Notes: a model not told the origin generated them from the letters alone. A stretch of DNA of 40,895 nt from Methanomassiliicoccales archaeon (GCA_036504055.1 DASXVU010000019.1:1-40895), one strand, 5' to 3'. Numbered from the stretch's first letter, positions 1-40,895 are shown. Numbers and translations: made by a program.

Positions 1-391
1 CGATGGTCGCCTTGCTGAGCGGCGATATTGCAGTGGCGATGATGCTGCCAGTCTCTAGGGCTGGACGGGAGGCACAGGTCTTGCATGCGGCATCCGCCGA
101 TTCGAACATACCCATGTTGTAATGGAACTCTCCGGATCTCACCTTCTCAGGCAATGGCACCATGCCGAGTGCGGATGCGCCTACCGGGCAGGCCTGCTTG
201 GCGGCCGGGACCACCAATTTCTCTCCCTTCCTCGCCCTCATGATCGATTGGCAATGCCGGAGCGGCGTTTCGGTGACCAAATAACCTTCGGGTATGGATT
301 GGCCCTTCTTGATCAGGGTGACCGCCACCGGTTCGGTCTTCAAACCGAGAATATCTACCAACTTCCTAGAAAGCTCAGCGTAGTCGCTCAT
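1..391 (-). CDS. DUF169 family protein, C-terminal part missing (runs off left edge)
   Basis: The reading frame starts at ATG 391-389 and stays open to the window edge, giving about 130 residues of an incomplete protein. It begins MSDYAELSRKLVDILGLK and contains the pattern EPVAVTLIKKG near residue 20, which matches the N-terminus of the DUF169 family (PF02596). Three further cysteine-bearing patches are visible: RHCQS near residue 45, ACPVG near 68, and ACKTCASRP near 105. DUF169 proteins are common in methanogens and anaerobes; their biochemical role is not established, though conserved cysteines suggest metal or cofactor binding. A ribosome site (AGAGGGG) lies just upstream, and a TATA-like box sits at 426-434. 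It follows the methyltransferase gene at 635-1471 after a 243-bp gap, so it probably has its own promoter. The family call is by pattern recognition only. Confidence 0.75.
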   Translation of the reverse strand, partial: MSDYAELSRKLVDILGLKTEPVAVTLIKKGQSIPEGYLVTETPLRHCQSIMRARKGEKLVVPAAKQACPVGASALGMVPLPEKVRSGEFHYNMGMFESADAACKTCASRPALETGSIIATAISPLSKATI

Positions 392-425
392 TCTTAACCC
401 CTCTTAACATTCAGAGCATTCTTGA

Positions 426-434
426 TTTATTTAA
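426..434 (-). promoter_or_regulatory. TATA-box-like element for the DUF169 gene
   Basis: On the minus strand the sequence reads TTAAATAAA, 35-43 bases upstream of the ATG at 391. This spacing would place transcription start about 10-15 bases before the start codon, leaving room for the AGAGGGG ribosome site. Inferred from position and composition only. Confidence 0.45.
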
Positions 435-454
435 CCATGTCGTTATTCAAACAT

Positions 455-477
455 CAATATTCTTATCGATAATATTG
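455..477. repeat. AT-rich inverted repeat, 7-bp arms
   Basis: CAATATT at 455-461 and AATATTG at 471-477 are perfect reverse complements with a 9-base spacer. It lies between the methyltransferase stop (635) and the DUF169 promoter (426-434). It could be an operator for the DUF169 gene or part of the 3' end of the upstream transcript. The remaining gap (392-634) shows no convincing gene. Confidence 0.3.
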
Positions 478-634
478 ACGAACATTTACCGATTTTCCGG
501 CGAACCTGCGTAACGTAATCTTAACGATCGAAATGATAAAAATGTCGATTACAAAGAGAATCGATTGTGCCATACAATTTCGCACAGCAGGCTGATGAGT
601 GTTCCGGAGATCGGGACGGACCAGACCTGTTCGA

Positions 635-1471
635 TCAAGAGATGGAACAGACCCATCTGTCATAGAACGCGTCGCGGTTGTTCTCGAACAGATCTACCTT
701 GCGGCCATTGGTGACGCACCAACCCTTTACCCTCTCCGCTTCATCCTTGGTCTCCACGGTCATAAGGGTCTCAACGGTCAGCTTGAGGGTCTCTTCGATG
801 ATCGCCCTCCATACGTACTCGTTGAAGTTGTTGATGGAACCCGCCATCAGGACCAGACCGAGCGGGGCTTTGGGAGCCAGTATGCCAGCCCTGGTCGCAT
901 CGATGCACATCGTACCCTCTGGCATAAGACGGCCCTTCATCATGCCCAGGGCCAGAAGGCCGGGATCGTTGTCGTAGGCGATCGGGATCAAGCCCAATTG
1001 TCGAAGTGCGGCGGAACCAAGACCAGACCCGCAGGCCACATCCAGGCAGCCTTGGCCGATCCTTTCTCCCCACACCTCGTTGATCAGTTCCTGCACCATC
1101 GTGCACCGCTCGGGTGAAAAGTCCTCGATCGCCGGAGGAACTTGCTGGAGAAGCTTCTCGGAGAAATGTTCCCGCATCGCGGCGGCGAACTCCGCCTTGT
1201 CGGTCTGGAATATCTCGCCGCCCAAGGCCTCGTACCGTTCGACGATCTCCACCTTCGGTCTCCTGAGGAGAAAACTGGTCGCACGCCATCCCTTCGGGGT
1301 CTTTACGGCGAAGGACAGAGGCCATTCCTCCTCGTCGATCAGCATACGGCTCTCGATGGCCTCGATGATCCTGACCTCTTCGGTGAATCGGTCATCGAGC
1401 ATTTGCTCATATGATTGCTCAAGGAAGTCCATGCCATCGAAGAGCTCGAAAAGATCGGATGCCCAGGTCAT
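635..1471 (-). CDS. Class I SAM-dependent methyltransferase
   Basis: A 278-residue protein. The glycine-rich SAM-binding motif I is clear near residue 142 (LDVACGSGLGSAALR), followed by an acidic residue at the end of the next strand (IAYDND) as expected for ribose binding. The roughly 135-residue N-terminal part is unlike a standard methyltransferase and probably recognises the substrate. Substrate is unknown: it could act on a small molecule, a protein or a cofactor. A TATA-like GCTTATAGG lies near 1502-1510 on the minus strand. The gene sits at the outer end of a one-carbon island, but nothing in the sequence ties it to corrinoid chemistry, since corrinoid methyltransferases do not use SAM. 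The fold assignment is secure; the function is not. Confidence 0.8.
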   Translation of the reverse strand: MTWASDLFELFDGMDFLEQSYEQMLDDRFTEEVRIIEAIESRMLIDEEEWPLSFAVKTPKGWRATSFLLRRPKVEIVERYEALGGEIFQTDKAEFAAAMREHFSEKLLQQVPPAIEDFSPERCTMVQELINEVWGERIGQGCLDVACGSGLGSAALRQLGLIPIAYDNDPGLLALGMMKGRLMPEGTMCIDATRAGILAPKAPLGLVLMAGSINNFNEYVWRAIIEETLKLTVETLMTVETKDEAERVKGWCVTNGRKVDLFENNRDAFYDRWVCSIS

Positions 1472-1529
1472 TCTTGATCGGACCCTGGAAGCTTTGCGCC
1501 CCTATAAGCCCATCGAATTATCCTTGTCT

Positions 1530-1811
1530 TCAAAGATATGGCAACTGCCTTCTTTCATATTCGTCTATAAGGGCCATGCGGTACTCCTTTTCAAGGGCCT
1601 CGTTGATCCCGTTGTTCTCCAGGAACCTGGTCATCAGCTCATCGGTGATCCTGTTCCTGTCCTTGAGGTGCAAACGGAACACATCCTCCATTATGTCGTC
1701 GATGCCCAACGCATCGACAAAACGGTCCTTGACCCACAGTTTGTACGAAGTCAGACCGATCCCGGGATCCCCACATTCTGCGCATTCCAGCTTCTTTTCT
1801 TCCTCTGCCAT
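1530..1811 (-). CDS. Small CxxC protein, unknown function
   Basis: A 93-residue hydrophilic, mostly helical protein with one CxxC pair (Cys10, Cys13: CAEC) at the N-terminus and an acidic, charged remainder. One pair of cysteines is not enough for a zinc ribbon unless the protein dimerises. The start is well supported: a strong ribosome site GAGGTGA lies 4 bases before the ATG, and an ATAGATATA element lies about 45 bases further up. It is placed between a SAM methyltransferase and a Nudix gene, all on the minus strand, each apparently with its own promoter. I do not recognise the family. Confidence 0.6.
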   Translation of the reverse strand: MAEEEKKLECAECGDPGIGLTSYKLWVKDRFVDALGIDDIMEDVFRLHLKDRNRITDELMTRFLENNGINEALEKEYRMALIDEYERRQLPYL

Positions 1812-1908
1812 CAGCTCACCTCGGTCGTTGGTTAGAGACGTCCCATTCTGGTCCTATATCTATACCATTCACGTACGTTGAAGATATACTGTTCGATTGA
1901 TGGACCGA

Positions 1909-2457
1909 TCAGATCCCGTCCAAGGCATCCATCGAACGCATGAACCTGATCCCGACCTGATGCAGCTCAACCATCCATTCCATCAAGCGGGGGTCGCCAA
2001 CGGAAGGGGTCAGGTCGAAGAGTCTTGCCTCATCGATCCGGTCGCTATCCAGGGGGTCAAGATCTGATGTTGCCGTTTCTGCCACGACCACGAAATACCA
2101 TCTCAGGCAGGTCATATCATTGTATAGACAGGTGATCCTTTGACATTGGGGGACCCCTAAAGGTATGATCTTTACCCCGGCCTCCTCCATCGCCACCCGG
2201 ATTGCGGCTTCGATGATCCCTTCGCTCGATCCTATCCGACCCATGGGGAGAAGCCAATCTGACGCTTCTTTTCTTTTGACGAAAACGCAGGATCCGGCCA
2301 AATTGAAAATGAGGAGGACTACCGTGCCTGAGGAATTGAGGGAACCGGTTCTCTCTGCAGGCCCCTCAATGGGCCAGACCCGGTCCACGAACGACGGATT
2401 GCCGTAAACAGCGACCAGTTCCTGCCACCGTTCATCGTCTGGCTTTTCCTCTATCAT
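1909..2457 (-). CDS. Nudix-fold hydrolase with an altered Nudix box
   Basis: A 182-residue protein. Residues 40-130 show the Nudix fold: a strand with VFVKRK, then WLLPMGRIGSSE, then the helix ending RVAMEEAGV. The family signature is G-x5-E-x7-R-E-U-x-E-E-x-G-U. Here Gly73, Glu79, Arg87, Glu91, Glu92 and Gly94 are kept, but the Glu after Arg87 is Val88. That glutamate is a metal or catalytic residue in classical Nudix enzymes, so activity may be reduced, moved to another residue, or lost. The usual substrate class is nucleoside diphosphates linked to another moiety; the particular substrate cannot be told. A TATA-like CTTTTTATCC at about 2487-2496 would give a short leader or leaderless message. 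Confidence 0.8.
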   Translation of the reverse strand: MIEEKPDDERWQELVAVYGNPSFVDRVWPIEGPAERTGSLNSSGTVVLLIFNLAGSCVFVKRKEASDWLLPMGRIGSSEGIIEAAIRVAMEEAGVKIIPLGVPQCQRITCLYNDMTCLRWYFVVVAETATSDLDPLDSDRIDEARLFDLTPSVGDPRLMEWMVELHQVGIRFMRSMDALDGI

Positions 2458-2513
2458 GCCGCATGGATGTTGGTCGGAACGAGGATAAAAAGGCTCGGTC
2501 CGAGAGAACGGAT

Positions 2514-3377
2514 TCAGATGGTGATCTCACTGCCGGAAGGCAGCATGTCGAACCCGACGAACCGGTCGGACATCATCTTCAGTGCCTCGAAACCGGTGCA
2601 ATGGGTTGGGGCGATCCGATCCACTCCCAGCGCCTTCAGCCCATCCATCGTCTTGAGGATGCGGTCCTTGCCGGCGGAGCTCAGGTGGAACCCGCCTATG
2701 ACCATGTATATCCGCTTGTCGAAGGACTTCTTTGCCTGGGTGACCACGTTCACTATGCCCGGATGGCCGCATCCGGAAACGATCACCAGGCCCTTCTTGG
2801 TCTGGATGAAGAGCGCCTGCTCCTCGTAGACCTCGTCGTTGACCGGACAACCGGGCTCTTCCTCCCTGAGGAACCGGTCCTGGACCTCGAACTTCGATTC
2901 CCGCACGATCTGGCCGGACGTCTTCACTCCCGGGACGATCTCCACGCTGGAAGAGGACAGGTTGAGCTTTGCTCGGGGCAATGCGTCGATCAGCTCTTTA
3001 GGGGCGCTTATGTCCCTCTTGGTGCCGTCTATGGCGACGGCGAAGCGCTTCGAGGTGAACAGTTTGGGATCGCCATATATCGGCACTCCGGCCTCTATCA
3101 TTGATACAAGACCGCCCATGTGATCATAGTGGCCATGGGAGATGAAGACGGCGTCGATGTCGCTTGGCCTGAAACCTAAAAGGTTGAGGTTGTGCGCGAA
3201 GACCATCTGTGATGCACCGGTATCGACCAGCACCCTCTTCCCTTCGTCGGTCTCGACGAGGATCGACAGCCCATGCTCGGAAAGGAAGTGTCGGTCAGGC
3301 CGGTCAAGGCGCTTGACCACCTTGGAATAGTTGAACGACGTGCCCGAAGTGTTGTCAACGACTGATATTATCCGCAC
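2514..3377 (-). CDS. Metallo-beta-lactamase-fold metal-dependent hydrolase (COG1237 type)
   Basis: A 287-residue protein. The MBL metal-binding motif HGHYDH is at residues 81-86, preceded by the DTGAS turn at 52-56. Later histidines occur in GCGHPG and GGFHLSS, as expected for two-metal sites. It resembles the COG1237 subgroup often annotated in methanogens as a dihydropterin-ribofuranosylaminobenzene 5'-phosphate synthase, a name I would not transfer without proof. The start is GTG at 3377, directly abutting the RamA stop codon TAA (3380-3378) with no spacer, so translation is almost certainly coupled to RamA. An AGGAG lies about 13 bases upstream inside the end of ramA. The context suggests a role beside corrinoid activation or methyl transfer, which is inference. 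Confidence 0.82.
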   Translation of the reverse strand: MRIISVVDNTSGTSFNYSKVVKRLDRPDRHFLSEHGLSILVETDEGKRVLVDTGASQMVFAHNLNLLGFRPSDIDAVFISHGHYDHMGGLVSMIEAGVPIYGDPKLFTSKRFAVAIDGTKRDISAPKELIDALPRAKLNLSSSSVEIVPGVKTSGQIVRESKFEVQDRFLREEEPGCPVNDEVYEEQALFIQTKKGLVIVSGCGHPGIVNVVTQAKKSFDKRIYMVIGGFHLSSAGKDRILKTMDGLKALGVDRIAPTHCTGFEALKMMSDRFVGFDMLPSGSEITI

Positions 3378-5027
3378 TTAATGGTCATCTCCTCTTCTTA
3401 CCACCGCGAGTTTGCTGAACTGATAAACGTTCTCTGGACAGACTGTCTCACAATGCTTGCAGGCGGTGCCCAGACAGTACTCGGTCGCGATCCGGACCTT
3501 GAACTTGTCCTCACCCATCGGCAATATCTTCAGTGCGCGCTCCGGACACTCAAGCTCGCATTTCTTGCATCCGATACAGCCCTCGAAGGACCCGATGAGA
3601 TAGACCCCGACATCTTCCAATGTCTTGAGGCCCCCTTCCCCGATGACCGGGATATCGCTGCTCACTATGCGCAGCATCTCCTTCGGACGAACTATATCTG
3701 GCATGGGTCGATATCCTCCTTGTTCCAGCAAGGTGTTGAACAGTTCGAAGGGCATGCCCTCATCCCAGTAGGCCAGCTCATTGACGTAATGATCCTCGAA
3801 AACCTTGCTGGTCGCGAACATTATGTGTTTGGAGGCGATGGAGTTGGCCACGTCCTGCATATGGTCCAGTCCGTTGTCGTCGACCAGGATCTCATACGCC
3901 ATCATCAGGGAGGTGTTTCCCGCCTGCACCGTTCTTTCCAGCACCCGCGGCACCAGGCCCACGGTCTGCGCCTTGAGCGGGTCCACGTAGGTGCCCGATG
4001 CCCCTGCCAGGTACATGGTCTTGACCTCCGCATCATCTATGCCGACGTCTTGGATGAGCGTCCGGTGACCGGCTCGGATGGCGCCCATCGCCTTTCCCGC
4101 CTCCTTTAGGTCGTGCTCCGTGAAGGTTATCCCATTCATCATGTGGATCATATGGTCCGGAGTGTCGATCCGAGGCAGTTTGATGATGCCGGTTTCCAGA
4201 CCGACCGCCACAGCGGCCACGACCCCTGTGCCGGTGATGCCCCGCGCCCTCAGGTTCTCGATGATCTTGACCTGGTTGTTCCTTGGCCCCACCAGCGCCG
4301 CCTTGCGCGGATGGAGGTGCTCGTCCAGCACATAGTTGTACCACATGTCGTCCGGCCCGATGGCCAGGTCAGAGACCGCTTCTGGTGCCGCCAGCATTCC
4401 GAACTTGATCGACTGGCCCTCCATGGCCGGTCCTGCCGCGGCCGAACCCGTGTAAAGCTCCCCATTATGGTAAAGGCCCATCTCGGCGTTGGTGCCGTAA
4501 TCAGTGACCATACAGGTCTCCTTCTTCTCCAGGAGCTTGGTCTTGATGATCATCGCCAGGGCATCGGCCCCGATCTCGTGACGGATCGAGGGCGGGATCC
4601 GAACATCCGCGGTCTGCCTCACTGACTTGAGGCCTAATTCCTCTGCCTTGATGACGTGGGCCCGACGTTCCGGGACCTTGATCTTGAGCCGACTGAGAAG
4701 AGATTGTCCGGCGAATGCCAGGTCCCTGATCTCAATGTTCTCGAACATGGACAGCTGGGCGGGATTGCCACAGACCGCGATCCTTTCGATATCCTCCGGC
4801 CTCGCCCCATGCAGTTCGATCAGATGGTCGACCGTCTCCATGATGATGCTGTGCCCGACCTCATTACCGTTCTCCATCCAGAAATGCAGATGGTCCATGA
4901 TGTTGGCCCCAGGGAGCGGGTGCCTCATGGTGATGGAGGTGGAAACGATCTTGCCTTTCTTTGAAAGATCCACCAGGTGCGAACGGTAGCCGCTTGTTCC
5001 CAGGTCTAGAGCTACACCGTATGCCAT
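3378..5027 (-). CDS. ramA: RamA-type corrinoid protein reductive activator (ATP-dependent, two 4Fe-4S)
   Basis: A 549-residue protein. The N-terminus has the ASKHA phosphate loop (ALDLGTSGYRSHLVD, residues 7-21), and the core carries further DUF4445/RACo-type motifs such as TDYGTNAEMGL. The C-terminus has two 4Fe-4S motifs: Cys484, 487, 490, 494 and Cys518, 523, 526, 530. This N-to-C arrangement matches RamA of Methanosarcina, which uses ATP to reduce Co(II) to Co(I) in methylamine corrinoid proteins. Bacterial RACo proteins have an N-terminal ferredoxin instead, so RamA is the better fit. A TATA element (GATAAATAG) at 5055-5063 predicts a nearly leaderless transcript. The MBL hydrolase gene follows with zero spacing. 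The likely client is the corrinoid protein at 10544-11182. Confidence 0.93.
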   Translation of the reverse strand: MAYGVALDLGTSGYRSHLVDLSKKGKIVSTSITMRHPLPGANIMDHLHFWMENGNEVGHSIIMETVDHLIELHGARPEDIERIAVCGNPAQLSMFENIEIRDLAFAGQSLLSRLKIKVPERRAHVIKAEELGLKSVRQTADVRIPPSIRHEIGADALAMIIKTKLLEKKETCMVTDYGTNAEMGLYHNGELYTGSAAAGPAMEGQSIKFGMLAAPEAVSDLAIGPDDMWYNYVLDEHLHPRKAALVGPRNNQVKIIENLRARGITGTGVVAAVAVGLETGIIKLPRIDTPDHMIHMMNGITFTEHDLKEAGKAMGAIRAGHRTLIQDVGIDDAEVKTMYLAGASGTYVDPLKAQTVGLVPRVLERTVQAGNTSLMMAYEILVDDNGLDHMQDVANSIASKHIMFATSKVFEDHYVNELAYWDEGMPFELFNTLLEQGGYRPMPDIVRPKEMLRIVSSDIPVIGEGGLKTLEDVGVYLIGSFEGCIGCKKCELECPERALKILPMGEDKFKVRIATEYCLGTACKHCETVCPENVYQFSKLAVVRRGDDH

Positions 5028-5054
5028 GGAATCATGGCAGGAATTGTATACTGT

Positions 5055-5063
5055 CTATTTATC
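5055..5063 (-). promoter_or_regulatory. TATA box of the ramA-MBL operon
   Basis: Minus-strand GATAAATAG lies 28-36 bases upstream of the ramA ATG, the right distance for an archaeal promoter with a very short leader. The same 144-bp gap carries GATATATCAA at about 5098-5107 on the plus strand, which could serve the divergent URO-D gene. Confidence 0.55.
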
Positions 5064-5171
5064 AACTATCTCGAAATTGCCTACTTCCCGGAATGACTGG
5101 ATATATCAACAATCGTTCCATCGGTGAAGGCCACAATAGACTTTTATCGGCCACACTGCGTAGGTCTGTCC

Positions 5172-6212
5172 ATGAGCCCGAAACAAAGGTTCCATGCGGC
5201 CCTGGATCTTCGACCGGCAGACCGGGTCCCTGTATTCTATCAGCACCTCGGCGCAGCCAAATGGATCCTGGAATCCTCTGGGCTCAGGATATATGATGGT
5301 TTTCATGATCCGGAGGTCTTCTCCAGGCTGGCCCTGGAAGCCTACCGCCTGTATGGCTATGACACGGTGATGGCCGGTTGGGGGGACCTCTTGGTGGAGG
5401 CACAAGCTCATGGTATGGAGTGGAAATTCCCGGAGAAGGACTTCTATCCGCGGGCGGTCAAGTACCGTTCTCTCACAGAAGCGGATGGATTGGCTCCGGT
5501 CGAACCCCTGAAGGACAGGTTCTGGTCCGTGCCGATCAAGGCCGCGAGCAGGATGGTGGAGAAGGTGGGGGAGGAGGTTGCCGTCGTCGGGTGCACCAAC
5601 GCCCCGATGCTGGTCGTCTATGAGACATTTGGAATGGAAACGGTCCTGATGGCGATGTTCTCGGACCCTGGACCGATCGACAAAGCTCTGGGTACGGTCA
5701 CTGATTCCTTGCGCCTTTACGGAGATGCGATCCGTGCGGCCGGAGTTGATTCGGTCTTTATCGACTCCAGCTCGGCCGGCATGGAGATGGTGAGCAAGGA
5801 GATGTATGAGGCCCATGACCGCCCTTGTCTCGGCTCGCTGATGGAAACGTTCCATCGACAGGGGTTGAGGACGATCCTGCATAACGATTCATCGATGCCG
5901 CTTTGGCTGTCGCAGATGGACCTTCTTCCGGACGCTCTGCATCTGCACTTGAAGAACGTCGATCTCCAGACCCTGATAGACAAGGTCAAAGGACGGACCT
6001 GCCTGTTCGCCGGGATCGATCACCAGGAACTGCTGTTCAAACGCACTCCCGAGGAGATATCAGGGGCGGTGGAGGGTTTCCTAAGCATGTGGGGCGATAC
6101 GCCAGGCGTGGTCATAGCGCCGGGTTGCGAGCTGCCATACAAGACGCCGAAGGAGAACATAAAAGCCCTGAAGGACGCGGCGATCAAGTTCAGCCACCGC
6201 AAAAGTCCCTGA
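5172..6212 (+). CDS. URO-D-fold methyltransferase-like protein with altered zinc site
   Basis: A 346-residue protein from ATG 5172, which fits the family start (MSPKQRFHAALDLRPADRVP); an open frame extends upstream to 5124 but without family similarity. It is a TIM-barrel member of the uroporphyrinogen decarboxylase / MtaA superfamily, ending with the usual APGCELPYKTPKENI block. In MtaA/MtbA enzymes zinc is held by a His-x-Cys pair and a distal Cys. Here the first site reads His237-Asn-Asp239, and only the distal Cys319 is kept. Either zinc is bound through Asp, or the protein no longer activates a thiol. It may therefore be the substrate-side (demethylating) methyltransferase of this island, or a decarboxylase-like enzyme. 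It is divergent from ramA and convergent with the canonical MtaA/MtbA gene. Confidence 0.8.
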   Translation: MSPKQRFHAALDLRPADRVPVFYQHLGAAKWILESSGLRIYDGFHDPEVFSRLALEAYRLYGYDTVMAGWGDLLVEAQAHGMEWKFPEKDFYPRAVKYRSLTEADGLAPVEPLKDRFWSVPIKAASRMVEKVGEEVAVVGCTNAPMLVVYETFGMETVLMAMFSDPGPIDKALGTVTDSLRLYGDAIRAAGVDSVFIDSSSAGMEMVSKEMYEAHDRPCLGSLMETFHRQGLRTILHNDSSMPLWLSQMDLLPDALHLHLKNVDLQTLIDKVKGRTCLFAGIDHQELLFKRTPEEISGAVEGFLSMWGDTPGVVIAPGCELPYKTPKENIKALKDAAIKFSHRKSP

Positions 6213-6253
6213 TTGATATTCGAGTCGTTCAAGAAGTTAAAAAAATCGTTGAT

Positions 6254-6271
6254 AGGGGGATCTCTCCCCCT
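6254..6271. terminator. Hairpin between convergent genes
   Basis: AGGGGGA (6254-6260) and TCCCCCT (6265-6271) form a perfect 7-bp stem with a 4-base loop, between the stop of the URO-D gene (6212) and the stop of the MtaA/MtbA gene (6279). A run of As (6239-6245) precedes it on the plus strand, which is a T-run for minus-strand transcripts. It probably ends both transcripts. Confidence 0.55.
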
Positions 6272-6278
6272 TAAGAAT

Positions 6279-7289
6279 TTACTCTTTGGCGCCCTTGACC
6301 ATCGCCTGGATATTGGCCAGAGGCACACGTGCCGCCAGTCCGCATCCCGGTGCGATCAGGTTGAAGCCGGCTTCCTTGCAACGCTTCCCTGCAGCCTCGC
6401 ACTCTTCCGGTGTGCCCTGCAGCAACGGCCTGACCACTCCGACGTTTCCGACGAGAGCGACCCTTCCGCCTACGAGCCTGACCGCTTCTTCCGGCTCGAC
6501 CTTCTCCTCGATCGACAATCCGTTCACGCCGGTGTCGATCATGTGGTCCAGCAGGACGGTGGTGTTGCCGCAGATGTGCAGGACGGTCTTGGTCTCCCCG
6601 ACGTCTTCGAAGCATGCCTTGATGGACGGCTTGCTGTACTGGTCGAACAGTTCGGCGGACATCATGTCAGTTGACGACGACGGGTCGCTCATGACTATGA
6701 CATCTGCGCCGGCGGCTGCCAGTGCGGTACAGTAGGCCTTCTCGATCTTGGTCGCGATGTCCACGAACTTCTGCACGGCGTCCGGGTTGACGATCATCCA
6801 CAACAGCAGGTTCTCGGTTCCGACCAGGTGTCCGGCGATTGTGACCGGTCCGGTGGTACCGACAACGATCGGGTATTCCTTTCCGACCTTTGCCTTGGCG
6901 ATCTTTACTGCCTCGATGACGGTCTTCATCCTGCCCAGTGAGGTTATGTTGTCCGGGATCACTACCTCGGAGTCCTCATTGAACGCGTGCTTCTTGACCA
7001 TCGGGGTCCTGTCCTGGCCACCCAGGTTTACGACACAACCCATGATCTCAGCCTCGACGGTAAGGCAGTATGGCATCCTGACGGACTCTAGACCCAATAC
7101 CTTCGGGACACCCATGGCCAGTTCGGCCATCTTATGGGCGTCGGTGTGGGCTTCGGGCCAGTATACCTTGACCGCGTCCATCACATCAACAGTTGCGCTC
7201 TGCGTGAAGCATACAACTGGAGGCCTGTCAACTTCCTTCAAATCAAGAGCGGCGAGAACGCGCTCCCTCGGAGTCATTTTGCTAGCCAC
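6279..7289 (-). CDS. Methylcobamide:CoM methyltransferase (MtaA/MtbA type)
   Basis: A 336-residue protein of the MtaA/CmuA branch of the URO-D family. It carries the zinc motif His238-Ile-Cys240 followed by Cys316 in LIAPGCGL, the ligand set known to bind and activate the coenzyme M thiol. The enzyme moves the methyl group from a methylated corrinoid protein to coenzyme M. Whether it prefers methanol (MtaA), methylamine (MtbA) or methylthiol corrinoid partners cannot be decided from sequence alone. The start is GTG at 7289, with a strong GGAGG site 7 bases upstream; an in-frame ATG follows four codons later. Its promoter contains a 14-bp palindrome (7308-7321). The corrinoid protein at 10544-11182 is the obvious local partner. 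Confidence 0.9.
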   Translation of the reverse strand: MASKMTPRERVLAALDLKEVDRPPVVCFTQSATVDVMDAVKVYWPEAHTDAHKMAELAMGVPKVLGLESVRMPYCLTVEAEIMGCVVNLGGQDRTPMVKKHAFNEDSEVVIPDNITSLGRMKTVIEAVKIAKAKVGKEYPIVVGTTGPVTIAGHLVGTENLLLWMIVNPDAVQKFVDIATKIEKAYCTALAAAGADVIVMSDPSSSTDMMSAELFDQYSKPSIKACFEDVGETKTVLHICGNTTVLLDHMIDTGVNGLSIEEKVEPEEAVRLVGGRVALVGNVGVVRPLLQGTPEECEAAGKRCKEAGFNLIAPGCGLAARVPLANIQAMVKGAKE

Positions 7290-7307
7290 TAAATTCCCTC
7301 CAATAAC

Positions 7308-7321
7308 ATCTTAAATAAGAT
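7308..7321 (-). promoter_or_regulatory. Palindrome over the TATA region of the MtaA/MtbA gene
   Basis: The plus strand reads ATCTTA-AA-TAAGAT, a perfect 6-bp inverted repeat. On the minus strand it contains the TATA-like TTATTTAAGA, 19-32 bases upstream of the GTG start. A dimeric regulator binding here would block TBP, so a repressor site is plausible. No regulator gene lies next to it. Confidence 0.45.
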
Positions 7322-7367
7322 ATTCGTCCGCATTATCTAGATTATATTACTTCAATGTTTCTCCGGG

Positions 7368-9323
7368 TCAGATTGGGTCCCCGGTGGCCCTGGCCCGAAT
7401 CTCCGTCCAGTTGGAAGTGGGGGTGGTGGTATTTGAGCCCGGCGCGAAACGCTTCTCATCGACGTCGACCATGACCTCGACGTTCTTCGCTCCTGCGGCC
7501 ACCGCCCTTCCTTTGACATACTCGCATGCCACCTCTTTGGCCTTCTCGATCGCCTCCTCCCGATGGTGGAACTCCAACGGATCGGCGAACGGTGTGAAGA
7601 CCCAGTATTTGAAGTCCCTGGGATAGACCTGGATGGATATCATCTCCGACACCTTGCTGCATACCGCTCCGACTGCGTTCCCCACATCGTGGTTCGGAGG
7701 GATGATGACCTTTACGTTCATCCTCTTCTCCAGTTCGGGTACGAACACGTAGGCTGGCGCCCCGAGCCCCACTATGGGCCGGTCAAGGGAGGCCTGTATG
7801 GACATGGTACGGAAACCGGCCGCCCCCAAGGTCGCCTTGATGAGATAGTCCAGGGCCCGCGACGGCACGATGTCGCCCGCCTCGTCAGAGATTATCTTCT
7901 TGATCACCTCGCCTCCGATCATGGTGACCATGACATCCATGAAGTTCTCGATGAAATGGTCCACCGTGACCCCTGCCAGGTTGGAGAATATCTCCACTCC
8001 CTCTCTGGAGGCCTGTACGTCACCTGGGGTGTAGATCCCTTTCACATGCATGACATCGGTCGGAGTGAGCCCGGTCTGAACGATGAAACCCTTGGCCTTT
8101 AAAGATTTGAGAGTCTCGAGCACATAGTATAGCTCGGGCAGGCCTTCGTTCGCCTCGTTCAATGTGCTTACCTTGTTCTCCTTTAGGAAATTATACACCA
8201 GGCGGTCCTCATGGCTCAGCTTGGAAGTGTCCCTTTCATAGACCATATAATAGGTGGTCTGCCTGCTGAGCCGCAGCTTGTCCAGGATAGCGGGGCTCAT
8301 CTTGGAAGCAACTGCCAGGGGCATGACCCGTTCAGGCCCTATATCCAGATGACCATAGCGATCCACCTGCATATCGGAATCCCCTCCAAGACCGCTGGTC
8401 CAGATATCGATGGCCCGCACCCTGGTCCTCCAATTCCCGACCGAGGCGCCTTCCCGGTTGATTCGGGGAAATCCCTTGTCCAGATATGCTATGTCGGTGG
8501 ATGTGCCGCCTATGTCCAGCACGATGCAGTTCTCCTGCTTGGACAGCAGCCTTCCTCCCATCAGGCTGGCCGCCGGACCGGACAGAATGGTGTCCACCGG
8601 TCTTCCCCGGGCGACCGAGATGTTCATCAGCGATCCGTCACCTTTGTACACCATTATCTGACCCTTGATCCCCCGCTTCTCCATGGAAAGTTCCACGCTG
8701 CTCAGGAAATCCCCGATGATCGGTATCAGCTTGGCGTTCAATACCGCAGTGATCGTCCTTTCCTTGATGCCGAGGGAGGTGGTAAGGTCATGGCCGGTCA
8801 CGGTGAGCATGTTCGCCTTCTCCAAGATCGCCTTCCGGGCGCGTTCCTCGTGATCCGGATTGTATACGCTGAAAATACTGGATATGGCTATGGCATCGAC
8901 CTTGTTGGCCATCGATGCTATCGCCTTGTCCAAGGCCGCCACGTCCAGAGGCTGGTGCTCATACCCCCTTACGGTGTGACCGCCCTCGACCGTCTCGATT
9001 ATGGTTGTCCCCATGTCCCATTCCCGATCCGGGGACCAGCCAATGCAGATAAGACCCACCTGACCGCCTTTGCCGGTCAGGATCGAGTTGGTGGCCAGCG
9101 TGGTGGAAAGCCCCACTATCTTGATCTCGTCCACTTCAAACTTGCCCGAAGCGATGACCCCGTCGACCGCCCCCAATAGACCTATGGATAGATCCTGATA
9201 GGTTGTGGGAGACTTCGCCTTCGTCAGGACCTCCATGGTATCCATGTCGATGACCGCCGCATCGGTGAACGTTCCTCCGGTGTCGATCCCCAGCCCCAAG
9301 GTCCTTTTTTCTCCAGGTTCCAT
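7368..9323 (-). CDS. HyuA-like hydantoinase/oxoprolinase-family ATPase
   Basis: A 651-residue protein from ATG 9323; a longer frame reaches 9395, but GGGAG lies 9 bases before ATG 9323 and family similarity begins there (EKRTLGLGIDTGGTFTDAAV). The N-terminal GIDTGGTFTD is the ASKHA phosphate motif of HyuA/OplahA; a second phosphate loop occurs at CIVLDIGGTSTDIAY. The HyuB partner usually found beside true hydantoinases is absent. Lone HyuA-like proteins are common in methylotrophic archaea, where some are annotated as one-carbon pathway proteins; their reaction is mostly unproven. It lies between the CoM methyltransferase and the corrinoid protein on the same strand, so a role in methyl or corrinoid metabolism is a fair guess. 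Confidence 0.83.
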   Translation of the reverse strand: MEPGEKRTLGLGIDTGGTFTDAAVIDMDTMEVLTKAKSPTTYQDLSIGLLGAVDGVIASGKFEVDEIKIVGLSTTLATNSILTGKGGQVGLICIGWSPDREWDMGTTIIETVEGGHTVRGYEHQPLDVAALDKAIASMANKVDAIAISSIFSVYNPDHEERARKAILEKANMLTVTGHDLTTSLGIKERTITAVLNAKLIPIIGDFLSSVELSMEKRGIKGQIMVYKGDGSLMNISVARGRPVDTILSGPAASLMGGRLLSKQENCIVLDIGGTSTDIAYLDKGFPRINREGASVGNWRTRVRAIDIWTSGLGGDSDMQVDRYGHLDIGPERVMPLAVASKMSPAILDKLRLSRQTTYYMVYERDTSKLSHEDRLVYNFLKENKVSTLNEANEGLPELYYVLETLKSLKAKGFIVQTGLTPTDVMHVKGIYTPGDVQASREGVEIFSNLAGVTVDHFIENFMDVMVTMIGGEVIKKIISDEAGDIVPSRALDYLIKATLGAAGFRTMSIQASLDRPIVGLGAPAYVFVPELEKRMNVKVIIPPNHDVGNAVGAVCSKVSEMISIQVYPRDFKYWVFTPFADPLEFHHREEAIEKAKEVACEYVKGRAVAAGAKNVEVMVDVDEKRFAPGSNTTTPTSNWTEIRARATGDPI

Positions 9324-9381
9324 AGAAGAATACTCCCTGTTATGATGAGGGTAAAAAGGAGCAAGAAGGTCAATAAGGTTT

Positions 9382-9606
9382 CTAGAACGATTCACGAACC
9401 CTCATAGTGATTGCTGGCGGGATGAGGGGATCAGTAATAAGGCCGCCATGCAGGACCCGCGCCTCATCCTGTCCGCTATCCCCCCCGGAAGGCCCACATC
9501 GAGACCATGGCAGGACCACGAGTATCGGCTGGACGCGTGCGCGGCCGAACTTCGCCGGATTGCTGCCGACCCCTGACCTGACCACCCTGGCGGACAATGC
9601 AGACAT
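9382..9606 (-). CDS. Doubtful hypothetical ORF in a 460-bp gap
   Basis: The gap from 9324 to 9783 has no well-supported gene. The best candidate is this 74-codon frame on the minus strand. Its codons show strong G/C at third positions like the neighbours, and the same frame stays open upstream to a TGA near 9695, but it has no ATG, GTG or TTG in that extension and no ribosome site. A second minus frame (9402-9668) begins with similarly gene-like codons and the two overlap, which would fit a frameshifted, decaying gene. I do not recognise either product. Confidence 0.25.
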   Translation of the reverse strand: MSALSARVVRSGVGSNPAKFGRARVQPILVVLPWSRCGPSGGDSGQDEARVLHGGLITDPLIPPAITMRVRESF

Positions 9607-9783
9607 GATCGCGCTCCGATACCGGTTATCAGGCCGAAGACCGTCACGAAGCCGTCCAACCTCATCATCGATATAAAAAAATCTATCTAATTCAATTCAT
9701 GATGGATTTGTATGGGTCGATCTTTCCTCGCTGCATAATTGATTCGGTTCTCCTTTTATAGCTCGCTACGGATTGCCATCGCC

Positions 9784-10506
9784 ATGCTCCTGATGTGCCA
9801 TCTTTTCATAGGCCTGGTGATAGGGATGGTCATCTTCCATTTCCTGGAGTATCGGATGGTCATCATCCTTTCTGCCTTGGGCAGCATATTACCGGACCTG
9901 ATAGACAAGCCGTTGGGGCACATCATCCTGACCGGCTCCATTGACTTCGGCAGGATCTACGCCCACAGCGGACTGTTCTTCACCGCCATATTGGTCCTGG
10001 GGGTTGCATATCGAAGGAAGAAGGGTTCGTGGATCATGATGGCATTGGGGGCAGGCCTTCTTTCCCATCTCGTTCTGGACTCCATGTGGGAGTTGCCGGT
10101 GACCGTATTCTATCCGTTCTTGGGCGATTTTGGTCTGCATCACTTTCCAAACTATGTCGGGGATTCGTTCACAAAGGAGATCGAGAGCACCTATGAATGG
10201 ACTTTCGGGGTCACTGCACTTGCGATGCTGATGTTCATCTGCCAAGACCGGCTGGGTCGAATGAGGGTGACGGCTGTGAAGTATATTCCCCAGGTGGTGA
10301 AGAGCCTGTCATTGCTCCTGATGTTGATGGGGATGGTGGCGATCATCTATGCGGCAATGTCCGCATACAATCCGTTTTCAGGGGACTCCGCACCGGACCA
10401 GAACCTCATTCTCGGACTATCTGCCTCGGTGGGAGGGATGATAGCATATCTTGTTTGGAGAGACATGAGAAAACCGGTAGGTACAGAGCACTTGCTGGAT
10501 CAATGA
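9784..10506 (+). CDS. YdjM-like membrane-bound metal-dependent hydrolase (PF04307 type)
   Basis: About 240 residues from ATG 9784. The family pattern is visible: ILPDLIDKPLGH near residue 40, IYAHSGLFF near 60, and LLSHLVLDSMWE near 100, giving a set of conserved Asp and His residues close to the membrane. There are about five to six hydrophobic segments. The substrate of this family is unknown. A TTG-start extension to 9739 is possible, but a TATA-like CTTTTATAG at 9753-9761 lies inside it and would put transcription start at or just before ATG 9784, suggesting a leaderless message; ATG 9793 is a further option. It is the only plus-strand gene between the HyuA-like and corrinoid genes and is probably an independent unit. 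Confidence 0.75.
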   Translation: MLLMCHLFIGLVIGMVIFHFLEYRMVIILSALGSILPDLIDKPLGHIILTGSIDFGRIYAHSGLFFTAILVLGVAYRRKKGSWIMMALGAGLLSHLVLDSMWELPVTVFYPFLGDFGLHHFPNYVGDSFTKEIESTYEWTFGVTALAMLMFICQDRLGRMRVTAVKYIPQVVKSLSLLLMLMGMVAIIYAAMSAYNPFSGDSAPDQNLILGLSASVGGMIAYLVWRDMRKPVGTEHLLDQ

Positions 10507-10510
10507 CCTT

Positions 10511-10522
10511 ATAAAAAAAGGA
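10511..10522 (-). terminator. T-tract terminator after the corrinoid gene
   Basis: The minus strand reads CCTTTTTTTAT about 22 bases past the stop of the corrinoid gene, between two convergent genes. T-rich tracts like this end transcription in many archaea without a hairpin. Confidence 0.4.
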
Positions 10523-10543
10523 AGAGATTTGGAAAGTGAAGGA

Positions 10544-11182
10544 TTATTGCTTCAACAGTTCCGTAACGACCTTGACCGCTTCGTTGGCGTCGTACGCCCA
10601 ACCGTCGCAATGGATCTGGTTGGCGAATTCCCTGGAGGTAGCGCCGCCGCCGATTATGGTCTTGATCTTCGGCTTCAGGTTGCCTTCCTTGGCCATCCTC
10701 TCGATCTCCTTCATTCCAGCCAGGGTAGGCGTCATGAGGGTGGAGGTCGCGATGATGTTTACGTTCTCGGCCTTGGCCTTCTCGACGATGTTCTTGACCG
10801 GGATATCCCTTCCCAGATCGAAGATCGTGAGCCCTGAGCCGGTCAACATCGCCTTCACGATGTTCTTGCCGATGTCATGAACGTCTCCTTCAACGACGGC
10901 CATGACTACCCTTCCCTGAGCTCCAGCGGAGGTCTTGTCTAGCTTCGGCAGGGCAACATCGAGCGCCTGATATAGGGTCTGAGCAGAGAGAAGAACTTGG
11001 GGTAGGAAGTACTCCTTCTTCTCGTACTTTTGCCCAACGATCTCCATCGCCTTGTTCAATCCTTCGAAGATGATTACCTTGGCGGTTATTCCTTCTGCAA
11101 GGGCCTTCTCTGCCAATGGCTTGGCCTCTTTTATCTTGCCCTTTACAACAACATCAATCAAATTCTGCAGTGTCTCACTCAT
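10544..11182 (-). CDS. Methyltransferase cognate corrinoid protein (MtmC/MtbC/MttC/MtaC type)
   Basis: A 212-residue protein with the usual two domains. Residues 1-85 are the helical cap domain (B12-binding 2 type). Residues 90-212 are the Rossmann-like cobalamin domain with Asp100-Val-His102-Asp-Ile-Gly105, where His102 is the lower cobalt ligand, plus Ser147-Thr-Leu149 and Gly178-Gly-Gly180 lining the nucleotide tail. It would accept a methyl group from a substrate methyltransferase and pass it to the CoM methyltransferase at 6279-7289, with RamA keeping it in the Co(I) state. No methylamine or methanol methyltransferase gene is adjacent, which is unusual since such corrinoid genes normally sit beside one. 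GGAGG lies 7 bases before the ATG. Confidence 0.93.
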   Translation of the reverse strand: MSETLQNLIDVVVKGKIKEAKPLAEKALAEGITAKVIIFEGLNKAMEIVGQKYEKKEYFLPQVLLSAQTLYQALDVALPKLDKTSAGAQGRVVMAVVEGDVHDIGKNIVKAMLTGSGLTIFDLGRDIPVKNIVEKAKAENVNIIATSTLMTPTLAGMKEIERMAKEGNLKPKIKTIIGGGATSREFANQIHCDGWAYDANEAVKVVTELLKQ

Positions 11183-11231
11183 GCACTATCCTCCCAAACG
11201 GAGAAAGAATTGAAACATCCGATGCCTATGG

Positions 11232-11243
11232 TTTATATTAAAA
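11232..11243 (-). promoter_or_regulatory. TATA box of the corrinoid protein gene
   Basis: The minus strand reads TTTTAATATAAA, 50-61 bases upstream of the ATG. Transcription would start near 11207, leaving a leader of about 25 bases that holds the GGAGG site. Confidence 0.6.
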
Positions 11244-11251
11244 GCCTTTTA

Positions 11252-11270
11252 TGGATGGATGTACCATCCA
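11252..11270. repeat. Inverted repeat directly upstream of the corrinoid promoter
   Basis: TGGATGG (11252-11258) and CCATCCA (11264-11270) are perfect 7-bp arms with a 5-base spacer. They lie 9 bases upstream of the TATA box on the minus strand, the position expected for an archaeal activator site at or above the BRE. The site is about 40 bases from the radical SAM stop and could also act in its 3' end. Confidence 0.45.
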
Positions 11271-11311
11271 CAATTCGTATGATACAATCGTTAAGTCTTC
11301 CCAGATAGCTC

Positions 11312-12403
11312 TTACACCTGAATCGGTAAGGACTTACCACATCGAGGACAGCATCCATCGACCGTCAGATTCTGTACCTTAGCGAAGGTCGGACAGAAAC
11401 GACTTACCTGCTCCTTCTTTATGAATATCTTCTCCGTCGTCTCTTCTGACCTGCGTGAGACCACCAGGGCGCCACAGCTTGGACACAGGGTATCCTGGCC
11501 CTCTCCTGTCACTCCCCCTAGGTAAACGTATCTCAAACCTAATCCATGCAGAAGACGACGGACCTCATGCAAACAGGAGATCTCCGGAGGGTTCAGTTCC
11601 GACAATCGATATGCCGGTTGGAATCGGAAGAGGTGGACCGGCGTGTCCCTCCCCAGCTCATTCACCACCCAATCCCCGAAATTAACCAGCATTGTCCGGT
11701 CATCGGTCCATTCGGGTATCAATGGATAGGCAAGCTCGAGGTGTATACCCCTTTCTTTGACATCCTTGCATGTTTCCAACACTGGAGCCAGTTCTGCTCC
11801 GCAAAGTTTACGATAGATCCTCTCGTCGAATCCCTTGATGTCCACCTTGACGACATCCACATTCTCAAGAAGCTCTTCCCTGGCCTTGGGTTCGATGTAT
11901 CCGTTGGTGTTCAACAGGTTGAACAGTCCCTTCGAATGAGCCAGGCCTGACACGTCGATTATATATTCTGACCATACCACTGGATCGTTGAACGTCCATC
12001 CGATTCCGTTGACCTTCTTTTCCAATGCGATATGGACCAGTTCCTCTGGCGGGACATATTGTGAGGGGATGTCGTCGGATCTAGAACGGGCCATCACCGC
12101 ATTCTGGCAGAACCCGCAGTCAAGGTTGCATCCGAAGGTGCCTATCGAATAAAGCATCGCTCCGGGACGATAGTGGAAAATCGGTTTCTTTTCGACCGGA
12201 TCGACCGCTGTGGCGCATATACGACCGTAGGTCAAGGTCACCAGTTTGCCAGAACGGTTGGCCCGCGCGTTACAGAATCCGACCGATCCATCTGGTATGC
12301 GGCACCGGCGCGGACATAGCGAACATTCTACGATCTTGCCGTCCCCATGCCACCATCTTGCCTGATGGACTTGTGACGATACGTCAGTAGTCGTCATCCT
12401 CAT
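11312..12403 (-). CDS. Radical SAM enzyme, AmmeMemoRadiSam / PflA-activase type
   Basis: A 363-residue protein. The radical SAM cluster motif is Cys92-x3-Cys96-x2-Cys99 (GCNLDCGFC). Upstream is a second cysteine set (Cys27, 30, 34, 44) typical of this family, and the C-terminus ends in a zinc-ribbon-like set with CPSC and CPRC. This layout fits the AmmeMemoRadiSam-system radical SAM protein, related to pyruvate formate-lyase activases. Its usual partners AMMECR1 and Memo are not in the window. The start at ATG 12403 overlaps the end of the small zinc-ribbon gene by 20 bp; a second ATG at 12397 is also possible. It lies next to the corrinoid gene on the same strand, but a separate promoter serves the latter. 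Confidence 0.85.
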   Translation of the reverse strand: MRMTTTDVSSQVHQARWWHGDGKIVECSLCPRRCRIPDGSVGFCNARANRSGKLVTLTYGRICATAVDPVEKKPIFHYRPGAMLYSIGTFGCNLDCGFCQNAVMARSRSDDIPSQYVPPEELVHIALEKKVNGIGWTFNDPVVWSEYIIDVSGLAHSKGLFNLLNTNGYIEPKAREELLENVDVVKVDIKGFDERIYRKLCGAELAPVLETCKDVKERGIHLELAYPLIPEWTDDRTMLVNFGDWVVNELGRDTPVHLFRFQPAYRLSELNPPEISCLHEVRRLLHGLGLRYVYLGGVTGEGQDTLCPSCGALVVSRRSEETTEKIFIKKEQVSRFCPTFAKVQNLTVDGCCPRCGKSLPIQV

Positions 12404-12500
12404 CCTGCGATGCGCCGCAGTTTGGGCACTTTTTCTGATTCTTTTTCATGACCGAACCGCACACGATGCATTCTGACACTCCATGACCTCGTTCCTCCAT
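12384..12500 (-). CDS. 38-residue zinc-ribbon microprotein
   Basis: A short frame from ATG 12500-12498 to TGA 12386-12384. It encodes two CxxC pairs, Cys11-x2-Cys14 and Cys25-x2-Cys28, separated by 10 residues (CIVC and CPNC), followed by an acidic tail (SQDEDDDY). This spacing is that of a complete single zinc ribbon, as in small archaeal zinc-ribbon proteins. It overlaps the radical SAM start by 20 bp, so the two are translationally coupled. A TATA-like TAAAATAA lies at about 12533-12540 on the minus strand. It is too short for most gene finders; the cysteine spacing and coupling are the reasons to accept it. Confidence 0.72.
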   Translation of the reverse strand: MEERGHGVSECIVCGSVMKKNQKKCPNCGASQDEDDDY

Positions 12501-12598
12501 CGCATTATGGTCTAATTAGACTTACGACAAGGTTATTTTACCGACCACGGTTCTGGCCAGCAGAATTGAATCACGGTCTTCGATGACAAGAATAATAT

Positions 12599-14515
12599 GT
12601 GTGGGACTGGAATGGTGTTCCGGTTGACATGCAGGTCCCTACCTTGTACCTATTCCTTTTGATCACGGTCCCTACCTTGGGGGGCCTGTTGTGCATGACC
12701 CGAAGGCGGGGGACCTCACCCTGGGTGCTCGTGGCTGGGACATCGATGATCACGGTGGTGCTGGCGCTCGGCCTTCTGCTGTACATGGCGACCAAAGGCT
12801 TGGAATCTATCGCGGTTAACGCAGACGAACTGTTCCCCATGGAATGGGCCATAATAGCTCTGGACCTTATGCTGATGGCATATTTCGTCTACGTGGGGGT
12901 CAGGGACAAGAGCCGTTGGATCGTGGCTTTCTCATTCTTGCAGATCGTTCCGATGGTCATCTTCCAATCGATGGTGATGGGGAAAACCGCGGATCCGGTC
13001 ATTTTCGCCGATTATCTGAGCGTCGTGATGATGCTCATCACCTCACTGGTCGGATCGGTCATCATCCTTTACGCGGTCAGGTACATGAAGGGCGATGGAA
13101 ACCAGCCCCGTTTCTTCGCCGTCATGCTGATCTTCGTGGGTGCCATGAACGGCGCCGTCTTCAGCAATGATCTTCTGTGGCTCTTCTTCTTCTGGGAGGT
13201 CACCACGCTGACCTCCTTCCTGCTGATCGGACACAATAAGACCGATGAGGCAAAACGGTCCGCCCGGATAGCCGCCGAGATCACTCTAGGCGGAGGCGTG
13301 CTCCTGCTCGCATCCATCATCCTGTCCTATTACTACTTCAACACCCTGACCATCTCTGCTCTCCCGTCGGGAACCAGCATCGTGGGGCTGCAGTTATTGC
13401 CGTTTGCCCTGATGGCTGTAGCGGCTTTCACCAAATCGGCCCAGGTCCCGTTCCAGAGATGGTTGCTGGGAGCCATGGTCGCGCCTACACCAGTTTCCGC
13501 ACTGCTTCATTCCGCCACGATGGTTAATCTGGGAGTGTATTTCCTATTGCGGCTCTCGCCAAATCTCGTGGGCCAGGATATCATTTCCTGGATCGTCGGT
13601 ATCATAGGGGCCACCTCGTTCCTCGCAACCTCCTTGCTGGCCATCGCCCAAAGCAACTCAAAACGCGTTCTGGCCTACTCTACCATCGGAAATCTGGGCC
13701 TGATCATCGTCTGTGTAGGATTGAATACGCCGCTGTCGATCACCGCGGGGATAATCATCCTCATCTTCCATGCCATCTCAAAGGCCATCCTATTCATGTC
13801 CGTCGGTGTGGTCAAAGAGGAGACCGGTTCCGAGGACCTTGACGTTATGGCATATCTACGGGACAGGATGCCTTTCATTACCGTTTCGATCTTCGTTGGG
13901 GTGTTCATGCTCATGCTTCCGCCCTTCGGACTTTTCGCAGGCAAGTGGATCGTCTCGGAAGCAGCTGCCGGTTTTCCGTTCATCTCTATCCTACTTGGTG
14001 TGGGCTTCGCCGGTACAATTGTCTATTATGGTAAGTGGCTAGGCCGCCTTTTCGAAACAGGTCCTAGGGTCTCTAGATTACCGGCATTGAGTCAGAAGTT
14101 GCCGGTTCTATACAAGTACACCATCGGCGCGCTTCTCGGGGCAGGCATAGTCCTTTCCCTGGCCATAGGCCAGGTGATAACATATCTAATTGACCCATAT
14201 CTCTCGCTCCACTATGCTCCGGCAGTGAGCGGCTCTTCACTGGGCTTGAACACGGAATTTGGGTCATTCCCCGCATTCTACTTCCTATTGATCATAGGGG
14301 TCTTGTTCTTGGGATTCGGTTTCCTGCTCAAATTAGACAAAAAGGAGCTCACCCAGGCATATGCCGGCGGTGAGGATCCGGTATTTGACCTGGGAGGTTT
14401 CTATTATCTGGACGAAAAGGTGGAAGGGCACTGGAACAAGATAATTCTGGCCCTTGCCTCGGTACTGCTCGCCGTGCTATTATTGATGCCTGTGGCATTG
14501 GAGGTGTTCAGTTGA
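12599..14515 (+). CDS. echA: Ech hydrogenase membrane subunit EchA (NuoL/HyfB-like antiporter)
   Basis: A 638-residue polytopic membrane protein with about 15 hydrophobic segments. It carries the proton-antiporter signature of complex I NuoL: the glutamate in FFWEVTTLTSF, the lysine in AFTKSAQVPFQ, and ALLHSATMVNLGVY. It would pump protons or sodium ions, driven by electron flow from ferredoxin to protons. The listed start is GTG; an ATG at 12629 begins MQVPTLYLFLLITVP, which looks more like a native membrane N-terminus, and an AATAATAT element at 12591-12598 would fit transcription starting just before it. First gene of an A-B-C-D-E-F operon in the same order as Methanosarcina ech. Its stop overlaps the TTG start of echB by 4 bp. 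Confidence 0.92.
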   Translation: MWDWNGVPVDMQVPTLYLFLLITVPTLGGLLCMTRRRGTSPWVLVAGTSMITVVLALGLLLYMATKGLESIAVNADELFPMEWAIIALDLMLMAYFVYVGVRDKSRWIVAFSFLQIVPMVIFQSMVMGKTADPVIFADYLSVVMMLITSLVGSVIILYAVRYMKGDGNQPRFFAVMLIFVGAMNGAVFSNDLLWLFFFWEVTTLTSFLLIGHNKTDEAKRSARIAAEITLGGGVLLLASIILSYYYFNTLTISALPSGTSIVGLQLLPFALMAVAAFTKSAQVPFQRWLLGAMVAPTPVSALLHSATMVNLGVYFLLRLSPNLVGQDIISWIVGIIGATSFLATSLLAIAQSNSKRVLAYSTIGNLGLIIVCVGLNTPLSITAGIIILIFHAISKAILFMSVGVVKEETGSEDLDVMAYLRDRMPFITVSIFVGVFMLMLPPFGLFAGKWIVSEAAAGFPFISILLGVGFAGTIVYYGKWLGRLFETGPRVSRLPALSQKLPVLYKYTIGALLGAGIVLSLAIGQVITYLIDPYLSLHYAPAVSGSSLGLNTEFGSFPAFYFLLIIGVLFLGFGFLLKLDKKELTQAYAGGEDPVFDLGGFYYLDEKVEGHWNKIILALASVLLAVLLLMPVALEVFS

Positions 14516-15390
14516 GCGATCTCGAACTGATGGTCCTTACCATTCTGGTTGGGATATTGACACCATTCGCCATAGGTCTGTTGATCGGTATCGACCGGAA
14601 GATCACGGCCAGAATGCAGAACCGAGTAGGGCCGCCTGTGCTACAACCATATTATGACCTGATCAAGCTGTTCGGAAAGGAACGCAGGGCGATGAATAGC
14701 TCCCAGACCGTATTCGCCATCGCCTGTATGTTCCTGCAGCTGGCCGCGTTCGTCCTCCTGGTCACGGGAGGAGACCTGCTGGTGGTGTTCTTTGTTTCAA
14801 GCACGGGTTCCTTTTCGCTGGCTCTGGGCGCCTTCAGTGCACATTCGCCCTTCTCCTATTTCGGGGCACAGAGGGAATTACTTCAGATACTGGCCTACGA
14901 GCCTATCGTTTTCATGGTGATCGTGGCAATAGGGTTCAGGGAGAGGACCTTCCTCGCGGGAAGCGTCGCCCATGACCTACTGTTCGTATTGCCCCTGGCG
15001 TTGATTGCACTGTTACCTGTACTTGTGATAAAGATGGAAAAATCCCCATATGATATTGCCACGGCACATACGGAACTCATCTCGGGTCCATATGTGGAAT
15101 ATTCCGGTACCTACCTGGCGATCACCAAAATAGCCCATTGGTTTGACTTGGCCATCCTCTTCGGCATCATGACCCTTTTCTTCTGGGACCAGAATATCTG
15201 GATATCCATCGGGATTAAGTTGCTCATAATACTGGCCTTCTTCTTCACCGCCATCGTTATCGACAACACCACGGCAAGGCTGACTCGAAACCGGATGGTG
15301 AAGTTTACCCTGGCCTTTGGTCTAGCGCTGACGGCAGGTAATATGCTGATCCTTTTCCTGGCGGACCAGGGGGTGTTCAGATGGCCTTGA
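14512..15390 (+). CDS. echB: Ech hydrogenase membrane subunit EchB (NuoH/HyfC-like)
   Basis: A 292-residue protein with about eight membrane segments. The cytoplasmic loop RMQNRVGPPVLQPYYDLIKL near residue 38 is the hallmark of the NuoH/EchB/HycD family, which links the hydrogenase module to the ion-pumping module. A later loop with ELISGPYVEYSG is also characteristic. It starts at TTG 14512 inside the echA stop (TTGA overlap) and ends 10 bp inside echC, so expression is tightly coupled. Confidence 0.93.
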   Translation: MSDLELMVLTILVGILTPFAIGLLIGIDRKITARMQNRVGPPVLQPYYDLIKLFGKERRAMNSSQTVFAIACMFLQLAAFVLLVTGGDLLVVFFVSSTGSFSLALGAFSAHSPFSYFGAQRELLQILAYEPIVFMVIVAIGFRERTFLAGSVAHDLLFVLPLALIALLPVLVIKMEKSPYDIATAHTELISGPYVEYSGTYLAITKIAHWFDLAILFGIMTLFFWDQNIWISIGIKLLIILAFFFTAIVIDNTTARLTRNRMVKFTLAFGLALTAGNMLILFLADQGVFRWP

Positions 15391-15887
15391 TGGAGAACAT
15401 GAGGGTGAGATCCCCATGGATACTGCATTTCGACACTGGCAGCTGCAACGGATGTGACCTCGAGGTCTGGGCCCTACTGACCCCGAAATACGATGTGGAA
15501 AGGTTCGGCATGGTCAACAAGGCTAACCCAAAGCATGCGGACATTCTGTTGCTGACCGGACCGGTCACAAAGAAGTCGGAGGATCGGCTCATGACCCTGT
15601 ACAATCAGACCCCAGGACCTAAGGTCGTGGTGGCATGCGGTAATTGTGCCACGAACGGAGTACCGTTCTTCGACTGCTACAACGTGGAAGGGGGCATAGA
15701 CCGGGTGATCCCGGTCGACGTCTATGTTCCTGGATGCGCCTGCCGTCCCGAGGCGATCATCGACGGCGTGGTGCTGGCCATATCCAAATGGAAGGAGAAG
15801 GTGGCTGCCGAAGTGCCCATATCGGCATCGGAGGCAGGGCCGAAAGAGGAGCAGGAGACGGTCGAAGCTCCGGAGGCGAAGCCATGA
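15381..15887 (+). CDS. echC: Ech hydrogenase small subunit EchC (NuoB-like)
   Basis: A 168-residue protein. The four ligands of the proximal 4Fe-4S cluster are visible in the order expected for group 4 NiFe hydrogenases: the SCNGCD pair near residue 20, ACGNC near 86, and PGCACRPEA near 121. The core ends at about residue 145; the remaining 23 residues form an acidic, Ala/Glu/Pro-rich tail not needed for the fold. The listed start is ATG 15381; ATG 15390 is an alternative. The stop overlaps the echD start by 4 bp (ATGA). Confidence 0.93.
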   Translation: MALMENMRVRSPWILHFDTGSCNGCDLEVWALLTPKYDVERFGMVNKANPKHADILLLTGPVTKKSEDRLMTLYNQTPGPKVVVACGNCATNGVPFFDCYNVEGGIDRVIPVDVYVPGCACRPEAIIDGVVLAISKWKEKVAAEVPISASEAGPKEEQETVEAPEAKP

Positions 15888-16330
15888 ACGACGAACCAAC
15901 CCACAAGGAAGCGAAACCGGTCAATGATATCAAGTCCAAGATAGACCGGATGGACTTGAAGTACCCCAAACCGAGGTTGATCACCATCATCGCCATCGAC
16001 AATGCTGACGGGACCTTCGAATTGATCTATGGGTTTCATTACAACAACCAGTATACCGATGTCCGTTACACTGTCAAGGCCGATGACGAACTTGAAAGCC
16101 TCTCGTCATACTATGCCGGCGCGGTGAACATGGAACGGGAGATAGTGGACATGATGGGACTGCATTTCAAGGGGATAGAAGGAGGCTTGCTGCTGACGCC
16201 GGAAAAGGGCATAGTCACGCCTCTCAGGAAACCGCTCAAGCCGGCCGTAACGGCCCCGCCAGCGAGCGCCGCTGCAGTGTCAACGGCAACACCGGCACCA
16301 CAGGCTGAACCAAAAGAGGTGAAACTTTGA
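15884..16330 (+). CDS. echD: Ech hydrogenase subunit EchD (NuoC-like)
   Basis: A 148-residue protein from ATG 15884. Residues 35-115 match the small NuoC-like subunit: TFELIYGFHYNN, then DELESLSSYYAGAVNMEREIVDMMGLHF, where the last part is the family's most conserved stretch. The last 35 residues are a Pro/Ala/Val/Thr-rich low-complexity tail. The longer open frame upstream runs through echC and is not used. The stop overlaps the TTG start of echE. Confidence 0.9.
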   Translation: MNDEPTHKEAKPVNDIKSKIDRMDLKYPKPRLITIIAIDNADGTFELIYGFHYNNQYTDVRYTVKADDELESLSSYYAGAVNMEREIVDMMGLHFKGIEGGLLLTPEKGIVTPLRKPLKPAVTAPPASAAAVSTATPAPQAEPKEVKL

Positions 16331-17409
16331 GCCGCACCAGCGTGATACCGTTCGGTCCTCAGCATTCCAGTTTCCTGGAACCGATGAACCTCAAGCTCGT
16401 CCTGGAAGAGGAGAAGGTGGTAGGGGCCACCATAAACATCGGCTATAACCACCGGGGCATGGAACATGCCATGGCCCAGGATTACAAACGAACGGTCTTC
16501 CTGTGCGAGCGTGTCTGCGGGATCTGCTCCTTCCATCATTCCTCGGCATATGTCCAGGCGATGGAGAACGTATACAACATAAAGGTCAGCGACCGGGCCA
16601 ATCTGGTCCGCACCATCATGATGGAATGCCAAAGGCTGACCTCTCACCTGCTGGCCCTAGGCCACACGGCAGAAGCGTTGGGCTATGAGAACCTGTTCAT
16701 GCAGTTCTTCCGGGAAAGGGAGGACATCATGATGCTGGTGAACCGGGTCTCGGGGAACCGGGTCCACTACAGCATGAATGCGATAGGTGGATTGAGGAAG
16801 GACGTGACCTATGAGCAGCTCAGGGACATCGAGAAGACCATGGACATCATGGAGCCTAAGTTCCTGGAGCTGCAGAAGGTGATCCGCAGGGACAGCACTT
16901 TCCGTAAAAGGACCAGGGGGGTTGGCGTCCTCAAGAAATCAGATGCGGAGGACTACTGCGTGGTGGGGCCGGTGGGGCGCGGAAGCGGCATGCCCCATGA
17001 CATCCGTCTGACCGGATTCGCCGGGTACGGAGTGGACGGAATGAAGTTTCAGCCGGTCTTTTATGAGGAGGGCGATGTGTATGCGCGCAACATGGTCCGC
17101 ATGGACGAGGTCATCCAGTCCGTCGACCTGATCCGTCAGGCCTTGAACCTGATCAGGGACGAACCGTTCCTTACGCCGGTCAAAGGGAACCCGACCGGGG
17201 AAGGGGTGGGCAGAGTGGAAGCGCCCAGAGGGGAGCTTTTCTATTTCGTCAAGGCCAAGGGAGAGGTGAGGCTCGACCGGATCAAGCTCCGTACACCGGC
17301 CTTCATGAACATACCAGCCATCGCCGCGATGATAGGCGGGGCACAGCTGGCGGACGTGGCGCCGATAGCGGTGTCGGTCGATCCATGCATATGCTGCTGT
17401 GACAGGTGA
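16327..17409 (+). CDS. echE: Ech hydrogenase large (NiFe) subunit EchE
   Basis: A 360-residue catalytic subunit. Both NiFe-binding motifs are intact: the first at RVCGICSFHH (Cys64 and Cys67), the second at the extreme C-terminus, Asp352-Pro-Cys354-x2-Cys357-x2-Arg360. The protein ends exactly at that arginine, so there is no C-terminal propeptide for a maturation protease to remove, as noted for some group 4 hydrogenases. All ligands being present argues for a true hydrogenase and not a complex-I-like NuoD. It starts at TTG 16327 inside the echD stop. HypA-F maturation genes are not in the window. Confidence 0.95.
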   Translation: MSRTSVIPFGPQHSSFLEPMNLKLVLEEEKVVGATINIGYNHRGMEHAMAQDYKRTVFLCERVCGICSFHHSSAYVQAMENVYNIKVSDRANLVRTIMMECQRLTSHLLALGHTAEALGYENLFMQFFREREDIMMLVNRVSGNRVHYSMNAIGGLRKDVTYEQLRDIEKTMDIMEPKFLELQKVIRRDSTFRKRTRGVGVLKKSDAEDYCVVGPVGRGSGMPHDIRLTGFAGYGVDGMKFQPVFYEEGDVYARNMVRMDEVIQSVDLIRQALNLIRDEPFLTPVKGNPTGEGVGRVEAPRGELFYFVKAKGEVRLDRIKLRTPAFMNIPAIAAMIGGAQLADVAPIAVSVDPCICCCDR

Positions 17410-17414
17410 TCCAT

Positions 17415-17885
17415 ATGTCGATGTTGAAGAGCACCCTGAAGAATCTGTTCTCCCGACCGGTCACCGTCCTCTATCCCACCGAAAAGGCGGACATCCCCGA
17501 TACCAACCGGGGCCGGGTGGTGTGGGAAATGAAGAAATGCATCTGGTGCCGCCTGTGCGAGAAGAACTGCCCCACGATGGCGATCACCACCGACAAGGCT
17601 CTCAAAACCCAGACCATAGTGCGGGCCCGGTGCATCGCCTGCAACACCTGTGTGGAAGTCTGCCCGACGAACACCATCTCCATGGAGCCTAAGTACTCCG
17701 AGGCGGTGTACCTACGGGAAACGCACGTCTATGATCTGGCCCTGAAACCGTTCGAGTACCGGGTCATACAGACGCTTCCGAGCGAGAGGGTGATACTGAG
17801 GAAGAGGCCGGGCGAACCTGAGGTCGCGGAAGAGGCTTCCCCTCCTCCTTCCGAGAAACCGGTCCAAGGTTCCGGCTCGACCTAG
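17415..17885 (+). CDS. echF: Ech hydrogenase ferredoxin subunit EchF (2x4Fe-4S)
   Basis: About 156 residues from ATG 17415, preceded by GGTGAT; an in-frame GTG at 17406 would add three residues and overlap echE by 4 bp. Two 4Fe-4S motifs are visible, CIWCRLCEKNCP and CIACNTCVEVCP, each of the CxxCxxCxxxCP type. This subunit takes electrons from reduced ferredoxin and passes them to EchC. The C-terminal 30 residues or so are a Pro/Ser/Glu-rich tail. The start lies 6 bp after the echE stop. Confidence 0.93.
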   Translation: MSMLKSTLKNLFSRPVTVLYPTEKADIPDTNRGRVVWEMKKCIWCRLCEKNCPTMAITTDKALKTQTIVRARCIACNTCVEVCPTNTISMEPKYSEAVYLRETHVYDLALKPFEYRVIQTLPSERVILRKRPGEPEVAEEASPPPSEKPVQGSGST

Positions 17886-17893
17886 GTGCTTCG

Positions 17894-18241
17894 ATGGCGA
17901 TCACATTCACACCACTGACGGATATCACGAACTACCTCACCCTGATCTTCAGCGCAATCGGCGTGGTGATAGTGGCGATCGGTGGGTTCTGGGCGGCCGG
18001 CAGGCTGCTCAACAACGCCCTGCGAAAAAGGTCCATGGACTACACCGCTGTCAAGCGTGATTTCACTCAACTGATCGTGCTGGGCCTGGACTTCTTCATC
18101 GCCGGGGACATCCTGACCTCGTTCGTGGCCCCGACCTTCAATGACCTGATCCTGCTGGCCGTGGTGGTTGGGATCAGGACGGTGTTGAGCGTTTTCCTGG
18201 CATGGGAAGTAAGGACCGCTTCCAAGGGAGAGGCCGTCTGA
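17894..18241 (+). CDS. DUF1622 small membrane protein, last gene of the ech operon
   Basis: A 115-residue protein with three membrane segments, at about residues 14-37, 60-80 and 86-106. The middle has a basic cytoplasmic stretch (LRKRSMDYTAVKRDF), and the last helix starts with GIRTVLSVFLAWE, a pattern typical of DUF1622 (PF07784). The family has no established function. It starts 8 bp after echF with AGGTG at a good distance, so it is almost certainly co-transcribed with the hydrogenase. It could be an assembly or accessory subunit, or simply a passenger; the spacing favours a functional link. Confidence 0.83.
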   Translation: MAITFTPLTDITNYLTLIFSAIGVVIVAIGGFWAAGRLLNNALRKRSMDYTAVKRDFTQLIVLGLDFFIAGDILTSFVAPTFNDLILLAVVVGIRTVLSVFLAWEVRTASKGEAV

Positions 18242-18259
18242 TGGCCTGGATGGTGCCGG

Positions 18260-18988
18260 TCAGAACGTTCTGATCCGTCCGAGATCGCGGATAGTGCCTA
18301 GAGCAAGCAGACCTATCTCTGTGCAGGCATAGACCTTAGCATCCTCGATGTCAGCCTCCTCCAGGACCGGGGACATCGTATCGGCGCGACCCAAGTTCGT
18401 GAAGTCTGTGCCGGCCGCCAACGGCGAGAATGCCGGCAGCACCAATATCTGCTCATCACTGAAATGGAGGAAGCAGGGGAGCTTCAGGAACGCCCCGACC
18501 CGGTCGAATATGCGCACCGATGGATGTTCATGCCCTATGACCAGGGGCCGATGCGTGCTTTGTGCATGCCCATGCATGAAGGCGATCCCATCGATCTCGA
18601 AGCTGTCGGCCACCTCGATCCCAAGCCTTTGGGAGATGTTCGCCAAATAGTTGTCATGGTTCCCTTTCGCCACCTTGACCGTGGCGGTGTCCCTCAGCAT
18701 CGAAAGTATGTCCCGGACATCCTTCCATTCCTGGTCCAGATTGCCGGAGAACTCGTGCTTCAGATCTCCCAATATCAGGACGGTGTCGGGATCATATCGG
18801 TCCATGATGCGGATCAAGGATTCCTTCATGGTGGCGGACTGGATCCTCGGAAGATGCACTCCGGTCTGTTCCAGCGCCGCCTCCAGACCGATATGCAGAT
18901 CGGCCATTGCCAGGGTTCCCCGTTCCTCCATCCAAAGACAGAGGTCGTTGGTGACCTTGACCCCGGGAAAAATCTGGACGTTGAACAT
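18260..18988 (-). CDS. Archaeal calcineurin-like metallophosphoesterase (COG1407, SbcD-related)
   Basis: 242 residues from ATG 18988, chosen because GGGGTG lies 5 bases upstream; a GTG at 19006 is also in frame. All metallophosphoesterase motifs appear in order: DLHIG near residue 30, GDLKHEF near 75, GNHDN near 110, HGH near 140 and GHEHP near 155. This archaeal subgroup is often annotated as SbcD-related or DNA-repair-exonuclease-like; substrate is unproven. It is convergent with the ech operon end (18 bp apart) and divergent from the two nuclease genes that follow, which suggests but does not prove a DNA or RNA processing role. Confidence 0.87.
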   Translation of the reverse strand: MFNVQIFPGVKVTNDLCLWMEERGTLAMADLHIGLEAALEQTGVHLPRIQSATMKESLIRIMDRYDPDTVLILGDLKHEFSGNLDQEWKDVRDILSMLRDTATVKVAKGNHDNYLANISQRLGIEVADSFEIDGIAFMHGHAQSTHRPLVIGHEHPSVRIFDRVGAFLKLPCFLHFSDEQILVLPAFSPLAAGTDFTNLGRADTMSPVLEEADIEDAKVYACTEIGLLALGTIRDLGRIRTF

Positions 18989-19132
18989 CGGCACCCCTTT
19001 TGGCACGGAACGAACGAACGTTCAGGACTTGAACCTTTTGAACATCGAAGGACCGGTTCCGGTTCGATCGGATCGGTCATTTTCGTGTGACCTATCGAAA
19101 ACGATTTGACTAGGCAGAGCGTCCGCCAAGAT

Positions 19133-19915
19133 ATGATACGCCGTTCCTTTGTGTTCCTGCCTAGCGTCGGCAAGACCACCGAAAGGCGGATATGGAGCAG
19201 GGGCGCGACTACCTGGAGCGAGTTCCTTTCGGCGAGCACGATACCGGGTTTCTCCCGGAAAAGGAAAGAGGACCTTGACATCCGCCTCAACGAGGCTGAG
19301 GATTTCCTCAACCAGGAACGCGCTGAGTATTTTTGCGGCCTGCTGCCCTCAACGGAACAATGGCGCCTCTTCGATGAGCTGAAGCAGGGCGCCGCCTACC
19401 TGGACATAGAGTCGGATGGGATCGGACCGGGGCATGTGGTGACCATGGTGGGCATTCTCCGCAACGGCAAGATGACCACCCTGGTTCGAGGGCAAGGCCT
19501 CGATCAGACAGCGATCAAGGATGCGCTTGACGGGGTGAAGATGCTGGTCACTTTCAACGGCAGCTCTTTCGATCTGCCGATGATCGAACATGAATTCCCC
19601 TTCAGCGTCCCCCGGGTGCCTCATTACGACCTGCGCCACGTCTGCCCGAAAGCGGGTTACCACGGCGGCCTGAAATCGGTGGAACAGCAGATCGGGATAT
19701 CCAGACCGCAGGAGGTGGAGTATGTCACCGGAGAACAGGCGGTGTATCTGTGGCATCTCTGGAGCAGGAAAGGCAATCAGAATGCCCTGAACCTGCTTAC
19801 CAGGTACAACGCCGAGGATGTCAAGAACATGGAACCTCTGGCCGACCTCGTGTACGACATCATGAAAGAGAAGATGATGAGGGACATCAATGCCGGATAC
19901 GAACGAAGAACATAG
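19133..19915 (+). CDS. RNase H-like 3'-5' exonuclease domain protein (YprB type)
   Basis: About 260 residues from ATG 19133; a TTG start at 19106 would add nine residues. The DEDD-type nuclease motifs are present: YLDIESDG (Asp and Glu), LVTFNGSSFDLPMIE (Asp), and YNAEDVKNM (Asp). This matches the RNase_H_2/YprB family (PF13482), predicted exonucleases on single-stranded nucleic acid. The first 85 residues are charged and unlike the domain. Its end overlaps the start of the DHH-family nuclease by 26 bp, implying coupled translation and a shared DNA repair or RNA decay task. Confidence 0.82.
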   Translation: MIRRSFVFLPSVGKTTERRIWSRGATTWSEFLSASTIPGFSRKRKEDLDIRLNEAEDFLNQERAEYFCGLLPSTEQWRLFDELKQGAAYLDIESDGIGPGHVVTMVGILRNGKMTTLVRGQGLDQTAIKDALDGVKMLVTFNGSSFDLPMIEHEFPFSVPRVPHYDLRHVCPKAGYHGGLKSVEQQIGISRPQEVEYVTGEQAVYLWHLWSRKGNQNALNLLTRYNAEDVKNMEPLADLVYDIMKEKMMRDINAGYERRT

Positions 19916-21383
19916 AGACCTGGCAGGATTCGACGGTCAGGCCAAGGAGATCGCGGACTTCCTTCTCACCTGCAAGAAGGTCACGGTGGTGGGCCACATC
20001 GATGCGGACGGCATCACGGCGACCTCCATAGCGTTCAAGTCGCTGCAGGACCAGCGCATGGACGTCAAATACAATTTCATCAAGAAGATAGACGAGAACG
20101 AGATCAAGCGGATCAACAAGATCGATTCTGACGGGGTGCTGCTGGTGGACCTAGGCAGCGGCTACGCGTCAAGGCTCGAACATCCAGGACTTTGCATCGC
20201 CGATCATCACGAGGTGGATCCTGTCGGGCCATCGCGTTCAAGGAGGAAAGGACAGGTGAGCCTGCTGGACTTCGACAATGAGGGCAGCAGGCACCTGAAC
20301 CCGCATCTGTTCGGTTTCGACGGTTCAAAGGAACTGAGCGGGGCCGGGGCGGCGTACGCGATCGCCAAGGCCATGGACGGCAGGAACCGAAACCTGGCCC
20401 ACCTGGCCATAGTGGGAGCGGTGGGAGATTTTCAGGATTCATCGGAATGCCGGCTCATCGGGCTGAACCGCAGGATCCTGGAGGACGCGGAAACGGTCGG
20501 TTCGGTGCGGTCCGCGACGGACGTGCGCTATTTTGGCCGCGAGACCAGGCCGCTGGTGAACTTCCTCAGATACTCCTCGGACCCGAGGCTCCCCCGCCTC
20601 ACCAACGAAGAGGACATGTGCTACGAGTTCCTGAGGGAGCAGGGAATTCCGCTCAAAGAGGATGGCCACTGGAGATGCTGGGCAGACCTCAGGCAGGAAG
20701 AGAAGGATCGGATCGTAGCGGTCCTCAAGAAGATCCTGGCCGGATCCGATCAGGGACCAGAGGCGGCGTCACGCCTTATGGGGGAGGTATATTCCCTGGT
20801 CCGGGAAGAACCCAGGACGGTCATGCACGATGCCAAGGAGTTTGCCACCCTGCTCAACTCATGCGGCCGTTATGAAAAGGCACCCACCGGGCTGGAGGTG
20901 TGCATCAAAGGGCCACAGCTGAAGCGGGAGAAGATGAACGCCCTGCGCAACCTGCAGAACCACCGGGACAATCTGAAAGGCGCCATTGAGATGGTCAAGG
21001 GAAAGGACCGGGTCGTGCTTGGCTCGGTCCAGTATCTGAGGAACGGGGAAGGCTCCTTCTGCCTGCCGGTCGAGGACACCGTGGTGGGCATAGTGGCCGG
21101 CATGCTGCTCGGTTCTGGGGACATTCCTTGCGACCGCCCGCTGATAGCGTTCGCGCTGAGCGTAGACGAGAACAACGTCGAGATGACCAAGGTCTCCGCC
21201 CGGGGGACCAAGGAACTAGTGGAGAAAGGTCTGGACCTGTCCTCGGCGATGCGGCGCGCCTCCGAATCGGTGGGAGGCACCGGGGGCGGGCATAACATCG
21301 CCGCCGGCGCGACCATCCCCCAGGGAAGGGAGGACGATTTCCTGGCCGAGATCGACCGGATCATCGGCGCTCAGCTGGGCTGA
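19890..21383 (+). CDS. DHH-DHHA1 family single-strand exonuclease (archaeal RecJ-like)
   Basis: A 497-residue protein. The DHH phosphoesterase motifs are seen as HIDADG (36-41), LLVDLGSG (84-91) and ADHHE (104-108). The C-terminal DHHA1 domain ends with a glycine-rich nucleic-acid-binding motif GGTGGGHNIAAGATI. Archaea have several RecJ-like proteins; some (GAN) bind the GINS replication complex and others are RNA nucleases, and I cannot assign this one. It starts inside the upstream RNase H-like gene. Its 3' end overlaps that of the convergent argF by 13 bp. Confidence 0.85.
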   Translation: MPDTNEEHRDLAGFDGQAKEIADFLLTCKKVTVVGHIDADGITATSIAFKSLQDQRMDVKYNFIKKIDENEIKRINKIDSDGVLLVDLGSGYASRLEHPGLCIADHHEVDPVGPSRSRRKGQVSLLDFDNEGSRHLNPHLFGFDGSKELSGAGAAYAIAKAMDGRNRNLAHLAIVGAVGDFQDSSECRLIGLNRRILEDAETVGSVRSATDVRYFGRETRPLVNFLRYSSDPRLPRLTNEEDMCYEFLREQGIPLKEDGHWRCWADLRQEEKDRIVAVLKKILAGSDQGPEAASRLMGEVYSLVREEPRTVMHDAKEFATLLNSCGRYEKAPTGLEVCIKGPQLKREKMNALRNLQNHRDNLKGAIEMVKGKDRVVLGSVQYLRNGEGSFCLPVEDTVVGIVAGMLLGSGDIPCDRPLIAFALSVDENNVEMTKVSARGTKELVEKGLDLSSAMRRASESVGGTGGGHNIAAGATIPQGREDDFLAEIDRIIGAQLG

Positions 21384-22300
21384 CCGATCAAGGTCAGGAT
21401 TATCGCCTTCTGTGCATGCAGGCGGTTCTCCGCCTCGTCGAAGACGACGCTCCTCTCGCCATCGAACACTTCGGCGGTGATCTCCATGCCGCGGTGCGCG
21501 GGCATGCAATGCATGACGATGGAGTCGTCCTTGGTCAGCGAGACCAGGTCGGCATTGATCTGATAGGGTTTGAACACCCTCTCCCTCTGGGCCGCTTCGT
21601 CCTCCTCGCCCATGGATACCCAGACATCGGTGTAGAGCACGTCCGCATCCTTGACGGCGACCTTGGGGTCCTCAACCACTGATACGGTACGACCCTTCTC
21701 GCCGGCGATCTCCTTCGCCTTCCTGGTGAGTTCCTGGTTAGGCTGATATCCCTTCGGGCAGGCGGCCGCAAAATCCATGCCGGTCATCGCGGCGCCGAGC
21801 ATCAGGGAGTTACAGACATTATTGCCGTCGCCCACGTATGTGATCTTTAGACCGTCCAGCTTACCTTTCCGTTCCATGACGGTCTGCAGATCGGCAGTTA
21901 TCTGGCACGGGTGCTCGAGATCGTCGAGCGCATTGACCACTGGGACCCTGGAGTGCTCGGCAAGCTCCATCATGATCTCGTGCTTGAAGGCGCGGTACAT
22001 GATCACATCGACATAGCGGCTCAATACCTTGGCCGTGTCCGCCACGGTCTCCCCCCTTCCGAGCTGCATGTCCTTTGGATTCAGGAAAATGGCATGTCCG
22101 CCAAGCTGCGTCATGCCCGCTTCGAAAGAGACCCGGGTGCGTGTGCTCGCCTTCTCGAATATCATGGCCATTGTCATATTCTTGAGGGGCTCGGCGTTGC
22201 GATACTTCCCTTTCTTGAGCTGCGCTGCCAGTTCAAGGACGTCCTCCAGATCGTCCTTAAGGTCCATCATCGAGATGACGTCACGTTTCTTTACCACCAT
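21371..22300 (-). CDS. argF: Ornithine carbamoyltransferase
   Basis: 309 residues from ATG 22300, where similarity begins (VVKKRDVISMMDL); an open frame to 22477 has no family similarity. The carbamoyl phosphate motif STRTR is at 52-56, HPCQ at 130-133, and the ornithine-site HCMP at 264-267, followed by AHRG. It makes citrulline from carbamoyl phosphate and ornithine in arginine synthesis. The length is normal. The minus-strand upstream region has a TATA-like TTATAATAAT near 22365-22374 and a short inverted repeat in the leader. No other arginine gene is in the window. Confidence 0.95.
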   Translation of the reverse strand: MVVKKRDVISMMDLKDDLEDVLELAAQLKKGKYRNAEPLKNMTMAMIFEKASTRTRVSFEAGMTQLGGHAIFLNPKDMQLGRGETVADTAKVLSRYVDVIMYRAFKHEIMMELAEHSRVPVVNALDDLEHPCQITADLQTVMERKGKLDGLKITYVGDGNNVCNSLMLGAAMTGMDFAAACPKGYQPNQELTRKAKEIAGEKGRTVSVVEDPKVAVKDADVLYTDVWVSMGEEDEAAQRERVFKPYQINADLVSLTKDDSIVMHCMPAHRGMEITAEVFDGERSVVFDEAENRLHAQKAIILTLIGQPS

Positions 22301-22323
22301 TAGTATTACCTTCGAATCATCAT

Positions 22324-22339
22324 GGCCATTGGTATGGCC
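22324..22339. repeat. Inverted repeat in the argF leader
   Basis: GGCCAT (22324-22329) and ATGGCC (22334-22339) flank a TGGT spacer, 24-39 bases upstream of the argF ATG and just downstream of the predicted transcription start. It could be an operator for arginine control or a leader hairpin. The rest of the 154-bp gap to the next gene holds the argF promoter only. Confidence 0.3.
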
Positions 22340-22454
22340 GAGAGGTAGTGTCAATGCCAGGAAATTATTATAATAACTGACACCAGGGAGACAGAAGTCC
22401 TCGGTTGTGTCGTTTCGGAAACTAAACAGCCATTCCGGCCACTCGATGGACGGC

Positions 22455-23294
22455 CTAGGTAAATATCGTCCATCCATTGGGCAGGAACGAGAACAGGAAG
22501 AAGTTCAGGATCCCGTGGATCAGGGCGACGAAGACCAGGCTCCGGGTCTTCCAGAACAGTGATGCCAGTATCAATCCGACAAAGAACACGTAGATCATGT
22601 AGGGAATGCTGTGGTAAGGGGAGTGCATTATGGCGAATGTGGAGGCCGAAACGAGCATCGCCAATCCGGATCCCCAGTGACGTTCGATCCTGGCCTGAAG
22701 GAAGCCTCTGAAGATCAGCTCCTCTCCAAAACCGACGAACACCACCATGACCACCGCCAGAAGGGTCAGATTGTACAGGCTAATGTCCGGGATGAGCGAG
22801 ATGCGGCCTAGCACGATGTACTCGGTGTTCGCCAGAATGAGTCCGATTACGATCGCGGCCGGCACATACAGACTATTCCACTTGGATGCCTGTTCCATTC
22901 CACCCCTGTTGATGAACTCCCAGGTCCTGCGCGCCTGGACCGATAGGAACGCCTTGAAATCCCTGATTCCTCCGGCGTTCTTGGCGATCGTGTTGTAGGT
23001 CAGCCTCCACAGGATGTACCCAGCGAGAATGGTTGGGCCATACATGAAAGGCATCGAGTATAGCGTATAGGTGAAGAACGTCGGCATCCCGATGTTCAAT
23101 ACCCGGAGCAATGAAATGAGCATGACTGCCTGGAATATGTCCGAGTAGCGCTCTATAAAGATGGCCAACAGCACGCATACGAAGATGTTCAGGAGATGCA
23201 GCGAGAGAGTGGTGGAGGGGTCGCTGAAGAAGGAGAACGTCTCAGCTGAGACCAACAGAATGAATGGGATCAACACCGAGGCCTTATCCCGCAT
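22455..23294 (-). CDS. CPBP-family intramembrane glutamic protease (Abi/CAAX type)
   Basis: A 279-residue protein with about eight membrane segments. The CPBP motifs are all present: Glu191-Glu192-x3-Arg196 (GEELIFRGF), Phe220-x3-His224 (FAIMH) and His260-x3-Asn264 (HGILN). These form the active site of Rce1-like proteases. In archaea the substrates are unknown; members may process prenylated proteins or small peptides. The gene is transcribed alone toward argF. Confidence 0.87.
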   Translation of the reverse strand: MRDKASVLIPFILLVSAETFSFFSDPSTTLSLHLLNIFVCVLLAIFIERYSDIFQAVMLISLLRVLNIGMPTFFTYTLYSMPFMYGPTILAGYILWRLTYNTIAKNAGGIRDFKAFLSVQARRTWEFINRGGMEQASKWNSLYVPAAIVIGLILANTEYIVLGRISLIPDISLYNLTLLAVVMVVFVGFGEELIFRGFLQARIERHWGSGLAMLVSASTFAIMHSPYHSIPYMIYVFFVGLILASLFWKTRSLVFVALIHGILNFFLFSFLPNGWTIFT

Positions 23295-23657
23295 CCCCCT
23301 AGGATTCGAATGTCTTTATTAAACCGTTCGCTCGGTAGAATAAATATGTAGAAAAAATGGTCAATGGACCGAACAGCATATCTGTCATCAAAGGCCAGGA
23401 ACTGATCTCTTGGTCACGTGGGGAGTTGGAAAGCATCGGGAATCCATCCTTGGTTGGCGGAATCACGCCATTTCCGGCTCCTTGGAGCGGACAAGGATCG
23501 TGACCATCGACGAAGCACCATTGAATGAAGCGAACATACAAGGAAGGTTAATATGAGGGGTCTGAAAGGAAAAAATCTTCACCGTGCATTCGGTGTTCCC
23601 TTATGAATGAGACACGCAACATTTATTAATTGAAACGCGTTCCACAACTTCCAGCAT
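23295..23657. other. Gap with no secure gene; tRNA promoter at its right end
   Basis: This 363-bp stretch separates the CPBP gene from tRNA-His. A TATA-like AGAATAAATA lies at about 23337-23346. Short open frames exist in both plus frames behind it: ATG 23357 to a TGA near 23503 (48 residues) and TTG 23410 to TGA 23554-23556 (48 residues), and an 80-codon frame lies on the minus strand at 23299-23541. None has a recognised product, and third-position base use is weaker than in the neighbours. It may be a degraded gene. Confidence 0.5.
23621..23631 (+). promoter_or_regulatory. TATA box of tRNA-His
   Basis: ATTTATTAATT lies 27-37 bases upstream of the tRNA 5' end, with a purine-rich stretch before it. 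This is the usual archaeal stable-RNA promoter arrangement. Confidence 0.55.
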
Positions 23658-23731
23658 GGCCGCGTTGGGGTAGCCTGGCATCCTGTGGGACTGTGGATCC
23701 TTTGACCCGTGTTCAAATCACGGACGCGGCC
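23658..23731 (+). tRNA. tRNA-His (anticodon GTG)
   Basis: The acceptor stem GCCGCGT (23659-23665) pairs perfectly with ACGCGGC (23724-23730). The T-arm is CCGTG-TTCAAAT-CACGG. The anticodon loop CTGTGGA gives anticodon GTG. Position 73 is C (23731) and the base before position 1 is G (23658), so the histidine identity pair G-1:C73 is genomically encoded. No CCA is encoded and no intron is seen. The anticodon stem has four good pairs with a T-T mismatch at its outer end, and the variable loop is short. The gene ends 7 bp before the stop of the convergent DUF835 gene. Confidence 0.93.
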
Positions 23732-23738
23732 CTTCTTA

Positions 23739-24926
23739 TCATCTTCTGACCACCTCGAAGTCCCTTTCGAAGAACGCTAGCTCCTTTTCATCGAGGATCT
23801 TGGGGTTCAAGGTAACGATCATGCGGGATTGGTTCATTAGGATCTCATCCCTCAGACCGTATAGCAAGCGCAATACCTTAGGTGAACCGTTGTTCGATAT
23901 CAGATACTCGATCCCATCGATGGCCACCACCGTGTTGTGACCCACTTTGAGGAACTCGGTGATGGTATGCTCCAGGATCGAGAGGTTGGTGGGATCGATC
24001 CAATCCTGACCTGGATGGGATGACAGCCATATCACCGGGGTGCGCTTGAGCCCGTGCCGCTCTCGCAGATCGTCCGGGTAGGTACGGGTCACGATCAGAC
24101 CCTCCACTCCGTTTGAGATCTGAGAGAGCAAGGTCTCGTACATGCCGTCCGCCCTGGTCTCCTCAAAAAGCAGGTAGCTTCCAGGCGCAAGCACCTCCTC
24201 CTCTCTGGCACCGATCATGCTGGTCAGGTCCTCCGATACCGGCATCACGGTGAACAGCCGCTGCCGGTATACGGAGAACGCCATCATCACTATGGAGGCA
24301 AAGAATCCGGGGGAGAGCTCGCTTGGCACCTTGATGTCATAAAGGTCCAATATGAAAAGGACCAGACCCCATAGATAAGGCATCAGCACCGCCAGCGAAA
24401 GCAGGAAACACTCTCTTCGCATCTGTTCGTCGTCTGACTGGCGCCAACGACGGACAAGCAGGGCTAGGGTCATAGCGGTAAAGGCTGCGGCGACCATCAA
24501 CACTATCAGAGAGGCCAAGGAGGCCGGCAATCCATACCCGAACTGGTTGAAATCGACACTGCTCAGATTGTAAGCGATCAACAGGCCGATCAGCAACGAA
24601 AACACCGTGTAAAGTACCCGGTTCTTCTCCAACCATTTGCTGAGGGGGATAAAGGCCAGATTGGTGGACACGTATAGGAAACCGGCAAAGATCAAGACCA
24701 CGAAAAGGACAAGGCCACGGGCGAAGAGCAGAGCCGAGGCCGGGTCCGAGGCGTTGATCATCAGGAAATCGGATATGCCAGCGGCCGTGAACATCAACAT
24801 CAGGATCAGGAAACCCTTGGCGATCGCTAGTTGGCGATTCTTACGAAGGACCGAAATTCCCAACACCAGCGCGATTATCCCCGTGATCAGGGGGAGGACA
24901 GAATTCCACATCAGATTCTGGATCAT
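23739..24926 (-). CDS. Seven-helix membrane protein with C-terminal DUF835 domain (copy 1)
   Basis: A 395-residue protein. The first 225 residues hold about seven membrane helices, in the style of sensor-type 7TM modules. Residues 245-395 are a cytoplasmic alpha/beta domain that I assign to DUF835 (PF05763), with TPVIWLSSHPG and NTVVAIDGIEYLI. The latter resembles a Walker B strand (four hydrophobics, then Asp), but no P-loop is present, so ATP hydrolysis is unlikely. Function is unknown; a membrane signal receiver is plausible. A paralogue lies on the other side of rtcB at 26463-27737 in the same orientation. The promoter is in the 110-bp gap shared with rtcB. Confidence 0.78.
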   Translation of the reverse strand: MIQNLMWNSVLPLITGIIALVLGISVLRKNRQLAIAKGFLILMLMFTAAGISDFLMINASDPASALLFARGLVLFVVLIFAGFLYVSTNLAFIPLSKWLEKNRVLYTVFSLLIGLLIAYNLSSVDFNQFGYGLPASLASLIVLMVAAAFTAMTLALLVRRWRQSDDEQMRRECFLLSLAVLMPYLWGLVLFILDLYDIKVPSELSPGFFASIVMMAFSVYRQRLFTVMPVSEDLTSMIGAREEEVLAPGSYLLFEETRADGMYETLLSQISNGVEGLIVTRTYPDDLRERHGLKRTPVIWLSSHPGQDWIDPTNLSILEHTITEFLKVGHNTVVAIDGIEYLISNNGSPKVLRLLYGLRDEILMNQSRMIVTLNPKILDEKELAFFERDFEVVRR

Positions 24927-25036
24927 CGAGGCCTAGGCTCCCTTCCCGATGCCCATATACGCTAATTATGCTTTCTTCGGTTGTGCATTTGAAAACTTTA
25001 TCTAACCCCCGCCATGTACGTGGTTCGGTGTGACAT

Positions 25037-26491
25037 TTGGCTTGGAAGGGTACCATCAACAAGATCGACGATTACCGCTGGGAAATACCCCAGGACTACA
25101 AACCGGGAATGCGCACCAGCGCCGTCATCTATTCCAATGATAAAATGATAGAACACGTCCTGAGCGATAACTCGCCGGAGCAGGCGGCCAACGTCGCCAC
25201 GTTGCCAGGCATCGTCGGGAAATCCTTGGCCATGCCGGATATCCACTGGGGATACGGGTTCCCCATCGGCGGGGTCGCGGCCATGGATTCCGAGGAGGGA
25301 GTGATCTCCCCCGGCGGCATCGGCTTTGATATCAACTGCGGCGTCAGGCTCCTGAGCACCAACCTGGAGGTCAAGGACGTCGAGCCCCGGATCAAGGACC
25401 TGATCGGGACACTTTTCAAGAACGTCCCCTCGGGGGTCGGTTCGGAAGGCGTGGTCGATGTGGCCGCCAGCGAGATCGATGCCATCCTCACCGAGGGAGC
25501 CGAATGGGCGGTCCGCAAGGGCTTCGGATGGCAAGAGGATCTGGATACCACCGAAGAGGGGGGCAGGTTGAAGAATGCCGACCCGACCAAGGTATCCCAG
25601 AAGGCCAAGCAAAGGGGGATACCGCAGGTCGGTTCGTTGGGGTCCGGGAACCATTTCCTGGAGATCGACAAGGTCGATAAGATCTTCGACCCGGCCGCCG
25701 CCAAGGCGTTCGGCCTCACCCATGAGGGCCAGATAACAGTTACCATCCATTGCGGCTCGCGGGGCTGCGGGCACCAGATCGCCACCGATTACCTGCAGGT
25801 CATGGAACGTTCTCTGAAAGCCATGAACCTTAACCTACCGGACCGACAGCTGGCCTGCGCGCCGGTCAATTCCCAGGACGGGCAGGACTACTTCAATGGC
25901 ATGAGCGCCGGGGCTAACTTCGCCTGGGCGAACCGGCAGATGATCATGCACTGGGTGCGGCAATCGTTCGAGAGCGTGCTCCATAGAAAGGCCGAGGACA
26001 TGGAGATGAGGCACGTGTACGACGTGGCACACAACATCGCCAAATTGGAGGACCATGAGGTCGACGGAAAGAGGAGGAAGGTCTACGTGCACCGGAAGGG
26101 AGCCACACGGGCATTCCCGGCCGGACATCCAGAGGTCCCTTCCAAGTACCGCTCCGTAGGCCACCCGGTCATCATCCCGGGGGACATGGGCGCCGGTACC
26201 TACGTCCTGGTGGGAACGGACCGAGGCATGAAGGAATCGTTCGGGTCCACCTGCCATGGCGCAGGCCGCATGATGTCAAGGGCCACTGCCATCAGCACAT
26301 ACAATGCCTCGACGGTCAAGCAACAGCTTGAGTCCAAGGGCATCTACCTGAAGGCCAGCACCAAGGATGGTATCATAGAGGAAGCGCCGGGGGCATACAA
26401 GGACATCGACGATGTCATTGCGGTGGTCAGCGGTGCTGGGCTATCAAGGCCGGTCGTCAAGCTTACGCCAATCGGTGTGATGAAAGGCTGA
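25037..26491 (+). CDS. rtcB: RNA-splicing ligase RtcB
   Basis: A 484-residue protein of normal family length, without an intein. The start is TTG at 25037, which gives the family N-terminus AWKGTINKIDDYRWEIPQDYK. Metal ligands are visible as FDINCG (Asp98, Cys101), HCGSRGCGH, and the guanylylated histidine in STCHGAGR (His407). RtcB joins tRNA halves after intron removal using GTP and manganese. A TATA-like ACTTTATCTA lies about 35-45 bases upstream. The last 29 bp overlap the 3' end of the convergent DUF835 gene. The helper protein archease is not in the window. Confidence 0.96.
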   Translation: MAWKGTINKIDDYRWEIPQDYKPGMRTSAVIYSNDKMIEHVLSDNSPEQAANVATLPGIVGKSLAMPDIHWGYGFPIGGVAAMDSEEGVISPGGIGFDINCGVRLLSTNLEVKDVEPRIKDLIGTLFKNVPSGVGSEGVVDVAASEIDAILTEGAEWAVRKGFGWQEDLDTTEEGGRLKNADPTKVSQKAKQRGIPQVGSLGSGNHFLEIDKVDKIFDPAAAKAFGLTHEGQITVTIHCGSRGCGHQIATDYLQVMERSLKAMNLNLPDRQLACAPVNSQDGQDYFNGMSAGANFAWANRQMIMHWVRQSFESVLHRKAEDMEMRHVYDVAHNIAKLEDHEVDGKRRKVYVHRKGATRAFPAGHPEVPSKYRSVGHPVIIPGDMGAGTYVLVGTDRGMKESFGSTCHGAGRMMSRATAISTYNASTVKQQLESKGIYLKASTKDGIIEEAPGAYKDIDDVIAVVSGAGLSRPVVKLTPIGVMKG

Positions 26492-27737
26492 TACCTACCA
26501 TATCGGGCCTATCGGAGCATCCATTGGACCGGAAGAGGACCGGAAGCCCCATACGGTCCAGCACGACCATGTCCCTCATCAGCAATGCAAGGTCACGCTC
26601 GGACAGCCCCTTCGGGTCGAAGGAAAGGATAAGCCTCGATCCCCTGACCAAAGCCTCATCCTCCAGGGCGAACAGGAACCTCATCGCCTTCTCGCTGGAT
26701 GTCTCCAGTATCAGCTTGTCAAGTCCTTCGACCAGGACCACCGTGTTCCTTCCCTCGCTCATGAAGCGCATTATGGTCCTTTCCAGAAGGGGAAGGTTGG
26801 AAGGAGAGACCGCTTCCTTGACCGGGCGGTGGGCCAACCATATCATTGGGGTGTTCCTCAATCCGAACTCCTCACGTATCTGTTCTGGATGCCTGGGGGA
26901 GATTATCAAACCCTTACGTCCTGCATTGAGCTCGGAGGCAAAGATGCTGAACGACGTGTCCGTGCCCTTTTCCTCGATGGCATAGGAACGCCCCTTCTCC
27001 AGTTTCGTGGATATCGGTTTGAACTTCTTCCTTGAGAAGTCGTCCGAAGGTCTGATGTCGAAGAGCCGCTCCCGGATGATGGCATAGAAGAAGACGGATG
27101 ATGTTATGAGGTTGGCAGGAGCCATGGGGGACGGGAATCCTATCCCAAACATCTCTAGCAGAGATATCATCAGCGGATAGGCGAAAGGCACCACCATGGC
27201 CAAGGATAAGACCGCCGCCAGCTTCCCGAATGAGGGATCGCGGCTGGCATGGTGAGCGGACCTCAGCAACTGCAATGTACAGCCTAAGAACGCCAGCATG
27301 ACGAATCCGATGCCCAGCATCTCCGGGGAGTTGGGAATGAACCATCCGTAGTCGCCCATCCTGACCTTGACGAATATCAGGGCCGAAACGGTTCCGGACA
27401 CGATCACCAACACCATGTACTTGACGCAATTCCTCTTGATCATGGCACTGTCGCTCTGGAGCGAAAAGAATGTGGCCAGGTAAAGGAACCCCCCGAACAT
27501 GCACACCAGACAGAATATCAGCAGCCTGACGATCAGCGTAGCCTGCTCGATCGTCGGAGCGGTAAGGAACAGATAGTCCAGAGCCGATGACAACGAAAGC
27601 AGCATCATGACGATGAAGAACGTTCTGGATATCCACTGATGTGGGTTTCGGAAGAGAACGTAGGCTCCCATGGCCAATGCCATTATGGAAACCACGGCTG
27701 AAAGGGATAGGAACAAAGGTTGGATCATCGCGAGCAT
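26463..27737 (-). CDS. Seven-helix membrane protein with C-terminal DUF835 domain (copy 2)
   Basis: A 424-residue paralogue of the protein at 23739-24926 with the same layout: about seven membrane helices in the first 230 residues, then a DUF835 domain. Shared stretches include TPMIWLAHRP (TPVIWLSSHP in copy 1), the N-x-LE-TI-x-F helix, and NTVVLVEGLDKLI (NTVVAIDGIEYLI in copy 1). The Walker-B-like acidic residue is changed from Asp to Glu. It has a 25-residue C-terminal extension that copy 1 lacks, encoded across the overlap with the rtcB 3' end. Role unknown. Confidence 0.78.
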   Translation of the reverse strand: MLAMIQPLFLSLSAVVSIMALAMGAYVLFRNPHQWISRTFFIVMMLLSLSSALDYLFLTAPTIEQATLIVRLLIFCLVCMFGGFLYLATFFSLQSDSAMIKRNCVKYMVLVIVSGTVSALIFVKVRMGDYGWFIPNSPEMLGIGFVMLAFLGCTLQLLRSAHHASRDPSFGKLAAVLSLAMVVPFAYPLMISLLEMFGIGFPSPMAPANLITSSVFFYAIIRERLFDIRPSDDFSRKKFKPISTKLEKGRSYAIEEKGTDTSFSIFASELNAGRKGLIISPRHPEQIREEFGLRNTPMIWLAHRPVKEAVSPSNLPLLERTIMRFMSEGRNTVVLVEGLDKLILETSSEKAMRFLFALEDEALVRGSRLILSFDPKGLSERDLALLMRDMVVLDRMGLPVLFRSNGCSDRPDMVGISLSSHRLA

Positions 27738-27830
27738 TGAGAATACGATGGCCGATTTGAAGCGTTTTTCTATCCAGATATCAGCAATGGTATCTCTGAT
27801 CTATCCAGTCATGTTCCTCGATACGGATGT

Positions 27831-29144
27831 TCAGGAGAAAAGCACCTTTTCGGCCGCTTTTCGCACCTTCTCCTGGTTCGTCCCGGGGGTCGAGACCATG
27901 ACCGCCCAATCGTTGACGCTCCGGGTCTGTATCGCCTTGGCCAGTGGACTATATTTCGATAGCGCCCTCACCCGGTCGCCGTTGATGATCGGCACTTCGG
28001 TCTTGCCTATGCGCGGTTCGGTAATGAGCAGCTCTCTTTCCGGCATATCAAGGATTACCTCCGATTCATCCACCTCTGCCCTATCCGCTATCTGTCGTTC
28101 CACCTCCTTGCGCTTCTCATAGGAGGTCAACGGAAGCAGTGAGTCCAGCTGTTCCGAATCGAGGTCGGAGATGAGCATTGAATAGGCCCGCTTGTACAGA
28201 TGCCGATACCTCAGCAGGGTCATTATCCGGCTGGCCTTTCCGCCATCCTTGAGGATCCGCTCCGAAAGGCTGCCGTCGGTCTGTATCTGGATGTCCTCGA
28301 TAACGCTCTCGCTGGCGTTCTCCACCGCCTTGCACAGCATCATTTCGGCGATCCTTACCGTGTGATGGAAGTAGACCGAAGTATACATGAGGGCCCGGGC
28401 TACCATCAATCCCTCGATCGCCACCACTCCGCTCTTGCGTACCGCTATGTCCCCATGATGCAGCTCTATGGTGTCCATGATCCTGTCGATATCGATGGTC
28501 CCATGGGCCACCCCGGTGTAGTAGGCATCCCTAACCAGGTAATCCATCTGGTCCGCGTCCACCGGTCCATGGATGACCTGCCTGAGGTAGTTGTTCTCGT
28601 TGAAATACGTCTGGACACCTTCGAGTGGCAGTCTCTTCTGGCCGCTGAGGTCTGGTCCTCTAGGGGAGACAATCAGGTCCGTCACCAGATCGGAAGATAT
28701 GCCTTCCGCATCTAACAGGTCGGCAATGGTTCCCTGTTCGCCGATGATCATGCCCTCCTTCGGGTCGATGGTCCTTATCTCGCCCTTTATGAGAGCCTTA
28801 CCGATGTCCGTGTGGGTCATTCCGGTCCGCTCCTCAAGGACGCATTCCAGGGTGTGGGAGTAGGGAGCGTGGCCGATATCGTGGAGCAGTGCCGCCGCCA
28901 GGACGCACTTCCGTTCGTGATCCGGGATGTCCAGCGCCGTGGCCATCCTGCTGGCGAGCTGATAGGTGCCGAGGGAGTGCTCCATGCGGGTATGGTGAGC
29001 CCCGGGGAACACGAGGTAGGCCAATCCGAGCTGGTGCACGCCATGGAGCCGCTGGACCTCTGCCCTTTGCAATAGGTCCAGATAGATGCCGCTCAGCTTG
29101 ACACTGCCATGGACGCTGTCATGGATGACCTTATAATCTGGCAC
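27831..29144 (-). CDS. HD-domain phosphohydrolase (dGTPase/SAMHD1-like, COG1078)
   Basis: A 437-residue protein. It begins KVIHDSVHGSVKLSG, characteristic of this family, followed by the HD motif set: HTRMEHS (51-57), LLHDIGHAPYSH (86-97) and a downstream VDADQMDYLVRD with the last metal-binding aspartate. Related enzymes hydrolyse dNTPs to deoxynucleosides and triphosphate. The C-terminal 150 residues are charged and may bind nucleotides or mediate oligomers. It follows sepF on the same strand after a GC-rich hairpin, so it is probably a separate unit. Confidence 0.88.
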   Translation of the reverse strand: MPDYKVIHDSVHGSVKLSGIYLDLLQRAEVQRLHGVHQLGLAYLVFPGAHHTRMEHSLGTYQLASRMATALDIPDHERKCVLAAALLHDIGHAPYSHTLECVLEERTGMTHTDIGKALIKGEIRTIDPKEGMIIGEQGTIADLLDAEGISSDLVTDLIVSPRGPDLSGQKRLPLEGVQTYFNENNYLRQVIHGPVDADQMDYLVRDAYYTGVAHGTIDIDRIMDTIELHHGDIAVRKSGVVAIEGLMVARALMYTSVYFHHTVRIAEMMLCKAVENASESVIEDIQIQTDGSLSERILKDGGKASRIMTLLRYRHLYKRAYSMLISDLDSEQLDSLLPLTSYEKRKEVERQIADRAEVDESEVILDMPERELLITEPRIGKTEVPIINGDRVRALSKYSPLAKAIQTRSVNDWAVMVSTPGTNQEKVRKAAEKVLFS

Positions 29145-29191
29145 GGAGGGAAAATCAGGATTGGACTATATATTGGCTTTGAGACCAGGAA

Positions 29192-29210
29192 CCCGGGGAT
29201 CGGCCCCGGG
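29192..29210 (-). terminator. GC-rich hairpin after sepF
   Basis: CCCGGGG (29192-29198) and CCCCGGG (29204-29210) form a perfect 7-bp stem with a 5-base loop, 10 bases past the sepF stop on the minus strand. It probably ends the sepF transcript before the HD gene. Confidence 0.5.
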
Positions 29211-29219
29211 AGCATGTGT

Positions 29220-29600
29220 TTAGTTGAAGCCGCCCTTTATCTTGTGCCGGTCGATCTTGATGCCGTTGGGCGCGACCACGATCAGGTTGTTACCGATCGC
29301 CGCCACATCGCCGCCGGTGTCGCGAGCGATGTTCTTCAGCTCATTGGTGATCTTCTTCAGGGTCTGCTGGTCGTTCTCGATCGGCGAGTAGTCGATGAGG
29401 ACGATGTTGCCATTGTATACCGGCTGGCTGACAGATGTGACGTCCTCGAAGCGGTAGACCTCAGCGACCTTGATCATTCCGTTCCCGGCGAGCGGGCTGT
29501 CCTCTTGGAAGTACAGTGCCCCGAGGTCGATGTATTGATCTGTCTCAACGGTCTGAACGTCATCCTTCCCCTTTCTCAACGGCTTCTTCAACAGCGGCAA
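29220..29600 (-). CDS. sepF: Archaeal cell division protein SepF
   Basis: 126 residues from TTG 29600. That start is chosen because GAGGG lies 9 bases upstream and it gives MPLLKKPLRKGK, a short basic N-terminus suited to membrane anchoring; the frame itself opens further up at ATG 29651. Residues 45-120 form the SepF core, with NGNIVLIDYSPIENDQQTL and GGDVAAIGNNLIVVAPNGI. Archaeal SepF anchors FtsZ to the membrane at the division site. FtsZ is not in the window. Confidence 0.9.
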   Translation of the reverse strand: MPLLKKPLRKGKDDVQTVETDQYIDLGALYFQEDSPLAGNGMIKVAEVYRFEDVTSVSQPVYNGNIVLIDYSPIENDQQTLKKITNELKNIARDTGGDVAAIGNNLIVVAPNGIKIDRHKIKGGFN

Positions 29601-29968
29601 GTTGCATCCCTCTTTGATTGGTCCAGAAATGGGGTGACATAATATTAACATTTCGGCCTAAGAATATCTGGATTGCCAAGAAGGGTGCATCGCCCCGGTA
29701 GATCGCCTTGACGAAAATCGTTGAGCGACCCGTGAAGATCTATTCATATTATATGTGTCTCTCATATTTAAATATGATAATTCAGTATCGTATCACATGC
29801 CGATGTGAGCTATCTCTATGGGTGATGCATGTGGACGCCAGTGTCCGTTACGCACGACCTCAAAAGGTCGGTGTCTTCCATGTTGAAGGTGACGGTGCAT
29901 TGCACCAGATTTCATGATTTAGGCAATAAGCGACAAATTTGATAAGGGCCCATAGTATCCTCTGTCCA
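29601..29968. other. Gap with structured, possibly transcribed element (candidate ncRNA)
   Basis: No gene is recognisable in this 368-bp stretch. It holds a 14-bp AT palindrome CATATTTAAATATG at 29763-29776 that looks like a TATA region, then short hairpins: CGACCT/AGGTCG (29855-29860 with 29865-29870) and GGTGC/GCACC (29894-29898 with 29902-29906), plus a 4-bp GGAC/GTCC pair upstream. A small RNA of about 110 bases starting near 29800 on the plus strand would fit. The right end carries the promoter of the next gene. Confidence 0.35.
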
Positions 29969-30190
29969 ATGGAATTCAAGGGGAAGGGAAGCTTTTTCAA
30001 GACCGGTTCTGTTGGCGTGATACTTGGTGTGGTCCTCAATATGATCGGTTTCATTTATACGACCAAATATCCATTCAGCACGACCTACCCCCAGGACATC
30101 TACTGGACTGGTACCCTTAACCTTCTCGGCATCGGGCTTGTCCTGATGGGCCTGGTCATAATCGTGATCGGCTCTCTCAGAGCGGATTGA
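29969..30190 (+). CDS. Small two-helix membrane protein, unknown
   Basis: 73 residues from ATG 29969. There are two membrane segments, at about residues 12-31 and 47-69, joined by a short loop with aromatic residues (YPFSTTYPQDIYW). The ATG lies about 30 bases behind an AT-rich ACAAATTTGATAA element, which suggests a leaderless message; a TTG at 29939 is also in frame. I do not recognise the family. Confidence 0.55.
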   Translation: MEFKGKGSFFKTGSVGVILGVVLNMIGFIYTTKYPFSTTYPQDIYWTGTLNLLGIGLVLMGLVIIVIGSLRAD

Positions 30191-30339
30191 AATATTTCAC
30201 GCTTAGTCAGGCCACCGGCATGGATCGTCCGCATTCCAGTGTTCCACCTGATCCGTCACTATCCATCACCAGGTTCTCGTCGACGGTTGAAACAATACCG
30301 TCGGGTCAATGGTTCACCTTTTGGCTTCACATGAACGGT

Positions 30340-32226
30340 CTATGCCTTTCTTCTCCGGCGCACCACCATGAATGCCACTAGCACCGCGGCGACCGCTATG
30401 ATCGCTATGACCAATATCAGTAACATGTTATCGTTCGATGTTCCCGGCGTTCCGGCGGTGGATGTCGTGTTGATGGTGAACGATACCTGTTGGTAGGCCA
30501 AGCCGCCTTGATCGTCTGCCGCAGTGACGTTCGCCCGGTGCATCCCGTCTCCCGCGCCGACGATGGTGTAGTTGTTCACGTTCGCCGACAATCTGGCCTG
30601 GGGTCCGCCGTCGACGCTGACCAGGAAGTAGGAGACCACGAACGAGTTACCGCTTAACGTCCATGTCAGCTCGGCGTTCTTCGTCGTTAACTGAGAGTTC
30701 TCCAATGGTGCGGTGATGTTCACGCTGACGGGGAACAGGGCATATACCGGCCCTGCGGCCAGGGATGTGGAGTTGATACCGAGGACCGTGGGCGCGTGCG
30801 CGGAGACCTGGTAGTAGTACGTACTATCTGCATTCAGTCCCGAGAACTTGATCGAATTCCCGCTCACATGCTTGACGTCCACCCCATCCTGGTAGACGAC
30901 ATAGTAGTCGACAGGGGCGTTGGCGTCGACGTTCAGTCCGCTCCATGAAAGGGTGATCGACTCTGGACCGAGAACGGCTGTCAGGTTATTGGGCGCGGCC
31001 AATTTGGTCAGGTTCATTTCCGCAGGGACCCCCTCCCACAGCGGTGTCGTGAAACCGTTCGCCCCGGCGTAGAACTCTAAGGCTAGGCTCGCGTTATGCT
31101 TGGCGATCCAGTCATTCGCCACAGATGGAGCTCCGCTCCTGAAGGCGACCGAGGTTAGAGAAGAGCAGTTCTCGAACGCCGACATGCCGATGGTGGTGAC
31201 GCCGCTGCCGATAACCGCCGATCGCAGGGAGCTGCAGTTGAAGAACGCACCATACCCTATTGACGACACTGTATCGGGTATCTCGACGGACATTAATGAG
31301 TGGCAGTTCCAGCATGTGAGGGTTCCGATGCTGGTGAGCTCCTTTCCCAGGTTCAGAGTGGTTAAGGCGGTGCAATTGTAGAAAGCCCCATAACCGATCG
31401 CGATCACTCCATCCGGTAATGTGATCGATGTGAGTGAGGTACATTCATTGAAGGCGGACGAACCGATGGACGTAAGACCTGGACCGATGGCCACCTGGGT
31501 CAATCCGCGGCAGCCCTCGAACACGCTGTTGCCTATCGAGATGACGTTGCCTGGGATGATGATCGAGGTCATCGAGGTACAGTTGTAGAAAGCCCCGTCC
31601 CCGATGCTGATGACGCCTTCAGGGATCGTAATGGAGGTCAATTTGTAGCATTCCCCGAACTCTCCGGTCCCCAGGCTGGTCAGCCCGCTGGGGAGAGAGA
31701 CAGATGTCAGGTTCTGACATCCTTGGAACGCGTTGTTCCCTATGTTGCCTACACTGTCCGGTATCGTTATCGACGCCAGATTGCATTGGTAGAAAGCATA
31801 GGCATCGATGAACGTGAGACCGATGGGAAGTGCGATCGATGTCAGGGATAGGCAGCCGTAGAACGCTCCGTTGCCTATTATGTTGACCGTGTTCGGTATC
31901 GAGACCGACCTCAGGGCCGTACAGTCATAGAACGCGGCGTAACCGATGCTCGTCACTCCCTGTGGTATGATCACTTCGGTCAGGTCGGTGTCTGAGTAGA
32001 ACGCGAAACCCCCGATCGAGACCACGGCGTATCCGTCTATGGCGGCAGGAATGGTGACCACGTTCGCCGATCCAGTGTATGATGTGATCTCCGCCGCCGT
32101 GTTGTCATTGATGATCGTATAGCCGTAGTCCCCGCTGGTTTCTGCGACCGCGGGACTTGGGATAGATACGAAAGATGAGAAGACCACCAATGTGATCATG
32201 ACGATTATAGCTGCCTTGTTCCGCAT
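30340..32226 (-). CDS. BspA-type leucine-rich-repeat surface protein with membrane anchor
   Basis: 628 residues from ATG 32226; a TTG at 32256 is also in frame. Residues 1-29 are a signal peptide (AAIIVMITLVVFSSF, cleavage likely after AVA). Residues 50-370 hold about 13 repeats of roughly 23 residues of the LRR_5/BspA type, such as IPDSVGNIGNNAFQGCQNL. A fibronectin type III-like domain follows at about 400-485, then a second beta domain. The end is a membrane anchor (LLILVIAIIAVAAVLVAF) with basic tail RRRRKA. Such proteins bind surfaces or other cells; the partner is unknown. The gene stands alone. Confidence 0.87.
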   Translation of the reverse strand: MRNKAAIIVMITLVVFSSFVSIPSPAVAETSGDYGYTIINDNTAAEITSYTGSANVVTIPAAIDGYAVVSIGGFAFYSDTDLTEVIIPQGVTSIGYAAFYDCTALRSVSIPNTVNIIGNGAFYGCLSLTSIALPIGLTFIDAYAFYQCNLASITIPDSVGNIGNNAFQGCQNLTSVSLPSGLTSLGTGEFGECYKLTSITIPEGVISIGDGAFYNCTSMTSIIIPGNVISIGNSVFEGCRGLTQVAIGPGLTSIGSSAFNECTSLTSITLPDGVIAIGYGAFYNCTALTTLNLGKELTSIGTLTCWNCHSLMSVEIPDTVSSIGYGAFFNCSSLRSAVIGSGVTTIGMSAFENCSSLTSVAFRSGAPSVANDWIAKHNASLALEFYAGANGFTTPLWEGVPAEMNLTKLAAPNNLTAVLGPESITLSWSGLNVDANAPVDYYVVYQDGVDVKHVSGNSIKFSGLNADSTYYYQVSAHAPTVLGINSTSLAAGPVYALFPVSVNITAPLENSQLTTKNAELTWTLSGNSFVVSYFLVSVDGGPQARLSANVNNYTIVGAGDGMHRANVTAADDQGGLAYQQVSFTINTTSTAGTPGTSNDNMLLILVIAIIAVAAVLVAFMVVRRRRKA

Positions 32227-32363
32227 GTGAAAACCTACTGGTAACAACGATCGCAACTATGATATGAAGTTGGGCGGGCCTATTTAGACTTTACATCGTG
32301 TCGTTCGACCATGCTCCAGGAGGATCACGTCGATCGCCTCGGAAGGGAGGGCCGGTGGAACCT

Positions 32364-32858
32364 TCACCTCTCGTCGTATTTCCAGAGCTTATCGCCGACA
32401 TAGTGAAGGTTCTTGATGGACTTGCCGGATTTCTTTTCCAGCATCTCTGCGCCTGAGACCAGCGCCTCACCGATGGCCAGCGCGCGCTTGTTCTTGACAT
32501 CCCTGACCCACACAAAATCACCCGGTTTGATGTCCTTGTCTGCGTCGACGATCCCCGGTCCCATTATGTCCGCGCCCTTGACCACATAAGGGACCGCCCC
32601 CATATCGACAGTGACATAGGATTTTGGAGGATCGTATTTCAGTACGCCTTTTACCGTAAGGAAGGCCTTTCCAGATATCACCAAGGCCAGAATCTCGTTG
32701 TTCACGAAGATGACATCAAAATCCGAACTTTCCGCCTTATCAATGGTATCCTTTGCAGTGAAGACCTGCATGCCGACCTTTGAGGATATCTCCTCCGATA
32801 ACGATCTGATCTCCTTCTCCCGGAGCCTTCCCCTCTTCTTGATCCGGATCTCGCTCAT
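32364..32858 (-). CDS. PUA-domain RNA-binding protein (MCT-1/Tma20-like)
   Basis: A 164-residue protein. The C-terminal half (about 75-155) is a PUA domain, with VVKGADIMGPGIVDAD and KPGDFVWVRD. The N-terminal half resembles the pre-PUA domain of archaeal homologues of MCTS1/Tma20, which act in translation initiation or ribosome recycling. The short basic N-terminus (IKKRGRLREKE) would help RNA contact. It lies 8 bp behind the zinc-ribbon gene on the same strand, forming a likely two-gene operon. Confidence 0.87.
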   Translation of the reverse strand: MSEIRIKKRGRLREKEIRSLSEEISSKVGMQVFTAKDTIDKAESSDFDVIFVNNEILALVISGKAFLTVKGVLKYDPPKSYVTVDMGAVPYVVKGADIMGPGIVDADKDIKPGDFVWVRDVKNKRALAIGEALVSGAEMLEKKSGKSIKNLHYVGDKLWKYDER

Positions 32859-32866
32859 GGTTCAGG

Positions 32867-33295
32867 TCACTTCTTCTTCCCGAACAATTTCGAGAATAAG
32901 CCCTTTTTCTTCCCCTTCTCATCCAGGCCGTCTTCCTCTTCCGCCTTTGCCTCTTCCTTCAGTTCATCCTTCTGGGGAACCATTGACGGTGATTCCTCTG
33001 TCTTCGGCTCGGATTCCTTCTTTGGTTGCATGACCTCAGGTTTTGGCTCATCCTTCGGAGTAGCCACGACCTCTTCCTTTATGGTCTCCGGCTCTGGTTC
33101 CATTTCATCAGCAACATCCTTTTCAGGAGGCGCTTCGGAATGATCCCTGCCTTCGGATATGTCGTTGGCCAGGTTTTCTAGGTCCTGAAAGTCGGCCATG
33201 CCCAGGTCGGCGCCGCATTTGGGGCACGAACGAGCGTCTATGCTTAGTTTTGCATCGCAGACCGGACATTCGATCTCGAGCTTCTGTTTTGCCAT
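32867..33295 (-). CDS. Zinc-ribbon protein with acidic linker and amphipathic basic tail
   Basis: A 142-residue protein in three parts. Residues 8-30 form a zinc ribbon (Cys10, Cys13, Cys24, Cys27). Residues 35-125 are a disordered Glu/Pro/Lys-rich linker. The end, KKKGLFSKLFGKKK, is an amphipathic basic helix of the sort that binds membranes peripherally. A TATA-like GTTAAATCG lies about 35 bases upstream. First gene of a pair with the PUA protein. Function unknown; the layout suggests a tether between a zinc-binding module and the membrane. Confidence 0.72.
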   Translation of the reverse strand: MAKQKLEIECPVCDAKLSIDARSCPKCGADLGMADFQDLENLANDISEGRDHSEAPPEKDVADEMEPEPETIKEEVVATPKDEPKPEVMQPKKESEPKTEESPSMVPQKDELKEEAKAEEEDGLDEKGKKKGLFSKLFGKKK

Positions 33296-33792
33296 AACGG
33301 TACGTCAGATAAAACAGGACAGTCGATTTAACCATATCGGTACAAATGGCGACTGGAACATCTGATATGGTCAATATTATGGCCAATGACCTGGCCTCCA
33401 GACATGGATAGAGATAATTCAAGTCAGGATGTTTTCATGGTCGATAAAACGGCCCTATGAATCCGATTTCTCCCGGATGATCATCGCCCGACAATCAGGT
33501 TATATAGCTAAGAAAAGAATCGATAATGTCGGGGGAGTAGTCATAGAAGGTTCGAAGGTTCAGGTAACAAGGATGTTGTCTCTCCTAAACTCAGGTCTAG
33601 CTCCTTCCAGCCCTCACACCCTGTCATAGTTCCAGGTGCCGTCATTGAAGGTGACCATTCCCCCATCCCAATCTGTTTGTGGGAACCGACATGACCACGA
33701 TCTTTCGACGAGCTTTCGATCCCTTATCGATGTTATGCCGAGAGTGGTTGGTCACAAAAACGGAAGCCTAGGTACGAGGAGTTTAATATTGA
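33296..33792. other. Gap of 497 bp with no secure gene, possible remnant and promoter-like element
   Basis: A good TATA-like GGTTATATAG lies at 33499-33508 on the plus strand, but no clear gene follows it: a 66-codon plus frame (33429-33629) runs through it and looks unlike a protein. On the minus strand, 33614-33751 is open with gene-like codons, without a usable start codon, and ends in WNYDRV; it may be the tail of a lost gene. The left end holds the promoter of the zinc-ribbon gene and the right end that of the envelope gene. Confidence 0.4.
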
Positions 33793-34977
33793 ATGATAAA
33801 TTGGTTTTCAATGCGATGGGGGTTATTCTCGGTCAGGATCGGCATCCTGGTCGTCACCATCATCACCACGATGTTGTTGTTACTGGCAGTGATCCCTCTT
33901 GCCGTTGGGGGGCTGGACATCAAGTTCCCACAGGACCAGACGACCGGTTGGACCTATGACAATTCCACCAACACGATCTCCTTCGTGGCACCGGTGCAGA
34001 TAAACAACGGCGGTTTCTTTGACATTCAAGAATTCTCGGTCGGGATCAAGCTCACCGACCAGAACGGAAGCTTGATGGCCGAGTCCAAAAGCCCGCCCAC
34101 CGACATCTTTGCCGGACGCACCAATCATGTGAACGTCGTGATGGCCTTGGACCTGGATAGCATCGCGCCATCCGCGATGAGGGAACTCGTATTCAATCAA
34201 ACAACCTTGAACATGTCCCTGACCGTGTCCTCTTATTATATGGAGCATCTTGTGAACCTGCACATCGGAGCGAACCGGACAATGGACTGGACGCCTCTGA
34301 TCGATAACCTGCAGTTCGATCTTCAAGGCCTTAAGATGCAGCAGAACGGCCCCTCATACTCCGTCCAGGTGCCGTACAGTTTTGATGCGGGCGACCTCGT
34401 TGTCGGAAAGCAGGTCAACGTAAGGGCAACGCTCCGCGATCAATCGGGCATACTTGGCATCGGTTCGGACAGCGTCATCATCACGAAGCACTTTGCTGGG
34501 AGGATGGGCATGGAGATCTCACAGACAGCAGCAGAGAGATTGATGATGAGCTCTGACAACCTGACGATAGAAGTCGCGGTCGATCTCCAAGGTGCGGAGT
34601 TCAACCAGACATATACAAGACAGTGGGAACCGTTGGTCTCTGACCTTCAGGTCGGTACCCCATCGATATCCTCTGTACCGCAGATGGCAGTGAAGGTTCC
34701 TTTCAGCTTCAATGCTTCCAGCACCGTCACTGGCCAACGTGTCCAGGTGGAATGCACCCTGAAGAACGCGACCTCCAACATATCACAGGGTTCCATTAAT
34801 GTCATCGTTCAACCCCAGACCCAGGGACTTGTCCCTATGTCATTCACCAATGGACAGTCGTCCTGGTTCCTAAGACATTCCGAGGATTGGACGATCGTCC
34901 TCAAGGCGACGGTCATGGGGATAACGACCACGCAAACCCGGGCCTATCACTGGAATGCGCCGATGGGAGGACCATGA
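33793..34977 (+). CDS. Membrane-anchored extracytoplasmic beta-rich protein, unknown
   Basis: 394 residues. A single membrane segment lies at about 17-39 (ILVVTIITTMLLLLAVIPLAV); the rest is outside, beta-rich, with many Asn-x-Ser/Thr sites for glycosylation. The outer part seems to contain related beta domains, each with a motif like VPYSFDAGDLVVGKQV or VPFSFNASSTVTGQRV followed by a strand with VxxTL. No catalytic motif is seen. ATG 33793 has GAGGAG 11 bases upstream; ATG 33811 is an alternative fitting a leaderless message from the TTTAATATT element. It overlaps the next gene by 4 bp (ATGA), so the two products probably work together. Confidence 0.72.
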   Translation: MINWFSMRWGLFSVRIGILVVTIITTMLLLLAVIPLAVGGLDIKFPQDQTTGWTYDNSTNTISFVAPVQINNGGFFDIQEFSVGIKLTDQNGSLMAESKSPPTDIFAGRTNHVNVVMALDLDSIAPSAMRELVFNQTTLNMSLTVSSYYMEHLVNLHIGANRTMDWTPLIDNLQFDLQGLKMQQNGPSYSVQVPYSFDAGDLVVGKQVNVRATLRDQSGILGIGSDSVIITKHFAGRMGMEISQTAAERLMMSSDNLTIEVAVDLQGAEFNQTYTRQWEPLVSDLQVGTPSISSVPQMAVKVPFSFNASSTVTGQRVQVECTLKNATSNISQGSINVIVQPQTQGLVPMSFTNGQSSWFLRHSEDWTIVLKATVMGITTTQTRAYHWNAPMGGP

Positions 34978-36071
34978 GCGCCCTGTCCCCCAGGTATGGT
35001 GAGCTAGCGAACGGTCTTTACGGCAGCGCCCGGGCCGTGGCCCAGTTCATCATCCTTCCCGTGGTACTGATAATGATCCTATCGTCATTGCTGGAAGGTA
35101 CAGGCAACGGGTCCTTGCATGACCTGGACCTGGCCCTAACCGGGCTTAAGCTGACGTTCGTCATCTTCGGGTCCATCCTGGCGATCCTGTCGTTCTTCAC
35201 CGAATTCTATCCGGCCGGCTCGATCTCCAGGCTCCTGTTCGGCCAGGTGCGCGCAGCTACGATCATTGTCCTGGGGTATACGCTGCTCATCAGCTTTGGA
35301 ATGCACGAAGCCTTTAGGGCGGTCGGTCCCGACGTTGACCTGGTGTCACTCTTCTATCTGTTCGCCTTGCTCATCGTGTTGGGCATGCTTTACCTGGTGT
35401 GCGAATGGATAGATTACCGCTGGGTCTGGAAGAAGTCAAAGGCGGCCATCGATCGAACTCCCTATGTACCGAGGAGAAAGCATGAACCAGAGGACCCGAA
35501 AGCGCACCGGGTATGGCACGACTTCCGGTTCCGCTATGGCCGTCTGACAAAGGGAATGCGCATGGCCAAGGGGGCCCTGCTTCGCTACGTCATCCTGCCG
35601 ATCGCCATCGTTATCGTGTGGAAGGCCCTGATCTCTTCGATGGGCAACACTATGACCGACCAGCTATCCGGGACGCTCGGCACCACGGTGGCTCTGTTGT
35701 TCCTCGTGGGCATTCCGATCGCGGTCATGAGCTTCTTCAAGGGTTTCTACAGTAAAGGTTCCGTCTCAAGGCTGAGCTTCAGCCTCATCATCGTAGCCCT
35801 TCTCGACGTATGGATCTGGTATGCCACGCTACAGGGAAGGTTCAAAGCGGACCTGGGGATGATCCAAGTGGACGTGGACTATCAGCCCTACGTCCTGCTC
35901 CTTATCTTCGGGGTGAGCCTGTGGGCGCTCTACTATGTGGTCGAATTCATATCATACAGGAAGGACTGGATCTCCCAGGGTTTCCAGCCAGTGGACGAAG
36001 GGAAAGCGGCCGAGCGCAGACTGCGAGAGAAGGCGCTGCGGAAGGCGAAGAAGAACAAGCAGAGGTCCTGA
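34974..36071 (+). CDS. Polytopic membrane protein with internal duplication, unknown
   Basis: 365 residues from ATG 34974, inside the stop of the upstream gene; the open frame further upstream is not used. About eight membrane helices form two homologous halves. Each half begins RYGxLxxG, has an ILP-containing first helix, then a central stretch F-x-x-F-Y-x-x-G-S-[IV]-S-R-L, and ends with a helix of the form VxExIxYRxxW. The halves are joined by a charged linker (RKHEPEDPKAHR), and the C-terminus is strongly basic. I do not recognise the family. Coupling to the exported beta protein upstream suggests a two-part envelope complex. Confidence 0.72.
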   Translation: MSALSPRYGELANGLYGSARAVAQFIILPVVLIMILSSLLEGTGNGSLHDLDLALTGLKLTFVIFGSILAILSFFTEFYPAGSISRLLFGQVRAATIIVLGYTLLISFGMHEAFRAVGPDVDLVSLFYLFALLIVLGMLYLVCEWIDYRWVWKKSKAAIDRTPYVPRRKHEPEDPKAHRVWHDFRFRYGRLTKGMRMAKGALLRYVILPIAIVIVWKALISSMGNTMTDQLSGTLGTTVALLFLVGIPIAVMSFFKGFYSKGSVSRLSFSLIIVALLDVWIWYATLQGRFKADLGMIQVDVDYQPYVLLLIFGVSLWALYYVVEFISYRKDWISQGFQPVDEGKAAERRLREKALRKAKKNKQRS

Positions 36072-36086
36072 TCATCGAATGTCGTT

Positions 36087-36139
36087 GGCGACCCGATCGG
36101 TTGATGGGCCCGAATCGTTGCGGGTCGCCCTCAACCGAT
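36087..36139 (+). repeat. Two interlocking 9-bp inverted repeats
   Basis: GGCGACCCG (36087-36095) pairs with CGGGTCGCC (36121-36129), and the adjacent ATCGGTTGA (36096-36104) pairs with TCAACCGAT (36131-36139). The partner arms are in the order that prevents one long hairpin, so the RNA would form one stem or the other. It starts 15 bases after the stop of the upstream membrane gene and may be a terminator or a switch. Confidence 0.55.
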
Positions 36140-36289
36140 ATGAGCCGTTATTATTCCGTTCAATTGTCTGGCCAGGGAATTGTCAAAAGGGATAGAAGGA
36201 TCTCCAAGCATCATCTCGATCGCTCTTTCGAACTTCGCCAGACATACATTTTATTGGTTTCCATCCTTAACATCCGAGGGTCGAGAAAA

Positions 36290-36299
36290 GAGATTAAAT
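36290..36299 (+). promoter_or_regulatory. TATA box of the 36338-PadR operon
   Basis: GAGATTAAATAA lies about 40-48 bases upstream of the ATG at 36338, followed by the ribosome site GGAAGGG. This fits transcription from about 36322. Confidence 0.5.
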
Positions 36300-36337
36300 A
36301 ATGCCCGTCGTCTAACTCAGGCTCAGGAAGGGATACA

Positions 36338-37063
36338 ATGGGAGTAAGCATTGCAATCTGTGAATTGGACACTGATGCGTCGACATGCAAGAACGCCAAG
36401 ACATCGATCCTGAAGGTCAACCTGAAAGATGTGACCGGTTTCGAGTCCTGCGCCGAATTCGACCTGATGGTCCCAATCGCCGCGGCCAAGACAGCTTTCG
36501 GGGCAGATTTCGAGGCCTTCGCTAAGCGCAACCGTGTGGACGCCGAAGCCGAGAACATCTACCTCGAGAAGGTAAAGAACGAACCCGATAAGCAAAAGCT
36601 TACACCACTGGCCAAGAAACAGTACACTGGATGGGTGGCGGTGGACAACGCATCCGCCGATACGCAGAAGAGGCTCCTGGAACTGGCAGACCCGGACAAC
36701 CGGCTCACCAAGTGGGACATGCTTTCCTTTGACGAGATGGGAGAGACGTGCAAGAAATGTGCGGTCTCATGGGATGAAGGCAGGGGATGCATCGGAACCT
36801 TCGGTCCGGACAACTCGGCCCTTCCGGAGATAGCCGCCAAATATGGGTGCACCATAATAGCCAGCGTTCCTACTGCGGTCAAGAACAAGACCTTGTTCAA
36901 CAAGGAGGATGCGGTCAGGATGCTTGAGGAGATCAAGGTCCTTAGGGAGAAGCTGCCCCTCGAGAGCAAGATGATGGTGAGACGCTACTCGGGAGTGCTG
37001 GACAGGCTCGAGAAGGTCGCCAACATCAGCGTCAAGTACGGGACCAGATACTACTTTTTGTGA
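36338..37063 (+). CDS. Cysteine-bearing protein of unknown function, in operon with PadR
   Basis: A 241-residue soluble protein with seven cysteines (8, 17, 38, 138, 141, 151, 171). Cys138-x2-Cys141-x9-Cys151 looks like a metal or cluster site. The middle (60-120) is charged and helical, and the C-terminal 60 residues form a long helical segment (AVRMLEEIKVLREKL). No family is recognised. The start is firm: GGAAGGG at 6-7 bases upstream. A PadR regulator follows after 9 bp, so this protein may be the regulator's target or its sensor partner. The final residues include KYGTRYYFL. Confidence 0.75.
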   Translation: MGVSIAICELDTDASTCKNAKTSILKVNLKDVTGFESCAEFDLMVPIAAAKTAFGADFEAFAKRNRVDAEAENIYLEKVKNEPDKQKLTPLAKKQYTGWVAVDNASADTQKRLLELADPDNRLTKWDMLSFDEMGETCKKCAVSWDEGRGCIGTFGPDNSALPEIAAKYGCTIIASVPTAVKNKTLFNKEDAVRMLEEIKVLREKLPLESKMMVRRYSGVLDRLEKVANISVKYGTRYYFL

Positions 37064-37072
37064 TCTGATACA

Positions 37073-37480
37073 ATGGAAGACGGACCAGTCAATGAAGGAC
37101 CAACGCTCTTTCCGGACATCCCGGAAGCAGTCCATTTGAAAAAGGCGTTCCATAAATATGGATTCAAGACCGGGTTCCTGAAGCTAGCCATCCTGAGGCT
37201 GGTCGCAGAGAAACCGATACATGGCTACGCCCTGATAAAGGAGATAGAACGTATCACTTCAGAGGATTGGAAGCCGTCTCCGGGGTCGATATACCCGGCA
37301 TTGCAGACGCTGGTGAAGAACGGACTTATCACGTCCGAGGCCGACGGGAGACGGAGGATCTACGACATAACCCCGGCGGGGCGGGTGGTGCTCGAGGCGG
37401 CCATCAAGCATGCCAACATCGTGCTCGAGCACATCACCATCCTGCTGAACTACAAACCTTCCGAAGAAGTACCGGAGTAG
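37073..37480 (+). CDS. PadR-family transcriptional regulator
   Basis: A 135-residue winged-helix protein. The PadR pattern is clear: LAILRLVAEKPIHGYALIKEIE, then PSPGSIYPALQTLVKNGLI, then the wing with RRRIYDITPAGRVVLE. The C-terminal helix is short, so it belongs to the PadR-s1 subgroup, which dimerises through that helix. The first 30 residues are an extension outside the domain. It is co-transcribed with the cysteine protein at 36338-37063 and probably controls that operon; the signal is unknown. Confidence 0.92.
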   Translation: MEDGPVNEGPTLFPDIPEAVHLKKAFHKYGFKTGFLKLAILRLVAEKPIHGYALIKEIERITSEDWKPSPGSIYPALQTLVKNGLITSEADGRRRIYDITPAGRVVLEAAIKHANIVLEHITILLNYKPSEEVPE

Positions 37481-37486
37481 GTTTGA

Positions 37487-37672
37487 TCAGGACGGGTCCC
37501 TACTCTGATCTTCAGGCCTGCGGGCCGATGAAACGTCCTTGATGACGATCACCGGCTCGTTCAACCTTATCCTCATGTTCTGTTTTCTTAGGGCTATCTC
37601 GATCCGGGCCATCCTGAAGTTCATTTCCTCCACGCCCATGCACATCCTGTCCAATGACGCCTCAAGGTCCAT
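37487..37672 (-). CDS. 61-residue helical protein, unknown
   Basis: A short charged protein with a helical first half rich in Met and Glu (ASLDRMCMGVEEMNFRMARIE) and a beta-like stretch (EPVIVIKDVSS). It has strong coding character and AGGAGTG 8 bases before the ATG, so it is probably real although small. It is convergent with PadR (6 bp apart). It could form a short coiled coil. No family recognised. Confidence 0.6.
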   Translation of the reverse strand: MDLEASLDRMCMGVEEMNFRMARIEIALRKQNMRIRLNEPVIVIKDVSSARRPEDQSRDPS

Positions 37673-37748
37673 GCCATTTCACTCCTGGTAATATCGGGAA
37701 CAACGTCTGGAGATGTACTATCAGATCACTGCTACAATCATGCTTGAT

Positions 37749-38507
37749 TCAGTGCCCGCAGCAAACGGGGCATCTTTTGTTACGTTCCACCTCGATGGTC
37801 TCCCAGTAGTTGACGGAGAGATCGCATGCCAACAACCTATTGGTCAACGGAACGCCCACTCCCGTGATCAGCTTGACCGCCTCAGCAGCCTCCAGGCAAC
37901 CGAACACCCCGGCGGTATAACCGATGATCGGAATGATGGGTTTCTTGGCAGGGGGAGTTGGAAAGAGACATTCAAGACAGGGGGTCTGGCCCGGTATGAT
38001 CACCGTGAGCTGCCCCGAGAACCCTTCGACCGCCGCGTGGACGAACGGAACATCTTCCGAGATGCAGTGGGCGTTGAGCAACTTCCGGGCATCGAAGTTG
38101 TCCAGACAGTCCAAGATCACCACGCTATCTTCCACGATTCCGCGGATCCCATCGATGCCGATCTTCGCCGCCTTGGGGATTATCTCTATCTCAGAGTTCA
38201 TCTCCCGAAGCTTGTTGGCCGCCGAAACCGCTTTCTTTGTTCCATCCTTAACGTCGCCCTCCCAATGCAAGACCTGCCGATTGAGATTGGACAGATCTGG
38301 TGACTGAAAATCGACCAGGATAATCTTGCCCACACCAGCCGCCGCAAGATACATGGCGGCGGGAGACCCCAGTCCTCCCACTCCCATGATGGTGACCGTT
38401 GATCTCTTCAAAGAACATTGACCGGACTCCCCAAAACCTTCGATCGCCATCTGTCTGAGGTAACGGGTCCGATCGGTTTCGCTCAGGTTCTGGCATTGTG
38501 AATTCAT
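37749..38507 (-). CDS. ThiF/MoeB/HesA-family E1-like adenylyltransferase
   Basis: A 252-residue protein. The ATP-binding loop MGVGGLGSP is at 41-49, followed by DFQSPDLSNLNRQ (66-78), the usual adenylation signature, and LDCLDNFDAR (132-141). Zinc is held by Cys177, Cys180, Cys246 and Cys249 (CLEC and CPVC). It adenylates the C-terminal glycine of a ubiquitin-like sulfur carrier (ThiS, MoaD or SAMP), for thiamine, molybdopterin or tRNA thiolation, or protein conjugation. No carrier protein is seen nearby, so the pathway is undecided. The fold and adenylation role are secure. Confidence 0.92.
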   Translation of the reverse strand: MNSQCQNLSETDRTRYLRQMAIEGFGESGQCSLKRSTVTIMGVGGLGSPAAMYLAAAGVGKIILVDFQSPDLSNLNRQVLHWEGDVKDGTKKAVSAANKLREMNSEIEIIPKAAKIGIDGIRGIVEDSVVILDCLDNFDARKLLNAHCISEDVPFVHAAVEGFSGQLTVIIPGQTPCLECLFPTPPAKKPIIPIIGYTAGVFGCLEAAEAVKLITGVGVPLTNRLLACDLSVNYWETIEVERNKRCPVCCGH

Positions 38508-38674
38508 GGACTCAGGACGTTGAGCACCATACCTTGTGATAATACTTTCATGTGGCTACTCGGTCAGACCTTGAAAAAAAGTCGATGTTCGAGGGCCTAC
38601 CAACTCCGAACGACCTGAACAAATGTGATAACAGAAAACGGACAAAACAAGAAACAGGAAAGAAAGGTGAAAGG

Positions 38675-38690
38675 GGGGAGTTGCCTCCCC
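38675..38690 (-). terminator. Hairpin terminator of the Ig-repeat gene
   Basis: On the minus strand GGGGAG-GCAA-CTCCCC forms a 6-bp stem with a stable GCAA tetraloop 24 bases past the stop, followed by a pyrimidine-rich tract (CCTTTCACCTTTCTTTCC). The rest of the gap from 38508 to 38674 holds nothing recognisable. Confidence 0.6.
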
Positions 38691-38713
38691 GTTATGGTTT
38701 GGTCGGTCCTTTC

Positions 38714-40895
38714 TTAAGCCAGGATCACCGGGCGCGATCCGACACCGAGGTCGGTGGTCGTTTCCGATGGGGCCCGGTCTACGGACAGAGGCTCAGAGCA
38801 GAGATCGCTCTCCGAGGGCAGGTAGTTGCAGTCACCGTTGTATACTGCCTTGAAGAGATACTCTCCAGCTGCGAGCGGCATGTACCACTCCGACTGTGCC
38901 TTTCCGTCCGCGTTCAGAGCCACCGGTCCATTTCCGACCATTGTCCAGGAAACTCCGCCGTCAGCGCTGACGTAGAAGGTCACAGTGCCGGATGGCACCG
39001 CGCACCCCGCTGCGCCGTAGACCGTGGCGTTGTCCCTAACAGACTGGCCGAGGACTATGGACTCGGTCCCGAGGCAGGTGGTCGTCATCGTTGCGGCCTT
39101 CAGGACCTTCAGGGGCTCTTCGCACACCGCGCTGCTCGAGCAGCGGTAATTGACATCACCGCTGTAGACGGCCCGGAAGTTGTAGTTTCCGGCCATCGTG
39201 GGCATGTACATCTTCGATGTTGCCTTACCGTCCACCAGTGCTACGCACGGGTCGTAGGTGTACCAGTTGCCGCCATTGTACCTAACCTGGAAGTCGACCG
39301 TCCCGGTCGGGTTCGGGAACATTCCGCCCAGCCCCTGGACCGTGGCGTTGTCGGACACTGACTGTCCCAGGACGATCTCCGTCGCACCGAGCTCGGTGTG
39401 AGTGGCCGACGCGGCCGGGTTGACCACGAGCTTCTCATCGCACATTCTGCTTTCCGAGGGCAGGTAGTTGCGGTCGCCACTGTAGATCGCCTTGAACAGA
39501 TACATTCCGGTTGCCAGCGGGGTGTAGAACTGCGACGATGTTGCGGAACCTGCACAGAGCTTGACCGCGCATCCATACTGGGTCCAGCTGACACCATTGT
39601 CAGCCGAGGCCCAGAAGGTCACGGATCCGGTCGGGGTCGGGAATATCCCGCCTAGGCCGGTAACGGTCGCATTGTCCTTGACCGACTGTCCGAGGATGAT
39701 GCATTTGACACCAAGCTCAGTCGTCGTCACGGAGTTGGCCGGATTGACCAACAGCCTCTCGTCACATTTCTGGCTCTCTGATGCAAGGTAGTTGCAGTCT
39801 CCGCTGTAGACCGCCTTGAACAGGTATATTCCGGTCGCGTACGGAGTGTAGTATGTGGACGATACCGCCGATCCTGCGCAGTCCAGTTCAACCGCACAGC
39901 CATACTGTGTCCAGCTGGCACCATTGTCAGCCGAGGCCCAGAAGGTCACGGATCCGGTCGGGATGGGGAATTCCCCGCCGAGGCCGGAGACGGTCGCATT
40001 GTCCTTGACCGACTGTCCGAGGATGATGCACTTTGCACCGAGCTCGGTGGTGGTAGAGGATGGGCCCTGGACGACCTCCAGCGGTTCATCCTTATCGCCG
40101 TCTGCCGACATCTTGTAGTTGATGTCTCCGCTGTAGACCGCCTTGAAGTAGAACGTTCCGGTCTTCAGGGGCATGTAGATGTCCGAGGTGGCCTGCCCGT
40201 TGCAGTCAAGGGTCTTGACCCCCCCATACTGGACGAAGTTCTCCGCGCCCGGTACCAAGACGTAGAAGGTCACGGTGCCGGTCGGCATCGGGAACTCTCC
40301 GCCGAGGCCGGAGACGGTCGCGGTGTCGAAGGTCGACTGTCCCAGGCTGATGCTCTCGGAGTCCAGCTGGGTAACGGTGGTGCTCTCGGCCGGACAAACG
40401 CACAGCGGCTCTTCTGTCTCCCCGCTCTGTGAGGGGTAGTAATTGTTGTCGCCGCTGTAGATCGCCCGGAAGTTGTAGTGCCCGGTCTTAAGGGGCAGGA
40501 ACCAGTCCGAAAGGGCCTTGCCCTCTGTGTTCAGGGTCTTGACGGTTCCGTACTGTTCCCACGGGCCGTCACCATATCTGACCTCGAAGGTCACGGTGCC
40601 GGTCGGCATGGGGAATGGCGCACCCTTCCCGTTTACCGTCGCGTTGTCGGTAACGGACTGTCCGAGGGTGATGCACTTGCATCCGTCGCAGCTACCAACG
40701 ACATCGAGCTGTTCGGTCCCAAAGACGCTTGTGGACGGCTCGAAGATGCTGTCACCGCCGTAGACCGCCTGGAACTCATAGTGTCCCGGTGCGGCCGGGG
40801 TGTAGGTCTCGGAATATGCCTTGCCATCGACCAGGATGACCGGGGATCCGATCATCTCCCAGCTAACACCGTTGTCGGTGCTGACCTGGAACGTT
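38714..40895 (-). CDS. Large secreted Ig-like-repeat surface protein, N-terminal part missing (runs off right edge)
   Basis: About 726 residues of an incomplete protein; the frame stays open through 40895, so the ATG at 40855 is internal. It consists of six full repeats of 106-109 residues, with partial ones at both ends. Each repeat has LGQSVxDNATV, then PTGTVTFxV, then a strand with SWxxYG, then LxTGxYxFKAVYSGDxNYxxS, then a CDExLxVxPA-type linker. This is an Ig-like beta domain of the Big_3_5 kind. Cysteines occur in pairs and probably form disulfides. The last unit stops after about 16 residues, and no membrane or cell-wall anchor follows. It is probably an adhesin or envelope component. 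Confidence 0.85.
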   Translation of the reverse strand, partial: TFQVSTDNGVSWEMIGSPVILVDGKAYSETYTPAAPGHYEFQAVYGGDSIFEPSTSVFGTEQLDVVGSCDGCKCITLGQSVTDNATVNGKGAPFPMPTGTVTFEVRYGDGPWEQYGTVKTLNTEGKALSDWFLPLKTGHYNFRAIYSGDNNYYPSQSGETEEPLCVCPAESTTVTQLDSESISLGQSTFDTATVSGLGGEFPMPTGTVTFYVLVPGAENFVQYGGVKTLDCNGQATSDIYMPLKTGTFYFKAVYSGDINYKMSADGDKDEPLEVVQGPSSTTTELGAKCIILGQSVKDNATVSGLGGEFPIPTGSVTFWASADNGASWTQYGCAVELDCAGSAVSSTYYTPYATGIYLFKAVYSGDCNYLASESQKCDERLLVNPANSVTTTELGVKCIILGQSVKDNATVTGLGGIFPTPTGSVTFWASADNGVSWTQYGCAVKLCAGSATSSQFYTPLATGMYLFKAIYSGDRNYLPSESRMCDEKLVVNPAASATHTELGATEIVLGQSVSDNATVQGLGGMFPNPTGTVDFQVRYNGGNWYTYDPCVALVDGKATSKMYMPTMAGNYNFRAVYSGDVNYRCSSSAVCEEPLKVLKAATMTTTCLGTESIVLGQSVRDNATVYGAAGCAVPSGTVTFYVSADGGVSWTMVGNGPVALNADGKAQSEWYMPLAAGEYLFKAVYNGDCNYLPSESDLCSEPLSVDRAPSETTTDLGVGSRPVILA
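38714..40895 (-). repeat. Tandem repeat array, period about 318-327 bp
   Basis: The repeated LGQSV coding block occurs on the minus strand at 39042, 39360, 39684, 40011, 40335 and 40656 (plus-strand coordinates of the GACTG core). The spacings are 318, 324, 327, 324 and 321 bp, all multiples of three. Units near 39600 and 39930 are almost identical for about 70 bp, showing recent duplication or gene conversion. Confidence 0.85.

Follow-up and report, generated by a model that had tools for sequence, protein, structure and literature searches.

A probable mcr-proximal methyl-transfer hub in Methanomassiliicoccales containing a divergent URO-D-superfamily protein, a candidate donor-side methyltransferase

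Donor enzymes of the URO-D superfamily and mlp clusters are already known (PMC10418091, PMC13222342, PMC8630106). A type 1 mlp cluster is defined as including an Mlp2 and an Mlp3 orthologue, and the same study gives a rule for the metal site, with His-Cys-Cys for S-methyltransferases and carboxylate substitutions for O-methyltransferases (PMC10418091). Genes for MtrAH are also known from environmental Methanomassiliicoccales (PMC6147122, PMC10804542). A grouping of methanogenesis markers around mcr is reported for M. luminyensis and 'Ca. M. alvus' (PMC4153887), a finding that overlaps in part with the locus described here. No account of the whole locus was found in the literature searched.

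The window analyzed here, 40,895 nucleotides in length (GCA_036504055.1, DASXVU010000019.1), is the complete contig C19 of a Methanomassiliicoccales genome (2.66 Mb, 99.9% complete, mcrA present), which was read through targeted searches and selected stretches. The genes below precede a complex-I-like gene block that begins at 12599. Their content and order are read directly from the DNA, and the activities discussed for them are assigned from family membership.

2-391, minus strand: DUF169 protein, first 130 amino acids, truncated by the contig end (Pfam DUF169, 107 bits)
635-1471, minus strand: conserved 278-aa protein, putative SAM methyltransferase with the SAM-binding-like motif DVACGSGLGSAAL
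2514-3377, minus strand: metallo-beta-lactamase-fold protein (Pfam), directly 3' of RamA, position kept in relatives
3378-5027, minus strand: RamA, ATP-dependent reductive activase of corrinoid proteins (TIGR04270)
5124-6212, plus strand: divergent URO-D-superfamily methyltransferase (Pfam URO-D, 139 bits)
6279-7289, minus strand: MtaA-type methylcobamide:CoM methyltransferase with an HIC...CG zinc motif (PRK06252, TIGR01463)
7368-9395, minus strand: HyuA-like (hydantoinase A family) ATPase (Pfam), position kept in relatives
10544-11182, minus strand: corrinoid protein with the B12 motif DVHDIG (both B12-binding Pfam domains)
11312-12403, minus strand: AmmeMemoRadiSam-type radical SAM enzyme, AmrS (TIGR04337, 285 bits against a cut-off of 220)

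The original prediction had described a one-carbon island of RamA, URO-D, MtaA/MtbA-type, HyuA-like, corrinoid and DUF169 proteins, and all six were found in place and intact, apart from the DUF169 gene at the contig end. The radical SAM gene (11312-12403) and the putative SAM methyltransferase gene (635-1471) were not in its list. The latter protein had no family match in profile searches, and homologues with 37-52% identity occupy the equivalent position in relatives, which marks it as a companion of the mcr/hub locus. The HyuA-like ATPase gene is a recurrent neighbor of corrinoid genes at the relatives' loci, and the AmrS gene adjoins the corrinoid gene in several families of the order. The predicted lack of MtaB, MtmB, MtbB and MttB in the island was borne out by gene calls and profile searches; from DUF169 to the complex-I-like block, no gene for any of these four or for MtrH was present.

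RamA scored 710 bits against TIGR04270, passing the cut-off of 500 by 200 bits, and its C-terminal end contains two [4Fe-4S] motifs (Fer4 matches at residues 481-534). Its homologues at the equivalent locus across the order are 58-77% identical. The MtaA-type protein met the cut-offs of both PRK06252 (369 bits, cut-off 244) and TIGR01463 (331 bits, cut-off 235), and scored below those of the NCBIfam MtaA equivalog (365 bits, cut-off 400) and the MtbA model (258 bits, cut-off 600). It retains the HxC...C zinc ligands, in the form HIC...PGCG as in 4ay7, and a homologue is found in 133 of the 147 genomes of the order, including 73 of the 74 high-quality genomes.

A substrate methyltransferase just past the left edge had been named as one observation that would overturn the original prediction, and the mcr operon was found there instead. 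The DUF169 gene is interrupted at the left end of C19, and its remainder lies at 70433-70699 on the minus strand of contig C5, which is 70700 nucleotides long. A search with the C-terminal part of the DUF169 protein from a relative, covering its second half, matched only one place genome-wide, the end of C5, in the correct orientation. Beyond DUF169, C5 continues with lrp-ycaO-tfuA-mcrBDGA (lrp, ycaO and tfuA being named from sequence and position), and therefore no substrate methyltransferase lies past this edge. The two contig ends do not overlap, with about 14 DUF169 residues missing in the gap; we infer that C5 and C19 are adjacent in the genome, and this join is supported by matching gene order in relatives. 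The order mcrAGDB-tfuA-ycaO-lrp-DUF169-...-RamA-URO-D-MtaA-...-corrinoid is found, whole or in long parts, in seven other genomes (G135, G130, G126, G127, G143, G145 and G142). Genes for RamA, MtaA and the corrinoid protein stand beside mcr-linked genes in all six families of the order (f1-f6), a recurrence that argues against chance grouping. The island is thus very probably an mcr-proximal methyl-transfer hub of Methanomassiliicoccales, providing shared activation and CoM transfer, and most of it is the core methanogenesis neighborhood of the order. This replaces, for the most part, the earlier view of an orphan island encoding a new pathway, and it shows activation and CoM transfer to be physically tied to mcr throughout the order.

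The suggestion that the substrate enzyme lies elsewhere held for the known substrates. Two MtaB genes were found, one on C3 and the other divided by the contig gap between C22 and C8, along with two MtmB genes on C21 and one MtbB gene on C31, the MtmB and MtbB genes each being read through one in-frame TAG. All adjoin their own corrinoid gene and lie off C19, which explains why none is in the hub. Targeted searches of the genome detected no MttB, and no MtrA or MtrH. Since methanol, monomethylamine and dimethylamine enter elsewhere, the RamA and MtaA of the hub most likely serve these routes, and this shared role accounts for most of the apparent puzzle of the missing substrate enzyme. RamA would reduce the corrinoid proteins to the Co(I) state, and MtaA, as methyltransferase 2, would move the corrinoid-bound methyl group to coenzyme M, supplying the MCR whose genes lie alongside.

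The hub also has a corrinoid protein of its own. Its B12-binding_2 cap, B12-binding domain and DxHxxG motif (DVHDIG) are those of the methyltransferase corrinoid type. It scored 180 bits against TIGR02370, the model for MtmC/MtbC/MttC of the Pyl system, below the cut-off of 215, and higher against MtgC/MtbC models (153-166 bits) than against MtaC models (126-130 bits). The protein is present in 68 of the 147 genomes of the order. Neighborhoods were counted at 62 of 83 loci, the other 21 being excluded because the corrinoid gene was lost or relabelled in simple ORF picking, and island-type loci were divided from the others by locus number, that is, by identity to the window protein. No MtaB, MtmB or MtbB gene occurred within 3 kb at any of 40 island-type loci. 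The 22 more distant loci come from Nitrososphaeria, Bathyarchaeota, Wukongarchaeum, second loci in Methanomassiliicoccales and three others in the genome of C19. At 18 of these a URO-D-superfamily gene lies within 300 bp of the corrinoid gene, and at three an MtaB/MtmB-type gene with its own corrinoid gene lies within 3 kb. The three further corrinoid genes in the genome of C19 (on C16, C47 and C1) are separated from a URO-D gene by 2-22 bp. The hub corrinoid protein has no canonical donor enzyme, and its subfamily is most readily taken to work with methyltransferases of the URO-D superfamily.

Translation of the URO-D protein of the window (5124-6212) probably starts at a conserved Met at 5172. 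The protein scored 31.7 bits against the hemE equivalog (cut-off 303), and so is not HemE by this model, and 90.5 bits against TIGR01463 (cut-off 235), with His-Asp-Cys rather than His-Cys-Cys ligands; it falls far below every specific family model, including the MtaA cut-off. Its predicted structure (pLDDT 90.5) best matches MtaA in the PDB (4ay8/4ay7, TM 0.83-0.90, 23-24% identity). The metal motif reads His253-Asn-Asp255...Cys335-Glu336 (HND...CE). Across the family, which is 43-55% identical with strong motifs, it takes the form HN(C/D)...(C/S)E, as compared to HIC...CG in MtaA, and HNC...CE is common to the URO-D proteins of corrinoid operons. The second metal ligand alternates between Cys and Asp and has switched at least four times across the family tree. 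By phylogeny the family groups with the corrinoid-operon URO-D proteins (94/93), outside the SCMT clade that contains MtaA, with long branches; an AU test of these two groups alone as one clade gave p 0.36, which permits the grouping and does not demonstrate it.

Orthologues are present in 34 genomes of the order (E<=1e-90), and a search of 390 genomes of the phylum gave no match outside the order (E<=1e-35). A single-sequence scan of the genome contigs with the protein returned no match. Thirty-one of the 34 genomes also encode the corrinoid protein, and in at least 21 the URO-D gene is a neighbor of RamA, MtaA or both. Homologues free of any corrinoid link had also been named as evidence against the original prediction; most are linked, with the exception of five loci that show no link within the stretch read (L064, L065, L066, L068 and L102). 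A candidate substrate methyltransferase gene of 455-470 aa, located in relatives between those for MtaA and the corrinoid protein, was rejected, as it has no Pfam match; it shows only a weak TsoY-like match (E 2e-4, far below the cut-off) and is absent from the window.

On the favored reading, the URO-D protein is a donor-side methyltransferase, a proposal to which we give even weight for and against. It would bind a methylated compound at the His/Asp/Cys(/Glu) metal site and methylate the Co(I) corrinoid protein of the hub, from which MtaA would then make methyl-CoM. Read against the published rule (PMC10418091), the exchange of Cys for Asp would point from a thiol toward an O-methyl donor, and suggests a donor atom harder than sulfur, as in an O-methyl compound. 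The original proposal, that this protein demethylates an unknown donor, is thus favored by motif, tree position and the neighbors of corrinoid relatives, short of proof. Thirty-seven genomes encode the corrinoid protein and lack this URO-D. This is the main counter-evidence to a donor-side role, and another partner must therefore serve in those genomes. The URO-D gene is on the plus strand, opposite to RamA and MtaA, which was also counted against the donor-side reading.

A different partner is suggested in some lineages by apparent uroD-mtrA-mtrH operons in two genomes, where a second copy of the URO-D gene occurs with MtrA-MtrH. In G023 (L060) uroD and mtrA overlap by 4 bp, and the order in G020 (L058) is similar. 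The URO-D protein could accordingly be the CoM- or pterin-side partner of soluble MtrA-MtrH, between methyl-tetrahydrofolate, the MtrA corrinoid and CoM, and have been retained or re-tasked in the present genome after loss of MtrAH; we consider this reading unlikely. Each of the 21 other f1 genomes has MtrA, and in those read the MtrA-MtrH pair is inside the island; a soluble CH3-H4F:CoM role has been proposed for mtrAH in Methanomassiliicoccales (PMC6147122). However, the genome of C19 has neither MtrA nor MtrH and retains the URO-D gene, and the two are separated elsewhere as well, with MtrA present without URO-D in f2, f3 (except G006) and f4, and URO-D present without MtrA in six f5 genomes and in G110/G111. 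A strict link between the metal-site Asp and MtrAH loss fails on visual comparison of the genome tables, as G129, G132, G134 and G135 have both.

Less probable still is that the hub corrinoid protein and MtaA act as a pair like MtsB and MtsA, with MtaA taking the methyl group from a methylated thiol and also transferring it to CoM, and the URO-D protein being unrelated. The two genes do stay near each other in all six families, even where URO-D is absent, MtsA performs both half-reactions according to Tallant 2001 as cited in PMC4153887, and mtsAB is annotated in the relative MXMAG1 (PMC7824343). On the other hand, the hub MtaA is 42% identical to MtaA of M. mazei (4ay7), while MtaA, MtbA and MtsA of M. 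barkeri are mutually about 30% identical (PMC10418091), and a published study reports MtsB to be the sister group of MtaC (PMC9635834), whose models the hub corrinoid protein matches less well than those of MtgC/MtbC. With MtsA and MtsB compared through published descriptions, the sequence at 6279-7289 leans nearer to MtaA than to MtsA. Equally improbable is a pure housekeeping hub, with its corrinoid protein fed by substrate enzymes elsewhere and a regulatory or vestigial URO-D protein without a methyl-transfer role: MtaA and RamA are general enzymes, a URO-D relative on C39 of the same genome no longer has its metal ligands (SNC..GE), an indication that members can decay, and the five loci named above lack a corrinoid neighbor, but the window protein retains His253, Cys335, Glu336 and the fold within a strongly conserved family, and the mapped substrate enzymes possess corrinoid genes of their own.

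Taken as a whole, the donor-side proposal would amount to an mcr-linked, order-specific route in which a URO-D protein with a His-Asp-Cys(-Glu) site passes a methyl group, probably from a non-thiol donor, to a dedicated corrinoid protein and on to CoM via the adjacent MtaA; we put this complete route forward tentatively, as doubtful. If the donor-side role is true, the enzyme would belong to an established class, with a noteworthy location beside mcr. Which methylated compounds feed Methanomassiliicoccales is a question for soils, sediments and guts, and the HN(C/D)...CE URO-D proteins, a small family seen only in this order among the genomes searched, are candidates to act on a new methyl substrate.

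Several features of the hub recur in known systems. The MtaA-type protein is like the soluble CoM methyltransferases of M. mazei in overall identity and in its HIC...CG motif, and the URO-D protein has their fold in common, but differs in its HND...CE site, its low identity and its position outside the SCMT clade. In f1 relatives the same island includes the soluble MtrAH described for environmental Methanomassiliicoccales (PMC6147122, PMC10804542), which is absent from the genome of C19. Like MtsA/MtsB methylthiol:CoM methyltransferase, the hub would on the MtsA-like reading require no separate donor enzyme, but its MtaA resembles MtaA and its corrinoid protein scores higher with MtbC/MtgC models than with those of MtaC, the reported sister of MtsB. 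The URO-D superfamily also includes O-demethylases and dehalogenases (MtvB, OdmB, VdmB, MtoB and CdmB). By description these match the proposed role of the hub URO-D, as they act on the donor side and feed a corrinoid protein, and their metal site is carboxylate-substituted or absent, the former also being the case in the hub URO-D; they differ in that the methyl acceptor is a pterin, reached through MtrH-type proteins. The type 1 mlp clusters (Kountz et al., PMC10418091) likewise unite URO-D proteins, a Ram activase and a single corrinoid protein, and contain no donor enzyme of the MtaB/MtmB/MttB type. These clusters, however, are mostly bacterial, nearly always have His-Cys-Cys sites and are associated with S/Se compounds, whereas the hub adjoins mcr and its URO-D protein has a His-Asp-Cys site.

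Genes for URO-D proteins also occur elsewhere in the genome that carries the window:

L085 (contig C39), 7620-8636: paralogue of the window URO-D protein (36%)
L075 (contig C16), 1278-3081: corrinoid gene, then a URO-D gene 2 bp after it
L081 (contig C1), 4755-9205: adjoining corrinoid gene, URO-D gene and gene for a 937-aa fusion protein

The metal-site His and Cys are gone from the L085 paralogue (SNC..GE). At L075, the corrinoid gene product is 49% to the island's corrinoid protein and the URO-D motif is HNC...CE. This type of pair was found again at second loci in other Methanomassiliicoccales, often with HyuA alongside. The L081 URO-D has the metal motif HIA...CE, and the 937-aa protein is an AcsV/RamA-like activase domain fused to a histidine kinase; together, the three genes appear to form a kinase system that senses corrinoids or methyl groups.

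In two relatives, uroD lies in an apparent operon that adjoins HyuA, with mtaCB a few kb off:

L060 (genome G023), 7372-10113: uroD-mtrA-mtrH, uroD overlapping mtrA by 4 bp
L058 (genome G020), 4617-10489: uroD-mtrA-mtrH

The window itself encodes:

635-1471: SAM-methyltransferase-like protein
7368-9395: HyuA-like ATPase
12599-18241: complex-I-like/group 4 hydrogenase-like gene block, after the island

The first, a candidate MCR-modifying enzyme, retains its position between the mcr operon and the island. HyuA-like ATPases are companions of several corrinoid/URO-D loci of Methanomassiliicoccales, and the hydrogenase-like block likewise adjoins the island in genomes G135 (L055) and G134 (L056).
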